Below the pieces are notes generated by a model. The model worked only from the letters and a program-made list of their open reading frames with translations, ran no database searches and had not been told where the DNA came from. DNA of 64,000 nt. Origin: Aureibaculum luteum. GTDB taxonomy: Bacteria; Bacteroidota; Bacteroidia; Flavobacteriales; Flavobacteriaceae. How positions within the stretch are numbered: the first letter of the stretch is position 1; each line of letters opens with the position of its first letter. A program made the position numbers and the translations under genes. Shown here one piece after another: positions 1 through 64,000 of this stretch. The DNA is taken from assembly GCF_003449015.1 (NCBI RefSeq), contig NZ_QRGD01000006.1, positions 248,001 through 312,000 of the forward strand, in the 5' to 3' direction.

Positions 1-1386
1 ACTAGAAAGTAAAGCGAAAAATGGTATGGCTATACCCCTTAAAGAAATTGGAAAAATTTCAGACAACAGCACCCACATTATCGGTCCGACAGAAAAATGA
101 AATGCTGCAATAAAACTTAAAATTCCTATCAAGATTAATGTGGCGTTTAATACGGCAGACTTCTGTAAAAACACACTCGAATTATCTCGTGCAGAAATCT
201 CGCCCATCACACTTTTAATCGCTTCTTTAAATTCAATATCTGTGGCAAATTGTTTGCCTACCAAAGTGGTTAGTTTATTTACATCCTGAATATCTTGCAT
301 TTCTGCAATAGCTTCATTAGTAACTTCATATTTTGCAGTACCAAATCCGTAAGCACAAACTCCTAAGCTTAAAATAACCCAAATCAATCCCCAAATCATC
401 ATAGGTCGTCTACCCATTTTATCTATCAATACTAATGATAAAATAGTAAAAATTACACTCACTAATCCTATCCAAATGGCCTGCTCAAATGCGGCATTTT
501 GACCTAAACCTAACTGCTCCATCACGGTTGGTGCGTAAGTTAGTACGGCATTGATACCTGTCGATTGCTGAACGATAGCCATGGTAAAGGCCACGATAGC
601 CACAATACGCATTTTTTTACCGAAGATCTCTTTTAATTGGGTTCCAACTGACCTGTCTTGATTACTATTTTCAACACTTTCTTTCATTTCAGCAACATGT
701 GCTTCAATTTCACTTTCTGGAATAACTTTGGCTAAGGTTAATTTTGCTTCATTGTACTTCCCTTTGTAAACTAACCAGGCCGGACTTCGAGGTACCATAT
801 ATAATAATCCTAACCATATTAAAGCTGGAACAATTTCAATACCTAGCATCCATCGCCAAGTATATTCTCGTAAACCCCATGTTGTAACCCACTCTGCATT
901 AGAATTGGTAGTTTGTAACAACCAATAATTTATAAAATAAGCTGCGGTTAAACCAATTACGATATTTATTTGGGTCATAGACACTAACTTCCCTCGCCAT
1001 TCTGCTGGTGCTATTTCACCAATATACATGGCTGCTAATGTAATGGAACTGAAAGCCAATCCTCCAAGAAAACGTGCCGCAAACAAGGTTGCAAATGAAG
1101 GTGCAAAGGCAGAGCCCAACGCTGAAATTAAGTACATGGCAGCAATAATTTTTAATGTTGCTTTTCTCCCATATTTGTTACTAGACCAAGCAGCAAGTGG
1201 CAATGCTACCAATACACCAATACCTGGTCCAAAACCTAAAGCTCCTACCTGCCAAGGGTTTAAATTAAATTCAGCTGTAATGAATTTAAATGCTCCCGAA
1301 ATTAATGCGGCATCAAGACCAAACACAAAACCTCCCATAGCAACGATGGTAGAATATGTAAAGGCATTTCTTTTGAATGAACTCAT
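1..1386 (-). CDS. Sugar porter family MFS transporter (partial, C-terminus beyond window)
   Basis: Likely proton-coupled import of a monosaccharide across the inner membrane. The reading frame is open from ATG at 1386 to the window edge (462 codons seen), so the C-terminus is missing. Translation begins MSSFKRNAFTYSTIVAMGG and shows the family hallmarks: a first helix ending in FGLDAALISGA, the loop 2-3 motif NKYGRKATLK, a central-loop motif PRSPAWL (usually PESPRWL) and QQSTGINAVLTYAP, the substrate-binding helix 7 signature of sugar porters. Many hydrophobic segments alternate with short loops. It is the last visible gene of the long minus-strand run, 36 bp after the FG-GAP gene, so it probably carries a sugar released by the upstream hydrolases (galactose or anhydrogalactose). 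The family is clear; the substrate is inferred from context only. Confidence 0.9.
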   Translation of the reverse strand, partial: MSSFKRNAFTYSTIVAMGGFVFGLDAALISGAFKFITAEFNLNPWQVGALGFGPGIGVLVALPLAAWSSNKYGRKATLKIIAAMYLISALGSAFAPSFATLFAARFLGGLAFSSITLAAMYIGEIAPAEWRGKLVSMTQINIVIGLTAAYFINYWLLQTTNSNAEWVTTWGLREYTWRWMLGIEIVPALIWLGLLYMVPRSPAWLVYKGKYNEAKLTLAKVIPESEIEAHVAEMKESVENSNQDRSVGTQLKEIFGKKMRIVAIVAFTMAIVQQSTGINAVLTYAPTVMEQLGLGQNAAFEQAIWIGLVSVIFTILSLVLIDKMGRRPMMIWGLIWVILSLGVCAYGFGTAKYEVTNEAIAEMQDIQDVNKLTTLVGKQFATDIEFKEAIKSVMGEISARDNSSVFLQKSAVLNATLILIGILSFIAAFHFSVGPIMWVLLSEIFPISLRGIAIPFFALLSS

Positions 1387-1422
1387 AGTGATTGATGTTT
1401 AGTTAGTTTGTTTTTAGATTGA

Positions 1423-3315
1423 TTAAATCCCAATCTTAATCTTTTTATTTACTGATGAAATTGTCTTATTTTCAGTTTCACCGTTTGTCCAAGTTACTTT
1501 CACCTTAATTGTCTTGCACTTACTTAGACCAAAATTCACAAAATTATTATGACTTAGCGAATATGAAGCTCCAGTGCTACCAACACGTTGAATTTGATGA
1601 TTTCCACATGACTCAATTTCAACTAAAGCACCTAAGGCAGATGCTTTTTCGGTTTTAGAATTACCAACCTCAACCGTTATATAATTATTATCTTTTGCTG
1701 CAGATAATTCATTTTTAAACAAATGCCATTTGCCGCGTTCGTTACCTAGTACAACATCTACTTTTCCATCTTGGTTATAATCAAATGTTTCAACTGCCAT
1801 ACCAATGGCTCCTAATTCTGGAGAAATAACATTATGTTTTTCCAATTTTTTAAACCCTGAATCTTTTGAATTTAAATATATAATGGACGCGTTAGCGTGA
1901 ATTAAATCACCTCGCTTAACTACAAGTAAATCTTGAAATCCGTTATTGTCAAAATCTGCAACACTAACAGCCATTGTATGCTCTTTATTTGACAAACCAA
2001 ATTCCTTAGTAACATTTTTAAATCGCTTTCCTGTATTTTCTAATAGAATATCATTGAAGCCTTCAGGATGTTTTCCGTCTGGATAATTCTCTACACCATG
2101 AACAACTCCAGTGGCAGGAGCCCAAAGAAAACCTGCTATTCGCCATTTTCTATTGCCCACATAACCAATATACCAACCTTTTTTTTCACTATAATCTGCA
2201 TTATCTGGAAAACCAAGTGCATCACTATTAACCAATCTAATATTTTTACCTGAATGGGTTTCACCTTCAAACTCATAATCATAAGAAGCCTCTCCAATAA
2301 AATATGTATCATTATTTGGCCATTGCGATTGGAAATTTTCTAAATTTAAAACATCTCCTACTTCCAAGTCTTCTAACTGAAAAGCACCACGTTTGGTAAA
2401 AAAACCAAGAGTCTTGGATTCTTTATCAAAAAAAGTTTCACCAATTGCGAACTCATTACCTCGAGTAATGAATAAATCAAAATCGCCATCATTATCAAAA
2501 TCAATTTCAGCAATAGCGGTAACATCTTCAATTTTTTCAGGAAATAGTTTATTCGATACATCTTCAAACGACAAATCTCCATTTCCTGAGTAGGCCTTTA
2601 ATGGACCATTACCATATAAGATAATATCAAAATTATTGTCACCGTTAAAATCAGTAACTAAGGTTTTTTGACCATTCATTTTTATTGCAGGCAATGTTGA
2701 ATGCAGAATTAATTGCCCTTTGCCGTTATTTTCATATATATAATTTTCACTTTCTCCTTTTTTAGTAGCATCCGGAAAAGCAAAGTTTAGTAAGTCTAAA
2801 TCACCATCGTTATCACCATCAATAAATGCAACTGTACGACCTCGCATCATTGCTAAAGGCTCTTTAAAATCGCCTAATTCAATAAAATTACGATCTTTAG
2901 TAACTCGAAATATCTTAGAATTTCTAGCATTACTACCAGAGCCTCCACCACGTGACATGATAATTTCTAAATTACCATCTTTATCAAAATCACCTACAGA
3001 AATACCATGTAAATCTCCCATAATAATATCATATGGATTAGTGAATTTACCGTTGTTATTCCATTGCATTTGCACTGCATAACCATGATCATTTATAAGT
3101 AAATCTAGATGCCCGTCTTGATCTAAATCTGCAATTACAGGTGAGTCCCATTTACGCAAGTCTTTTTCTTGTCTTGGAAATTCTTTAAAAACTTCGGTAA
3201 AAGTGTTTTTTAGTACATTCGTTTGTGCAGTAAGGCAAACTTGGATTAACAGGAGCATTAAAACACTACAAACGCTACTCTTTTTCGATATTGTAATATT
3301 GCTTATTAAGTACAT
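1423..3315 (-). CDS. Secreted FG-GAP/VCBS repeat protein with C-terminal ASPIC/UnbV domain (CRTAC1-like)
   Basis: 630 residues with a signal peptide (residues 1 to about 31, cleaved near LTAQT). At least seven acidic calcium-binding-type repeats are visible, such as DLDQDGHLDLL, DFDKDGNLEII, DGDNDGDLDLL, DFNGDNNFDII, DFDNDGDFDLF, DFDNNGFQDLL and DYNQDGKVDVV, typical of integrin-like beta-propellers. The last 90 residues (GALVEIES...GSTGASYSLSHNN...FGL...VKVTWTNGE) match the ASPIC/UnbV domain. No catalytic motif is recognised. Proteins of this type are secreted and often described as adhesive or glycan-interacting; a role as a surface glycan-binding protein replacing SusE/SusF is possible but not shown. 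It sits between the GH127-like gene (18 bp upstream) and the sugar porter, so it is probably co-transcribed with the locus. Confidence 0.85.
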   Translation of the reverse strand: MYLISNITISKKSSVCSVLMLLLIQVCLTAQTNVLKNTFTEVFKEFPRQEKDLRKWDSPVIADLDQDGHLDLLINDHGYAVQMQWNNNGKFTNPYDIIMGDLHGISVGDFDKDGNLEIIMSRGGGSGSNARNSKIFRVTKDRNFIELGDFKEPLAMMRGRTVAFIDGDNDGDLDLLNFAFPDATKKGESENYIYENNGKGQLILHSTLPAIKMNGQKTLVTDFNGDNNFDIILYGNGPLKAYSGNGDLSFEDVSNKLFPEKIEDVTAIAEIDFDNDGDFDLFITRGNEFAIGETFFDKESKTLGFFTKRGAFQLEDLEVGDVLNLENFQSQWPNNDTYFIGEASYDYEFEGETHSGKNIRLVNSDALGFPDNADYSEKKGWYIGYVGNRKWRIAGFLWAPATGVVHGVENYPDGKHPEGFNDILLENTGKRFKNVTKEFGLSNKEHTMAVSVADFDNNGFQDLLVVKRGDLIHANASIIYLNSKDSGFKKLEKHNVISPELGAIGMAVETFDYNQDGKVDVVLGNERGKWHLFKNELSAAKDNNYITVEVGNSKTEKASALGALVEIESCGNHQIQRVGSTGASYSLSHNNFVNFGLSKCKTIKVKVTWTNGETENKTISSVNKKIKIGI

Positions 3316-3332
3316 AAAAGTGTATTTTATTA

Positions 3333-5324
3333 TTAATTATTCCAAACGATTGGCATAAAAACAGTCATTTCTGCTTGCCCTCTATTACTCCAAGCGAAAT
3401 AAGGAACAAGTTGTGTTTTATGAGATTTCCAAGATGGTTTTTTAACCGCCTGATACATATCATCTTTCTTATCTTCTCTAATTAAAAGTTCTGTATTAAT
3501 TACAGTTACGCCCTCTAAAAAACCATCCTTATGCACTGCTTCAAATTGATCATTACCATTAAAATACACATCTAAGATTGATGTATCTTTAGGTAAATCT
3601 GGAGTTTCTATACAATATACAATTGGACCTCTTTTTACAGCCACTTGGTTTCTTACTTCTTCTATTCTATTATGACCTTCAATTAAAGTCACTTCCATGG
3701 GCATATCTAAGGTAATAGTATCGCCAGCCTTCCAAGCTCTACTTATAGTTGCGAAAGTTCCTGGTTTCACATCAACGTTTACCTCTTTTTCATTTATTTC
3801 TAATGTGCTACCAACAGCCCATTTTGGAATTCTAACTTTGATTTCAAAAGCGGAATCTTTACATGCATCAATTGTAATTTTTACCAAACCTTTCCAAGGA
3901 TACTCTGTATCTTGAGATAGTTTTATTACAGAACCATCTAATAGTGTTGTATCTAAATTATTTGCTCCAAATAACACCACAGCAACTCCATTTTCAGATA
4001 AATTATAAGCCCACCCCGAACTTTTACATATTGTTCTTACTAAGTTTGGTGGACAACAAAAACATTCTAAATAGGGTTGTCTTACAGGACTTTCTGTTAC
4101 ATCTGCATGTGCATCATAATCTCTGGTATCATTAACCATTCGTAAAGGGTTTGAATAGAAATACTCTTTTCCTTCTAAACTAATACCTGACAAACCACTG
4201 TTATACAATACCAATTCAATAATATCTGCATATCTAGATTCTCCGTAAATCCCCATCATTCTGCTACTAAACATAGCATTACAAAGGTTGGCACAGGTTT
4301 CATTATATGCTGTCATGTTTGGCATCATATACGCATCGATAAAACCTTCTTCAATCATATCTAAACTAGTTGACGCACCATAATGTGCTTGGCCAACAGC
4401 ACCAGTTACATACATTTTTTTACCTGTAACATTTTCCCATAACTTATCTAATGCATCGATTAAGGCTTTCTCTCCAGTTTCAGCATAAACATCAGCTGCA
4501 CCTGCATAATAATACAAAGCTAACACCGCATGCCCCACGGCCTCCTTAGACTCTCTTAATGGTGTTCTTTCTTGCACCATATCACCAATAGGATAACCTT
4601 CAGTTGTATCATCGTGTTTTATTTCAAAGGTTCCCCTTCTATTAATAAATTTTTCAGCTAGCTTTAAATACCTTTTATCTCTTGTAGTTCTGTACAGCTC
4701 TACCAAGCCCATTATTTGCGTTTGATTAAATCCAAAACGCTGATAATGCTTGGTATCTGGCATAAAATATGTATATAACAAATCAGCCGCTTTAATAGCA
4801 ATATTCAAGAAGTTGGGCTGTCCCGTTAAACGATAATGTACAGTACCGGCAATAAACAAATGTCCATAATTGTACATTTCATGGTATTTTCTGTTCTCAA
4901 AGCGGTCTACACCTTTTGTGATTTGAACATACGTATGTATATACCCATCATCCTCTTGAGCTTTACCAATAATTTCGATGTATTCATCTAATTCTTTTAA
5001 TAAAGAAGCATTTTTAGTCAAGCCATATATGTACATTTTGGCTTCCATAAATTTATAGAAGTCACCATCATGCCAAAAAAAACCTTTATGTTCGCCTTCT
5101 TTTTCTCCAGCAGCTATTTTAAAGTTGTTTAATCCATGACCAATGTCACCACACAATAAATCTCCCATGTATGGAAGCATTTTTTCTTCAGCATTCTTAA
5201 CTTTTTCTGACCAAAAACCTGAAGTCCATTTACAATCGCCAAAATTGATACTTTTTAATTTTACAAACGGGCTTTCTGAAGTGTTTGTAATTGCCTTATT
5301 ATGAAGTTTTGAAACTGTGCTCAT
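3333..5324 (-). CDS. GH127-like glycoside hydrolase, cytoplasmic form
   Basis: 663 residues from ATG at 5324; the frame can also be read from TTG one codon earlier. There is no signal peptide, unlike its paralogue at 44,432, so this copy is probably cytoplasmic. The residues known from the Bifidobacterium GH127 enzyme HypBA1 are all present with the same spacing: Glu326 (acid/base position), Glu342-x-Cys344, and Cys421-x-Cys423-Cys424 within ECFCCPPN, which form the zinc-cysteine site. Founding GH127 members are beta-L-arabinofuranosidases, but GH127 enzymes in the Zobellia carrageenan regulon act as 3,6-anhydro-D-galactosidases. Given the neighbouring GH16 genes and the sugar-acid enzyme, release of anhydrogalactose from short oligosaccharides is the favoured role (inference). 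It follows the second GH16 gene after 12 bp and precedes the FG-GAP gene. Confidence 0.85.
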   Translation of the reverse strand: MSTVSKLHNKAITNTSESPFVKLKSINFGDCKWTSGFWSEKVKNAEEKMLPYMGDLLCGDIGHGLNNFKIAAGEKEGEHKGFFWHDGDFYKFMEAKMYIYGLTKNASLLKELDEYIEIIGKAQEDDGYIHTYVQITKGVDRFENRKYHEMYNYGHLFIAGTVHYRLTGQPNFLNIAIKAADLLYTYFMPDTKHYQRFGFNQTQIMGLVELYRTTRDKRYLKLAEKFINRRGTFEIKHDDTTEGYPIGDMVQERTPLRESKEAVGHAVLALYYYAGAADVYAETGEKALIDALDKLWENVTGKKMYVTGAVGQAHYGASTSLDMIEEGFIDAYMMPNMTAYNETCANLCNAMFSSRMMGIYGESRYADIIELVLYNSGLSGISLEGKEYFYSNPLRMVNDTRDYDAHADVTESPVRQPYLECFCCPPNLVRTICKSSGWAYNLSENGVAVVLFGANNLDTTLLDGSVIKLSQDTEYPWKGLVKITIDACKDSAFEIKVRIPKWAVGSTLEINEKEVNVDVKPGTFATISRAWKAGDTITLDMPMEVTLIEGHNRIEEVRNQVAVKRGPIVYCIETPDLPKDTSILDVYFNGNDQFEAVHKDGFLEGVTVINTELLIREDKKDDMYQAVKKPSWKSHKTQLVPYFAWSNRGQAEMTVFMPIVWNN

Positions 5325-5336
5325 CAATGTATATTC

Positions 5337-6827
5337 TTAATGTTTAACTTTTTTTATGGCTATATCATCCATAAATAATTTTGCCGCCTTCGTTTTAGGG
5401 AGGTCGCTTTTCCTAATTTCTAAAGTTAAAGAATCATCAAATTCAGATGCCTTTGCTCTTGAAATTTTTTGCTCTACGGTAACCCATTGTCTTCGCGGTA
5501 ATTCTTTTAACCCATCGAATACTACTTCAATTTTAGGATTACCTAAAGTTACATGAATTTTATTTGCTACCCGACCTTGATCTAACCAAAGCTTCATAGA
5601 TAATATAAAATCTCCTGCAGGAAGCCTTAAAGCTCCATCAGGTGATTTTGCTTCTACTTTATCTACCTCTAAATGCTCATTTTTTCCATAGCCTGAAAAC
5701 CTCAAACTATTTACACCTGTATGATAATCGCCATGAACAATAGCTAAGTATTTTATAGAATCTTCTTTTATTAACCAAAATTTTTGATATTCATTTGGTG
5801 TAGAATCTTCTGGCACCATAGTCAACGGCCTTGGATTCTCTTCAAATAAAATTGGACCTTCAAAGCCATAAAATGCTCTATCTTTTGCTAATAAATTATC
5901 TGAAGGTTTTTGCCAAACACGCATATAATCAATTTCAAAATCTACAGGTAACTCTTCTTTATGCGGCAAGCCTAACCATTTGAATATTTCTGAATCTAAC
6001 CATACTTCCATTGGATTATTTAATACCCAATCTGTACCAACATCGTCTTGTGTAAAATGATGTACTTGTTTTCCATCAATAAAAAGCTTTAAAAAATCGA
6101 TACCCCATTCTGCACCATATACATGAAAATCATCAGCAGTTCTATAGGGTAAATTTTCTGTATGTTGAAATACATTAGTTGGACGTTGTGCTGGCGGACT
6201 CCAATCATGGCCTGTCGCTAAATAAGAATCTTCTCTTATATTTCCTTTTTTGTTTTTAGGATTGCCCATTAACTCGTAAACATCTAACTCTTGCTCATAA
6301 CCAATAGCCCAAAACGCACCTGTAATTGCCGCATTACCTACTTTAGACCTTACCTCCATATATCCATTTAAAAATCTTTTTTTTGTAAGTACTCCTGCCG
6401 TAGTAATTGGCAATGGTTTACCTTCGTAAACCCCGTAAGTAGAAGCCCCCATATTACCATCAGCATAGGCTTCTTGTGCAAATTTATAATCTGGTTCCCA
6501 AGCCGTTCTTAGTTTCAATTTACCATCTTCTACTATTACATTATGTGGTACAAATTGTGATGGAGCTCTACCTTTCCAGATATAATAATTTCCATTTAAA
6601 CCTTCTACAAACCATTTTACCGTATCTATTTCGGTACCTTCAAACTCATCACTAACTTCTTCATTTAAAACCCAACCTCCATTATTTTCTTGATCTGAAA
6701 ATGGCATAGGTGTAGATTGTTCATTGCTATTATTAGTGATACCCTTTTGTTTCTGTGCTGAACAACTCAAATAAGCCATTGTCATTACACCGAACGCTGC
6801 TAAAAAGATGTATTTTTTCAAGTTCAT
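5337..6827 (-). CDS. GH16 family lipoprotein, endo-galactanase type (copy 2)
   Basis: 496 residues. A lipoprotein signal peptide ends at AYLSC (Cys22). The GH16 domain spans about residues 45-310; the bulge-type active site ExDxxE is ELDVYE with Glu180 as nucleophile, Asp182, and Glu185 as acid/base. The region WKGRAPSQF near residue 85 and the C-terminal EIDYMRVWQKP are typical of the red-algal-galactan branch (agarase, porphyranase, carrageenase, furcellaranase). Residues 325-496 form a further beta-rich module ending in LFMDDIAIKK, resembling a carbohydrate-binding jelly roll. It lies only 3 bp after its tandem paralogue and the two share most of their length in alignment. An outer-membrane, surface-exposed endo-enzyme cutting beta-1,4 bonds of carrageenan is likely; the precise subfamily cannot be set by eye. 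Confidence 0.88.
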   Translation of the reverse strand: MNLKKYIFLAAFGVMTMAYLSCSAQKQKGITNNSNEQSTPMPFSDQENNGGWVLNEEVSDEFEGTEIDTVKWFVEGLNGNYYIWKGRAPSQFVPHNVIVEDGKLKLRTAWEPDYKFAQEAYADGNMGASTYGVYEGKPLPITTAGVLTKKRFLNGYMEVRSKVGNAAITGAFWAIGYEQELDVYELMGNPKNKKGNIREDSYLATGHDWSPPAQRPTNVFQHTENLPYRTADDFHVYGAEWGIDFLKLFIDGKQVHHFTQDDVGTDWVLNNPMEVWLDSEIFKWLGLPHKEELPVDFEIDYMRVWQKPSDNLLAKDRAFYGFEGPILFEENPRPLTMVPEDSTPNEYQKFWLIKEDSIKYLAIVHGDYHTGVNSLRFSGYGKNEHLEVDKVEAKSPDGALRLPAGDFILSMKLWLDQGRVANKIHVTLGNPKIEVVFDGLKELPRRQWVTVEQKISRAKASEFDDSLTLEIRKSDLPKTKAAKLFMDDIAIKKVKH

Positions 6828-6830
6828 AGT

Positions 6831-8342
6831 TTAGTTTGCTTTTTTAATAACAATATCATCAATAAATAATTTAGCTGCTTTTGTTTTAGGTAAATCTTCT
6901 TTACGAATTTCGATCGCTATACCATCATTTTTTGTAGATGCTTCAGTTCTTGAAAACGCAGTTTCCACGTTTATCCATTGTAGTCTAGGCATTTCCTTTA
7001 GTCCTGTAAACATTAAATCCGTTTTTGGACTCATTAGTGTAACATGAATAGTATCTGTAATTCTACCTTGATCTAACCAAACTTTAGCTGACAAGTTATA
7101 GGTACCTGCGGGTATATTTAAAGCCCCTTCTGGTGTTTTAGCAACTACTTTATCTACATTTAATGAATCATTTTTTCCAAATCCAAAAAATTGTAGACTT
7201 TCTACTCCACTAGCATAGTGTCCTTCTGTTATTTTTAAATATTTAGACGACCCTTCATCAAATAACCAAAATTTTTGATAATCATTCGCATCAGCGTCTT
7301 CTGGCACCATTGTTAAAGGTTTTGGATTTTCTTCAAATAAAATTGGCCCTTCAAAACCGTAAAAAGCACGATCTTTTTCCAATAAATTATCAGAAGGTTT
7401 TTGCCAAACCCTCATGTATTCCACTTCGAAAGTTGCTGGTAATTCTTCTTTATGAGGTACGCCTATCCACTTGAAAATTTCTGAGTCTATCCAAATTTCC
7501 ATAGGATTGTTCAATACCCAATCTGTACCTAATTCGTCTTGCGTAAATCCGTGAACAAATTTTCCGTCTCTGTAAATTTTAAGATAATCTTCACCCCATT
7601 CAACACCATAAATATGAAAATCATCTGAGGTGACGTAAGGTAATATCTCATCATATCCAAATGCTTTTGTAGGTCTCGTTGAAGGCGGACTCCAATCGTG
7701 AATAGCAGTTCTATTCATATTGTTAGTTATTGAACCTTCTTTAGCAATTTTTGGTACTCCCATTTGTTCATACATATCTAGCTCTTGCTCAAAACCAATG
7801 GCCCAAAACGCTGCTGTCATGGCTGCTTTTGGTGCTTTCGATTTTATTTCCATATACCCATTTAAGAACCTTTTTTTACTTACTATAGCTGCGGTTGTTA
7901 CAGGTAGTGGCTTACCTTCATGAACTCCATAAGTATCTTTATTAGCTCCATCTGCATAACTTTCTTTTACAAAATTATAATCTGGTTCCCATTGCGTTTT
8001 TAATTTTAAATTCCCATTTTCAACCACAACGTTATGAGGTGCGTATTGAGAAGGTGCTCTTCCTTTCCAAATATAATAATCACCATTTTGACCTTCAATA
8101 AACCACTTCGTGGTATCAATTGTTGTCCCTTCAAATTCATCACTAATTTCTTCGTTTAGTACCCAACCTTCTTTATTTTCTGGGTCAGAAAAAGGATTAA
8201 TGGTAGCTTCTTGATTTGTCAGATTTGTTTCTTCTGATTCATTTTCAGTTAACCCGTCTTTTTTCTTTTCTTCACAACCAATCGATATAAGCCCAGTAAG
8301 ACCTACTATTAAAATAAGATTAAAAGTTCTTTTAAATATCAT
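6831..8342 (-). CDS. GH16 family lipoprotein, endo-galactanase type (copy 1)
   Basis: 503 residues with a lipoprotein signal ending at LISIGC (Cys23). Same plan as the next gene: GH16 catalytic domain at about residues 55-320 with ELDMYE (Glu187 nucleophile, Asp189, Glu192 acid/base), and a C-terminal beta-rich module from about 330 ending FIDDIVIKK. Compared with its neighbour, the loop after the active site differs (GVPKIAKEGSITN against GNPKNKKGNIRED), as does the region before WSPPSTRP, so the pair may differ in tolerance for sulfate pattern. The gene starts about 60 bp after the sulfatase at 8404 and runs into copy 2 with a 3 bp gap, which indicates co-transcription. Laminarinase is an alternative for GH16 in general, but the RAPSQ region and locus context favour a red-algal galactan. 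Confidence 0.88.
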   Translation of the reverse strand: MIFKRTFNLILIVGLTGLISIGCEEKKKDGLTENESEETNLTNQEATINPFSDPENKEGWVLNEEISDEFEGTTIDTTKWFIEGQNGDYYIWKGRAPSQYAPHNVVVENGNLKLKTQWEPDYNFVKESYADGANKDTYGVHEGKPLPVTTAAIVSKKRFLNGYMEIKSKAPKAAMTAAFWAIGFEQELDMYEQMGVPKIAKEGSITNNMNRTAIHDWSPPSTRPTKAFGYDEILPYVTSDDFHIYGVEWGEDYLKIYRDGKFVHGFTQDELGTDWVLNNPMEIWIDSEIFKWIGVPHKEELPATFEVEYMRVWQKPSDNLLEKDRAFYGFEGPILFEENPKPLTMVPEDADANDYQKFWLFDEGSSKYLKITEGHYASGVESLQFFGFGKNDSLNVDKVVAKTPEGALNIPAGTYNLSAKVWLDQGRITDTIHVTLMSPKTDLMFTGLKEMPRLQWINVETAFSRTEASTKNDGIAIEIRKEDLPKTKAAKLFIDDIVIKKAN

Positions 8343-8403
8343 ATTATGTGTTTTTTGATTGTTAGATTAGTACTCTCATTCTTTTAAAGATTGAAAATAT
8401 CTA

Positions 8404-9822
8404 TTAATTCTTTATAGGCTCTGACGTTTCTTTTTTTACCAATTCAGGTGTTCTATAGCGATCCATCCTATCTAAATCGTTTTTTTCAAATTTTCGTTTT
8501 AACATCCACATAGGACGTTCTAGTGTTAACTCCCATTTAAAGAGCTTTTTATACATATCTTTTACGCGTTCAGGATACTTATTAGCCAAATCTTCTAATT
8601 CTGGAGTATCTTTACTCATATCGTAAAGCTCAGCAGGTCTATCTGGAAAACGGATAAACTTCCAATCTCCTTCTCTGTAAACACCCCGATTTTCTTTTTT
8701 CCAATATAGTGTTTCATGAGGTCGAGTGTCGTTTTTGCCTGTAATGTAAGGTACAAGGTCAACTCCATCCACTTCTTTCAAATCTGCAACATTACCACCA
8801 CCAGCAGCATAAAAAGTAGGTAATAAATCTAAAGTACTTACGGGATAAGAATATTTTATATTACTTTTTATATGTTTTGGCCAACTTATTAAAAAAGGCA
8901 CTCTTAACCCTCCTTCTAATTGATTTGATTTTGTTCCACTTAATGGTAAGTTTATTGATGCATTTTTATCTGTAGGACCGCCATTATCGTTGGAAAATAC
9001 AATGATAGTGTTATCCTCTAAACCCAATTCTTTTAACTTATCTAACACTTTGCCACAGGCACGGTCTAAAGCCAATGTCATAGCTGCTACCTCCTTACGT
9101 TTACCTGTTAAATTGGGGAATTTATTTAAATCGTCTTCAGTAGCTTCCATGGGCGTATGCACCGCATTAAATGCTAAATAAATAAAAAATGGTTTGTCTT
9201 TATTTCTTTCCATGAAGGATATTGCTTTATCTGCAAAAACATCCGTTGCATATGCTTTTGGCTCTTCAAAATTTCCAAAACCATTTTCCATCCTTTTATC
9301 TAAATGTCCTTTTGGCACTTCTTTATAAGCAAAGTAACTTCTATCACCACCTCTAAATCCGTAAAATTCATCAAAACCTCTTTTTAAGGGATGAAAACGA
9401 TCAGCATCACCTAAATGCCATTTTCCGTACATGGCATTAGTGTATCCTAAATTCTTTAAATAATCAGCCATGGTAACCTGATCTAATGGCAACCCCATGT
9501 CGTCTCCCAAAAATTTGGAATTCTCGCTCATATAACCCGGTACGTTGATTTCTTCATAACCAAAACGTTGCTGATATTTACCAGACATCAGACCTGCTCT
9601 AGAAGGGCCACAAACAGAAGCTGACACATAACCTTGAGTGAATGTTACTCCACTTTTTGCTAGTTTATCCAAATTTGGTGTCTTCATAATTGTGCTCCCT
9701 TGAAAACCAAAATCAGCATAACCCGCATCATCAGAGAACAGGAAAATTATATTCGGTTTTTCTTGAGCATTGATACTAAAACACGCAAGAACAAAAACTA
9801 AAAGGGCTACTATATTTTTCAT
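8404..9822 (-). CDS. Sulfatase, family S1, formylglycine (Cys) type
   Basis: 472 residues, signal peptide about 1-19 (cleaved after INAQ). The catalytic motif is VCGPSRAG with Cys71 as the residue converted to formylglycine; [13 protein letters not shown] near the start supplies the metal-binding Asp pair, GKWHLGD carries the Lys and His of the active site, and FSNDNGG the C-terminal metal ligands. It removes a sulfate ester from a sugar, most likely a galactose sulfate of carrageenan; position of the sulfate cannot be told. No lipobox, so it is expected to be free in the periplasm. It is followed by the two GH16 genes and preceded by the other minus-strand sulfatase with a 174 bp gap, the longest in this gene run after the terminator. 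Confidence 0.92.
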
Positions 9823-9996
9823 TTCTTTTTAATTGTTTAAGATTCTATTACCTATAAAATGCTTTACATAAAGCATGTGGAATTTCTTATGTCAAATTAA
9901 ACGAAATTTGAGGTTTTCCTAATAATTAAATTTACCCTGTGTCTATCTTATTTTACCTTTTACAATAATTGCTTTAAGATAAGTATTGAAAAATTA

Positions 9997-11787
9997 CTAG
10001 ATATCCAATCGTTCAACATTTACGAATAAAGGTCCAGTTGCTAATCTCCCCACCTTTATAAAAGCTTGAAAATTACCAATGCCGTTAGGGATTTTAACGT
10101 TGTTAAAAATTACATTTTTTTGATCTTTCTGTATTGGAATAGTTACATGAACATTCTCGTATTTAATATGAGCTACTCCATCTGCTTTAACTTCTGCAAG
10201 GTCTATGGTTATTTTATACAAACCTTCTTCTGTTTTAACCCTCCAATACCCAAGTTCATTTTTGGATATAACTCTTGGGCCTCCCCAATCAAATCTTGAA
10301 AGGTTAACAATAGGTTGGGCCTGACTACCCAAATATATTCTTTGTATCCCTTTCGAGTCTCTTTCTTGAGTTACATCATCAAACCAATTTTCATAATTCT
10401 CAAGCAAATTTTCAACGATATCTGGATGTTTACTCGCCAAATCAACTCTCTCACTGGGGTCATTTTCAATATCATACAATTCTAAATTTGAGAGTACTTT
10501 TTCTAACTCATCATCGGTTGGTTGATACAAAATTCCATGTGGAAAATCATGAGGACTCACCAACTTATACTTTTGTGTTCTTACTGCAAAATGCATATAT
10601 TTAAATGGTGTAGGGCCATAATGCATTTGAACAAAAAACTTTCTATTTTTAAGCAAACTTGCATCATCCTTTGTCCATAATGGCAGTAACGATTTACCGT
10701 CTATTTTTAACCTTTTAGGTATATCTATTTTCGCAACATCTAAAACAGTTGGTAAAATATCTATCATGGTTCCCATAACATTGGTTTGCTTATCAATAGA
10801 CAAATGCTTTGGCCATTTTACATAAAACGGCACCCGAATACCCGCATCATAGACACTTGTTTTAGTGCCTCGTAGATTTGCAACCCAACGCCCAGGATAC
10901 ACATCATTTTTTGTTCTTCTTTGCCTTGGTCCATTATCAGAAAGAAAGATGACAATGGTGTTTTCTTCAATTCCTAATTCTTTTAATTTATCTAGTACAC
11001 GTCCAACATTAGTATCAATATTATCAATCATTCCGTATGTTAATGCATTATCCTCATGTAAGCCCATTTTTCTAAAAGGTTCTGATTTTTTATCTGGAAC
11101 TTGCAATGGAAAGTGAGGTAAATTAGTTGCTAGATAAGTAAAAAAAGGTCTATTATCTTTTTTATCTATAAAATCTAACGCAGCATCAGTAAAAATATCA
11201 TCACAATATCCATTGTATTTTTTAGAGACATTATTATGTTCTAATACGGGGTCGAAATAAGTATTCCCTGCCGGCCCAGCAGCTTGACCTATTCCACCTC
11301 CTTTGTGCACCAATGCTTCTTGAAAGCCTTGATCTGTTGGACGCATTGGATGATTATCTCCCACATGCCATTTGCCAAATATTCCTGTTCTATAACCATT
11401 ATCACTCAAGATTTCGGCAATGGTTACTTCTGAAGTATTCATAAAATGATCTACCTGTGTAACAGCAGTCACTCCTGTGCGATAAGGATATCTACCCGTT
11501 AACAAAGCTGCCCTTGACGCGGAACAGTTTGGATAAGACATAAAATTGGTCATTTCAATTCCCTGTTCACCAATTGTTTCTATATAAGGGGTCTTTAAAT
11601 AGGGATTGCCATGAGCACCAATATCGCCATAACCTTGATCATCGGTCATCATGATAACTATGTTTGGTCTTTTCTCTTTTTTTAATAAAGATTTTTGCCC
11701 AAAAGAATTGATTGTAACGAAAAGCAGCATCGAAAATATTACTAATCGATTTTTTGAAAATATCATGCTAAAGTAATTTTGTTTCAT
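9997..11787 (-). CDS. Sulfatase, family S1, with C-terminal extension
   Basis: 596 residues, longer than the usual 450-510. The start may instead be Met8 (ATG at 11766); either gives an N-terminal signal segment ending near NSFGQ. Active-site elements: MMTDDQGYGDIG (metal ligands), NCSASRAA with Cys88 as formylglycine precursor and Ala in place of the usual Pro, GKWHVGD, and FLSDNGPR. After the sulfatase fold an added domain of about 100 residues (around 495-596) is predicted beta-rich; it begins near SRFDWGGPRV and ends FVNVERLDI, similar in style to C-terminal sandwich domains of sulfatases acting on polymers. Probably periplasmic and directed at carrageenan sulfate. Next upstream gene is the enolase-superfamily enzyme, 36 bp away. 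Confidence 0.9.
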   Translation of the reverse strand: MKQNYFSMIFSKNRLVIFSMLLFVTINSFGQKSLLKKEKRPNIVIMMTDDQGYGDIGAHGNPYLKTPYIETIGEQGIEMTNFMSYPNCSASRAALLTGRYPYRTGVTAVTQVDHFMNTSEVTIAEILSDNGYRTGIFGKWHVGDNHPMRPTDQGFQEALVHKGGGIGQAAGPAGNTYFDPVLEHNNVSKKYNGYCDDIFTDAALDFIDKKDNRPFFTYLATNLPHFPLQVPDKKSEPFRKMGLHEDNALTYGMIDNIDTNVGRVLDKLKELGIEENTIVIFLSDNGPRQRRTKNDVYPGRWVANLRGTKTSVYDAGIRVPFYVKWPKHLSIDKQTNVMGTMIDILPTVLDVAKIDIPKRLKIDGKSLLPLWTKDDASLLKNRKFFVQMHYGPTPFKYMHFAVRTQKYKLVSPHDFPHGILYQPTDDELEKVLSNLELYDIENDPSERVDLASKHPDIVENLLENYENWFDDVTQERDSKGIQRIYLGSQAQPIVNLSRFDWGGPRVISKNELGYWRVKTEEGLYKITIDLAEVKADGVAHIKYENVHVTIPIQKDQKNVIFNNVKIPNGIGNFQAFIKVGRLATGPLFVNVERLDI

Positions 11788-11823
11788 TTTATCGTTTTTA
11801 TAAATGCCCGTTTAAGCAATTGA

Positions 11824-12984
11824 TTACCAATTGGTATATGAACCATCATTCCTTTTTAGACGTGGTGTTTCTACAGGAACGAAACCTTCTTTAATTGCCA
11901 ATTCTTCATTGAACTCAACACCAAGTCCAGGTTTATCTGAGACCTTATAGCGTGCACCTTCTAATTTAGGTTGAATAGGATAATAATTTAGATCATCTAA
12001 ACCTGGATTATCAACTGGCGTATTCATTTCTTCCAACCAAGTAAAATTTGGACTCGCAGCTGCAACATGAATAGTTGCTGCGGTACATATTGGACCAATT
12101 GGATTATGTGGTAGTAAATCTATATAATGTGCTTCTGCCATTGAAGCTACTTTCATTGCTTCAGTAATGCCACCAACATTACAAACATCTACTCTAACAT
12201 ATTGGGTAATGTTCTTTTCTATATAAGGTAAAAATTGCCACTTACTCGCAAATTCTTCACCTATTGCAAATGGTACATTAACCATTTTTCTCAAACATTC
12301 ATAAGCCTCAGGAGATTCATCTCTTATAGGTTCTTCTATAAAATCGAGTGTACCCACGGGCATACTTTGAATAAAAGAAACTGTTTCAGGTACAGATAGC
12401 CGATGATGATAATCTATTCCAATAGTTGGAGTAGATCCAATCTCTTTTCTCAAAGCAGTTATCCATTCAGCAACAATTGCAATTGATTTTCTAGGCTCAA
12501 AAATTGAGTCATATTTTCCTTCTTCATATTCTGCAGGTGCCAAACGTAACATTGGCCATCCTTCTTTAAGTAATGTTTTTGACTTTTCTATTAATTCTTC
12601 TTTACTGCTAAATCTTAGCGAAGCAAAACATTCAACATAATCACGTTGCTTTCCACCAAGTAATTCATATACTGGTACTCCAAGTGCTTTTCCTTTGATA
12701 TCATATAATGCGATATCTATTGCAGAAATAGCCGCGGTGAGCACTCGACCACCTTCAAAATATTGTCCACGATATAAATCTTGCCAAATAGCTCCAATTT
12801 GTCTTGGATCTTTACCTATCAATAAAGGGCGATAGTGTTCAATTACGCCTATTACGGCCAATTCTCTACCTGTTAATCCTGATGCTCCCCAACCATAGAT
12901 ACCAGTGCTAGTTTCAATTTTTATATTTAACTGACTTCTACCTGCAATATTTACAGGAAATGTTTTGATAGCTGTTATTTTCAT
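11824..12984 (-). CDS. Enolase-superfamily sugar-acid dehydratase or 3,6-anhydrogalactonate cycloisomerase
   Basis: 386 residues from ATG at 12984, where family homology begins (MKITAIKTFPVN). Mandelate-racemase-like fold: metal ligands Asp191 (GIDYHHR), Glu217 (FIEEPI) and Glu243 (AIGEE), and His293 in LPHNPIGP as the likely general acid/base. The pattern resembles D-galactonate dehydratase and the cycloisomerases that open 3,6-anhydrogalactonate to 2-keto-3-deoxygalactonate. It is cytoplasmic and sits directly after an ExuT-type carrier, which fits sugar-acid catabolism. The frame continues upstream to an ATG at 13095 overlapping the carrier's stop as TAATG, adding 37 residues, partly encoded by a short palindromic repeat at 13014-13040; this extension is unlike the family and I do not use it. 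Choice between the two reactions is unresolved. Confidence 0.8.
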   Translation of the reverse strand: MKITAIKTFPVNIAGRSQLNIKIETSTGIYGWGASGLTGRELAVIGVIEHYRPLLIGKDPRQIGAIWQDLYRGQYFEGGRVLTAAISAIDIALYDIKGKALGVPVYELLGGKQRDYVECFASLRFSSKEELIEKSKTLLKEGWPMLRLAPAEYEEGKYDSIFEPRKSIAIVAEWITALRKEIGSTPTIGIDYHHRLSVPETVSFIQSMPVGTLDFIEEPIRDESPEAYECLRKMVNVPFAIGEEFASKWQFLPYIEKNITQYVRVDVCNVGGITEAMKVASMAEAHYIDLLPHNPIGPICTAATIHVAAASPNFTWLEEMNTPVDNPGLDDLNYYPIQPKLEGARYKVSDKPGLGVEFNEELAIKEGFVPVETPRLKRNDGSYTNW

Positions 12985-13013
12985 GTGTTTAATTCTATTG
13001 TTTTTCAATGGTT

Positions 13014-13040
13014 CCCGTCCCGACGCTTCGGGATCGGGAC
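13014..13040. repeat. Short palindromic repeat (REP-like) between carrier and enolase-superfamily gene
   Basis: A GC-rich patch in AT-rich DNA with two competing hairpins: TCCCGA (13018-13023) pairs with TCGGGA (13028-13033) around a 4 nt loop, or GTCCCGA (13017-13023) pairs with TCGGGAC (13034-13040). Similar TCCCGA...TCGGGA elements are scattered through many flavobacterial genomes. It lies in the leader of the enolase-superfamily gene. Confidence 0.75.
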
Positions 13041-13094
13041 AGTTCGCAAATAATGATTCCTTTGGGAAATTAACTTTTGAACATGCTCGTTTCA

Positions 13095-14417
13095 TTATTC
13101 TATATTTTTTATGTCATCATCGACTTCCTTTAATTCTATCCGTTTTACTTTTCCAACCACTAATAAAAATGATAAAAATCCAATTATAGTAAGTCCACCT
13201 ATAAAAAATAAAGCAGGACTAAAATCTCCGTCTTGAACTAAAAGTCCAATTACTGTTGGAACAATTACAGCGGACAAACCGCCAATTAAGTTAAAAACTC
13301 CACCCACAAGCCCAATAATACGCTTTGGTGCCATTAAAGATACAAATACCCAAGTAATAGAAGCCAAGCCGTTACCAAAAAAGGCAATTGTTAAGAATAA
13401 AATTATAAAGAACGTGCTATCGGTAAAATTGGCACCAATGATTAGTGTTGATAATGACAAACCAATTAATACAGGAGCCTTTCGAGCAAATTCAGGAGTT
13501 CTACCCTTTTTTATTAAATAATCTGAAGAGAACCCAGCTAAAAGGACACCGCAAAATGCAGCTAAAAATGGAATTGAAGCTAGAAAACCAGATTTTATAA
13601 AATCAAGTCCACGATATTCTACCAAATACGTTGGAAACCATGTTAAAAAAAAGATAGACATAGACCCCATACAAAATTGACCTATGTATATACCCCAAAG
13701 TTTTTTATGCTTGAAAGCTTCAAAAAAATCATCCCAATTAAACTTTTCCTTTTTATCAGTTTTGTCTTTCTTCTGGGCAAAACCACCTCCATCTTTAATT
13801 AATTTTAATTCAGATGCATTCACAGTTTTATGCTGATCTGGATCTCTATAAAATATATACCAAACAACTGACCAAACTATTCCAATAACACCAGAAATAA
13901 TTAACAAACCTCTCCAACCTACTCTATCCTGAATTAATGTTAAAACGGGAAACAAAAATGCTAGTCCAATAAATTGCCCTGAAGTATATATTGCTATAGC
14001 TGAAGCCCGTTCAGTTTCAGGAAACCATTTTGTTACAATGGCATTATTTGCAGGATATGATGGTGCTTCAAAAACACCAATACTTGCTCTTAAGCCCAAT
14101 AAAACTTTAAACGAGCTTACAAATCCTTGAAATAAAGTTGCCACTGACCATAACAACAGCATTAAAGCATATAGTAGCCTTAAACGTACTTTATCTACAA
14201 TAATACCTCCTGGAATCTGTAATGCCGCATAGGCAATACCAAAGGCGGAAAAAATAAGGCCCATTTGAACAGTACTTAGTTCCATAGATTCACTTATGGC
14301 CGAAGCAGCTACTGAAATATTGGTTCTGTCTAGGTAATTAATAACGACAGTACCAAAAATTAATGCCAGTATATTATAGCGTTTTTTTGTAGGTTTTAAA
14401 TTAGCCTTTGAGTTCAT
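13095..14417 (-). CDS. MFS transporter, ACS (ExuT/hexuronate-like) family
   Basis: 440 residues from ATG at 14417. A longer reading from a TTG at 14459 would begin inside the U-tract of the terminator and adds 14 polar residues, so the ATG is preferred. The first helix ends in VINYLDRTNISVA, a hallmark of the anion:cation symporter family, and loop 8-9 carries SSDYLIKKGRT; about twelve hydrophobic segments are visible. Members import hexuronates, galactonate and similar sugar acids with protons. The stop codon overlaps an upstream ATG of the enolase-superfamily frame (TAATG), and the two genes are probably one functional unit for sugar-acid or anhydrosugar uptake and processing. It is the first gene after the susCD terminator, so its expression would rely on read-through or on a promoter not seen. 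Confidence 0.88.
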   Translation of the reverse strand: MNSKANLKPTKKRYNILALIFGTVVINYLDRTNISVAASAISESMELSTVQMGLIFSAFGIAYAALQIPGGIIVDKVRLRLLYALMLLLWSVATLFQGFVSSFKVLLGLRASIGVFEAPSYPANNAIVTKWFPETERASAIAIYTSGQFIGLAFLFPVLTLIQDRVGWRGLLIISGVIGIVWSVVWYIFYRDPDQHKTVNASELKLIKDGGGFAQKKDKTDKKEKFNWDDFFEAFKHKKLWGIYIGQFCMGSMSIFFLTWFPTYLVEYRGLDFIKSGFLASIPFLAAFCGVLLAGFSSDYLIKKGRTPEFARKAPVLIGLSLSTLIIGANFTDSTFFIILFLTIAFFGNGLASITWVFVSLMAPKRIIGLVGGVFNLIGGLSAVIVPTVIGLLVQDGDFSPALFFIGGLTIIGFLSFLLVVGKVKRIELKEVDDDIKNIE

Positions 14418-14455
14418 AAATAGGGTCTTTATCGTATCAATTAGAATTTTTTTAG

Positions 14456-14486
14456 ACAAAAAAACCGAGGGTTGTCACCCTCGGTT
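14456..14486 (-). terminator. Rho-independent terminator after susD
   Basis: Arms 14463-14472 and 14477-14486 form a perfect 10 bp stem with a 4 nt loop; read on the minus strand the hairpin is followed by a run of T residues down to about 14458. It lies 75 bp past the SusD stop and just before the MFS carrier, in the direction of susCD transcription. Confidence 0.9.
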
Positions 14487-14560
14487 CTTAAACTAACTTA
14501 AATAATAACTTGTGAGAAATGTTAATCTCTAATTCAAATTATATTTTTTAAACTTTTTTA

Positions 14561-16279
14561 TTAATACCCAAAGTTTTGATCTAGTGCCGGAGCTTTTTCT
14601 ATTTCCGCTTGCGGAATAGGCAAGTAATATCTATAATCAAACCAAGGTCTATTAACAACCGTCCCTTCAGTAAAAGATAGAGAACCATCCGCAGCTTTTT
14701 TCCATGTTAACCCCTTAATATCATAGCCTCCAATATGGTCTTGTTCCATCCATCTTCTTTCATCAAAAAAGTTATGACCTTCAAAACAAAGTTCTATACG
14801 TCTCTCTCTCTTTATTGCTTCTAATAAATCTGAACCAGAAGCTGTAATATCTGGTTGTAGAGCTCTAGAAGAAACTTTATTTACATATTCAAGAGCTGTA
14901 TCTTCACTACCTAAATTATATTGTGCTTCAGCATAATTCAAATAAACTTCAGATAATCTATATAAAATATATGGACGATCAGCGGAAAGATCTGTCAATG
15001 CTGATAAGCTCTCATCTTGAAATTTTCTGATATTGTATCCTGTTTTAGAAGAATGTAGCGTGTTACCCAATCCATTCGGTGAATCTAAACCATCGGGTGT
15101 TGCCACACTTGGGTTATCAGCTAAAGCATAATCAACAGAACGTCCTCTAAAGTTAGCTCCTTGAAAATTAAGATCCGCGTAATATCTCATTTCTCTATTG
15201 TCATTTGGCTTTGTAGCATCAAATGTTGCACCACCAGTTGTTGTTCCGTCAGCCATATTAAACTCCAACGCAAAGTTATGAGATGGAGAAACCAATCCCC
15301 ATCCGCCATAACCACTAGGAGATTGTGCTTGGTCTGGCAAAGTATTAATATCATTTGCCATTTCAGCATACAAACTACCATATGATCTTGCAAATAAAAT
15401 ATCTTGATTTGCAGTTAAAAATAAGTTTTGATACTCTGTTGCATTTGCTACAGCAATCAAATCACGAGCACCTACTAAATCAATCACCGCTTTTGCAGCA
15501 TCGGAAGCATCTTGCCACTTGCTACCTTTAGTATAATCGTATAAAGGCCCATTTGGAACTGTACTTGGGTCATGTAATATACTAGCAGCATATAGTAAAG
15601 TACGAGATTTTACTGCTAACGCAGATAATTTTGTAGCTCTTCCAAACCATGCATCTGGCTGTGTTTCAGGTAACACAGCTGCTGCTGCATCTAATTCCCT
15701 AACAATAAAGTCAACACATTCTTCATAAGAGTTTCTTGGTAAATTAAAATCATCTTCCAATCCTAAAGCATTTTCCATAATTGGAACACCTCCATAATAC
15801 TTTATTAATTTAGAATAAATATTGGCTCTTAAAAACTGCATTTCTGCTTTAAGTATATTTACTTTATCTGGATCTGATTGCATAGCAGGACTATCATCAA
15901 TTTTACCCAAAAATTCACTTATTAATCTGACATAATCCCAAGAGTTAGCCCATCTATTATTAAAGGCTAATCCGGCATTACTTGGTGACCATCCTCCTCT
16001 CATTTTATAAGGATTGTCTAAATCTTTAAAATTAAATTTACCCTCCCATGAGGCTCCTTCAATATTAATTCTAAATGTCCACCATTGAAAACGGTTTATA
16101 GACCAACTTTCTGTACTATTATACGCTGTAAAAACAACTCTTTCAGCTTGATCAGGGTCACTATAAATTAGATCTTCAGCAAAAGCATCTTTTGCTTCTG
16201 TATCTAGTACATCTTCACAGCTCACTAATGAAAAAACAGCGAACAGTACGATTGCATATTTTATTAATATATGTTTCAT
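14561..16279 (-). CDS. SusD/RagB-like surface glycan-binding lipoprotein
   Basis: 572 residues from ATG at 16279, preceded by an AAAGAG ribosome-binding-like stretch; an in-frame TTG at 16312 is rejected. The lipoprotein signal ends FSLVSC (Cys21), placing the protein on the outer membrane as the lid of the adjacent SusC channel. The N-terminal part has the SusD helical repeat pattern (for example AEMQFLRANIYSKLIKYYGGVPI, written here only as landmark AEMQFLRA...YYGGVP), and the C-terminal half has RPYILYRLSEVYLNYAEAQ-type TPR helices and ERRIELCFEGHNFFDERRW, the RagB/SusD signature. It ends near QNFGY. It follows SusC after 42 bp. The glycan is inferred to be a carrageenan oligosaccharide from the surrounding enzymes. 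Confidence 0.95.
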   Translation of the reverse strand: MKHILIKYAIVLFAVFSLVSCEDVLDTEAKDAFAEDLIYSDPDQAERVVFTAYNSTESWSINRFQWWTFRINIEGASWEGKFNFKDLDNPYKMRGGWSPSNAGLAFNNRWANSWDYVRLISEFLGKIDDSPAMQSDPDKVNILKAEMQFLRANIYSKLIKYYGGVPIMENALGLEDDFNLPRNSYEECVDFIVRELDAAAAVLPETQPDAWFGRATKLSALAVKSRTLLYAASILHDPSTVPNGPLYDYTKGSKWQDASDAAKAVIDLVGARDLIAVANATEYQNLFLTANQDILFARSYGSLYAEMANDINTLPDQAQSPSGYGGWGLVSPSHNFALEFNMADGTTTGGATFDATKPNDNREMRYYADLNFQGANFRGRSVDYALADNPSVATPDGLDSPNGLGNTLHSSKTGYNIRKFQDESLSALTDLSADRPYILYRLSEVYLNYAEAQYNLGSEDTALEYVNKVSSRALQPDITASGSDLLEAIKRERRIELCFEGHNFFDERRWMEQDHIGGYDIKGLTWKKAADGSLSFTEGTVVNRPWFDYRYYLPIPQAEIEKAPALDQNFGY

Positions 16280-16321
16280 CTCTTTATATTTTTTTTGTGT
16301 TTTTTTAAACAATTATTATTC

Positions 16322-19300
16322 TTAAAAATTGAAATTTAATCCAAACGTATATGTTTTTAAAGAAGGGTAAGTACTACCTCTAAAGCTGTTATATCCAGCG
16401 GCTTCTGGATCCAACCCTAAATCATACACATCAGAGAACATTGTTACTAAATTATAACCTCTAAAATACACTTTAACATCTCCGAACTTAATTTTATCTT
16501 TGGTAAACGTATAGCCTAACTCTATTTCTTTTAACCTTACATACGAAGCATCGCGTAACCATAAATCAGCTCCTTGGAAATTCCCCGGATCACTGTTTCG
16601 GTTAGCACTGTAAGAATCACCAACAGCAAATGCTCTTGGATATCTAGCATCTGTATTTTCAGGAGTCCATCTTTGATCGTATATGAAATCAGGTAAAGCT
16701 CCTTGTCCTTCGAAAAACACCCACATCTTAGCTTTCGCTTGTCCTTGAAATAAGAAATTGAAATTCCAACTCTTATAATTTAAACCTCCAAAAATTCCGT
16801 ATTGTATTTCAGGCACATTTGAAGAGTATGTACGAACTCTATCTTCAGCGTTAATTTTACCATCTTCATTAGTATCTATATAATAAGGTTCACCAGGAAC
16901 AGTACCTGCTAAAGTTGCAGGTGCAGCATCTATTTCTGCTTGATCTTTAAAAATACCATTGGTTGGATAAACTATATAAGAATCCATTGAATGCCCTTCT
17001 CGCTTTAAAGCATCTGATACATCAGCAGCTTCATCCAAGTATTTTACTTCGTTTTTTGCTTTTGTAAAATTAAATCCTAAATTATAATTAAGGTTATCAT
17101 TTATCTCATCATTCCAACCTAATTCAAGTTCCCAACCATAATTGTCCACTTTTCCTAAATTTTCTTGAGGTAAAGTTAACCCTGTAAAATTAGGAACAGA
17201 AGCATTTCTTGTAATTAAAATATCTTCTCTTTTTTGGTAGAAATAGTTAATATCACCCGACAATTTATTATCAAATAAAGTAAAATTTAGACCTAAGTTT
17301 TTCATGTCAGCTGACTCCCAAGTTACATCTGGGTTAGCTGCCTGAACCCCAATACTAGAAAAACCATTATAATATTGACCTCCAAAATTATAATAATTAG
17401 GTTGTGCACCTAATGCACCTGCATAATCATATCTAGTTAAATATTGGAATCCACCGATACGGTCATTACCCATTTTTGCCCATGAGGCTCTTAATTTTAA
17501 TGCGTTTATCCAATCTACATCATCCATAAAAGATTCTTTATCTATAGACCAAGCTACTTGTATAGCTGGGAAGGTACCAAATCTTTTATCTGGGCCAAAA
17601 GTACTAGAGCCATCATAACGCAAGGTTAGATCCATATAATATTTTTTCTTATAATCATAAGATAATGACCCAAAATAGTTCACTCTTCCCCATTCAAAAG
17701 CCTCTCCGTAAGATGTTTGACCTTCAGCGTCACCAGCAAATAATTCAGAGTGGTCAGAATCTGGAAACCCCCTTTTTTCAACCCAAAAACTACGTTGATC
17801 TGAAGTTGTTTGTTCATAACCTATAAAACCACCGATTGTATGATCTTCAAATGTTTTATTATAATGTAATGTAGCATTTAACATTAACTCATCGTATTTC
17901 CAAAAGCTCTCACGTAAAATACGTTCATTACCTCTTTGAGAAAATCCTGGTTGCTCTATATATTCATCTGTACTTTCTTGATAGTTATAAACCGACCAAG
18001 GTGTGTACCAAGATTTGGTGTCGTTATTCATTCTTCTATACCCTCCAAATGTTTTAAGCTCTAACCCATCGACCAACTTATCTAACTTAAAGTTTAAAGA
18101 AACTTTACCTCTTAAATCATTACTAATGGTCTCAACAAAACCTGACTCATCACTAGACATAACAATTGGATTAGCACCATTTTCGCCACCCCAACCTGGT
18201 AAACCATTGTCATATATACCAACTTCTGTTGGAAAATTTGTATATATGTGTTTAAAAATATAGCCATCATCAACACCAGGTTCTTTAGTATTACCAAATC
18301 GACCAGATAAATCAACACCTAAATTTATATCGTCACTAATTTTAATATCTATATTAGATCTTACTTGATTTTGTTTAAATTTTAAATCACCAGAATCATA
18401 CATACCCGTTTGTCTTACCATATCTCCACTCACAAAATACTTTACATATTCACTACCTCCAGAAATTGAAAGCGAAGTTCTTGATTCAGGTGAGCTATCT
18501 GCAAAAGTCTCATCTTGCCAATTTGTATCCGTACCATTCCCTGAAGCAAAAGCATCAATTTGTTGCTGAGAATAAGGTAGTGCAGTTCCTGCCCTTTCTG
18601 CAATTTCATTATTGTAAATTGCAAACTGCTCAGAGTTCATTAAGGTTGGCGTTGCAGAAAAGGAAGAGAGATTGTAAGACGTTGATAAACTAATTTTTGG
18701 TTTACCTGTTTTACCTCTTTTCGTTGTAATTAAAATTACACCGTTTGCTGCACGTGCACCATAAATAGCAGCAGCACCATCTTTTAATACCGTTAAACTT
18801 TGAATGTCTTGTGGTGCTAATTGAGAGAAACTACCTGCTGTAATTCCATCAATTAATATTAATGGGGAGTTATTACCCAATGTAGATTTACCTCTAATTA
18901 ATAGGGTTAAATCTGCAGCATTAGTTGAACCAGGTAATCCACCTCTGTCTGAAATAATTAAACCAGAAACTTTACCGGCCAGCGATTTTGCTAAATCTTT
19001 ACTACCCGCTTGTTCTAATTTTTCAGAACTTACTGTACTAACAGATCCTGTTACATCACCTTTTTTTCTAGAGGTATAACCAATTACAACTACCTCATCA
19101 AGTTGCGAATCTGAAATTAAGGTAACATTAATAGCTGTTTGACTGCCTACTACTATTTCTTGCGTTTTGTAACCCACAAAAGAAAAAACCAAAACGGCTT
19201 CTCCATTTTCGGCTTCGATAGCATAATTTCCATCAAAATCAGATGTTGTACCTACGGTAGTACCTTTTATAGATACGGTTGCCCCAGGCAAAGGTCCATC

Positions 19301-19528
19301 AGCGTCAGAAATTACCCCTGTAATCTGAGTCTGCTGTTTAAGGAATGTGAATTCCGCTGTGTCGTCATCAAAGTCATTGTTTGAATTTGTATTCAAAGCA
19401 ATAACTTGAGTAAGGCCAAATGTAAAGGTCAGCACTGTTAAAAGCACTTTCTTTAGAGACCGTTTAAATACTAAACTATCCAATAAGGAATAATTTATTT
19501 GTCCGTCTAGGTTTCTAATTTTTTTCAT
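16322..19528 (-). CDS. SusC/RagA-type TonB-dependent outer-membrane transporter
   Basis: 1068 residues. After a long N-terminus with a signal segment (about 25-45, ending VIALN) comes a carboxypeptidase-D-like domain (68-140: GVISDADGPLPGATVSIKGT...SDFDGNY), a TonB box (LDEVVVIGY, 143-151), the plug domain with RGKSTLGNNSPLILIDGI, and a beta-barrel ending in aromatic residues (TFGLNFNF). It imports oligosaccharides, energised by TonB, across the outer membrane with SusD as its lid. It is the first gene of the minus-strand operon; the 216 bp upstream separate it from the AraC-type regulator, which reads the same way. The second SusC (60,389) differs strongly in sequence, so the two pairs probably take different oligosaccharides. 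Confidence 0.96.
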   Translation of the reverse strand: MKKIRNLDGQINYSLLDSLVFKRSLKKVLLTVLTFTFGLTQVIALNTNSNNDFDDDTAEFTFLKQQTQITGVISDADGPLPGATVSIKGTTVGTTSDFDGNYAIEAENGEAVLVFSFVGYKTQEIVVGSQTAINVTLISDSQLDEVVVIGYTSRKKGDVTGSVSTVSSEKLEQAGSKDLAKSLAGKVSGLIISDRGGLPGSTNAADLTLLIRGKSTLGNNSPLILIDGITAGSFSQLAPQDIQSLTVLKDGAAAIYGARAANGVILITTKRGKTGKPKISLSTSYNLSSFSATPTLMNSEQFAIYNNEIAERAGTALPYSQQQIDAFASGNGTDTNWQDETFADSSPESRTSLSISGGSEYVKYFVSGDMVRQTGMYDSGDLKFKQNQVRSNIDIKISDDINLGVDLSGRFGNTKEPGVDDGYIFKHIYTNFPTEVGIYDNGLPGWGGENGANPIVMSSDESGFVETISNDLRGKVSLNFKLDKLVDGLELKTFGGYRRMNNDTKSWYTPWSVYNYQESTDEYIEQPGFSQRGNERILRESFWKYDELMLNATLHYNKTFEDHTIGGFIGYEQTTSDQRSFWVEKRGFPDSDHSELFAGDAEGQTSYGEAFEWGRVNYFGSLSYDYKKKYYMDLTLRYDGSSTFGPDKRFGTFPAIQVAWSIDKESFMDDVDWINALKLRASWAKMGNDRIGGFQYLTRYDYAGALGAQPNYYNFGGQYYNGFSSIGVQAANPDVTWESADMKNLGLNFTLFDNKLSGDINYFYQKREDILITRNASVPNFTGLTLPQENLGKVDNYGWELELGWNDEINDNLNYNLGFNFTKAKNEVKYLDEAADVSDALKREGHSMDSYIVYPTNGIFKDQAEIDAAPATLAGTVPGEPYYIDTNEDGKINAEDRVRTYSSNVPEIQYGIFGGLNYKSWNFNFLFQGQAKAKMWVFFEGQGALPDFIYDQRWTPENTDARYPRAFAVGDSYSANRNSDPGNFQGADLWLRDASYVRLKEIELGYTFTKDKIKFGDVKVYFRGYNLVTMFSDVYDLGLDPEAAGYNSFRGSTYPSLKTYTFGLNFNF

Positions 19529-19744
19529 AAAATTGAGTTAAGTTAGAATGAGTAAATTAAATTTTTCGATTAAATCTGTAGTGCTTATAAGTCTTTATAT
19601 TTTCTTTATTAAATACATTATTAGACTATTAGCACTTTAGTGAATACAAAGTAAGACAAATGTTTTGTGTAGAAAATAATGGCATTTACCTAAAAATTAC
19701 ATTATTTTACCCCATCAGGCTTTTTAGAAAAAACTATTGAAGAA

Positions 19745-20602
19745 TTAAATTGTTTTACGATATCCTTTAGGAGTACAATTCATAATTTGTTTAAACTGCT
19801 TATGAAAATTTGTTACAGAATTATACCCTACGAGATAACAAGCTTCAGAAATTGGCATATTACCTTGCACAAGTAAACGAGAGGCATTCCGTATGCGTAC
19901 TTCGTTTAAAAACTGTGTGAAAGATTTGTTTGTCATTTTTTTAAAAAAGCGACAGAAAGAGTTCGTGGTCATACATGCCACATTAGCAATATCATTTAAA
20001 GTAATACGACTTGCATAATTATCAGATATAAACTTTAAAACAAGATCTAGCTTGTCAGAATTTTCAGATGTATATTGTCGCATATCAGAAGAGGACAACA
20101 TTACTTTATTTGTTGTAATAGATAGTTGATGTAAAATATCTAATAGTTTTATGCTTTGCTCTGTAATTGGTAAATCTGGAAGTTTAATTATTTGATCATG
20201 TAGTTTCTTACTAACGCTATTATCGAAACATATTCCATATTTAGAGTCCTCTAACAATTTACTAATTTTAGAAAAATTAGGATTGTTAAAAGTACCTTCG
20301 CCAATAAAGTCTCTATTAAACTTTGTTACAATCGTGTTTACCTTAGTAGTTCTTTCACCACTATAATATGATGCATCATTTCTCCAAAGATGTGGTAAAT
20401 AAGGACCCACCAACACTAAATCACCAGCTGAAAAATCAGAAACACTATCACCAACAAAACGTATTCCAGTGCTTTTAGAGATGTATAAAAGTTCGTATTG
20501 CGAATGATAATGCCAAGCCGCTTCTAAGCAAGCAACATCCTTCTTAAGGATATTCAGTCGCTTATGAACAAGAGTGTCAGTATTTTTAATTACGAGTTTC
20601 AT
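19745..20602 (-). CDS. AraC-family transcriptional regulator
   Basis: 285 residues from ATG at 20602 (a TTG three codons upstream is a possible but weaker start). The N-terminal half is a cupin-like sensor (HYHSQYELLYISKSTGIRFVG, then GDLVLVGPYLPHLW); the C-terminal 100 residues hold the two helix-turn-helix motifs of AraC proteins: ITLNDIANVACMTTNSFCRFFKK and ISEACYLVGYNSVTNFHKQFK, ending CTPKGYRKT. It probably senses a small sugar in the cytoplasm and controls the neighbouring susCD operon downstream on the same strand, the divergent galTK genes, or both. It is a one-component regulator, in contrast to the membrane HTCS 3.7 kb away, suggesting two layers of control. The ligand is unknown. 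Confidence 0.93.
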   Translation of the reverse strand: MKLVIKNTDTLVHKRLNILKKDVACLEAAWHYHSQYELLYISKSTGIRFVGDSVSDFSAGDLVLVGPYLPHLWRNDASYYSGERTTKVNTIVTKFNRDFIGEGTFNNPNFSKISKLLEDSKYGICFDNSVSKKLHDQIIKLPDLPITEQSIKLLDILHQLSITTNKVMLSSSDMRQYTSENSDKLDLVLKFISDNYASRITLNDIANVACMTTNSFCRFFKKMTNKSFTQFLNEVRIRNASRLLVQGNMPISEACYLVGYNSVTNFHKQFKQIMNCTPKGYRKTI

Positions 20603-20968
20603 TATTAACAAATATAGGATTTTTTTATATTGATTTTAAATAATTAACATATATGCGGTTCACAAAGAGGTAATATTAATTAATTATATGGTAATATCTG
20701 CCTAGCTAAATATTACCAACTTTCGATAATTTTGTAATACTGTAACTATTATATGAATAATAAATAGGATAGCTAAAAAAGTTCAGCACTGTAAAAACTT
20801 ACATTAATAAAGAATGTATGATTTTCAGTTTTATATTAATTATTTTTGTAGTAATGGTTTTACTTCTTTTCATTTAGAAGTGGAAATAGCATCTTTTTTA
20901 CTCTAATATGGAGTTTGCTATTGACTTAAGTATTATTTACGCGTAAAACAATTTAATAAGATAGAAAT
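20603..20968. promoter_or_regulatory. Divergent intergenic region between araC-type gene and galT
   Basis: 366 bp without a gene between two divergent starts, so it should hold both promoters. Two matches to the Bacteroidota -7 element TAnnTTTG in the galT direction are seen, TAATTTTG at 20727-20734 and TATTTTTG at 20841-20848, neither with a convincing -33 TTG. A perfect 12 bp palindrome TTTACGCGTAAA lies at 20936-20947, 21 bp before the galT start, and could be an operator. Motif matches in such AT-rich DNA are weak evidence. Confidence 0.45.
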
Positions 20969-21985
20969 ATGTCATCACAATTAAAAACACATCCGCATCG
21001 TCGTTATAATATTTTAACTGGAGAATGGGTGTTAGTTTCACCACACAGAACCAAAAGACCATGGCAAGGTAAAACAGAAACTTCTACTAAAAAAGAGGCA
21101 ATACCTTACGACCCTGAATGCTACCTGTGCCCTACTAATACCAGAATTAATGGTGAAGTTAATCCAGATTATAAAAATACTTATGTTTTTAAAAATGATT
21201 TCGGAGCACTTTTAGAAGACACTCCTCTATTTGAATATAAAGAAGGGTTGCTTCATGCGGAAGGTGAAAAAGGAATTTCTAAAGTGATCTGTTTTTCTCC
21301 GAATCATTCACTAACCATTCCAGATATGGAAATAGCTGATTTGGTGAAAGTAGTTGAAACTTGGCAAAACGAGTTTACGGAACTAGGGAATACTGAGGAT
21401 ATAAACTATGTGCAAATATTTGAAAATAAAGGTGCCATTATGGGATGTAGCAATCCACACCCACATGGGCAAGTATGGGCACAACATTCCATTCCTACAG
21501 AAGTTGAAAAAAAGACAAATGCACAAAAGAACTATTTAGAAAAAAAGGGTTCGGGATTATTACAAGATTATATAGAGCAAGAATTAAAAGAAGATGTTAG
21601 AGTGATCTCGCAAAATGAAAGTTTTGTAACTTTAATTCCTTTTTGGGCCGTTTGGCCTTACGAAGCTATGATTGTACCAAAACGAAAAATGGCAAACATA
21701 TTAGGGTTAACGGATAAAGAAAAATTAGATTTTGCAGAGCAATTAAAAACACTTACACAAAAGTATGATGCTCTTTTTGACACTTCTTTTCCTTATTCTT
21801 CTGGGATACATCAAGCACCGACAGACGGAGCCTATTATAAAGAATGGCATTGGCATATGAGTTTTTATCCGCCATTGTTAAGATCTGCAACGGTAAAAAA
21901 ATTCATGGTTGGTTATGAAATGTTTGCCATGGCTCAACGTGATATTACTGCTGAATCTGCAGCCGAAAAATTAAAATCATTATAG
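20969..21985 (+). CDS. galT: Galactose-1-phosphate uridylyltransferase
   Basis: 338 residues, the usual length. Transfers UMP from UDP-glucose to galactose-1-phosphate in the Leloir pathway, in the cytoplasm. The nucleophile motif is NPHPHGQVWA with His164-Pro165-His166 (His166 equals the active-site His166 of the E. coli enzyme), and the zinc-binding pair is Cys51 and Cys54 in CYLCP. Other landmarks: RRYNILTGEWVLVSPHRTKRPW near the start (only the landmark GEWVLVSPHR matters) and EWHWHMSFYPPLLRS near the end. galK follows 88 bp downstream on the same strand. Their place in the middle of a galactan locus indicates that free D-galactose is an end product of the enzymes around. galE and galM are not here. 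Confidence 0.97.
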   Translation: MSSQLKTHPHRRYNILTGEWVLVSPHRTKRPWQGKTETSTKKEAIPYDPECYLCPTNTRINGEVNPDYKNTYVFKNDFGALLEDTPLFEYKEGLLHAEGEKGISKVICFSPNHSLTIPDMEIADLVKVVETWQNEFTELGNTEDINYVQIFENKGAIMGCSNPHPHGQVWAQHSIPTEVEKKTNAQKNYLEKKGSGLLQDYIEQELKEDVRVISQNESFVTLIPFWAVWPYEAMIVPKRKMANILGLTDKEKLDFAEQLKTLTQKYDALFDTSFPYSSGIHQAPTDGAYYKEWHWHMSFYPPLLRSATVKKFMVGYEMFAMAQRDITAESAAEKLKSL

Positions 21986-22073
21986 ACCTTATCAAGGGAT
22001 TCATTAACAAAGGTTTTGTATTTATTTATAAACAAAGAACCAAATAGTAAACACTTAAACTTCATTCAAGGAT

Positions 22074-23213
22074 ATGAAAGAAATAGAATTTAATGCAAGT
22101 AATTGGGATTTAATTATAGATTCTCCTGGAAGAATAAATATTATTGGAGAACACACAGACTATAATCATGGTTTTGTTTTACCCACAGCTATTGATAAAA
22201 AAATACAGTTTAAATTTAATAAAAACGGAAGCTTAAACACGTGTAATATCCATAGTAATAACTTTAATACAGGTTTTAGTTTTGAGCTAGATGCAGTAGC
22301 AAAAAGCGAAAAGCAATGGGAAAATTACGTGTTGGGTGTTATTTATGAAATACAACAACTTTCAGATAAATTACAAGGGTTTGATTGCGTTTTAGATAGT
22401 GACATCCCTGTCGGTTCGGGCATAAGTTCATCAGCTGCTTTAGAATGTGGATTGGCTTTTGGCTTGAATGAATTGTTTGATTTGAAGTTATCAAAACTAA
22501 CCATTGTAGAATTGTCTCAACGGGCAGAGCATAATTATGTAGGAACCAAATGTGGTATCATGGATCAATTCGCATCTGTTATGAGCAAAAAAGACCATGT
22601 GATTCTTCTCGATTGCCAATCTTTAGATTTTGAATATGTCCCTATTAAAATAGAACCCTTTAAAATTCTACTTTTAAATACAAATGTGTCACATAATTTG
22701 GCTTCCGGAGAATATAATATCAGAAGAAGTCAATGTGAAGAGGGTGTGAAAATTATTAAGAAAAAATATCCAGAAGTACATTCTTTACGTGATGTTTCTA
22801 AAGACCTATTAAATGAATTTAAAGACGAACTTTCTGAGGTTATTTTCAAAAGATGCACTTATGTTGTTGAAGAAAAAGAACGTGTTTTAAACACAGTAGC
22901 AGCATTAAAAAAATCACTTTTACATAAGCTCGGTGAAAACATGTATCGGACTCATGATGGCTTACAGAATTTATATGAAGTGAGTTGCCCTGAATTAGAT
23001 TTTCTGGTTGATTTTTCTAAAGACTATGATGAAGTAATTGGGGCCAGAATGATGGGTGGTGGTTTTGGTGGATGTACCATAAATATAATTCATCAAGATG
23101 CTGTAGCCTCTTTTATCAAAGAAGCCTCGAAAGCCTATTTTGATAAATACAACATCAAACTTACTGCTTTTGAAGCGATGCCGAGTGAAGGAACTAGTAT
23201 TAAAACGACTTAA
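22074..23213 (+). CDS. galK: Galactokinase
   Basis: 379 residues. Phosphorylates galactose at O1 with ATP, the first committed Leloir step. GHMP-kinase features are complete: substrate motif GEHTDYNHG (residues 25-33), ATP-binding glycine-serine loop PVGSGISSSAALE (112-124), the catalytic-Asp region CGIMDQFASV, and the C-terminal motif MMGGGFGGCTI. It is downstream of galT by 88 bp and probably in the same transcript. After it comes 1 kb without a gene, so the transcript likely ends here, although no clear terminator is visible just after the stop. Confidence 0.97.
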   Translation: MKEIEFNASNWDLIIDSPGRINIIGEHTDYNHGFVLPTAIDKKIQFKFNKNGSLNTCNIHSNNFNTGFSFELDAVAKSEKQWENYVLGVIYEIQQLSDKLQGFDCVLDSDIPVGSGISSSAALECGLAFGLNELFDLKLSKLTIVELSQRAEHNYVGTKCGIMDQFASVMSKKDHVILLDCQSLDFEYVPIKIEPFKILLLNTNVSHNLASGEYNIRRSQCEEGVKIIKKKYPEVHSLRDVSKDLLNEFKDELSEVIFKRCTYVVEEKERVLNTVAALKKSLLHKLGENMYRTHDGLQNLYEVSCPELDFLVDFSKDYDEVIGARMMGGGFGGCTINIIHQDAVASFIKEASKAYFDKYNIKLTAFEAMPSEGTSIKTT

Positions 23214-23266
23214 CTTAACTATGTTTAATTGTTATTCTGTAAATTGAAGAACAACCTTCAATCATC

Positions 23267-23412
23267 CTGACAAAGCTCCTCCCAACTGTTCGAGATTGAA
23301 AATAAAAAATCTAAACTTGTATATTCAAGTGAGCTTGATTTTGTTTCATGTTACAGGATTGGCTTCGCCATTACTGATAAAGCTCCACCCGACTGTTCAG
23401 GATTGAAAATAA
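23267..23412. repeat. Pair of degenerate direct repeats
   Basis: Two 39 bp copies, 23267-23305 and 23374-23412, match at 34 of 39 positions by eye, starting CTGAcAAAGCTCC and CTGAtAAAGCTCC and both ending GATTGAAAATAA. The interval holds an ACAGGATT stretch that recurs at 23456 and 23470. This looks like a decayed repeat family and not coding sequence. Confidence 0.7.
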
Positions 23413-23589
23413 CACAATGACAAAACGCAAAATGCAGAGTTTATGCTTTATTATACAGGATTACCTTCGACAGGATTACATTTCCTGAATAAACTCTCTT
23501 CTGTAAATATAAAACTGTAACGCAAAGCGTTACCGCTTTTATTATTTTTTCTTGATTCTGAAGTTACACTTCAATCATTCAAAAATAAG

Positions 23590-23619
23590 AAAACCTGCAA
23601 TTTTTCAATTACAGGTTTT
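23590..23619 (-). terminator. Hairpin with T-rich tail (minus strand)
   Basis: AAAACCTG (23590-23597) pairs with CAGGTTTT (23612-23619); the stem extends inward to about 12 of 13 pairs. Reading on the minus strand it is followed by TTATTTTT. It sits 10 bp past the tRNA-like fragment in the same direction and may be the old terminator of that tRNA gene. Confidence 0.65.
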
Positions 23620-23628
23620 ATGCTTAAA

Positions 23629-23654
23629 GTGACCTCGACAGGATTCAAACCTGT
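23629..23654 (-). pseudogene. tRNA 3'-end fragment (T arm and acceptor strand)
   Basis: On the minus strand the sequence forms a T-arm, stem ACAGG / CCTGT around the 7 nt loop TTTGAAT, followed by CGAGGTCAC as the 3' acceptor strand. The sequence just upstream does not form an anticodon arm or D arm, so no complete tRNA is present. This is the typical remnant left where an integrase has used the 3' end of a tRNA gene as attachment site, or a decayed tRNA. Identity of the parent tRNA is not determined. Confidence 0.6.
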
Positions 23655-24275
23655 CTTGTAAGTATCTTTTTTACAGTGTTTTATAAACTGAAATGATATT
23701 TGATAGTCGAATAACGACCTTTTATATTATACTAGATTGTTTTCAATTAACCTCAATCTTGGTCTAAAGATAATACAAATACATATAATTTACTACAGAT
23801 TGAATTAATTTGATTTGCTGAATAAATCAAATTTAATGATGATGATTCAAGTGTTGTTGAACTGGAAATAACTCGAGCGTAGTAAGAGTTATTCTATTTC
23901 AATAATGCCCGTATATTAAGCTAATTAACTTTCAAAATACTTATATCTAATAGACATTTTTCATTGGAAAACGTATTTCTCATTTATATTTTTTAATAAA
24001 ATAAATTGGAATCCAAAAAAATAAAATTTTACTTTTCCCCTGTTATTGTTTCTTAGTTCCTGTAATTGAAACATGTTTAGATTGTGATTACTATTATCAA
24101 GTCAATAATAAAAGAAAAAAATAAAATTCAACTACTCAAAATTTATTAAAAATCAATACTTTTATAAAATGTACATACAAATCAATAGTATAATACCTAT
24201 TTTAGATACCTAATAGCTTATATACTATAAAAGCATAAACAATATGATTAGCGTTATTTTTTAGATTAACCTCAG

Positions 24276-27200
24276 ATGTTAAAAAGAATTTATACATTTT
24301 TATTACTATTAATTTTCACATGGAGTGGATTATATGCCCAAAATACTGAACTCGAGTATTCTAAAAAGATTGATATTTCTGATGGGTTAGCACACAATGG
24401 GGTTACTTCCATTCTTGAAGATTCTAAGGGTTATCTATGGTTTGGTACTTACGACGGACTTAACAAATATGATGGATATCATCTAGATACTTATAAAAAT
24501 ACGTTAGATAACGATATTTTAACAAGCAACCGTATCAGAGCGTTAAGTGAAGATAAAAATGGAAATATTTGGATTGGTACTGATGAGGGGATTACTATTT
24601 TCAATTATTCGCAAAAAAAGTTCAAAAAAATCTACTCCAATAAACTATCTGGAAAAGGTGCACGTGGGCCTATTATTCGTAAAATAATTATTACAGAAGA
24701 AAACAAATTTATCTTAGCCATTACCGAAAATAATGGAATCCTTGTCTTTAACAAAGACTATTCTTTAATTAAAAATTATTCACAACCAACGAATGTAACT
24801 AACGCCTACGTAAAATTTTACAACGGAATATACTTAGAAAATTCAAATTATATCTTTTCTACATCTGTAGGTCTAATACTTTTCAATTCTGAAACTGAAT
24901 ACTTTCAGAAAATATCAGATATTGACATAAATCATAGTAAATCAATTATTAAAATTGATAATCATACGGTTCTGGCTACGCTATTCAAAGGTATTGCCAT
25001 TATTGAATTTAATGCTATTAACAATTCTTACTCCTTTACTGTTAAAGAGAAAATATTGAACACTTACCATTTTAATAATGCCATGTTGGATACCTTAGGT
25101 AATTTATGGTTAAGTGAGTTAAATGAAGGTATTATTCATATCGATAACATAGATGCAATTATAAAAAAAACTCCTTTTAAACTTACAAAATTCAATGATG
25201 GTCTTAAAATTTTAAGAGGTAGCGGTTTTCTTAAAACTTCTAGAAATAGTTGTTGGTTTGCAACCTTTAACGAAGGTTTGTATCAGTTTAAAATTAATAA
25301 GAATCCTTTTCATAGTTATAATACGGATATGGATTATGATTTAGGATTACAAACAAACAGCATCACTCATATTGCTCCTTTTGATGATAATCGCGTTTTT
25401 TTATCTGCAAATTTTGGTGGATTGGCATTATTTAATACGCAAAATGAAAAATTTGAACCGTTACCATTTAAATTACCAAAGAGTTCAGACTTATCAATTT
25501 CAGCGGTATTTGTTGATTCGAAGCATAACACTTGGATAAGAATCAATGATGAAAAAGCGTTGCATCGAATTAAGAAAAATTCGAAAAAATTTGAAAAGAT
25601 TCCATTTCCAAATATTTCTAATCCCAATGAGATTGCCATTCGCTCCTTTTCAGAAGATAAATTTGGAAATATTTGGATTGGGACAAATAATGACGTTTAT
25701 AAAATATCAATAAATAAATTTGATGTTGTAACGCAGGTAGAATCTCTCAATACTAATAATTTTTTTAAGAATAATGAATTGACGCTTGCTCGATATGTCT
25801 ATGCCGATCCACTGTATGATTATGTTTGGGTTGGTACAGGGTCAGATGGTCTATTTAGGGTATATAATGAAATAAATAAACCCATTGAGAAACTAGAAAT
25901 AAATCAATATATAATTGATAAAACAAGCGAACATTCCATTTCTAGCAATTTTGTTACTTCAATCTTAAGAATGCCTAATGAAGAATTATGGATTGGTACT
26001 GAGGGAGGTGGTATTTGTAAAGTTTTAAAGAGTGATACGAAACCTGAATTTATAGCTTTTACCGAAAAAAACGGATTGTCTAATAACGTGGTTAAAAGTA
26101 TTTCATTTGATAATGAAAATAATCTATGGGTGGCCACCAATATTGGATTGAATAAATTTAATACTATAGATAAAAAATTTAAAAAGTTTCATAAATCCGA
26201 CGGACTACCATTTGAAGATTTCTGGTTTGCTGCAAAGAGGATGGATAATGGAATTATTGTATTATCTGGTTTAGATGGTCTTTGCTATTTTAATCCTAAT
26301 GAAATTGCAAATACTGAAGACTTACCATTACTTCAATTCGAAAACTTTAAAATATATAATAAAACAATCGTTTTAGGAGATACCATTGATGGAAGAGTTT
26401 TACTAAAAAGGAGTTTAAACGAATTAGATGAAATTATACTAAAACATGACGAAAATGTGTTTTCAATCGATCTAATTAGTTTGCATTACTCAAATCCAGC
26501 AAATCATAACTTAAAATATAGATTATTACCCTTAAATAAAGAATGGATTGAAGTTCCTTCAGGTCAGAACACAATTCAATATAGTGGGCTTCAACCAGGT
26601 GATTATGAATTTAATGTAATGGCATCTAACTCTTTAGATGAATGGACGATACCTAAGCAATTAAAAATAATAATTAAACCTTCCATTTGGAACACAAAAT
26701 TAGCTTACTTTATTTACACTCTTTTAGGTGTTTTATTGACTTATATTATAGGTCGTGGACTATTTAAAATCCAGGCGTTAAACTATAAAGTAGAAATTGA
26801 GAAGTTAGCAGTTAATAATGTAAAAGAAGTTAATGAAGAAAAATTACGTTTCTTTTCTAATATCTCACATGAAATAAAAACACCATTAACTTTAATTTCA
26901 GGCCCTATCAACATCTTATCAGATAGGTTTAAGGGTAATGCTGATGTAACTAGTAAGTTGAAACTTATGCAGCGTCAATCAAAAAAAATTCAACAATTGA
27001 TTGATCAAGTCCAAGACTTTAGACGTGCAGATGCAAACCTTTTAAAAATGGAATACTCTCGTTTTAATTTTGATAATTTTATTCTTGAGCTTGTTGAAGA
27101 CTTCAAATTTTTAGCTAAAACAGATAATAAATCACTTATAATTGATGGTGGTGAAACCCCCATTATTATAGCTGCAGATAAAGATAAATTGGGAAAAATT

Positions 27201-28409
27201 TTAAATAATTTATTAAATAATGCTTTTAAATATACACGAACAAATGATACAATTACTATAAATTATAAAAGTGACAACAAAGATTTAATCGTTACAGTTT
27301 CAGATACAGGGCAAGGTATAGAGGAAGAAGATTTACCACATGTTTTTGAACGATTTTATCAGTCATATAAAAAGAAAACTGAACATATAGGCGGATCTGG
27401 AATAGGTTTGGCATTTTCTAAAAGATTAGTTGAAATGCATTACGGATTTATTAATGCTAAAAGTGAACTTGGTAAGAATACTATAATCACGGTGCGGTTG
27501 CCAGTTGTTAAAAAACACTTAGCATCAGACAAACTTGAAGAATTAGTATTACCAAAAGAGGAAGAGGTTGAAATTGATAATCAATTTATTGAAAGTTTTA
27601 CTCCTTCTACTATAGAAGTAAGTGGTGAATTTACTAAATCACTGATATTCTATGCTGAAGATAATTTAGAAATGAGAAATTTTGTATCAGAAGTACTTTC
27701 AAAGTACTTTATCATTAAAAACTTTAGGAATGGCCAGGAATGTATTGATGCAATGGAAGATGAATGGCCAGATCTTGTAATTAGTGATGTTCAAATGCCT
27801 GAACTTAATGGTTTAGAGTTATGTATTAGTATAAAATCAAATTTAAAAACAAGTCATATTCCTGTTATTTTACTAACGGCTTTAACCAACATAAAGGATC
27901 ATGTTCAAGGCATTAGAGATGGAGCTGATGCTTATATAAAAAAACCATTTAACGTACAGCAATTGGTCACTAATGTTGAGGCGTTGCTTACCAATCGTAA
28001 ACAACTCCGCGAACGCTATCAGGTTGGAATACCATTGACTAAGGAAAACAATAAGAATAACAGAAATGATAATGCATTTCTAGAAAAACTATACAGTCTC
28101 ATTGAAGAGAATCTCGATAATCAGGATTTTAACCTCAACAGTTTAGCCAAAGAACTCTATTTAAATCGCACCCATTTTTATCAAAAAGTAAAAGTATTGA
28201 CTGATAAAACTCCTTTTGAACTCTTGAAAATGTACAGACTAAAAAAAGCAGCAGAATTTCTTGCACAAAAAGGACTCTCTGTTAATGAAGTTTATGCAAT
28301 GACCGGTTTTAAGAGCCGTACCCATTTTACAAAAATATTCAAGGAAAAATATAATATTTCTCCAGGTAAATATGCTGCCGAAACTAGAAAAAACCACGAA
28401 TCTAGTTAG
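24276..28409 (+). CDS. Hybrid two-component system regulator (HTCS): sensor, kinase, receiver and AraC output in one protein
   Basis: 1377 residues. Signal peptide 1-22 (ends GLYAQ); a periplasmic sensor of two seven-bladed propellers built from Reg_prop repeats (for example GYLWFGTYDGLNKYD, GNIWIGTDEGITIF, NLWVATNIGLNKF); a Y_Y_Y domain (about 740-805); a membrane segment (about 810-830); HisKA with His865 in FSNISHEIKTPLTL; HATPase with NNLLNNAFKYT, DTGQGI and GGSGIGLAFSK; a receiver with phospho-acceptor Asp1171 in ISDVQMPELNG and Lys in IKKPF; and an AraC-type helix-turn-helix at about 1265-1370. HTCS proteins bind an oligosaccharide in the periplasm and switch on the adjacent PUL. It reads towards the plus-strand enzyme genes that start 197 bp downstream, and is the most likely main regulator of the locus. 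Confidence 0.97.
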   Translation: MLKRIYTFLLLLIFTWSGLYAQNTELEYSKKIDISDGLAHNGVTSILEDSKGYLWFGTYDGLNKYDGYHLDTYKNTLDNDILTSNRIRALSEDKNGNIWIGTDEGITIFNYSQKKFKKIYSNKLSGKGARGPIIRKIIITEENKFILAITENNGILVFNKDYSLIKNYSQPTNVTNAYVKFYNGIYLENSNYIFSTSVGLILFNSETEYFQKISDIDINHSKSIIKIDNHTVLATLFKGIAIIEFNAINNSYSFTVKEKILNTYHFNNAMLDTLGNLWLSELNEGIIHIDNIDAIIKKTPFKLTKFNDGLKILRGSGFLKTSRNSCWFATFNEGLYQFKINKNPFHSYNTDMDYDLGLQTNSITHIAPFDDNRVFLSANFGGLALFNTQNEKFEPLPFKLPKSSDLSISAVFVDSKHNTWIRINDEKALHRIKKNSKKFEKIPFPNISNPNEIAIRSFSEDKFGNIWIGTNNDVYKISINKFDVVTQVESLNTNNFFKNNELTLARYVYADPLYDYVWVGTGSDGLFRVYNEINKPIEKLEINQYIIDKTSEHSISSNFVTSILRMPNEELWIGTEGGGICKVLKSDTKPEFIAFTEKNGLSNNVVKSISFDNENNLWVATNIGLNKFNTIDKKFKKFHKSDGLPFEDFWFAAKRMDNGIIVLSGLDGLCYFNPNEIANTEDLPLLQFENFKIYNKTIVLGDTIDGRVLLKRSLNELDEIILKHDENVFSIDLISLHYSNPANHNLKYRLLPLNKEWIEVPSGQNTIQYSGLQPGDYEFNVMASNSLDEWTIPKQLKIIIKPSIWNTKLAYFIYTLLGVLLTYIIGRGLFKIQALNYKVEIEKLAVNNVKEVNEEKLRFFSNISHEIKTPLTLISGPINILSDRFKGNADVTSKLKLMQRQSKKIQQLIDQVQDFRRADANLLKMEYSRFNFDNFILELVEDFKFLAKTDNKSLIIDGGETPIIIAADKDKLGKILNNLLNNAFKYTRTNDTITINYKSDNKDLIVTVSDTGQGIEEEDLPHVFERFYQSYKKKTEHIGGSGIGLAFSKRLVEMHYGFINAKSELGKNTIITVRLPVVKKHLASDKLEELVLPKEEEVEIDNQFIESFTPSTIEVSGEFTKSLIFYAEDNLEMRNFVSEVLSKYFIIKNFRNGQECIDAMEDEWPDLVISDVQMPELNGLELCISIKSNLKTSHIPVILLTALTNIKDHVQGIRDGADAYIKKPFNVQQLVTNVEALLTNRKQLRERYQVGIPLTKENNKNNRNDNAFLEKLYSLIEENLDNQDFNLNSLAKELYLNRTHFYQKVKVLTDKTPFELLKMYRLKKAAEFLAQKGLSVNEVYAMTGFKSRTHFTKIFKEKYNISPGKYAAETRKNHESS

Positions 28410-28605
28410 TAATTTCAGAATTAAATTTCTTAATGAATCTATAAAGACCAATAAACTTGGTATGTAATTTTGATTTTAGATAACATCTAATAATAGATTT
28501 AAAGTGTGGTTGGAATTATAACATGTTTACTTAAGAATACATATAATATATTCTGAAATACATTTAATTTTAATTAAAGACCTTAATTTACTATTAATAA
28601 TTAAA

Positions 28606-31479
28606 ATGCATATTAACACCATTTATTCTATGAATACGAATCTAATTCAATTTCCAATAACAATACTCATTTTGTTTTTAAGCATTAATTGTGCATCAAC
28701 TCAAGTTGAGCCATCTAACGACGAAGTACATAAATTTGCTGTTTATAGTATTGAAACAGGGTTTACAATTTCAAAAGTGCGTACTGCACAAAACCAGAAT
28801 AAAACTTACGTAGTAGCCAGTAGCTACGAAGGTACTATTTTAGGGATTTCTTTAGATGGAAAAACACTATGGAAAAACGAATTATCTGGTTTTATGAATC
28901 ATGATATTTGGGCTGCTGATATTAATAATGATGGTAATGATGAAATTATCGCAGCCAATGCAGATGGCACTGTATATTGCTTAGATAACAAAGGGAAGTT
29001 ACTCTGGCAATTTAAGCAGAATGATGCACCAATGTATTCCGTATGTGTTATAAATAAAGAGAACGAAGCTTATGTGGTTTGTGGAGGATATGATAACAGT
29101 TTCTACTATGTGTCACCAAAAGGAGAAATGGTAAGCGAAATACCTTCAAAAACATATTCTATAGAAAAACCATTTGGCAAATCACATAAAGAATTGCCAC
29201 CTTCAGGTTTGCACATAACAAATTTTCTAAGGCCAGGAAAGCTTAATGGAAAAGATATTTTAATTGTTCATGGTGTTCAGAATAGTATGAATGGGGATGG
29301 GTCAATCTATTTATTTAATCCTTTGGAAAAGCTGCCATTTGAAACTGTTAGTGTACAAAAACGTGGACCATATGGCGATTTAAGAGTAGTTGATGCTAAT
29401 TCTGATGGGAGTAGTGAAATTTTATTAGGCCGAACTGGAGCTCAAGCAAAAGGAATGACTTTCCGTATTATTGACACAAAATCTCCTAATAAACAAAGTG
29501 TTCAAGATTTAAATAAAGCTAAAGATAAGGCTTCACTAAAGAGAGGTATGTATCGTGTTATTCAGCCAGAAGTTATTGATAATAATGGTAAACCCGCGTA
29601 TATGTCTTTATTTGGAAGTAATATTATTATTTCAAATATAGGAGAACCACAAGCTGCTGCCGAAGTAATACCAACACGGTTTTCTTTTAATGATATGTTT
29701 AAAGATCCTAATTCTAACAAAGTAATATTAGCAAGTGCACAAAGTGGTGGCAGTGCCATTCATATTATTAATTTTAGTAATAAAGAATGGAAAAACGGTT
29801 ATAAAAAATTAAATCCACCAGGAAAAATACAGGAGATACTGACTAATTCAGCAGAAATCAAACAGAATTTAAAAGGCTATAAAAAACCATCTTATCAAAA
29901 AGAATCAGCTCCAGTCTATTTTATGTCTGAAAACAGAAAGAAACAAGGTGCAGCAGAAGCTATTGAAAGGATTGAAGCGAAATATAGCAATCCAATATTT
30001 TTAAATGGAGGAAACTTTGATAAAGAAAATTGGGATCGTTCTACTATGACAAGTGAGATCTATAAAAATAAGCGAGATGGTAGAATGAAATATATACTAT
30101 CTCAAAATGATGTTTTAGATATAATAGAGAAAAAGCATCAAAAGTCTAATGGTAAAGGTATTTCGTATTGGGGAGGACATGGTAATGATCCATTTATGTA
30201 TCAAGTTTCAACCACTATGAAAGGTATGGATTTTGCCAATGGAAATAAAACAGTATTAATTTATCCAGAAGTAGTTGATTCTTCAGAAGAGTTTAATTTT
30301 GTGATGAATGAAATGTATTGGCCTTTAGCAAATTATGCTTCAACCCGAAATGGTAATTTGTACATGCGTAATAAGCATTTGTTTTGGCAAGCTGATGTAT
30401 ATATGCCAATGTGGGAACCTTTAGTTGCTGGTAAATATGCAAACGTATTTGTTCCAGCAATGGAAGAAACTACAGATAAATCTATGGAACTTAGTTTTAC
30501 ATCTCGATTGGGACTTTGGGCAAGTGGCTCTGTTGATAGTTGGGGAGCACGTTGTGCTAGAGATAACGTTAGTTTTGATCGTTTGCGTCAACATTCAAAT
30601 CAAACGCTACCCAACCATTTTTTAAGAACCATGGTGTATTCAATATCTAGTGGTGCACAGTACATTGATAACTTTCCAGTCGATCAAGAATATATGAGTT
30701 TACTATGGGATCTAATAGCTGAAGGTGCACTATACGTACCAGAACGCTCTGATATTTTAAGTTTTTCGCCTGTACACTTAAGTATTAACAACCCTAATGA
30801 AGAATATTTAAAAAGTTCAAGTAATGTAAAATGGTTGACCTTTTTCAAGAAGGATGGAGATAATCTAGATGATTTTGCTTTTAGTAGGTTAAATGGCACA
30901 TGGCCAGGAGCTCCTTTAACTAAATGGGATTTTTCAAGATATGCTGCCGGAGCAAATGAACGACGTTTAAATTTTATTCCAAAATATAATAACGGAATGG
31001 TTTTAATTACTCCGACACAAAATGGTGTATTTGTAGATAAAGATGCCGTTAGAAAACCGTTGGAAGAAAATATTAACCCATGGTACAAAGGTAAATTAAA
31101 AGAATATTATTCAGATGGTAAGAATTATATGTCCGCAGATGGTAAGACCACTTATAAACCTAGTGATTATTACAAGGTAATTGAAAAAGATATTGAAGAT
31201 AGTGCTGTTTTGTTACCATTGACTGTTTCTGGTAATGTGGGATGGGTAGTTGCACAAATTTCACCAAAACATTTACGTTTAACAATTGTCGAAAATGGCT
31301 ATATTAATCCGAAGAAAGCTACTGCATCGGTTAAAATTAATAGTATTAAAGTAGTAAAAATCAAAGATATCTTAAACAATGAAGAGTTTAAACCTAATGT
31401 AAACTCTGAAGTTGAAATAGATATTCCCTTAGGAGGTTTTCGTTTTATAGATATTGAACTGGAAAACGAATTAAAATAA
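28606..31479 (+). CDS. Putative lambda-carrageenase (GH150-like), propeller plus C-terminal catalytic domain, copy 1
   Basis: 957 residues; the start could also be Met9 (28630). The signal ends LSINC, so it is probably a surface lipoprotein. Residues about 40-420 form a PQQ/FG-GAP-type propeller (ADINNDGNDEIIAANADGTV, LDNKGKLLWQF, VDANSDGSSEILLG). After a linker (about 425-480) comes a large C-terminal domain with GGHGNDPF (His525), YPEV (Glu555), PAMEET (Glu620) and a final beta-sandwich ending GGFRFIDIELE. This two-part architecture and length match the lambda-carrageenase CglA of Pseudoalteromonas (942 residues), founder of GH150. The paralogue at 48,283 conserves the same motifs, suggesting functional residues. 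It heads the plus-strand operon just behind the HTCS. Assignment rests on architecture and context; I could not compare sequences directly. Confidence 0.6.
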   Translation: MHINTIYSMNTNLIQFPITILILFLSINCASTQVEPSNDEVHKFAVYSIETGFTISKVRTAQNQNKTYVVASSYEGTILGISLDGKTLWKNELSGFMNHDIWAADINNDGNDEIIAANADGTVYCLDNKGKLLWQFKQNDAPMYSVCVINKENEAYVVCGGYDNSFYYVSPKGEMVSEIPSKTYSIEKPFGKSHKELPPSGLHITNFLRPGKLNGKDILIVHGVQNSMNGDGSIYLFNPLEKLPFETVSVQKRGPYGDLRVVDANSDGSSEILLGRTGAQAKGMTFRIIDTKSPNKQSVQDLNKAKDKASLKRGMYRVIQPEVIDNNGKPAYMSLFGSNIIISNIGEPQAAAEVIPTRFSFNDMFKDPNSNKVILASAQSGGSAIHIINFSNKEWKNGYKKLNPPGKIQEILTNSAEIKQNLKGYKKPSYQKESAPVYFMSENRKKQGAAEAIERIEAKYSNPIFLNGGNFDKENWDRSTMTSEIYKNKRDGRMKYILSQNDVLDIIEKKHQKSNGKGISYWGGHGNDPFMYQVSTTMKGMDFANGNKTVLIYPEVVDSSEEFNFVMNEMYWPLANYASTRNGNLYMRNKHLFWQADVYMPMWEPLVAGKYANVFVPAMEETTDKSMELSFTSRLGLWASGSVDSWGARCARDNVSFDRLRQHSNQTLPNHFLRTMVYSISSGAQYIDNFPVDQEYMSLLWDLIAEGALYVPERSDILSFSPVHLSINNPNEEYLKSSSNVKWLTFFKKDGDNLDDFAFSRLNGTWPGAPLTKWDFSRYAAGANERRLNFIPKYNNGMVLITPTQNGVFVDKDAVRKPLEENINPWYKGKLKEYYSDGKNYMSADGKTTYKPSDYYKVIEKDIEDSAVLLPLTVSGNVGWVVAQISPKHLRLTIVENGYINPKKATASVKINSIKVVKIKDILNNEEFKPNVNSEVEIDIPLGGFRFIDIELENELK

Positions 31480-31505
31480 GATTGACTGATATTTAATAGA
31501 AAAAT

Positions 31506-32978
31506 ATGAAAACATACATCGTCAAAATAGTAGTACTTGTAACTATTATCAGTTTAAATAGTTGTGATACGAAACAAAAGGAAGTAGCAGAAAATAATAC
31601 TAATGTTACTGATAGACCAAATATTATTCTTTTTGTTTCTGACGACCATGGTACCGACGCAATAGGTGCATATGGTAATCCAGTTATAAAAACGCCAAAT
31701 TTAGATAAGTTAGCAAATGAAGGTATCGTATTTACGGATGCATACTGTACCAGTGCCAGTTGTGCTGCTAGTCGTTCTGTAATACTTTCAGGAAAATTTG
31801 GTCATGCTACCGGCTCTTATGGTCATGTGCATGACTATCATCATTTCAGCACATATGATACTATCAAATCACTTCCAGTACTATTAAGTAAAGCAGGGTA
31901 TGAAACAGCACGCATAGGTAAATATCATGTGGCACCAGAAAAAGTATATCATTTTGACCAAGTTTTAGAAGCAGATCCAAGAAATACGGTTGAAATGGCA
32001 GAGCAATGTGCTGATGTATTAAAATCAGACAAGCCCTTCTTTTTATATTTCTGTACGGATGACCCCCACAGAGGCCATCCTTTTGAACCGGACCCATGGG
32101 ATACACCAAATAGTTTTGGAAATAAAAAAGAAGGTTATAAAGATGTTGAAACTATTACTTACAACCCTGAAGATGTTCTTGTGCCAGCCTTTTTACCTGA
32201 CACGAAACAGACAAGAGAAGAAATTGCCGAGTACTACCAAAGCATATCTCGAATTGATCAAGGTTTTGGAAAATTAATGCAAATGTTGCAAGAAACAGGG
32301 AAAGCAGATAATACTATTGTTTTTTATATTTCTGATAACGGAATGGCCTTTCCAGGAGCTAAAACTACAGTTTATGAACCTGGAATTAAGTTACCATGTA
32401 TCATTAAAGATCCGACAAAGAATAGTAAAGGATTGACGAGTAATGCTATGATTTCATGGGTAGATTTAACACCTACGATTCTTGATATGGCAAAGGTTGA
32501 TTTTGATGCCAATAAATTCCATGGGCATTCATTTTATGATATCATGGGAAAAGAAAAGTTTGAAGGTTGGAATGAGATATATGCCTCACATACCTTTCAT
32601 GAAATTACTATGTATTACCCAATGCGTGTTGTAAGAAGTGAAAACTATAAACTCATTTGGAATATTGCTTATCGATTAGAATATCCTTTTGCTTCAGATT
32701 TGTGGGCATCTTCAACTTGGCAAGCCATTTACAGAAATAATATAGAATTTTTTGGACCAAAAACAGTGAAAGACTATTTGTTTAGAGCAGAATTTGAACT
32801 CTACGATTTAAGTAAAGATCCGAATGAGTCGAATAATTTAGCTACTAACGCTTCTTTCCAAGACATTTTAAATACTATGAAAGGTAAAATGAAAGCCTTT
32901 CAAACCAAAACGAAAGACCCATGGATGATTATGTGGGGTCATGATGCTTCTTTACAAGGAAGTGGTGTTAATTTATAA
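31506..32978 (+). CDS. Sulfatase, family S1, lipoprotein (CAASR motif)
   Basis: 490 residues with lipoprotein signal ending SLNSC (Cys20). Active site: FVSDDHGTDAIGAYG (metal ligands), SCAASRSV with Cys86 as formylglycine precursor and Ala replacing the common Pro, GKYHVAPEK in the place of GKWH, DDPHRGHPF, and ISDNGMAFPGAKTT. The set SDDHG...GKYH...FPGAKTT is reminiscent of the heparan N-sulfatase-like branch of S1, although the substrate here must be a galactan sulfate. It lies 26 bp after the GH150-like gene and 8 bp before the GH110 gene, so the three are very likely co-transcribed and may act in sequence on the same oligosaccharide: cut, desulfate, remove alpha-galactose. Confidence 0.92.
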   Translation: MKTYIVKIVVLVTIISLNSCDTKQKEVAENNTNVTDRPNIILFVSDDHGTDAIGAYGNPVIKTPNLDKLANEGIVFTDAYCTSASCAASRSVILSGKFGHATGSYGHVHDYHHFSTYDTIKSLPVLLSKAGYETARIGKYHVAPEKVYHFDQVLEADPRNTVEMAEQCADVLKSDKPFFLYFCTDDPHRGHPFEPDPWDTPNSFGNKKEGYKDVETITYNPEDVLVPAFLPDTKQTREEIAEYYQSISRIDQGFGKLMQMLQETGKADNTIVFYISDNGMAFPGAKTTVYEPGIKLPCIIKDPTKNSKGLTSNAMISWVDLTPTILDMAKVDFDANKFHGHSFYDIMGKEKFEGWNEIYASHTFHEITMYYPMRVVRSENYKLIWNIAYRLEYPFASDLWASSTWQAIYRNNIEFFGPKTVKDYLFRAEFELYDLSKDPNESNNLATNASFQDILNTMKGKMKAFQTKTKDPWMIMWGHDASLQGSGVNL

Positions 32979-32986
32979 AAATCAAT

Positions 32987-34801
32987 ATGAAAAAAATTAA
33001 GCAGATAACATTAATCGTATTATTTGGATTTTTAATATCATGTACTTCAAATGCCGCCGAAGTCATCCATATAAAGCATACAGATGGAGACATGACAATG
33101 ACAATTCGTGAAGTCATTGAAAATTCTAAAGGAAAAGATATAAAACTTGTTTTTGAAAAAGGTAATTATAAATTTCTTACTGATTACGCAGTTGGTAAAT
33201 ACATGCATATTACCAATCATGGTAACGGTTTTAAGAAAGTAATTTTCAATTTTGAAGGTTTTAATTCAGTTGAAATAGAAGGCAATGGTTCAGAATTTAT
33301 ATTTAGAGGGCAAACTGCACCTTTTGTATTTGAAGGTTGTAATAAAATCAATATTAGTAATCTTACTTTAGATTGGGATATTCCGTTTTCTTTTCAAGGT
33401 GATGTTATTGATGTAAATAAGGAAGAACAATATTTTGATTTAAAACCTTATACCGAGGGCTTTTCTTGGAAACTAACAAAAGGACAAATTGAATTCCCTG
33501 GAATTAATCATTTTAATTTCACAGCATTAGGAAGTACTTTGTCACATAACAAAGAAACCAAAGCAGTCGATTATGGTGCTTGGGATATATCTTTAAATCC
33601 AAATTACGTAGAAAAATTATCAAACGGAAATTTACGTTTTTATGATAAAAACATGAAACATTTTCCTAGAGTAGGAACTGTTTTACAGTCAAAAGGGGAT
33701 AAAAAAAATAATCGTTATGCACCAGCTTTTTTAGTTAGAAATTCAAAAAATATAACAATTGACAACGTTGTGATTCATCATGCTTTAGGCATGGGATTCT
33801 TGTTCGAAAGGTCTGAAGATATCAATATCCTAAATAGTGGAATCTATATTCGTGAAAGTTCAGATAGAGTCATTTCTATTATTGCAGATGCAACTCATTT
33901 TGCAAATTGTAAAGGGGATATTCTAATAGAAAATTGTCGTTTAGAAGGAATGTATGACGATGGAACCAATGTGCATGGAACTTATGTGGAAGTTGATAAA
34001 GTTTTAAATAAAAATACGGTTAGAGTTGCTTTAAGACACGACCAGCAATTGGGTTTTGAGTTTGCGGGAGTTGATGATGAAATTTGGTTTATTAAAAGCC
34101 CTAATCCACAAAGAGCTGAAGAAAACAAAGTGTCTTCGGTGAAAGTTATTAATGATGTTTATACAGAATTAACGTTTAAAAATGAATTGTCTTCAGACCT
34201 CAAACCAGGAGATATTTTAGAGAACAAAACTTGGAACCCAACATTTACAATGCGTGGAAATACTATTAGGGATCATCGAGCGAGAAATATCATCATTAAA
34301 ACACCTAAAAAAATAATTATAGAAGATAATGATTTATCATCAATGATGTCTTCAATTATGTTACGTGGTGAAACATTCTATTGGTACGAGTCCGGCAATG
34401 TAGAAGATGTTGTAATACGGAATAATCGTTTTGTTCATTGTGCTTATGGTGGAGCAGAACATGCGATTTTAAAAGTCTCGCCTAGACTTGGTAAAACTTT
34501 TGATGATTCAATGCTTTATGATAGAAATATATTATTCGAAAACAACACCATTGAAACCTTTGATAACAGAATTATTTGGGCTGATCGTGTTGATGGATTA
34601 ATAATTAAAAACAACACCATCAAACAAACAACCACTGAACAACCGCAATATCCTGACGCTTTTATGTTTGATTTAATTAATTGTAACAACATTGAAATCA
34701 CTAATAATATTTACGAAGGTGATTGTAAAAATGTCTTGAAAGCAGATGATGTTTCAAAAAAGACATTGGTTTTTAAAAAGAACAAAGGACTTAAAAAATA
34801 A
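32987..34801 (+). CDS. GH110 alpha-1,3-galactosidase, copy 1
   Basis: 604 residues, signal peptide 1 to about 23 (LISCTSNAAE, possible lipoprotein Cys). A right-handed parallel beta-helix is indicated by repeated short strand patterns (NITIDNVVIHHA, INILNSGIYI, ILIENCRLEG, VVIRNNRFVH, LIIKNNTIK). The GH110 catalytic aspartates are present: Asp301 in ADATHF (acid) and Asp324-Asp325 in YDDGTNVHGTY (base pair), with the same 23-residue spacing as Asp321 and Asp344/345 of the marine enzyme PdGH110B. The family removes terminal alpha-1,3-linked D-galactose, with inversion; marine members act on lambda-carrageenan fragments. The preceding sulfatase is 8 bp away and the GH42-like gene starts 3 bp after its stop. 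Expected in the periplasm. Confidence 0.88.
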   Translation: MKKIKQITLIVLFGFLISCTSNAAEVIHIKHTDGDMTMTIREVIENSKGKDIKLVFEKGNYKFLTDYAVGKYMHITNHGNGFKKVIFNFEGFNSVEIEGNGSEFIFRGQTAPFVFEGCNKINISNLTLDWDIPFSFQGDVIDVNKEEQYFDLKPYTEGFSWKLTKGQIEFPGINHFNFTALGSTLSHNKETKAVDYGAWDISLNPNYVEKLSNGNLRFYDKNMKHFPRVGTVLQSKGDKKNNRYAPAFLVRNSKNITIDNVVIHHALGMGFLFERSEDINILNSGIYIRESSDRVISIIADATHFANCKGDILIENCRLEGMYDDGTNVHGTYVEVDKVLNKNTVRVALRHDQQLGFEFAGVDDEIWFIKSPNPQRAEENKVSSVKVINDVYTELTFKNELSSDLKPGDILENKTWNPTFTMRGNTIRDHRARNIIIKTPKKIIIEDNDLSSMMSSIMLRGETFYWYESGNVEDVVIRNNRFVHCAYGGAEHAILKVSPRLGKTFDDSMLYDRNILFENNTIETFDNRIIWADRVDGLIIKNNTIKQTTTEQPQYPDAFMFDLINCNNIEITNNIYEGDCKNVLKADDVSKKTLVFKKNKGLKK

Positions 34802-34804
34802 GAG

Positions 34805-37078
34805 ATGAGACTTTTCAAATTCATAATTGTAGTTTTTTTAAGTTTTACATCTTGTAAAGCTCAAAATGTGCCAACTGGTATAAATGATAAAATTGAAACA
34901 CTTCAAAATCTAATTAAAAAAGCAGAAAAAAAAGGAATCGATGTTTTAAAAGAAAAAACAACTATAAGAACTGCTGAAATATTTTTAAAATTTGCAAATT
35001 GGGATGAAAAAAATGTGGAGACCAACGTAACATTCTTCAAAAAAGTACCATCTTATAAAGCGGACGCTGAAAAACTAGCACAAGATTTACCAGCTTTCGA
35101 GAGAAAAGAAATCTACTTAATGCTCGATAAAGCAGAAAGTAATTTAAGAAAATTAATTTCAAAAGAAATCTATAGAAAACCAAGTCCAAATGTAGATTGG
35201 ACCAAAGTAAATGTTGAAGGAGACCAAATAACTTACAACAACAGACCTGTTTTTTTAGCAGATTATACTTGGAAACCTGATGGGAAATTGTATAACGAAT
35301 ATCATGGAAATCAAGATGGTTTTTTCTTAACACCACCACAAGTTATAGATTCAAACGGAACTGTTAACCCACGAGTTATTAATGAACTAGATTCTAAAGC
35401 AGATGGCTCTATTGGTTTTATTTTTATGAACCATAAAAATGTTCCTGATTGGACAACAAAAAAGTATGAAGAAGGTTTCAAAATGCGTGAAGATACCTAT
35501 ACAGCTTACGATATAGATAATCCTGGTGCTAGAGAGCTTCAAAAGTATTTATTGGGAGCAGTAGTTCCTAAAATGGCTGGTAAAAAATTCACACAACTGG
35601 GTTATATGTTGTGTAATGAACCTCATTTTTATGCCTACAGCGATAAAACCAAGAAAAAGAAACCTTGGGCTTCAGGTCCCGTTTCAGAATATACAATTGC
35701 TAAGTTTAAAGATTGGCTGCAGCATAAGCATCATGGTATTTCAGAACTAAATCGAATCTGGAGAACAAATTTTACTAGTTTCGAAACAATAACAGCCAAT
35801 ATCCCTTTAGATATAAGCTTAAAGGGAACACCAATTTGGTATGATTGGGTAGCTTTTAATATGGATAGGGTTACGGAATGGTATACATTTCTAAAAGATG
35901 AAGTCAAAACTCACGACCCTGAAGCCAAAGTACATTTAAAGATAATGCCAAATCTTTGGACAAATAATATGAGAGCTCATGGTATCGATTTTGAAGCACT
36001 AACAGATTTAAGTGACATTATCGGTAATGATTCTGGTGCAGACCACAAGTATACTTGGGGAAAACCACATGAATGGCAAAAAAAATATGCTTTTGAGTGG
36101 CGAGAATTATGCATGGGCTACGATTTCTTAAAATCTGTAAGTTCAGATAAAATTAACTTCAATTCAGAATTACACTACTTATCTACAGTACGTTCTCGAG
36201 ATTTATACCTAGATCCAAGTTATGCTAGAGCGACGTTTTGGTTGGCACATTCTTACGGAATGACAGCAAGTCAAATTTGGTTTTGGCCTCGTAAAGCAGA
36301 TGGTGAAGTTACTGACAGAGCTGGCAAGGGTTATGCAGGGTCTAATAACCAGCAACCAAGAGTCACTAACGAAGTGGCAATGACTTTAATAGATTTAAAT
36401 ACCAATGCTGAAGCTATTATGACAATGCAAAGACAACGTAAGCCAATACGTTTGTTTTATTCAAAAACGTCTGCCATAAATAATGGTAATCATATGGATA
36501 ATCAATTCAAAATGTATGAAGCATTGCATTTTGAAGGTACACCTTTGGGCTTCGTAACGCAGAATATTATTAAAAAACAAGATAACAGTAATTGGAATAT
36601 CGTAGTTGTATACAATACTCCTAATGTTACTAAAGAAGAGCTTCAATCACTTCAGAATTATCTCGATAACGGTGGAACAGTTATCCTAGATAATAAAAGT
36701 CTGTTGAAAGATGAATATGGACAAGCTTTATTAGAATTAAAAGCTTCAAAAGGAATTTTATTAATGCTGAATTCAGTTTTGGAAATCAAGAACAAAGTAT
36801 TATCCATTTTAAAAGATAAAAATAGTTTACCAGAAGTAAAAGTTGAAGAAACAAATGCCATTGGTACTAAAGGTTGTATTTGGAAAGTCATTAAAAATGA
36901 AGCAGGTAATAACGTGTTGTCTGTGGTAAATGTTGGAAAATCAGATGCTACATTAAATATCACACTTAATGGAAGTGACGCTATTATTTGCAAAGATCTA
37001 ATTGATGGAATTGAGGTTAGCAAAACGCCAGTATTAAAGCCTTTCGATGTCTATTTTGTTGAAATAACTAAAAACTAA
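34805..37078 (+). CDS. GH42-like (clan GH-A) beta-galactosidase or exo-carrageenase
   Basis: 757 residues; lipoprotein-like signal ending FTSC (Cys18). Residues 20-125 are a lysine- and glutamate-rich helical extension not usual in GH42. The TIM barrel (about 140-530) has the acid/base in LCNEPHF (Glu272) and probable nucleophile in NFNSELHYL (Glu455). It is followed by a domain (about 545-650) with VVYNTP...NYLDNGGTVILDN, matching the GH42 middle (trimerisation) domain of glutamine-amidotransferase-like fold, and a short beta-sandwich. GH42 enzymes are beta-galactosidases; GH167, an exo-beta-carrageenase family from marine Pseudoalteromonas, is related to GH42 and is a serious alternative, as is an unassigned branch. 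The gene is tightly packed between GH110 (3 bp) and the esterase (3 bp), so it probably cuts the beta-1,4 bond alternately with GH110. Confidence 0.75.
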   Translation: MRLFKFIIVVFLSFTSCKAQNVPTGINDKIETLQNLIKKAEKKGIDVLKEKTTIRTAEIFLKFANWDEKNVETNVTFFKKVPSYKADAEKLAQDLPAFERKEIYLMLDKAESNLRKLISKEIYRKPSPNVDWTKVNVEGDQITYNNRPVFLADYTWKPDGKLYNEYHGNQDGFFLTPPQVIDSNGTVNPRVINELDSKADGSIGFIFMNHKNVPDWTTKKYEEGFKMREDTYTAYDIDNPGARELQKYLLGAVVPKMAGKKFTQLGYMLCNEPHFYAYSDKTKKKKPWASGPVSEYTIAKFKDWLQHKHHGISELNRIWRTNFTSFETITANIPLDISLKGTPIWYDWVAFNMDRVTEWYTFLKDEVKTHDPEAKVHLKIMPNLWTNNMRAHGIDFEALTDLSDIIGNDSGADHKYTWGKPHEWQKKYAFEWRELCMGYDFLKSVSSDKINFNSELHYLSTVRSRDLYLDPSYARATFWLAHSYGMTASQIWFWPRKADGEVTDRAGKGYAGSNNQQPRVTNEVAMTLIDLNTNAEAIMTMQRQRKPIRLFYSKTSAINNGNHMDNQFKMYEALHFEGTPLGFVTQNIIKKQDNSNWNIVVVYNTPNVTKEELQSLQNYLDNGGTVILDNKSLLKDEYGQALLELKASKGILLMLNSVLEIKNKVLSILKDKNSLPEVKVEETNAIGTKGCIWKVIKNEAGNNVLSVVNVGKSDATLNITLNGSDAIICKDLIDGIEVSKTPVLKPFDVYFVEITKN

Positions 37079-37081
37079 AAC

Positions 37082-37990
37082 ATGAAGAATTATTTCTACA
37101 CTTTTATCCTAGTGATATTTATTTTTACAAGTTGTAATACAGCTAAAGTAGATGCTTCTAAATCAAAAATTGGGGATTCAAAAGATGTACACGTCGTTTT
37201 ATTAGCTGGTCAATCAAACATGCAAGGTGCAGGAAATTTTGATAATTTAAACGCTTCTGAAATTGAAAGAATTGAAAAAGTTTCAAGTCGAGTTTCACTA
37301 AGTTTTAACGGAGGAAAAGTAGAACCACTCTCTTATTACGATAATAAACCATCAGAAAAATATGAATTTACAAAACGCTTTGGTCCAGAGATATTTATAG
37401 GGTTAACCTTAGCGGAAAACAATCCAAATCAAGAATTTTTATTGATAAAGCGTTCTCAAGGCGGAACCGCTTTGTATGGTGCATGGAACCCAAATTGGAC
37501 AGCCGAAAAAGCGAAAGCTGTTGAAAAAGAGAAAAAGCAAAAAATTCAGCTTTACAATTTGCATATCCAAGATATAAAGGAGAATTTGAAAGCATTAGAA
37601 ACTCAAAATAAAACCTATAAAATTATTGGCTTAGCTTGGATGCAAGGGGAAAACGATGCAGCAAAAGAAATTAGTGCAACAACTTACGAAGAGAATCTTA
37701 AAATTTTGATTAAAAGTTATAGAGATGAATTTGGTATTATAAACATGCCATTTGTAATCGGACAAATAAATTCAAGATACGGAAAGTATAAAGCAAAAGG
37801 TCCAGCAATGGTTCGGAAAGCTATGGAAGATGTGGCTAATTCAGATAAAAATGTTGATATCGTTAAAACAACAACGGATACGAGTTGGAGTGATTATCCT
37901 AAACATATGGATAACGTCCATTATAATGCCGAAGGACAAAAACGCTTAGGTAAGGCATTTGGAGAAAAGCTAATTATTTTAAATAAATAG
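37082..37990 (+). CDS. SGNH-fold carbohydrate esterase (SASA / sialate-O-acetylesterase-like)
   Basis: 302 residues; lipoprotein signal ending FTSC (Cys19). The SASA-type SGNH hydrolase motifs are clear: the nucleophile block LLAGQSNMQGAG with the catalytic Ser, the oxyanion block WMQGENDA, and the C-terminal catalytic dyad region HMDNVHYNAEGQ with Asp and His. Such enzymes remove O-acetyl groups from sugars (sialate, xylan and others). It is embedded between the GH42-like gene and a sulfatase with gaps of 3 and 4 bp, thus part of the same operon. Known carrageenans are not usually described as highly acetylated, so its target is open: acetyl or another ester on algal galactan, or a substituent met as oligosaccharide. 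The fold is sure; the substrate is unknown. Confidence 0.85.
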   Translation: MKNYFYTFILVIFIFTSCNTAKVDASKSKIGDSKDVHVVLLAGQSNMQGAGNFDNLNASEIERIEKVSSRVSLSFNGGKVEPLSYYDNKPSEKYEFTKRFGPEIFIGLTLAENNPNQEFLLIKRSQGGTALYGAWNPNWTAEKAKAVEKEKKQKIQLYNLHIQDIKENLKALETQNKTYKIIGLAWMQGENDAAKEISATTYEENLKILIKSYRDEFGIINMPFVIGQINSRYGKYKAKGPAMVRKAMEDVANSDKNVDIVKTTTDTSWSDYPKHMDNVHYNAEGQKRLGKAFGEKLIILNK

Positions 37991-37994
37991 AGCT

Positions 37995-39521
37995 ATGAAA
38001 AACTATTTGATACTATTTGTTGTTATTGTTTTTTATTCATGTAAAAATGAAAAACCTTCTCATACGAAAATAGCTCAAAAACCAAATATTGTCTTTGTAT
38101 TAGTGGATGATTTAGGCTATGCTGATGTAGGTTTTAACGGTTCAAAATATTTTGAAACACCTAATTTAGATGCTTTGGCTAAAGAAAGTTTAGTGTTAGA
38201 TAATGCGTATATGTATCCCACATGTTCGCCATCAAGAACTGCAATTTTTACAGGAAAACAATCTTTCAGAACTGGAGTTTATACAGTACCTGTTCTTGAA
38301 AAGGGAACAGCGGAAGAAAATATTTTTTCACGTTGGACAGTTGGGAAAGAACATCCAATCTATGCAGAACCCTTGGCAGATGCTGGATATAAATCTATTC
38401 ATCTTGGTAAATGGCATATTGTTGGTCCATATCCAGAGAAAGAATTGTCAATGGAGTTTCCATTTCATCAAAAACTGACACAACCAGAACCTGGAGATTA
38501 TAGTTGGGTAGCAGCACATAAACAACCAGAAATCAGTCAGTATTATCCTGAAGGAAGAGGTTTTATAAAAAATGTAGGAGGCACATTTAGAGGTGATCCT
38601 GGATTTGAAGAAGGTGGTTATAAAAGTGAAGCAGGAGGTTATTGGGCACCATTTAGCAATCCTTTTATAGACAAAAAAACAGACGATAATTGGTTAACCG
38701 ATAGACTTACAGACGATGCTATTGCGTTTATGGATTCTCATAAAAAAGAACCCTTCTTAATCAACTTAAATTTTTATGCAGTTCACAGACCAATTAAGTC
38801 GCGTAGTGAAAAGATGTATAAAAAATATATGACTAAACCTGTTGATTCAGTTTTAGGTCAAGGTATTGGTAAGAACGCAAAAGCAAAGGAATTAATGGCA
38901 AAATATGCCACAATGCTAGAATCTGTTGATGATAATATACAACGCGTAATTGACTATTTAGATAAAAACGGACTTAGAGAAAACACCATAATTATTTTAA
39001 CATCAGATAATGGTTACCATAGAATAGCAAGTGCAAATAAGCAATTAAGAGGAGCAAAAGGAGATATTTACGAAGGTGGAATAAAAGTACCAATGTTGGT
39101 GAATTGGCCAAAGAAGGTAATACCAAGACGAAGTGAAGTTGCGGTTTCGGGGTTAGATGTTTTTCCAACGCTAATGGATTTAGCAAAAATTGAAGATTAT
39201 AATGGACAATTAGATGGTGCTTCAATGACTAGCTTATTTCAAACAGATGATAAATCTCTAAAAGAACGACCCTTGTTTTGGCATTTAGCAAGTCAATATA
39301 AACATGGTACTTGTTCTGTAATTAGAAAAGGAAATTATAAGTTAATTCAATTTTTAGCGGATGGTAAATTGGAACTATATGATTTAAAAAACGATCAAAA
39401 AGAAAGTCATAATCTCGTTGAAGAACAACCAGAATTAACAACAAAATTATTGGTAGAATTAGTGGATTGGCGAAAAAACAATATGGTGCCTTTACCACCA
39501 AATTCTGTTTTGAAATTTTAG
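37995..39521 (+). CDS. Sulfatase, family S1, lipoprotein (CSPSR)
   Basis: 508 residues; lipoprotein signal ending VFYSC (Cys16). Active site: VLVDDLGYADVGFNGS, TCSPSRTA with Cys77 as formylglycine precursor, GKWHIVGP, and LTSDNGYHR followed by KGDIYEGGIKVP, the typical arylsulfatase series. An insertion at about 150-225 (PEPGDYSWVAAHKQPE to PFIDKKTDDN), rich in Gly and aromatic residues, is likely to shape the substrate pocket. It acts in the periplasm or at the inner face of the outer membrane on a galactan sulfate; which O-sulfate is not predictable. It follows the esterase by 4 bp. Confidence 0.93.
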   Translation: MKNYLILFVVIVFYSCKNEKPSHTKIAQKPNIVFVLVDDLGYADVGFNGSKYFETPNLDALAKESLVLDNAYMYPTCSPSRTAIFTGKQSFRTGVYTVPVLEKGTAEENIFSRWTVGKEHPIYAEPLADAGYKSIHLGKWHIVGPYPEKELSMEFPFHQKLTQPEPGDYSWVAAHKQPEISQYYPEGRGFIKNVGGTFRGDPGFEEGGYKSEAGGYWAPFSNPFIDKKTDDNWLTDRLTDDAIAFMDSHKKEPFLINLNFYAVHRPIKSRSEKMYKKYMTKPVDSVLGQGIGKNAKAKELMAKYATMLESVDDNIQRVIDYLDKNGLRENTIIILTSDNGYHRIASANKQLRGAKGDIYEGGIKVPMLVNWPKKVIPRRSEVAVSGLDVFPTLMDLAKIEDYNGQLDGASMTSLFQTDDKSLKERPLFWHLASQYKHGTCSVIRKGNYKLIQFLADGKLELYDLKNDQKESHNLVEEQPELTTKLLVELVDWRKNNMVPLPPNSVLKF

Positions 39522-39580
39522 ATTAAACCAATGTTGAAATTATAAGTCAAATTGATTTAGTCTTATATAAAACTTAAAAA

Positions 39581-41083
39581 ATGAATTCAAAATTTTTAAA
39601 AATATCATTATTCGTTTGTTGTTGCATGTTTTTGTCTTGTAATGCACAAAAAGGGAATAAAACAACTCAAACAACCGTTAAAAAGAAACCTAACCTCATC
39701 ATCATTCACACCGATGAGCACAACTTCAGAACATTAAGTTGCTATCAAAAATTATTGACAGAAGATCAAGCCTTTGTTTGGGGAAAAGGGAATAATTCGA
39801 CAACGCCAAATATTGATAGATTGGCAGATGAAGGTGCCATTAGCACGAGTTACTATGCCTCTTCTCCCGTTTGTACACCATCGCGTGCTTCATTAATGAC
39901 GGGTTTATATCCGCAAGCAACAGGAGCACCTAAAAATGGGCTTCATATTAGAGAAGATGTACCAACGTTTGCAACTATTCTAAGAGCTCAAGGATACGCA
40001 ACATCATACGTTGGTAAATGGCATTTAGCAGGTCATGAGAAATACACATTTAATATTAAGTATAAAGCAGGTTTTGATGATAACCGTTATATGATGCGTG
40101 GTGGACATGCACCCTATTTCAAACTTTCTCAAGACGGTTCTGTAATCACTGGAATTAATGAAAAGGTTGCGGCCAAATTAAATAAGGATGAGTTCGTTCA
40201 TGTAACAGATTTCTTTACCAATAAAACACTCGAAATTCTAGAACGAGATAAAAACAAACCATTTGCGTTGATGTTATCCATTCCAGATCCACATACGCCA
40301 GATGTTGCGAGACCACCTTATGATAGAATGTATAAGGATTTAAAAATTGAAGCACCAAAAACAATGGCATCGGAATATACAGCTATTAAACCGTCTTGGG
40401 CAACAGATAAAACTAAGAACGAAACTATTGGAGCAAAATCTTTTGAGAATAAAAAAGAAACAAGTGCTTTAAAACAGTATTTCGGTATGGTAAGTCATAT
40501 CGATGATAGTGTAGGTCGAATTCTTAAATTTTTGGAGGATAATAATTTAGTGGAAAACACTATAATTATTTTCACTTCAGATCATGGAGATATGTTTTTT
40601 GAACATAACCGTAGAAATAAAGGTGTGCCCTATGAAGCTTCTGCTAGAATTCCATTTGTTATTCGTTATCCTAACAAAATACCAGCCCATAAAGTGATTA
40701 ATACAGCGTATACAAATGTAGACTTTGCACCAACGATTTTAAGCTTAATGAATGTCAAAACTGATGCTAAGTTTCATGGTTTAGATACCTCTAAAGATTT
40801 TACAAATACTAAAAAAGTAGTCGATAGTGATAGAATTACATATTACGCCAAATCTGGTGGATGGTGGGTAACTGCGGTAAATGATCGTTATAAATTAGTT
40901 ATTGATAAAAAGGAAAAGCCCTATTTGTTCGACCTAGAAAAGGATCCTGATGAGTTGATTAACTTTTACTACCATAAGGACTATAAAGACATAGCAAATA
41001 TGATGCAAACCGAGTTGTTTAAGCAGTTAAAAAAGTATGATGAGCCAGGATTAAAAGGCAAACAAGGGTTTATAACGGAATGA
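39581..41083 (+). CDS. Sulfatase, family S1, lipoprotein (CTPSR)
   Basis: 500 residues; lipoprotein signal ending FLSC (Cys20). Active site: IHTDEHNFRTLSCY (metal ligands, with the TDEHN form), VCTPSRAS with Cys98 as formylglycine precursor, GKWHLAGHE, IPDPHTPDV, and FTSDHGDMFFEHNRRNKG, the SDHGD variant seen in choline-sulfatase-like and iduronate-sulfatase-like branches of S1. It therefore belongs to a different subfamily from the previous gene, and probably removes a sulfate at another position. It stands 59 bp downstream of the previous sulfatase and 100 bp before the GH2 gene. Confidence 0.93.
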   Translation: MNSKFLKISLFVCCCMFLSCNAQKGNKTTQTTVKKKPNLIIIHTDEHNFRTLSCYQKLLTEDQAFVWGKGNNSTTPNIDRLADEGAISTSYYASSPVCTPSRASLMTGLYPQATGAPKNGLHIREDVPTFATILRAQGYATSYVGKWHLAGHEKYTFNIKYKAGFDDNRYMMRGGHAPYFKLSQDGSVITGINEKVAAKLNKDEFVHVTDFFTNKTLEILERDKNKPFALMLSIPDPHTPDVARPPYDRMYKDLKIEAPKTMASEYTAIKPSWATDKTKNETIGAKSFENKKETSALKQYFGMVSHIDDSVGRILKFLEDNNLVENTIIIFTSDHGDMFFEHNRRNKGVPYEASARIPFVIRYPNKIPAHKVINTAYTNVDFAPTILSLMNVKTDAKFHGLDTSKDFTNTKKVVDSDRITYYAKSGGWWVTAVNDRYKLVIDKKEKPYLFDLEKDPDELINFYYHKDYKDIANMMQTELFKQLKKYDEPGLKGKQGFITE

Positions 41084-41165
41084 TTTAAACATTGAAGGGT
41101 AATAAAGGGTAGGATTAGGATAAATTGTTTTATGGTATTTTAATCAATCCTATTTATTTTTATAA

Positions 41166-44429
<3,264 letters not shown>

Positions 44430-44431
44430 TT

Positions 44432-46438
44432 ATGATGAAAAAAACATTAACAATACTTAGTTTCTTTTTTACACTTATACTATTAGCACAAGAAAAAGGT
44501 GTTATAGACAATTCAAATAGTGAGTTTGTAAAATTCAAAAGTATCAATATTGGAGATTGCGTTTGGACAGATGGTTTTTGGGCAGATAAGTTTGAGGTTG
44601 CTGAAAAAGTCATGGTTCCATATATGGGAACACTTCTAAAAGGAGATACAGGTCATGCTTTAAATAACTTCAAAATTGCGGCGGGTCTAAAAGAAGGAAA
44701 ACATGAAGGGATGTTTTGGCATGATGGTGATTTCTATAAATGGATGGAAGCTTCCATGTACATCTATGCAATCAATAAGGATGAAAAAATCATCACTGAT
44801 TTAGATGAAATAATTGCCATTATTGGAAAAGCTCAATTAGAAAATGGATACCTGCAAACACAGACTCAACTAAAAAACATTAAACCTTTTTCTCAAAGGA
44901 AATATCATGAAATGTACAATTCTGGACATTTATACATTGCGGCTTCAATTTACTATAGAATTACAGGAAAACGCAATTTTTTAGACATTGCCATAAAACA
45001 TGCAAACAATTTATATGAAACGTTTCAGCCACAACCAAAGGAATTAGCACGTTTCGGATTTAATCAAGTACAAATTATGGGATTGGTTGAATTATACAGA
45101 ACCACAAAGGATAGAAAGTATTTAGAGTTGGCTGAGATTTTTATCAATATGAGAGGTAAGTCTGAATTAAAACCAGATCCAAGTGTAAATACCAACAACA
45201 TTGGAGATATGACTCAAGAACGCACACCATTACGTAAATCTAAAGAAGCTGTTGGGCATGCGGTTTTAGCTTTGTATTATTATGCAGGTGCAGCAGATGT
45301 TTATGCTGAAACAGGAGAACAAGCACTAATTGATGCTTTAGATATACTTTGGGGTAATATTGTGAATCAAAAAATGTTTGTGACCGGAGCATGCGGTCAA
45401 AAACACGATGGAGGTTCTTCTCACAGAGATTTTGTACACGAAGCATTTACGATAGATTACGAAATGCATAACCAAAATGCATATAATGAAACCTGTGCTA
45501 ACTTATGTAATGCAATGTTCAACCAAAGAATGCTAAGTGTAAAAGGAGAATCAAAGTATGCGGACGTTATGGAATTGGTTTTGTATAATAGTGGCTTATC
45601 AGGAATCAGTTTAGAAGGGAAAGATTATTTTTACACAAATCCACTTAGACGGACATTCGACCATAAAATGGGAATAACAGATTATGCAAATCGTGTGCCC
45701 TATATTCCATGTTTTTGTTGTCCACCAAATTTGGTGAGGACGATTGCTAAATCTTCAGCTTGGGCATATAGTTTAACTAAAAATGGCATTGCAGTTAATT
45801 TGTATGGAGGAAATAAACTAACCACTAAACAACTTGATGGTTCTGCAATTGAATTGACTCAAGAAACACAATATCCTTGGGAAGGACGTGTAAACATTAC
45901 CATAAAAAAGGCTAAGAAGAATGTGTTTGATATTCAATTAAGAATTCCAGAATGGGCAGAAGACACTACGATTAAAGTAAATGGAAAATCTGTAGATACT
46001 GAAATTTTAGAAGGTACATATGTTACAATTACTAGGAAATGGAAAAAAGGAGATGTCATTGCCATTGACATGCCTATGGATGTGAATTTATTAGAAGGAA
46101 ATGCTAAGATTGAAGAAGTTCGAAATCAAGTTGCTATAAAACGAGGACCACTTGTGTATTGTCTTGAAACACCCGACTTACCTGAAAACACAAGTATTTT
46201 AGATATGTATTTACCATTAGACACAAAGTTTACATCAACCTACAAAAAAGATCTTTTAGGAGGAATTACAGCAATAGAAGGGACGCTTAAAGTTCGAAAA
46301 GATAAAAAAGAAGGGATGTATCATGAACTTGATAATGTACAATGGGAATCTATCAATACGCAATTTGTACCTTATTATTCTTGGAGCAATAGAGGTACAG
46401 CAGAGATGACCGTTTGGTTGCCGTTACTTTGGAATTAA
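44432..46438 (+). CDS. GH127-like glycoside hydrolase, secreted form
   Basis: 668 residues; signal peptide (about 1-20, ends LLAQE), so exported to the periplasm, unlike the paralogue at 3333-5324. Catalytic and zinc residues of GH127 are conserved: Glu337, Glu353-x-Cys355 (NETCANLC), and Cys427-x-Cys429-Cys430 (PCFCCPPN). Long stretches match the paralogue, for example MQERTPLR-like TQERTPLRKSKEAVGHA and NSGLSGISLEGK. The two differ near the active site (SHRDFVHEAFTIDYEM here, SLDMIEEGFIDAYMM in the other). Possible 3,6-anhydro-D-galactosidase by analogy to Zobellia; beta-L-arabinofuranosidase is the founder activity and remains possible. Start is ATG 44432 with a second ATG next to it, 2 bp after GH2. 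Confidence 0.86.
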   Translation: MMKKTLTILSFFFTLILLAQEKGVIDNSNSEFVKFKSINIGDCVWTDGFWADKFEVAEKVMVPYMGTLLKGDTGHALNNFKIAAGLKEGKHEGMFWHDGDFYKWMEASMYIYAINKDEKIITDLDEIIAIIGKAQLENGYLQTQTQLKNIKPFSQRKYHEMYNSGHLYIAASIYYRITGKRNFLDIAIKHANNLYETFQPQPKELARFGFNQVQIMGLVELYRTTKDRKYLELAEIFINMRGKSELKPDPSVNTNNIGDMTQERTPLRKSKEAVGHAVLALYYYAGAADVYAETGEQALIDALDILWGNIVNQKMFVTGACGQKHDGGSSHRDFVHEAFTIDYEMHNQNAYNETCANLCNAMFNQRMLSVKGESKYADVMELVLYNSGLSGISLEGKDYFYTNPLRRTFDHKMGITDYANRVPYIPCFCCPPNLVRTIAKSSAWAYSLTKNGIAVNLYGGNKLTTKQLDGSAIELTQETQYPWEGRVNITIKKAKKNVFDIQLRIPEWAEDTTIKVNGKSVDTEILEGTYVTITRKWKKGDVIAIDMPMDVNLLEGNAKIEEVRNQVAIKRGPLVYCLETPDLPENTSILDMYLPLDTKFTSTYKKDLLGGITAIEGTLKVRKDKKEGMYHELDNVQWESINTQFVPYYSWSNRGTAEMTVWLPLLWN

Positions 46439-46534
46439 TGTGTTAAAAACTATCAACGACATTAATATTACGTCAAACGACAAGGTGTTCTGTCCGTTAT
46501 TTACCTTTGATTTATAATCTTTAAAATACTTAAA

Positions 46535-48058
46535 ATGAAATTTACATTATCTAAAACTTTACTATATTTAGTTGTATGCGTTATCTGTTTTTCTTGTAAT
46601 TCACAAAAGAAAGTAGCCGAAAAAAAACCAAATATCCTGTGGATAGTTGCTGAAGACTTATCGCCTTTTATGGGCTGTTACGGAGATTCTATAAATGCTG
46701 GACATACCCCAGTTATAGATAAATTGGCTAGTGAAGGCGTGCTTTTTAAACGTGCTTATGCTAGTGCTCCAGTTTGTTCTGCAGCAAGATCTGCATTTAT
46801 TACAGGTGTTATGCAAACTACAACAGGAACTCATAATCATAGATCGAGTAGATTTACCGATGATAGTATTGTACCTCAAGATTTACGTATTCTTTTACCT
46901 AAAGACATGAAAACCATTCCTGAATTAATGAAGGATGCCGGATATTTTACCTTTAATAGTGGAAAAGATGATTATAATTTCCATTATGATAGAAGAGCTT
47001 TATATGATGTGGGTACAAAAGAGAACTATAAGGCAGGGATGAACGGTTGGCAAGGAAATCATGCTATTGATTACATGACGGTAAAGAATTACGTATGGAG
47101 TTCAAGACCTGACAAAAGTCAACCTTGGTTTGGTCAAGTACAAATAATGGGTGGAAAAAAAGATGCTAAGTATGTTCGAGAAGGTGAGAAATTAGAGCCA
47201 AACGATGTGCCTTTGCCTCCTTATTTCCCTAATATCCCATCGCAACGCGAAGCTTGGACAACACACTACAATGCAAATAGAGGGTCTGATGTTACGGTTG
47301 AAAATATATTAAAACAATTGGAAGCAGATGGCGAGCTGGAAAACACTATCATCTTTTTCTTTTCAGATCATGGAAGCCCAACGTCTCTTCGTCATAAACA
47401 ATTTTGTTATGAAGGCGGTTTGTTAGTGCCCTTAATGATTAAGGGGAATCATCCAGCTTTAAAAGCAGGTGTTGTAAGAAACGATTTGGTATCATTATTA
47501 GATGTGTCGGCTACAACTTTAGCCATGGGAGGAGCTGTTATGCCAAAATATTTAGACGGTAAAGATTTGTTTGTTAAAGACTTTAAAGAGTCAAAATATG
47601 TTATAGGAGCAAGAGATAGATGTGATTATACCATTGACAGAATAAGGACTGTAGTTTCTAAAGACTTCCGTTATATTAAAAACTTTTTTCCAGAAAGACC
47701 AATGATGCAGGCGGGCTACAGAGATAATAAGCCAATTGTAAAGGATCTAAAAAAAGCTCATGAAGAAGGTAAATTAACCCCATACCAAGAAAAACATTGG
47801 TTTGGAGTACGACCTGTTGAAGAGTTATATGATTTAAAAGCAGATCCAGATGAAATGAATAACCTGGCTGAAAATCCTGAATTTTCTAAAGTTCTTTTAG
47901 AACACAGAACCGTTTTAGAAAATTGGATAAAAGATACGGATGATAAAGGGCAATATCCAGAAGATGCGGCTCAGTTAGAAGCGACATTTAATTTATGGAA
48001 AGACAGACCACGATTTAAAAATGCAAAAGTTAATCCTGAGTATGATCAGTTTAGATAA
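46535..48058 (+). CDS. Sulfatase, family S1, lipoprotein (CSAAR)
   Basis: 507 residues; lipoprotein signal ending ICFSC (Cys21). Active site: IVAEDLSPFMGCYGD, VCSAARSAF with Cys81 as formylglycine precursor and Ala at both positions normally Pro and Ser, SGKDDYNF in place of GKWH, and FFSDHGSPTSLRHKQFCYEGG. The AEDLS...THNHRS set is shared with the sulfatase at 54,414, so they are one subfamily. The unusual CSAAR core still has the Arg and the downstream Gly, so it should be matured by a formylglycine-generating enzyme, but this is an inference. It is followed by the 81 bp inverted repeat element and then the second GH150-like gene. Confidence 0.92.
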   Translation: MKFTLSKTLLYLVVCVICFSCNSQKKVAEKKPNILWIVAEDLSPFMGCYGDSINAGHTPVIDKLASEGVLFKRAYASAPVCSAARSAFITGVMQTTTGTHNHRSSRFTDDSIVPQDLRILLPKDMKTIPELMKDAGYFTFNSGKDDYNFHYDRRALYDVGTKENYKAGMNGWQGNHAIDYMTVKNYVWSSRPDKSQPWFGQVQIMGGKKDAKYVREGEKLEPNDVPLPPYFPNIPSQREAWTTHYNANRGSDVTVENILKQLEADGELENTIIFFFSDHGSPTSLRHKQFCYEGGLLVPLMIKGNHPALKAGVVRNDLVSLLDVSATTLAMGGAVMPKYLDGKDLFVKDFKESKYVIGARDRCDYTIDRIRTVVSKDFRYIKNFFPERPMMQAGYRDNKPIVKDLKKAHEEGKLTPYQEKHWFGVRPVEELYDLKADPDEMNNLAENPEFSKVLLEHRTVLENWIKDTDDKGQYPEDAAQLEATFNLWKDRPRFKNAKVNPEYDQFR

Positions 48059-48079
48059 AAATGGCATCTTTTTTTGAAA

Positions 48080-48160
48080 ACACCCCTAAAGTCCCCTCAA
48101 GGGGACAATCCTATAATTAAACTTGGGATAATTGTCCCCTTGAGGGGACTTTAGGGGTGT
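48080..48160. repeat. Long inverted repeat (MITE-like or REP-type element)
   Basis: Two perfect 30 bp arms, 48080-48109 and 48131-48160, face each other across a 21 nt spacer; each arm itself contains the small palindrome GTCCCC-N4-GGGGAC. The element is much richer in G and C than its surroundings. Elements with the core CCCTAAAGTCCCCT occur widely between genes in flavobacteria. It could also act as a transcription terminator or mRNA-stabilising hairpin after the sulfatase. Confidence 0.85.
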
Positions 48161-48282
48161 AAAGTAATAATAAGTGCTACGATTTTAAAACGAACTAATA
48201 TTTATGTTTTGTTTTTTATCGACACACATTAAACGAATCTTATTTTTTAAAGTCTAATAATCCAATTCTATAATCTTTTAAA

Positions 48283-50925
48283 ATGAAAAAAATATTTATG
48301 GCTTTCGTTTTTGCATTAATAGCATTTACGATTTCTGCACAGCACTTTATAACAGAAGGAAATGCTATTAGACATACTATTGTTGCTTCAGTAAATGGGG
48401 AATCTGTATTGTTTATAGGAGAATTAGATGGAAGCGTCTCTTCGTATACGCTAGGAGGAGAACAACTATGGCGAGTGGCTACCGATGATCCCGCTGTGCT
48501 TTTCGAAATTGAAGCTGCAGATATTAATAATGATGGTAATGATGATTTATTAGTTGCAAATGCCAACGGAAACATCTATTGTTACGATAGTTCAGGAAAA
48601 CTATTATGGCAATTTGCTTCGGATCATAAAGTACGTTTTTCTGAAGTTGCAGTTGTTAAAAACAAAGGTAATGTTCAGATTTTTGCAGGTGGAAATGATC
48701 GTACATTATATGAATTAGATACTAGGGGAAAGCTAGTTTCAGAAACGAAAATTGAAGGTGTTGTTAGAAAATTGGAAGCTGGTAATTTTGTCAACTCAGA
48801 AACAGAAAGCCTTTTTCTAATGACGTACAGTTATGATAAATTCCGTTGGGAGTTTTTAGGGTTCATGGATGCCAATTCAAAAGTAGTCATTAAAAGCGTT
48901 GATGATAAGGAAAAGTATTTAAAAAAATTAACAAAAGCAATGGTTACTGATATTACGATTGCTGATATCAATGGGGATAAAAAAGACGACATCTTATTTT
49001 TTGGAGACGATAAGTTTAAACCTTTATTTACAGCTTTAGATAGTGACTTCAACATTATTGCAGAATATCAAGGCAATAATAAACAAACACAGCGTTATGC
49101 ACATTCTCAAGGAGCATTTTTACCAAGTAGAAATGAAATTATGTTTCAGCATGGTGGCATTTTACTGGTTTTAGATAACAAAGGAAAGTTAATTAAATCA
49201 TCAGGCGAACGTTATGGTAAAATGGTGTTTAGTGATTTTGCAGTCGAACAAAAATCGAATCAACTTATAGCTGGCGGAACTGTAGATGGAGGCAATGCGA
49301 TTTGTTTTTACGATTTAACAAGAGATAATTGGTTTAAGACGAACCATAATAAAGAAGGCAGAATGCTCGAGGTCGAAAAAAATATTGCCACTCTTTATGA
49401 GCAAACGCTAAATTTTAAATTACCTAGTTATCAAACTAAATCGGAAAAAGAATGGGTTATGATTACAAAAAGTAATACCGATTCTAGGCTAGAAAAACTA
49501 GATGGTGGAGATATTACATTTGTGATTCAAAAAGCACCTAAGGAATCTACTGATCGATCGCATTTAGTGGCAATTATGGGAGATGTTGCCTTAAAAAAAG
49601 ATAAGCGTGGTAAATACCAAGATTCAAGAGAAGATATAATACAAATGGCTAGAGATTTTGAAGCAGAAGGTCAACCATTCACATTTTGGGCGGGTCATGG
49701 AAATGATCCGTTTTATATTCAGATTGAAACTTTAGAGCAAATATTAGAAGTTGCACCAAATACCTGTTATGGTTTTGTATATGCAGAAATGGCGAATGTT
49801 GAAGATCCTAGAGTTATTCATTATGTAAAGGAATATATGCCAAGACTTGCTAAGGCAATCCGGAAAAATAATAAGGCAAAACTATACTTTAGATATAAAA
49901 ATATGTTTTGGGCTGCAACTTCACACTTACCATTATGGAAAGACATGTTCTTCTCAAAGAAATATAGCGATATTTTAGCACCTGCTTCTGAAGACACAAG
50001 TAATCGCACACAAGACTTAAATTTAGCAGGTCGTGTTGGTATGCATTCAGGAGGTTATGTAAATGATTATGCAATGCGACTAATTGATGATAACCCTACA
50101 AGTTGGAGACCATTGTCGCCAGGCGGACAAAATTCAGTATCGCCATATTTAAGACAAGGCGTAATAATGGCAGCATATGGAGCAAGATATGGTGTGGTTT
50201 CTACAAGTGGTTTTGTAGAAGAACCTGGTTTAAACGTATTATTTGCTTTAATGAAATCTGGAGTGCTTCCTATTGTTGAACCTGAAAACATTCAGTCTAT
50301 TGGTTCTTGGCTTCTTATAAAAGATGTAGATAAAGAATTGATTCATGGTGTAGATAATCATCATAAAATAGATCAATATAAAATTGATGATGATAATGCA
50401 GTTTTTTCAGTTTCTCAAATGCATTGGGCTGGAACGAGTATTCCAGAATACGATTTCTCTAATGTAGCTTTAGGTGTAAAATACCGTTGGACCAACTACA
50501 TGCCAGAATTACCTTATGGAATGGTACCAGTAGCACCCATAGAAAGTAAGGTGAAATTAGAAAAAGCCAATGTGCCTTATTTTGTGTCTAATGCAAAAGT
50601 TGGATATGAGGGCGAAAACAAAGTATCAGCAGATCAATTTGGTGATACTATTATAAAAACGGTAGAAGCTGGCGAAAAGAAACTTAATATTGTTGTAAAC
50701 GGAGCATCTTGGAGTGCCATTAAAATTGATGATTCTCACACCCGATTAATTATAGTAGATCAAGGATATCTTGATCCTCAAAAAAGAGAAGCTACGATAA
50801 AGTTTCAAAATAAAATGCCTGTATCGGCAACTGATATTTTGAGTAAAGAAAGTTTAAGGTTTGGAAAGGAAATTAAACTTACAATTCCAGCAGGTTCTAT
50901 GCGATTTATTGATATTGCTTATTAA
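48283..50925 (+). CDS. Putative lambda-carrageenase (GH150-like), copy 2
   Basis: 880 residues with an ordinary signal peptide (about 1-19, ends TISAQ) and no lipobox, so it is secreted or periplasmic. N-terminal propeller (about 25-370) with ADINNDGNDDLLVANANGNI, DSSGKLLWQF and ADINGDKKDDILFF; linker; C-terminal domain with AGHGNDPF (His472), YAEM (Glu502), PASEDT (Glu570) and terminal sandwich ending GSMRFIDIAY. It is collinear with the 957-residue protein at 28,606, but sequence identity outside the motifs is low, suggesting a different specificity. Architecture fits GH150. It follows the sulfatase and the inverted repeat by 122 bp and is the last gene before the strand change at 51,085. 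Confidence 0.58.
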   Translation: MKKIFMAFVFALIAFTISAQHFITEGNAIRHTIVASVNGESVLFIGELDGSVSSYTLGGEQLWRVATDDPAVLFEIEAADINNDGNDDLLVANANGNIYCYDSSGKLLWQFASDHKVRFSEVAVVKNKGNVQIFAGGNDRTLYELDTRGKLVSETKIEGVVRKLEAGNFVNSETESLFLMTYSYDKFRWEFLGFMDANSKVVIKSVDDKEKYLKKLTKAMVTDITIADINGDKKDDILFFGDDKFKPLFTALDSDFNIIAEYQGNNKQTQRYAHSQGAFLPSRNEIMFQHGGILLVLDNKGKLIKSSGERYGKMVFSDFAVEQKSNQLIAGGTVDGGNAICFYDLTRDNWFKTNHNKEGRMLEVEKNIATLYEQTLNFKLPSYQTKSEKEWVMITKSNTDSRLEKLDGGDITFVIQKAPKESTDRSHLVAIMGDVALKKDKRGKYQDSREDIIQMARDFEAEGQPFTFWAGHGNDPFYIQIETLEQILEVAPNTCYGFVYAEMANVEDPRVIHYVKEYMPRLAKAIRKNNKAKLYFRYKNMFWAATSHLPLWKDMFFSKKYSDILAPASEDTSNRTQDLNLAGRVGMHSGGYVNDYAMRLIDDNPTSWRPLSPGGQNSVSPYLRQGVIMAAYGARYGVVSTSGFVEEPGLNVLFALMKSGVLPIVEPENIQSIGSWLLIKDVDKELIHGVDNHHKIDQYKIDDDNAVFSVSQMHWAGTSIPEYDFSNVALGVKYRWTNYMPELPYGMVPVAPIESKVKLEKANVPYFVSNAKVGYEGENKVSADQFGDTIIKTVEAGEKKLNIVVNGASWSAIKIDDSHTRLIIVDQGYLDPQKREATIKFQNKMPVSATDILSKESLRFGKEIKLTIPAGSMRFIDIAY

Positions 50926-51084
50926 AATGGAATAAATTATTTTCATTATGCGTATTCTGTACTTTAAAAAATATTAAAACAACAATCAAAGACTTAAGTA
51001 AGTCAAAATGATTGAGGTAAATTTTTTTACAAACCTATACTTACTGTACAAAAAAACGATTCTAATTATAAAACATTAAAAAGA

Positions 51085-51390
51085 TTAGTTTTTCTTTTTA
51101 CCTTTTTTCTTTCCTTTAGCTGTACCCTTAGCATTAAACTCTTCAAATGATAATTTTTTGTCTTCATTTGTATCTTTTTTTGCAAATATTTTATCTGCAT
51201 TAAAAGGATCTCCTTTTTTAGTTTTTTTACCATCATAAAAAACTGTCAATTCTTCTAGGCTAATAGACTTATCATTATTTGTGTCTGCTTTTTCAAATCT
51301 CTTTTTCACCTTAGCGTCAACTTCTTGAGCATAAGTTTGAGAAAATGCAAACATGGCTAAACCAGCAATAGTTAATTTTAAATATTTCAT
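51085..51390 (-). CDS. Small secreted EF-hand protein
   Basis: 101 residues from ATG at 51390 (MKYLKLTIAG...); an upstream ATG at 51450 would add 20 residues that do not look like a signal peptide and is rejected. Signal peptide about 1-22 (ends TYAQE). Two canonical EF-hand loops, residues 36-47 (DTNNDKSISLEE) and 73-84 (DTNEDKKLSFEE), then a lysine-rich tail. It probably binds calcium in the periplasm. It is the only gene on the minus strand between 24 and 64 kb, between the two plus-strand gene blocks, so it is its own unit. Its link to polysaccharide use is unknown; sulfatases use calcium and carrageenan gels bind cations, so a cation-related role could be imagined, but that is speculation. 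Confidence 0.9.
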   Translation of the reverse strand: MKYLKLTIAGLAMFAFSQTYAQEVDAKVKKRFEKADTNNDKSISLEELTVFYDGKKTKKGDPFNADKIFAKKDTNEDKKLSFEEFNAKGTAKGKKKGKKKN

Positions 51391-51595
51391 TTCAATTGGT
51401 TTTAATATTAAAATCCAAATATCATTAAAATTACGATACATATTACACATAATTCTTAAATGCGTATGCGTAACTTAAACAATCGTTACTGTCAATATAA
51501 AATTTACGCCTAAAGACATTTTCTAAACTTAAAGAAACAATTTTTTGATATATTCAGTAGATATTTACATTATCTAATTAAATATCCAGATACTA

Positions 51596-52990
51596 ATGAC
51601 CATAAAAAAAATATTATTAAATGTTATAGTTATATCTGTAGTTATATCTTTTACTTCTTGTAAGAATCAAAAACCGGATAACGAATCAAAAATAGACGTT
51701 GAATCAAAATCAGAGAAACCAAACATCGTATTGTTATTTATTGATGATTATGGTTGGTCAGATGTTGGATTTAGAAATAATACTTTTAATACGCCAAATA
51801 TTGATCAACTAAAAAAAGAAGGGTTAGATTTCAACAGAGCCTACATTCCTACACCTACATGTAGCCCGAGTAGATTGTCTTTGCTAACTGGAAAGGAAGC
51901 TATAAGATTGGGTATGCCAAGGCATATCGCAATCGATCCTAATGATCCAGATGCAGAATATAATTTATGGCCAACAGATCCCGTTCAACGGCCTTCACGT
52001 AATTATTTACCTCTTGAGGAGATTACCTATGCTGAACGGCTTAAAGAGTTTGGTTATTACAATTACTTCATTGGTAAATGGCATTTAGGTCATGTAGGAC
52101 GTTACCCTACGGATCAAGGTTTTGACGAAGCCTACGGAACTACTAATGCAGGTCATCCCAAAAACTATTATTACCCATTTTTCAAACCTGATGAAGACCC
52201 AAAAGATTTTTTAAATTCAGGACCTAAAGAAGGCGATTATTTAACTGATGTATTAATCAATAATGCTGTTGAATTTATAAACGATTATGACAAAAACCAA
52301 CCATTTATGTTATCGTTCTGGTACTACTCGGTTCATGGACCGTCTATTGGTAGAAAAGATCTTCTTAAAAAACATCAAGACGCTGGTTTACAAGGTAAAT
52401 ATGCAGATCATGCCGCTATGGTTGAAGCAATGGATGAATCCATTGGACGCGTTAGAAAGGCATTAGAAGATAAAGGTATTGCGGATAATACAGTCATTAT
52501 TTTATTATCAGATCAAGGTGGAGCTTATACCAATGCACCTTTGAGTGGAGGTAAAAAAGGGGGTAATACATTGGGAGAAGGTGGAGCAAGAGTGCCTTTT
52601 ATTATTAAATATCCTGGAGTTACAACCGCAAATACAGAAAGTGATATTCCTGTTCAGTCTATTGATTTGTATCCCACTTTAATTGAAATAGCCTCAGGAA
52701 AAGAATACAAAGACAATCAAATTCAAGGGGTTAGTTTACTACCAATTTTAAAAGGTAATAATATTGAAAAACGAAACCTCTATTTCTTTAGAAGTTATGA
52801 AGACCAATATGCTGCAGTAATTTCAGGTGATTGGAAATTGGTTAAATACCATAGTGGAAAGTTTCAACTTTTCAATGTTTCAGAAGACATTAGTGAGCAA
52901 AATGAGTTGATAGGTACAGGATTGGAAATAGAAACCAAACTAAAAAAAGAAATAGCTGCTTGGGAAGCTGAAGCAGTTCCTCAATATTAA
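51596..52990 (+). CDS. Sulfatase, family S1, lipoprotein (CSPSR)
   Basis: 464 residues; lipoprotein signal ending FTSC (Cys22). Active site: LFIDDYGWSDVGFRNN, TCSPSRLS with Cys89 as formylglycine precursor, GKWHLGHVGRYPTDQGFDEAYG (landmark GKWHLGH), WYYSVHGP and LLSDQGGAY with Gln where most relatives have Asn. The last exchange touches a usual metal ligand position (SDNG), so a changed metal site or activity is possible. It opens the second plus-strand gene block and is followed by another sulfatase after 11 bp. Localised to the periplasm or inner face of the outer membrane; sulfate position not predictable. Confidence 0.92.
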   Translation: MTIKKILLNVIVISVVISFTSCKNQKPDNESKIDVESKSEKPNIVLLFIDDYGWSDVGFRNNTFNTPNIDQLKKEGLDFNRAYIPTPTCSPSRLSLLTGKEAIRLGMPRHIAIDPNDPDAEYNLWPTDPVQRPSRNYLPLEEITYAERLKEFGYYNYFIGKWHLGHVGRYPTDQGFDEAYGTTNAGHPKNYYYPFFKPDEDPKDFLNSGPKEGDYLTDVLINNAVEFINDYDKNQPFMLSFWYYSVHGPSIGRKDLLKKHQDAGLQGKYADHAAMVEAMDESIGRVRKALEDKGIADNTVIILLSDQGGAYTNAPLSGGKKGGNTLGEGGARVPFIIKYPGVTTANTESDIPVQSIDLYPTLIEIASGKEYKDNQIQGVSLLPILKGNNIEKRNLYFFRSYEDQYAAVISGDWKLVKYHSGKFQLFNVSEDISEQNELIGTGLEIETKLKKEIAAWEAEAVPQY

Positions 52991-53001
52991 ATAAATAGTT
53001 A

Positions 53002-54408
53002 ATGAAAAATTATAGATGGATAACCTTAGTATTATTGTTTGTTATAGCTCATAGTTCATGTCAAAATGATAAAAAAGAAATAGAAAGCAAGGCTCAAACT
53101 AAAAAACCGAATATTGTTTTTCTATTAGCCGATGATATGGGTTATGGTGAATTAGGAAGTTACGGTCAAAAAGAGATTAAAACACCATTTTTAGATGAAT
53201 TAGCTTCAAAAGGGATGCGATTTACTGATTTTTATGCAGGAACAGCAGTCTGCTCACCCTCAAGAGCAGTCTTAATGACTGGAATGCACACTGGACATGT
53301 GAGTATTCGCGGAAATAAAGGGCAATATGAAGATAAATATGGTAGAGTACCGTTAAAAAAATCGGAAGTGATACTACCCGAAATGTTAAAAGAAGCAGGG
53401 TACCAATCTGCAATGATTGGTAAATGGCATTTAGGGATTCCAGAAGATATTTCAACTTGGGCAAAAGGAAGAGGTTTTGATTATGCCGTACAAGAACAAT
53501 GGGGCGAGGACAAAAATGGAAAAGAAATTGACGAACGTGTGCATTGGGTGAATAACAATCAAGATTCAATATTCTACAACTACAATAATTACTCCTGTTT
53601 AGATGAATTTAGAACTGATTTTGCACTTGATTATTTAGACAAAAAAGATAATGACAAACCTTTCTTTTTATATATGTCTTATAGAACACCCCATGCACAT
53701 GAATTTTTCTTAAAAAAAACAGATCTATATGCGGATAAAATAGAAGAATGGCCAGAAATAGAAAGGCGTCATGCTGCTCGAATTACGATGTTAGATTCTC
53801 AAATAAAAAGATTGTTTGATAAATTAGAGGCAATGGGAGAGCTTGAAAATACGCTAATCATTTTTACGAGTGATAATGGTCCAACCAATGAAAATCATCA
53901 TAGTTACAAATTTTTCAACAGTTCTGGTAATTTAAAAGGGTATAAACGCGATTTATATGAAGGTGGAATTAGAGAACCCATGTTTGCCTATTGGAAAAAT
54001 AAAATAAAAGCAGGTACCACAAGTAAACACCCAAGTGCTTTTTACGATGTAATGCCAACGCTTGCTGAACTTGCAGGAGTGAAACCACCAACACAGACCG
54101 ATGGTATTTCTTTTTTACCAACATTATTTGGTAAAGAAAATCAAAAGCAACACGAGCATTTGTATTGGGAAATTCAAGAAGGAGCTTCAGTAAAAGGATT
54201 TAAACAAGCCGCACGAATGGGTAAATGGAAAGCCGTTAGAATTGCAAATTCATACAAAACTGAATTATACAATTTAGAGAAGGATATTAATGAAACCCAT
54301 GATTTATCATCTCAATTTCCAGAAATAGTAGAAAAAATGAATAATATCTTGAAAACAGAAAGTGTGAAAATGGAGCACTATCCGAATTCAGGAGGAATTT
54401 TTAAGTAA
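53002..54408 (+). CDS. Sulfatase, family S1, lipoprotein (arylsulfatase-like)
   Basis: 468 residues; lipoprotein signal ending HSSC (Cys20). Active site: LLADDMGYGELGSYGQ, VCSPSRAV with Cys84 as formylglycine precursor, IGKWHLGIP, YRTPHAHEF, and FTSDNGPTNENHH followed by LYEGGIREP. This is the classical arylsulfatase A-like series. The gene is 11 bp after the previous sulfatase and 5 bp before the next, so the three form a compact sulfatase cassette at the head of this block. Together they could strip several sulfate positions of one oligosaccharide; lambda-carrageenan carries about three per disaccharide. Confidence 0.93.
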   Translation: MKNYRWITLVLLFVIAHSSCQNDKKEIESKAQTKKPNIVFLLADDMGYGELGSYGQKEIKTPFLDELASKGMRFTDFYAGTAVCSPSRAVLMTGMHTGHVSIRGNKGQYEDKYGRVPLKKSEVILPEMLKEAGYQSAMIGKWHLGIPEDISTWAKGRGFDYAVQEQWGEDKNGKEIDERVHWVNNNQDSIFYNYNNYSCLDEFRTDFALDYLDKKDNDKPFFLYMSYRTPHAHEFFLKKTDLYADKIEEWPEIERRHAARITMLDSQIKRLFDKLEAMGELENTLIIFTSDNGPTNENHHSYKFFNSSGNLKGYKRDLYEGGIREPMFAYWKNKIKAGTTSKHPSAFYDVMPTLAELAGVKPPTQTDGISFLPTLFGKENQKQHEHLYWEIQEGASVKGFKQAARMGKWKAVRIANSYKTELYNLEKDINETHDLSSQFPEIVEKMNNILKTESVKMEHYPNSGGIFK

Positions 54409-54413
54409 AAAAT

Positions 54414-55940
54414 ATGCGAATTCAAATTAATTACATCATTTCGAGTATTCTGATTATATCCTTAATGTCTTGCGGAGAAAAAAAAGCTGAAAAAGCGGAG
54501 GTCATAGAAAATAAACAGCCTAATATCATCTGGATTATGGCAGAAGATATGAGTACCGATTTGGCCTGTTATGGTTTACCGAATGTAAAAACACCCTATT
54601 TAGATAAAATGGCAAGTGAAGGTGTTCGTTTTGACAATGCCTTTGTAACCAACCCAATTTGCTCACCTAGTCGCTCTGCCATGATGATTGGTACGCATCA
54701 AGTAAAAACAAATACTCATAACCATCGTAGCAATAGAGAAGTTCCTTTAGATAAACAGTTTACGCCTATGACTCAAAAATTACGAGAAGCTGGGTATACA
54801 ACTATTTTGGGTAACCACTCCGTTATGAAAAAGGGACGTAAAATTGATGTTAATTTTAAACATGAACCCTTAGGAGCATGGGATGGAGAAACAAAATTTG
54901 GATTGTTTGATAAGTACGACAATTTTGAAAAAGCAGATGAACCTTTCTTTGCACAAATTCAATTAGTAGTAACGCATCGTGGTGATTGGTGGGATGAAGT
55001 TCGCGAAAAATCTAAACATCCTGTAAATGCAGATGCTGTTGAAATGCCTCCTTATATGGCAGATCATCCAGCCATTCGTTTGGATTGGGCTAAATATTTA
55101 GACCAAATAGAATACATGGATAATGAAGTCGGAATGATTTTTAAAGAGCTTGAACAAAAAGGAATGGCAACTAATACTGTTGTTATTTTTATTGGTGACA
55201 ACGGTCGTTGTAATATTAGAGGAAAGGGTTATTTGCATGACCCGGGATTAAGAATTCCATTGATTGTCTTTTACCCAGAGCAATTTAAAGGCGGTGAAAT
55301 TAGAAAAGATGTGGTTAGTGCCACAGATATTACTGCTAGTATTTTAAATTTTGCTAAAATTGATATCCCTTCCTATATGACAGGACAACCCATGTTTGAT
55401 GCCAATTTTAACAGAGAATATGCTTATGGAGCACGTGATTTATGGGATGAAATTGAAGAAAAATCAAGAGCCATTACCTCTGATGAATGGAAGTATATTA
55501 GAAACGATAAACCAGAGATTCCTTTTGATGCTCATCAAGCTTATTTAGAGTTTTATCGGCCTGCTGTTCATATCATGCGTCAACTTAAAAAAGAAGGAAA
55601 ACTCACAGAGGAACAAAAATTCTTCTTTGAAGATTCTAAACCCGTTGAAGAATTATACAATCTAATAAATGATTCTCAAGAATTGGTCAATTTAGCTAAC
55701 AATCCTGAATATGCCGATATATTGGTTAAAATGAGAGCAAAAACTAGAGATTTAGATAGCCTAATGAAGCCAGTAAGTGCTATTTACCAACCAAAATCTG
55801 TTCAAAGTACGGTGGATTTGGTGCAATGGATAATAGATGAACATCCAGATGTTCGTAAACAAATGGAAGACGGTGTAGAAGTTGGATTTAAAAAATGGGG
55901 AGCAACCTATAAAAAGTATCTAAAGAATAAAAAGAAATGA
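54414..55940 (+). CDS. Sulfatase, family S1, lipoprotein (paralogue of the 46,535 sulfatase)
   Basis: 508 residues; lipoprotein signal ending SLMSC (Cys20). Active site: IMAEDMSTDLACYG, ICSPSRSAMM with Cys83 as formylglycine precursor, THNHRSN, LGNHSVMKKG in place of GKWH, LVVTHRGDW, and FIGDNGRCNIRGKGYLHD, where the usual SDNG is GDNG. Shares AEDMS, THNHRS and PVEELY with the sulfatase at 46,535, so both belong to one subfamily, related to the sulfamidase-like group. Its last four bases overlap the start of the GH2 gene (ATGA), a sign of translational coupling and of joint action on the same oligosaccharide. Confidence 0.92.
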   Translation: MRIQINYIISSILIISLMSCGEKKAEKAEVIENKQPNIIWIMAEDMSTDLACYGLPNVKTPYLDKMASEGVRFDNAFVTNPICSPSRSAMMIGTHQVKTNTHNHRSNREVPLDKQFTPMTQKLREAGYTTILGNHSVMKKGRKIDVNFKHEPLGAWDGETKFGLFDKYDNFEKADEPFFAQIQLVVTHRGDWWDEVREKSKHPVNADAVEMPPYMADHPAIRLDWAKYLDQIEYMDNEVGMIFKELEQKGMATNTVVIFIGDNGRCNIRGKGYLHDPGLRIPLIVFYPEQFKGGEIRKDVVSATDITASILNFAKIDIPSYMTGQPMFDANFNREYAYGARDLWDEIEEKSRAITSDEWKYIRNDKPEIPFDAHQAYLEFYRPAVHIMRQLKKEGKLTEEQKFFFEDSKPVEELYNLINDSQELVNLANNPEYADILVKMRAKTRDLDSLMKPVSAIYQPKSVQSTVDLVQWIIDEHPDVRKQMEDGVEVGFKKWGATYKKYLKNKKK

Positions 55941-58282
55941 AATATTTAAAAGGAATAGTATTATTGATAGTTGCAACTTTAACACTTCAGTTTTGTAAAA
56001 AAAATGACATTGTAGAAGCAACTCCTCTTAATGAGGATTGGAAATTTAGTAAAATTAATGAAACAGGAGCGTTAGATGAAAGTATTTATTCGATTGCTTA
56101 TGACGATTCTCAATGGGAAACTGTAAACTTACCACATACAGCCAATATTGAACCTTTAACTGTGAACAATCAGTGGCAAGGGATTTGTTGGTATCGTAAA
56201 CGAATTACAATACCCAAAAGCGATAAGGATAAAAAAATATTCTTTGAGCTTGAAGCTGCTATGAATTATTCTAAAATTTGGATAAATGGCATCGAAGTTA
56301 AGGACCATCAAGGTGGTTATTTACCAGTTATAATGGACATTTCGAAATATGTAAAACCTGGAGCAGAGAATATTGTTGCCATACGATTAGACAATACTGA
56401 TAATTTAGTTACTGGCCCAAAACCATTAAAACGATTAGACTTTAATATGTTTGGTGGATTATACAGAAAAGTAAACTTAACTACAAAAGAAAAAATTTAC
56501 ATCTCACATCCTGTGTTAGCAAATAAAATTGCCGGAGGAGGTGTTTTTATTACTTATCCTAAAGTTTCAGAAGCTGCCTCTATAGTAAATATAAAAACAC
56601 ATGTTATTAATGAATATGAAAATACAGAATCTATTGAACTTGTTCAAACAATTTTAAAAAATGGAAAGATAATACAAGAAAAGACATCTTCAAATATAGA
56701 AATTAAAGCAGGAAAAGATATTGAATTAACAGAGCAAATCACAATTGTTAATGCTGAATTATGGTCGCCAAAACATCCAAATTTATATAGCTTAGAAACC
56801 AAAGTACTTCAAGATGGAAAAGTCATAGACCAACAAACAACAAACTTTGGTATAAGAGAATTTACTTTTGATGATAAGCATCAGCTTCACATTAATGGTA
56901 AGAAAACATTTTTGAGAGGTGTTAATCGCCATCAAGAATATCCCTACATCGGTTATGCATTATCAGACAACGCACAATATAGAGATGCTAAGAAAATAAA
57001 AGATGGCGGTTTCGATTATATCCGTCTGTCACATTATCCACAATCTCCAGCATTTATGGATGCATGTGATGAACTAGGTCTTGTTGTAATTGACGCCATA
57101 ATGGGTTGGCAGTTTTATAATGATACCGAAGACTTTAGAAATTATTGTTATCAATCTGCAACAAACTTAATTAGAAGAGATAGAAATCATCCATCTGTTT
57201 TGGGCTGGGAAGTATCGCTCAATGAAACTAAAGAGATGCCGGTTTATTTTATGGAAGAATTAAATAACATTACACATGCAGAATATCCTGGTGACCATGT
57301 ATATTCATGTGGATGGAAGGATGATGTATATGATATTTACTTAGAAGCACGCCAACACAGAATATTGAGACCGCATCCCTATAAAGAAATGCCAATTACA
57401 GTTTCAGAATATGGTGATTGGGAATACTATTCTAAAAACGCAGGTTTAAATCAAGATAAATTACCTAATGATGTGAGAACAGAAATGAGTAGTCGCCAAG
57501 CACGAGGTTATGGAGAAAAACGAATGATGCGTCAAGCTATTAATGTACAAGAAGCTCATAATGATAATTTAAGTACACGAGCTTATTCGGATAGTTATTG
57601 GGTAATGTACGATTATAATCGTGGTTATCATGATGATATAGAACGTTCTGGTTTGATGGATCTTTTTAGATTACCAAAATTAGCTTATTATTTTTATCAG
57701 AGTCAGCGTGATATTGATGATGTCGCTGTGCTAAAACTTGCTACCTATTGGAATGATAAATCGCCAACGGATATAAAAGTATACTCAAATACAGATGAAG
57801 TTGAGTTATACCTCAACGATGAATTAATTGCCAAACAGAAACCAGATTCAGGAAAGAATACTGAGAATTTAAAACATCCACCTTACACATTTAACCTAAA
57901 TGAATTTAAACCAGGGACATTAAAAGCTGTGGGGTTTGTTGATGGGAAAAAAATCACTGAAGATATTGTAATTACACCTCAAAAACCTACAAAGTTAAAA
58001 GTTTGGTTAGATGAAAGTGGTAAGACACCAGCTGCAAGTCAAAATGATATTCTTTTCTTATATGTTGCTGCCATAGATGATAATGGTACTATAAATCCTG
58101 ATTTTACTGAAACCATCACTTTAGAAATTAATGGAAGTGCAAAAGTGATGAATGTTGATGCCGTAAATGCAGAAGCAGGAATTGCAACCGCAGTATTACA
58201 ATTAGGTAATACTAAAGAAACGATAATTGTAAATGCAAATGCAGCAGGTTTGAGGGGAAGCCATGAGTTTAAAATCGACTAA
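55937..58282 (+). CDS. GH2 family glycosidase, short type
   Basis: 781 residues; lipoprotein-like signal ending LQFC (Cys20). GH2 order: sugar-binding sandwich (about 35-205), immunoglobulin-like domain (205-310), TIM barrel (310-600), then two small beta domains (about 600-781) of the DUF4982/Invasin-like kind. Acid/base is Glu430 in WEVSLNETKEM and nucleophile Glu491 in ITVSEYGDW. The usual WSxGNE is altered to WEVSLNE, seen in divergent branches of GH2, so the substrate may differ from the LacZ-like enzyme at 41,184; beta-galactosidase acting on sulfated or anhydro-containing oligosaccharides, or beta-glucuronidase-type activity, are possible. It is coupled by ATGA overlap to the sulfatase before it and followed by GH110 after 159 bp. 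Confidence 0.88.
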   Translation: MKYLKGIVLLIVATLTLQFCKKNDIVEATPLNEDWKFSKINETGALDESIYSIAYDDSQWETVNLPHTANIEPLTVNNQWQGICWYRKRITIPKSDKDKKIFFELEAAMNYSKIWINGIEVKDHQGGYLPVIMDISKYVKPGAENIVAIRLDNTDNLVTGPKPLKRLDFNMFGGLYRKVNLTTKEKIYISHPVLANKIAGGGVFITYPKVSEAASIVNIKTHVINEYENTESIELVQTILKNGKIIQEKTSSNIEIKAGKDIELTEQITIVNAELWSPKHPNLYSLETKVLQDGKVIDQQTTNFGIREFTFDDKHQLHINGKKTFLRGVNRHQEYPYIGYALSDNAQYRDAKKIKDGGFDYIRLSHYPQSPAFMDACDELGLVVIDAIMGWQFYNDTEDFRNYCYQSATNLIRRDRNHPSVLGWEVSLNETKEMPVYFMEELNNITHAEYPGDHVYSCGWKDDVYDIYLEARQHRILRPHPYKEMPITVSEYGDWEYYSKNAGLNQDKLPNDVRTEMSSRQARGYGEKRMMRQAINVQEAHNDNLSTRAYSDSYWVMYDYNRGYHDDIERSGLMDLFRLPKLAYYFYQSQRDIDDVAVLKLATYWNDKSPTDIKVYSNTDEVELYLNDELIAKQKPDSGKNTENLKHPPYTFNLNEFKPGTLKAVGFVDGKKITEDIVITPQKPTKLKVWLDESGKTPAASQNDILFLYVAAIDDNGTINPDFTETITLEINGSAKVMNVDAVNAEAGIATAVLQLGNTKETIIVNANAAGLRGSHEFKID

Positions 58283-58441
58283 TTTGCTTTTTAAATAATA
58301 TCTCGAGGTCTGAAAACTTCAACATTTACAGGGGGTTACTGTTAATTTACTGTTAAATACATTTTATGTACGCGTATATACACATGCTTTGATGAATTGA
58401 ATGATATTTACTTCTGTAAAAGCACAATAAATCAAATTTTA

Positions 58442-60340
58442 ATGTCAATACATAAAAACATTACAAGAATTCTTCTATCAACGGTATTACTTTTTAATCT
58501 CAGTTGTTATAGTCAACAAATGCCAAAAGGTGAGGTGGTAGAATTTGGTTTAGGTATTGCTGAAGATGCAACACCAGCTTTAGTATCAAGAATTCTAAAG
58601 GCTAATGAAAAACCGATTTCAGAAATAAAATTTGAAAAAGGAACCTATCATTTTTATCCAGACAAAGGTTTTGAAAAATTTTGCTACATATCAAATCATG
58701 GTGACTTGATGGTAAATACACCTTTCCCAATATTTAATATAGAAAACTTAACTATAGATGGTCAAGGGTCTACGTTTATATTTCATGGAGTAATGATTCC
58801 ATTTTTAATTGATGAAAGTAAAAATATAAGTATAAAGAATGTATCTATTGACTGGTACCAATCATTTCATAGTGAAGGGCTAATTGTAGCAAATGATGAA
58901 GTCAATAAAACTTTTGATATGCAAATTTCTGATGAATACCCTTATGATATCCGCAATGGTGAATTGTTTTTTATAAAAGAATATTATCAACATACCATTG
59001 GACAATCTATCTTATTTGATCCAAAAAGAAAAGCGATTTATTTTGATACAGAAGCCTATACAAATATTACTACAAAATCAAAATCGACTACCACCAATAA
59101 TTTAGATAATATTAAATACAAGTATGAATATGATAAACGCGATGTAGGCTATAAGAATATAGGTATTGAAAATCGTGTTACAGTTAAAGAATTAAAACCA
59201 GGATTGCTTCGAGTTTATGGTCACACTAAAAAAATGCCACCTGTAGGTCATATTTTGTCCATGAAAGGTGAACAAGGTTTAAATAGAGTCTCACCTGCGT
59301 TTAGCGTAAAACATACTAATGGGTTTAATGCTCTAAATGTAAATGTACATCATGCAGGAGGCATGGGTATTATCGCAGAAAATTCTGCGAATCTTATTTT
59401 GGACAATTTTAATGTTACACCATCCCAAGGACGAATGGTATCTACTACTGCAGATGCAACTCATTTTGTTGGTTGCAGAGGAAAAGTGGTATTAAAAAAT
59501 TGCACATTTGAAAATCAATTGGATGATGCTTCTAATATCCATGGTACTTATCAAAAAATCGTTGATGTTTTAGATGAATATAGAATTGGTGTTAGAATGG
59601 GGCATCATCAACAAAAAGCTTTTGTAATCGGTCAACCTAATGATAATTTAGGTTTTGTTAGATTGAGTAATTCATTTTTCGCTTATCAAAAAGCTACAAT
59701 AAAAAGTATTGAATACATTAATAATAGGTACCAAATTATAACGCTAAACGAAAAGTTACCCGCTGATGTACTACCAGGAGATTTAGTAGAAAACCTTGAT
59801 GGGTATCCAAATTTATTAGTCCAAAACTGTACCATAAGAAATAACAGAGCAAGAGGTTTATTGATTTCCAATCCTGTAAACACCGTTATTGAAAATAACT
59901 TTTTTAGTACTGAAATGGAGGCAATTTTAATACCGGTAGAAAGTGGTCATTGGTACGAATCTGGAAATGCAGCCAATGTTGTTATTAGAGATAATACATT
60001 TCAAGACTGTCAACATGGTGGAAAAGACCGTGGTGTAATTCGATTTGACACAGATGATGATAATAAGAATATAGCCTTTAAAAATATAGAAATTGTTGAC
60101 AATACTTTTAATCAATTTGATAATCTAATTCTTGAGGTTACTAATTTGGACGGTCTTGTTTTTAAAGGAAATACTATTACCAATACAGAAACTTTTCCCC
60201 GACTTCACCCGAAAAATCCTGCTTTTAAAGTTAAACGTTCTAAAAATATAAAATTTCAAAACAATATTTATAAAGGCAAAGTAAAAAATGAAGCAGTATT
60301 GGAAACGGATGAAACGATGTCGAATTTAAAATTTAAATAA
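58442..60340 (+). CDS. GH110 alpha-1,3-galactosidase, copy 2
   Basis: 632 residues from ATG at 58442, where the signal peptide MSIHKNITRILLS begins and ends LFNLSC; an in-frame TTG at 58397 is rejected because it adds 15 residues before the signal. Parallel beta-helix patterns are visible (LTIDGQGSTFIFHG, ISIKNVSIDWY, LLVQNCTIRNNRARG, VVIRDNTFQDC, IEIVDNTFNQF). Catalytic Asp338 (ADATHF) and Asp361-Asp362 (LDDASNIHGTY) are spaced as in GH110. Motifs ADATHFVGCRGK, HHAGGMG and HWYESGNAANVVIR are also close to the copy at 32,987 but the proteins are clearly diverged, with a 20-residue insertion near residue 205 here (TKSKSTTTNNLDN). Removes terminal alpha-1,3 galactose. SusC starts 48 bp downstream. 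Confidence 0.88.
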   Translation: MSIHKNITRILLSTVLLFNLSCYSQQMPKGEVVEFGLGIAEDATPALVSRILKANEKPISEIKFEKGTYHFYPDKGFEKFCYISNHGDLMVNTPFPIFNIENLTIDGQGSTFIFHGVMIPFLIDESKNISIKNVSIDWYQSFHSEGLIVANDEVNKTFDMQISDEYPYDIRNGELFFIKEYYQHTIGQSILFDPKRKAIYFDTEAYTNITTKSKSTTTNNLDNIKYKYEYDKRDVGYKNIGIENRVTVKELKPGLLRVYGHTKKMPPVGHILSMKGEQGLNRVSPAFSVKHTNGFNALNVNVHHAGGMGIIAENSANLILDNFNVTPSQGRMVSTTADATHFVGCRGKVVLKNCTFENQLDDASNIHGTYQKIVDVLDEYRIGVRMGHHQQKAFVIGQPNDNLGFVRLSNSFFAYQKATIKSIEYINNRYQIITLNEKLPADVLPGDLVENLDGYPNLLVQNCTIRNNRARGLLISNPVNTVIENNFFSTEMEAILIPVESGHWYESGNAANVVIRDNTFQDCQHGGKDRGVIRFDTDDDNKNIAFKNIEIVDNTFNQFDNLILEVTNLDGLVFKGNTITNTETFPRLHPKNPAFKVKRSKNIKFQNNIYKGKVKNEAVLETDETMSNLKFK

Positions 60341-60388
60341 AAATTAATCTAATTATACTCAACAAATATTTAACTTAAAACTAATTTT

Positions 60389-63300
60389 ATGAAACAAAGA
60401 AAACTACTAACTAATAAATTATTGAGCAGGTATTTGTTCATTACTTTATTAATGTTATTACAAAGTAACATTTGGGCTCAAACTCAAGGTTTGACAGTTA
60501 CAGGAACAATTACAAGTTCGGAAGACGGTTCACCAATTCCAGGTGCAACGGTGCAAATAAAAGGAACATTAACAGGTACAACATCAGATTTTGATGGACT
60601 TTATTCAATTGAGGCCAAAACAGGAGATGTATTGATATTTAGTTTTATTGGTATGGAAAACCAAAATGTTACAGTAACGAAAGCAAAATTAAATGTAATA
60701 CTGGTACCGCAAGCCGAGAGCCTTGAAGAGGTTGTAGTGATAGGATATGGTACTGTTAAGAAAAAAGAATTAACAGGTGCCGTTGCTCAGGTAAAATCTG
60801 CAGATATAGATCAGTATGTAACCTCAGATGTTGCTTCAGCTTTACAAGGTCAAGTTGCTGGTGTTTCTGTGGTTTCTAACTCTGGAGAACCTGGAGCACA
60901 ATCAAGTATTCAAATTAGAGGGATAACTTCATTGACTTCAGGAGCAAATTCTCCACTATGGGTTGTAGATGGCATACCTCAAGTAGGAAATCCAGGTTTA
61001 AATATGAATGAAATTCAAACTTTTGACATTTTAAAAGATGCAGCATCAACAGCCGTTTACGGTTCTAGAGGAGCTGCAGGTGTTATTTTAGTTACCACAA
61101 AAAAGGGTAAGGAGGGTGTTATGAAAATTGATTTTACACATACTTATGGTGTTCAAAATCTAGCTGAAAGTGCTCCTTTAATGAATGCTAGTGAGCAAAT
61201 AGCTTTTGAAACTGTAAAAGAGACATTAGGTTTTGCAAATCATATTTCCATTTTGGATGCAAACCCAACATGGTATGATAATGATAATGATTTTAGTCAA
61301 TATGTATTAAATAATAATCCTACTACAACCAACTATGCTCTTAATGTTTCTGGAGGTTCGAATAAACTAACCTATAATTTTTCAGGTGGATATTTAAATA
61401 CAGAAGGTACGTTAATAAATTCCTATTTAAAAAGATACAATGCACGTACTTCTACAACCTATACGACTGATAATTGGAAGATAAATACAAGTATAGCTGT
61501 AACCCTTGAAAAAAATGAAGTCTCGAGTAATGGATTACTCGCAGTAGCTAGTCGTTACTCACCTTATTTCCCTTTGATTGATCCAGATGCCGAAGCCATT
61601 TTCACTTCAGATGATGGACCTGTAACAACCCCTTTAAATAACTTGGCTCAAGCAATTAAAAGAGAGAATTTGTTTCGTAGAGATATTTTAAATGGAAGTT
61701 TAGATATTACACGTCGAATAACGGATGATTTGAGTTTCAATACACGTGTAGGAGTTTCTGTAAGAAATCAATTGCAAAAACAATTTGTCCCAGCATATAC
61801 ACTTGTAAATCCTGATGATTTTGATGATACGGAAACTGATCCGACAAAAAGTTTTGTGAATAGTGAAGCACAAAGATTATCAAAATTCAGTTGGGATGCT
61901 GGTTTGAATTACAACAAGAAATTTGGAGAACATACCATTGGTTTATTAGCAGCCGTAACGTTGGAAGAAGATACTTTTGAAGGTTTCTTTGGTCAAAAAC
62001 AAGGGGTATCAAATAATGATATTAATGTATTGAACACTGCTACTATTAATCCAACAACAAATAGTTTATCTGGATACAACACCACTCGTGTAGGTACCTT
62101 AGGAAGAGTACAATACAATTACAAGGGAAAGTATTTGTTTTCAGTCTTAGGACGTTATGATGGTTCTTCTAAATTTGGACCTAACAATCGTTGGGGTTTC
62201 TTTCCATCAGCTTCTGCAGCATGGAATGTGTCAGATGAAAATTTTTGGGAGCCTATCAATCATATTGTAAATAACTTTAAAATAAGAGCAAGTTATGGTG
62301 AAGTAGGTAATGATGCCATAGCGGATTATGTTTTTAGCAGTACCATAGGACAGGCTGCTGATTATATTTTTTCAGACAATGATGGATCTTTTAGTAATGG
62401 AACCGCAGTTAGAGATTATGCGAATGAAGTAGCAAAATGGGAAACATCAAAATCAATAAATTTTGGTATTGATTTAGGTTTTCTAAAAAACAAGTTTGTT
62501 TTAACGGCTGAATATTATAATACTAAAAAAGAAGATATGTTATTTCCAATTACGTATCCAAGTTCTTCCGGAGCTTTTAATCAAACAGGTAATGCCCCTT
62601 TCGATAATTTCGATCATCGAAACGTAGTATTAAATGTGGGTAACATGACTAATCAGGGTATTGAATTAGGAGCAAGATACAACCAGAAAATAGGAGAAAG
62701 CAACTTAAGGTTGAACGCTACTTTTTCTAAAAACACAAATGAAATTACAAGTATTTTTAATGATATCCCATCTATTCTTAATGGTAATTCTGTTTTGGTT
62801 ACTGGAGATAATCAGAATTCATTAATTACTGTTTTTGCAACAGGCTATGAGGCAGGTGCTTTCTTTATTTACGAGACGAATGGGGTCGTTCAAACAGATG
62901 CTCAGTTAGCAGACTATCAACAACTTGGAGGAAGAGAAAGTGCTCAAAAAGGAGATTTAATGTATGTAGATACAAACAATGACGGTCAAATAACCGCTGC
63001 GGACAAAGTTTATAAAGGAAGTGGGTTACCAGATTTTGAAATCGGCTTTAATATGAATTGGAATTATAAAAATTTCGATTTAGCCATGAATTGGTATGGA
63101 AGTGTAGGTTCAGAAATTATGAATGGTAACAAAGCAGTAAGTTATATTGCTGGTCGTCATCCAGATTTAAGTAACATGTGGACTGAAAATAATTCTACTT
63201 CTAACATACCCAATTGGAGTGGAGCTAAGGGTGATATTAATCATAATGGAAATACTGATTATTGGTTAGAGAATGGCGATTATTTGAGGTTAAAATTAGT

Positions 63301-63511
63301 TACCTTAGGATACTCACTACCTAAAAACGTTTTAGAAAAAATAAACATTTCTAAATTTAGACTTTTTGTTTCTGCTCAAAATCCAATTACAATTACAAAT
63401 TATGATGGTTATGACCCAGAAATTGGGGGAAATGTTGCAAGTAGAGGGCTAGATGTCTCAAGATATCCAATTTCTTCTCTATACAGTTTAGGTGTAAACA
63501 TCGGATTTTAA
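60389..63511 (+). CDS. SusC/RagA-type TonB-dependent outer-membrane transporter (second pair)
   Basis: 1040 residues. Signal peptide about 1-30 (ends NIWAQ), carboxypeptidase-D-like domain (36-110: GTITSSEDGSPIPGATVQIKG), TonB box LEEVVVIGYG (112-121), plug with IQIRGITSLTSGANSPLWVVDGI (landmark RGITSL), and a beta-barrel ending SLYSLGVNIGF. Imports oligosaccharides through the outer membrane. Unlike the first SusC its place is at the downstream end of the operon, after the enzymes, and its SusD partner starts 19 bp later. Two different SusC/SusD pairs flank the whole enzyme set, which agrees with uptake of two oligosaccharide classes. Confidence 0.96.
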   Translation: MKQRKLLTNKLLSRYLFITLLMLLQSNIWAQTQGLTVTGTITSSEDGSPIPGATVQIKGTLTGTTSDFDGLYSIEAKTGDVLIFSFIGMENQNVTVTKAKLNVILVPQAESLEEVVVIGYGTVKKKELTGAVAQVKSADIDQYVTSDVASALQGQVAGVSVVSNSGEPGAQSSIQIRGITSLTSGANSPLWVVDGIPQVGNPGLNMNEIQTFDILKDAASTAVYGSRGAAGVILVTTKKGKEGVMKIDFTHTYGVQNLAESAPLMNASEQIAFETVKETLGFANHISILDANPTWYDNDNDFSQYVLNNNPTTTNYALNVSGGSNKLTYNFSGGYLNTEGTLINSYLKRYNARTSTTYTTDNWKINTSIAVTLEKNEVSSNGLLAVASRYSPYFPLIDPDAEAIFTSDDGPVTTPLNNLAQAIKRENLFRRDILNGSLDITRRITDDLSFNTRVGVSVRNQLQKQFVPAYTLVNPDDFDDTETDPTKSFVNSEAQRLSKFSWDAGLNYNKKFGEHTIGLLAAVTLEEDTFEGFFGQKQGVSNNDINVLNTATINPTTNSLSGYNTTRVGTLGRVQYNYKGKYLFSVLGRYDGSSKFGPNNRWGFFPSASAAWNVSDENFWEPINHIVNNFKIRASYGEVGNDAIADYVFSSTIGQAADYIFSDNDGSFSNGTAVRDYANEVAKWETSKSINFGIDLGFLKNKFVLTAEYYNTKKEDMLFPITYPSSSGAFNQTGNAPFDNFDHRNVVLNVGNMTNQGIELGARYNQKIGESNLRLNATFSKNTNEITSIFNDIPSILNGNSVLVTGDNQNSLITVFATGYEAGAFFIYETNGVVQTDAQLADYQQLGGRESAQKGDLMYVDTNNDGQITAADKVYKGSGLPDFEIGFNMNWNYKNFDLAMNWYGSVGSEIMNGNKAVSYIAGRHPDLSNMWTENNSTSNIPNWSGAKGDINHNGNTDYWLENGDYLRLKLVTLGYSLPKNVLEKINISKFRLFVSAQNPITITNYDGYDPEIGGNVASRGLDVSRYPISSLYSLGVNIGF

Positions 63512-63530
63512 TAAATAAAAAATTTACAAA

Positions 63531-64000
63531 ATGAAAAATTTTAAAAATAAATTAATTGTTTTGATTGTAATGACCAGTTTTTTACAATCATGTAGTGATT
63601 ACTTGGATCAAGTTAATCCAAATGAAGTTTCTACTGATATCTACTATGCAGATCTTGAACAGTCTGATGCGAGTTTAACCGGTGTCTATGGAGGTATGTT
63701 AGATACATATATCGTTAACGCTTGGTCAGAATCTTTACGTTCTGATTTGGCAATTCACTCTTTGCTTAGGTTAAATAACCCAAGACCAAATGCAAGAGTT
63801 ACACCTTATTACGCTCATACTTATAACTCAGGAAGTTTTGATTTTAATAGACAATGGGATGCATTGTATCAAGTAATTTTTAGATCAAATCAGCTAATTA
63901 CTGGACTTGAAAGTATGGATGCTACTTTGAAAAGTAATGACCGTTGGACAGAACAAATGGGACAAGCAAGACTTTTAAGAGGCATGTGTCATTTTTATTT
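63531..64000 (+). CDS. SusD/RagB-like lipoprotein (partial, runs off the window)
   Basis: The first 156 codons of a SusD-type protein, open to the window edge. Translation starts MKNFKNKLIVLIVMTSFLQSC, that is a lipoprotein signal with Cys21, followed by SDYLDQVNPNEVSTD, the usual SusD N-terminus, and later SNQLITGLESM and GQARLLRGMCHFYF, which match the first SusD helical pair. It begins 19 bp after the SusC stop. It forms the second SusC/SusD pair; its C-terminal part, including the glycan-binding region, is outside the window. Confidence 0.93.
   Translation, partial: MKNFKNKLIVLIVMTSFLQSCSDYLDQVNPNEVSTDIYYADLEQSDASLTGVYGGMLDTYIVNAWSESLRSDLAIHSLLRLNNPRPNARVTPYYAHTYNSGSFDFNRQWDALYQVIFRSNQLITGLESMDATLKSNDRWTEQMGQARLLRGMCHFY

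Follow-up and report, generated by a model that had tools for sequence, protein, structure and literature searches.

The window analysed here, a 64,000-nucleotide stretch of Aureibaculum luteum DNA, carries two plus-strand genes of GH150, the family that cuts lambda-carrageenan, a red-seaweed polysaccharide. The first (28606-31479), a type-A lambda-carrageenase gene in our reading, encodes 957 aa in the open reading frame list, with Met9 (28630, plus strand) as an alternative start. Pfam divides its product into an N-terminal beta-propeller (Beta-prop_CGLA, aa 68-388, 28807-29769, E 4.9e-132), a catalytic domain (CGLA_M, aa 475-846, 30028-31143, E 6.1e-185) that would hold most of the GH98-like barrel described below, and a C-terminal domain (CGLA_C, aa 873-951, 31222-31458, E 1.5e-35), all on the plus strand. 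A lipobox-like LSINC-A with Cys29, read by eye and with no signal tool, suggests that this protein may be a surface lipoprotein. The second gene (48283-50925, plus strand) encodes a paralogue of 880 aa, assigned to GH150 by Pfam and to type B by its place in the family tree. All three domains scored above the Pfam cut-offs in both proteins, and the 28606-31479 protein matches a plasmid-encoded GH150 of Pseudoalteromonas carrageenovora with 46.7% identity and 97% query coverage. On these sequence grounds, the protein is a member of the known family GH150, a lambda-carrageenase, which bears out the original prediction of a propeller protein resembling that enzyme. The same prediction had described the rest of the protein as an unknown domain; the propeller was correct, but this other part is Pfam CGLA_M, which we assign here to a GH98-like barrel.

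A hybrid two-component regulator (Reg_prop, Y_Y_Y, HisKA, HATPase_c, Response_reg and HTH_18 domains by Pfam) lies at 24276-28409 on the plus strand, and ORFs at 20969-23213 look, on inspection by eye, like galT and galK. From 31506 onward, the plus strand holds two GH110-like, two GH2 and one GH127 ORFs, a SASA-type esterase and seven sulfatase-like ORFs, five of them identified by Pfam and two (31506 and 37995) by sub-threshold NCBIfam scores alone. The first GH110-like gene (32987-34801, plus strand, GLAA-B domains by Pfam) encodes a protein 54.6% identical to one from P. carrageenovora PUL 8, and the second in the same locus (58397-60340, plus strand) has a best identity of 33% to P. carrageenovora proteins. 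The sulfatase at 46535-48058 (plus strand, Pfam) is 43.2% identical to a PUL 8 sulfatase, classed as S1_8 (excerpt of PMC6262041), while the GH2 genes are about 25% identical to their best P. carrageenovora matches. According to the same excerpt, PUL 8 holds, besides a second GH150, two genes each of GH110 and S1_8 as well as GH2. Taken with their best matches in P. carrageenovora, the genes of the locus support lambda-carrageenan as its probable substrate.

A tree of 77 GH150 proteins splits deeply into clade A, with 57 rows, and clade B, with 18; two very distant rows belong to neither. The window contributes one protein to each clade, 28606-31479 to A and 48283-50925 to B. The family alignment comprises 77 of 78 unique hits, a partial homologue of 629 aa (L016) having been dropped before any counts were made; among the 57 A rows, 7 extend to the edge of their locus, and the alignment includes both P. 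carrageenovora GH150s. The paralogue is 52.1% identical to the second GH150 of the same P. carrageenovora plasmid (PUL 8, L037:12001-14700), to which the 28606-31479 protein is only 25% identical, and the two window proteins share 29% identity as printed in their pairwise alignment. The CglA-type GH150 of P. carrageenovora KCTC 22325 (L035:14962-17790) resembles the 28606-31479 protein and conserves Glu555, Glu620 and Asp653; it differs in phylum and gene neighbourhood, and the window protein is known here by its sequence. The KCTC 22325 gene sits on a plasmid near a GH16 gene, which suggests that it corresponds to the cglA published for strain 9T (excerpt of PMC6262041). P. distincta GH150B is probably an orthologue of the second P. 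carrageenovora GH150, and both GH150A and GH150B of P. distincta were reported to be active on lambda-carrageenan and inactive on the kappa and iota forms (excerpt of PMC12549532). The CGLA_M family is uncommon: it has two matches in this genome and was found in 14 of 397 sampled genomes of the same taxonomic family, this genome included, and in 2 of 296 from its phylum.

The original prediction had listed three motifs shared by the two paralogues and proposed Glu555 and Glu620 as a candidate catalytic pair. GHGNDPF, Y-P/A-E and PA-x-E-E/D-T do occur in both proteins, His525/His472, Glu555/Glu502 and Glu620/Glu570 fall in identical columns of the pairwise alignment, and on alignment with CglA-type enzymes Glu555 and Glu620 are kept in both P. 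carrageenovora GH150 rows. His525, Glu555 and Glu620 are invariant in all 75 A- and B-type rows. Among the 109 acidic residues of the 28606-31479 protein, six (D105, D528, E555, E620, D653 and D775) are invariant across the 75 A and B rows and four (E555, E620, D653 and D775) across all 77. The agreement goes beyond chance: 32 acidic positions of the family alignment are the same in both paralogues and only four are invariant, so the two glutamates were good choices, yet Asp653 and Asp775 were missed. The only basic residues invariant in the 77 rows are K590 and R786.

The coordinates that follow are all on the plus strand, and the strands named are those of the predicted barrel. The GHGNDPF motif (residues 524-530, 30175-30195), which contains His525 and Asp528, comes after strand 519-522. 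Glu555, the proposed general acid (30268-30270), comes directly after strand 549-554, which is beta4 in our count; Glu620 (30463-30465), a rival candidate base, follows strand 615-618 (beta6), and Asp653 (30562-30564), also a candidate base, follows strand 647-650 (beta7). The fourth invariant carboxylate, Asp775 (30928-30930), is found after the last barrel strand listed. The paralogue counterparts of Glu555, Glu620 and Asp653 are Glu502 (49786-49788), Glu570 (49990-49992) and Asp603 (50089-50091). The literal GHGNDP string was observed in 54 of 57 A rows, 13 of 18 B rows and neither of the two distant rows, one of which (L083) has Lys for His525, while both replace Asp528 with His or Asn. 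Matching Glu555 in the two distant rows requires a one-residue gap; a second alignment, A4, was made without the gap, and there the column is nearly invariant.

The AlphaFold2 model of the 28606-31479 protein had a pLDDT of 88.1 and a pTM of 0.88 (alignment of 32 sequences). The paralogue model reached a pLDDT of 73.2, a low value that makes its fold matches weaker evidence. Strands 519-522, 549-554, 583-588, 615-618, 647-650 and 686-689 of the A model alternate with helices to give six clear units, and this model and the profile comparisons below suggest that the CGLA_M domain is a (beta/alpha)8 barrel and a remote relative of GH98. Foldseek searches against the PDB ranked BoGH98, the Bacteroides ovatus enzyme, first for both the A model (E 9.9e-13, best 50 of 1734 matches) and the B model (E 4.6e-12, best 50 of 1813), with Sp4GH98 at ranks 9 (E 3.7e-10) and 11 among the best 50 of 1813 for the latter; the remaining matches listed were, by their titles, propeller proteins or complexes with them. 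The TM-scores of the BoGH98 matches were low (0.30-0.33) and the rmsd was 21-23 A because whole multi-domain chains were aligned. With VIA-align, the top row for the A model was 8ova_A7 (Z 28.6, rmsd 2.6, 291 aligned), on the propeller; the best 50 rows per model fell on the propeller with no GH98 entry among them, which excludes nothing. No GH150 structure was present among the PDB sequences searched. Given that Glu555 and Glu620 both come after barrel strands, they should face the same barrel mouth in the model.

Using hhalign, 42 GH150 rows matched 7 GH98-like rows with a probability of 95.6 (E 1.3e-8, 257 columns). We then ran 16 comparisons in which four GH150 sets (aa 430-735) were each set against GH98, reversed GH98, GH5 and GH42. 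For all 77 rows, GH98 scored 95.1, as opposed to 1.0 for reversed GH98, 0.4 for GH5 and 0.7 for GH42. GH98 was the top profile for each of the other sets as well (B clade 92.1, A clade 63.6, distant pair 9.1), and 11 of the 12 control comparisons gave 1.0 or less, the exception being the B clade against GH42 at 54.8. The A clade alone scored 63.6 in local and 87.5 in global alignment, and the two distant rows alone gave 9.1 or 0.1 with the Glu unmatched; neither set would carry the GH98 claim by itself.

The GH98 profile was built from seven GH98-like proteins recovered in genome searches, all above the Glyco_hydro_98M cut-off, and it retrieved GH98 chains from the PDB (best E 7.2e-98; 20 of the 23 listed, the other three at E >0.6). 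GH98 homologues over the cut-off were rare. None of 296 genomes from the phylum to which the window belongs had one, and they occurred in 6 of 194 genomes from the Pontiella phylum, 1 of 294 from the Rhodopirellula phylum and 1 of 47 from one order, where known loci were repeated, so the profile rests on these seven sequences. The control profiles contained 11 of 12 GH5 and 13 of 15 GH42-like loci after a length filter, the GH42-like loci being weak PF02449 matches. Pfam GH98 (PF08306, Glyco_hydro_98M) had no match up to E 1 in either window GH150, a GH150 profile (A2) searched against the PDB returned 34 sequences up to E 10, mostly propellers and none named GH98, and the barrel profile A4 returned zero PDB matches. 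The relationship to GH98 is thus remote, and the sequence searches run gave no sign of it on their own.

GH98 enzymes are generally regarded as inverting, and in BoGH98 we take Asp467 to be the base and Glu361 the acid. The two residues are described as key catalytic residues of BoGH98 (excerpt of PMC4491172), and Glu411 is given as the general acid of RgGH98 (excerpt of PMC8730463). In the PDB alignment, the NYCEQ motif has its Glu at chain position 309; 9h6g, whose title gives E361A, and 9h6h both carry Ala there, which puts the offset to BoGH98 numbering at 52. By our count, Asp467 is then the D of GIRFDQ, at chain position 415. When all GH150 rows were used with hhalign, Glu555 was aligned to BoGH98 Glu361. 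The B clade by itself put Glu502 on the GH98 catalytic Glu in 3/3 option settings. With the A clade alone, Glu555 was never placed on it; in 2/3 settings it fell on Pro131, 13 residues on, and in 1/3 it was uncovered. Opposite His525 and Asp528, the GH98 alignment has Ser and Tyr.

The base is less directly transferred. Glu620/Glu570 and their distant counterpart were placed on a GH98 lysine in 6/6 local and 2/3 global alignments. The BoGH98 Asp467 column is occupied by Ala651 in A and, with one gap, by Asp602 in B, which adjoins Asp603; the invariant Asp653/Asp603 lies two (A) or one (B) residues past it. In the A register, the Ala651 column holds A, V, T, S or I and is acidic in 0/77 rows, meaning that the beta7 acid of GH98 has no counterpart there and the base cannot be carried over from GH98 by alignment. 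Of the catalytic pair first proposed, the GH98 comparisons favour one member: Glu555 occupies the GH98 catalytic Glu column with all rows, though not with the A clade alone, and Glu620 aligns with a lysine. Seven of the eight GH98-like proteins read have Lys at beta6 and Asp or Glu at beta7 (L143 was placed by eye); in the remaining one, L101, beta6 bears Glu and beta7 bears Gln. Set against this pattern, the GH150 base is either still on beta7, as D653, or has shifted to beta6, as E620. A relocation of the base from beta7 to beta6 would be unusual, and is glimpsed also in L101.

Published work on the family was compared with this result. P. distincta GH150A and GH150B were studied through AlphaFold2 models, crystallisation being unsuccessful, and a conserved patch of about 12 A was described in the cleft; in the consulted part of that paper no catalytic GH150 residue is named, and the term GH98 is absent from its main text (PMC12549532). 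Docking of a lambda-carrageenase with oligosaccharides named arginines (excerpt of PMC11202985), and the terms Glu and Asp are absent from the main text of that paper. The searches, which covered mostly open-access literature and few subscription papers, found no work naming GH150 and GH98 together and none combining GH150 with inverting and catalytic. The original prediction had held that no GH150 mechanism was established. This stands for the residues, as no GH150 catalytic residue is named in the portions of the literature examined; it does not stand for the stereochemistry, since a secondary source states that lambda-carrageenases invert the anomeric configuration (excerpt of PMC4483632). 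The gap is accordingly one of catalytic residues and no longer one of stereochemistry.

We consider it likely that the 28606-31479 protein is a secreted, inverting GH150 endo-lambda-carrageenase with a GH98-homologous barrel, in which Glu555 is the acid and either Asp653, slightly favoured, or Glu620 is the base. The enzyme would be secreted and possibly anchored at the surface. It would invert while hydrolysing the beta-1,4 bond that joins galactose-2-sulfate to galactose-2,6-disulfate, and its middle domain would form a (beta/alpha)8 barrel with remote homology to GH98. Glu555, right behind beta4, would serve as general acid in the manner of BoGH98 Glu361, and a second carboxylate at the mouth of the barrel would activate the water, with some preference for Asp653 after beta7 over Glu620 after beta6. 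The sulfates would probably be held by the invariant Lys590 and Arg786.

For the base, we see nearly an even prospect that Asp653 fills the position of BoGH98 Asp467, displaced by a longer beta7 loop, with Glu620 orienting the substrate or tuning a pKa. Asp653 is invariant in 77/77 rows and comes after strand 647-650, and Asp602-Asp603 of the B clade is aligned with an Asp-Asp of the GH98 protein L095. However, the A-clade alignment places Ala651 rather than Asp653 on the Asp467 column, and Glu620 is as invariant as Asp653. A serious, if rather doubtful, contender has Glu620 as the base alongside Glu555 as acid, the base having shifted from beta7 to beta6 with replacement of the GH98 lysine and an uncharged beta7 acid position. 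Glu620 is present in 77/77 rows while the Ala651 column is never acidic, and the same swap was observed in L101. Yet an invariant Asp653 sits only one or two residues from the Asp467 position, and L101 is one of eight GH98-like proteins read and a weak PF08306 match (31.2 bits).

It seems improbable that the likeness to GH98 reflects a shared barrel fold without common descent, in which case residue roles would not be transferable. Barrels are common, the B clade reached 54.8 against GH42, and the A clade alone reached only 63.6 locally against GH98 with Glu555 off the GH98 Glu; still, all rows together gave 95.1 for GH98 versus at most 0.7 for GH5 and GH42, both Foldseek lists were headed by GH98, and Glu555 is invariant regardless. 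A pair formed by other invariant groups is very unlikely: His525 and Asp528 are conserved in 75/75 A and B rows and Asp775 in 77/77, but the first two are replaced in distant rows (Lys in L083; His or Asn) and stand opposite Ser and Tyr of GH98. A catalytic propeller was rejected, as 0/4 of the carboxylates invariant in 77 rows are located there. A Maribacter enzyme without its PQQ-like domain was reported at 51.59 U/mg, compared with up to 418.68 U/mg for the parent (excerpt of PMC11202985); with 815 aa left in the trimmed enzyme, much of the propeller may remain.

The preferred reading, with Glu555 as acid and Asp653 or Glu620 as base, sets GH150 beside the known GH98 enzymes (BoGH98 endoxylanase, 9h6f/g/h; Sp4GH98, 2wmf/h; RgGH98), with which it would share the barrel, by Foldseek and by profile matches of 95.6 and 95.1, and, with all rows, the catalytic Glu column. 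Published GH98 members also act in endo fashion on beta-1,4 links (excerpts of PMC8730463 and PMC4491172). Where GH98 proteins carry galactose-binding-like or carbohydrate-binding modules (excerpt of PMC8730463), GH150 has an N-terminal propeller; the GH98 beta6 Lys is Glu in GH150, and the beta7 acid is out of register. A broader proposal, that GH150 and GH98 descend from a common ancestor and form one clan in which GH150 kept the beta4 acid and its base migrated from beta7 to beta6 (Lys to Glu620), is speculative and on balance unlikely.

What is new here is the GH98-like barrel suggested for CGLA_M, with Glu555 as the favoured acid and Asp653 and Glu620 as ranked base candidates, as read from alignments and models. 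The link would connect two families that are not named together in the mostly open-access literature searched. It turns the conserved patch into a short mutagenesis list, E555 and then D653 versus E620, and inactive variants would allow a very highly sulfated polysaccharide to be studied in complex with its enzyme.

Two very distant GH150-like proteins, which fall outside clades A and B of the GH150 tree, matched CGLA_M, the middle domain of the family, at 62.9 bits (L082:2183-5443) and 47.1 bits (L083:2495-6424). The first of these carries a Por_Secre_tail, and its gene was found, on reading by eye, to be flanked on both sides by sulfatase-like ORFs. Together, the L082 and L083 proteins possibly represent a new GH150 subfamily. 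The Pontiella sulfatireligans genome (G679, the source of L024) was observed to have 11 CGLA_M matches, 10 of them above the cut-off, with several lying within ORFs of 1275-1489 aa. In the GH98-like protein L101 (L101:964-2553), the beta6 lysine position is occupied by Glu and the beta7 acid position by Gln, a swap that is a possible parallel to base relocation.

Within the window, a GH42-like gene (34805-37078) and a SASA-type esterase gene (37082-37990) have sulfatase-like genes on either side. The polysaccharide locus is adjoined by galT- and galK-like ORFs (20969-23213), identified by eye, which would fit galactose as an end product. Two GH127 genes sit on opposite arms of the locus (3333-5327, minus strand; 44432-46438, plus strand), and GH16-type genes are present on the minus strand; this combination suggests that other carrageenans are degraded here beside the lambda pathway.
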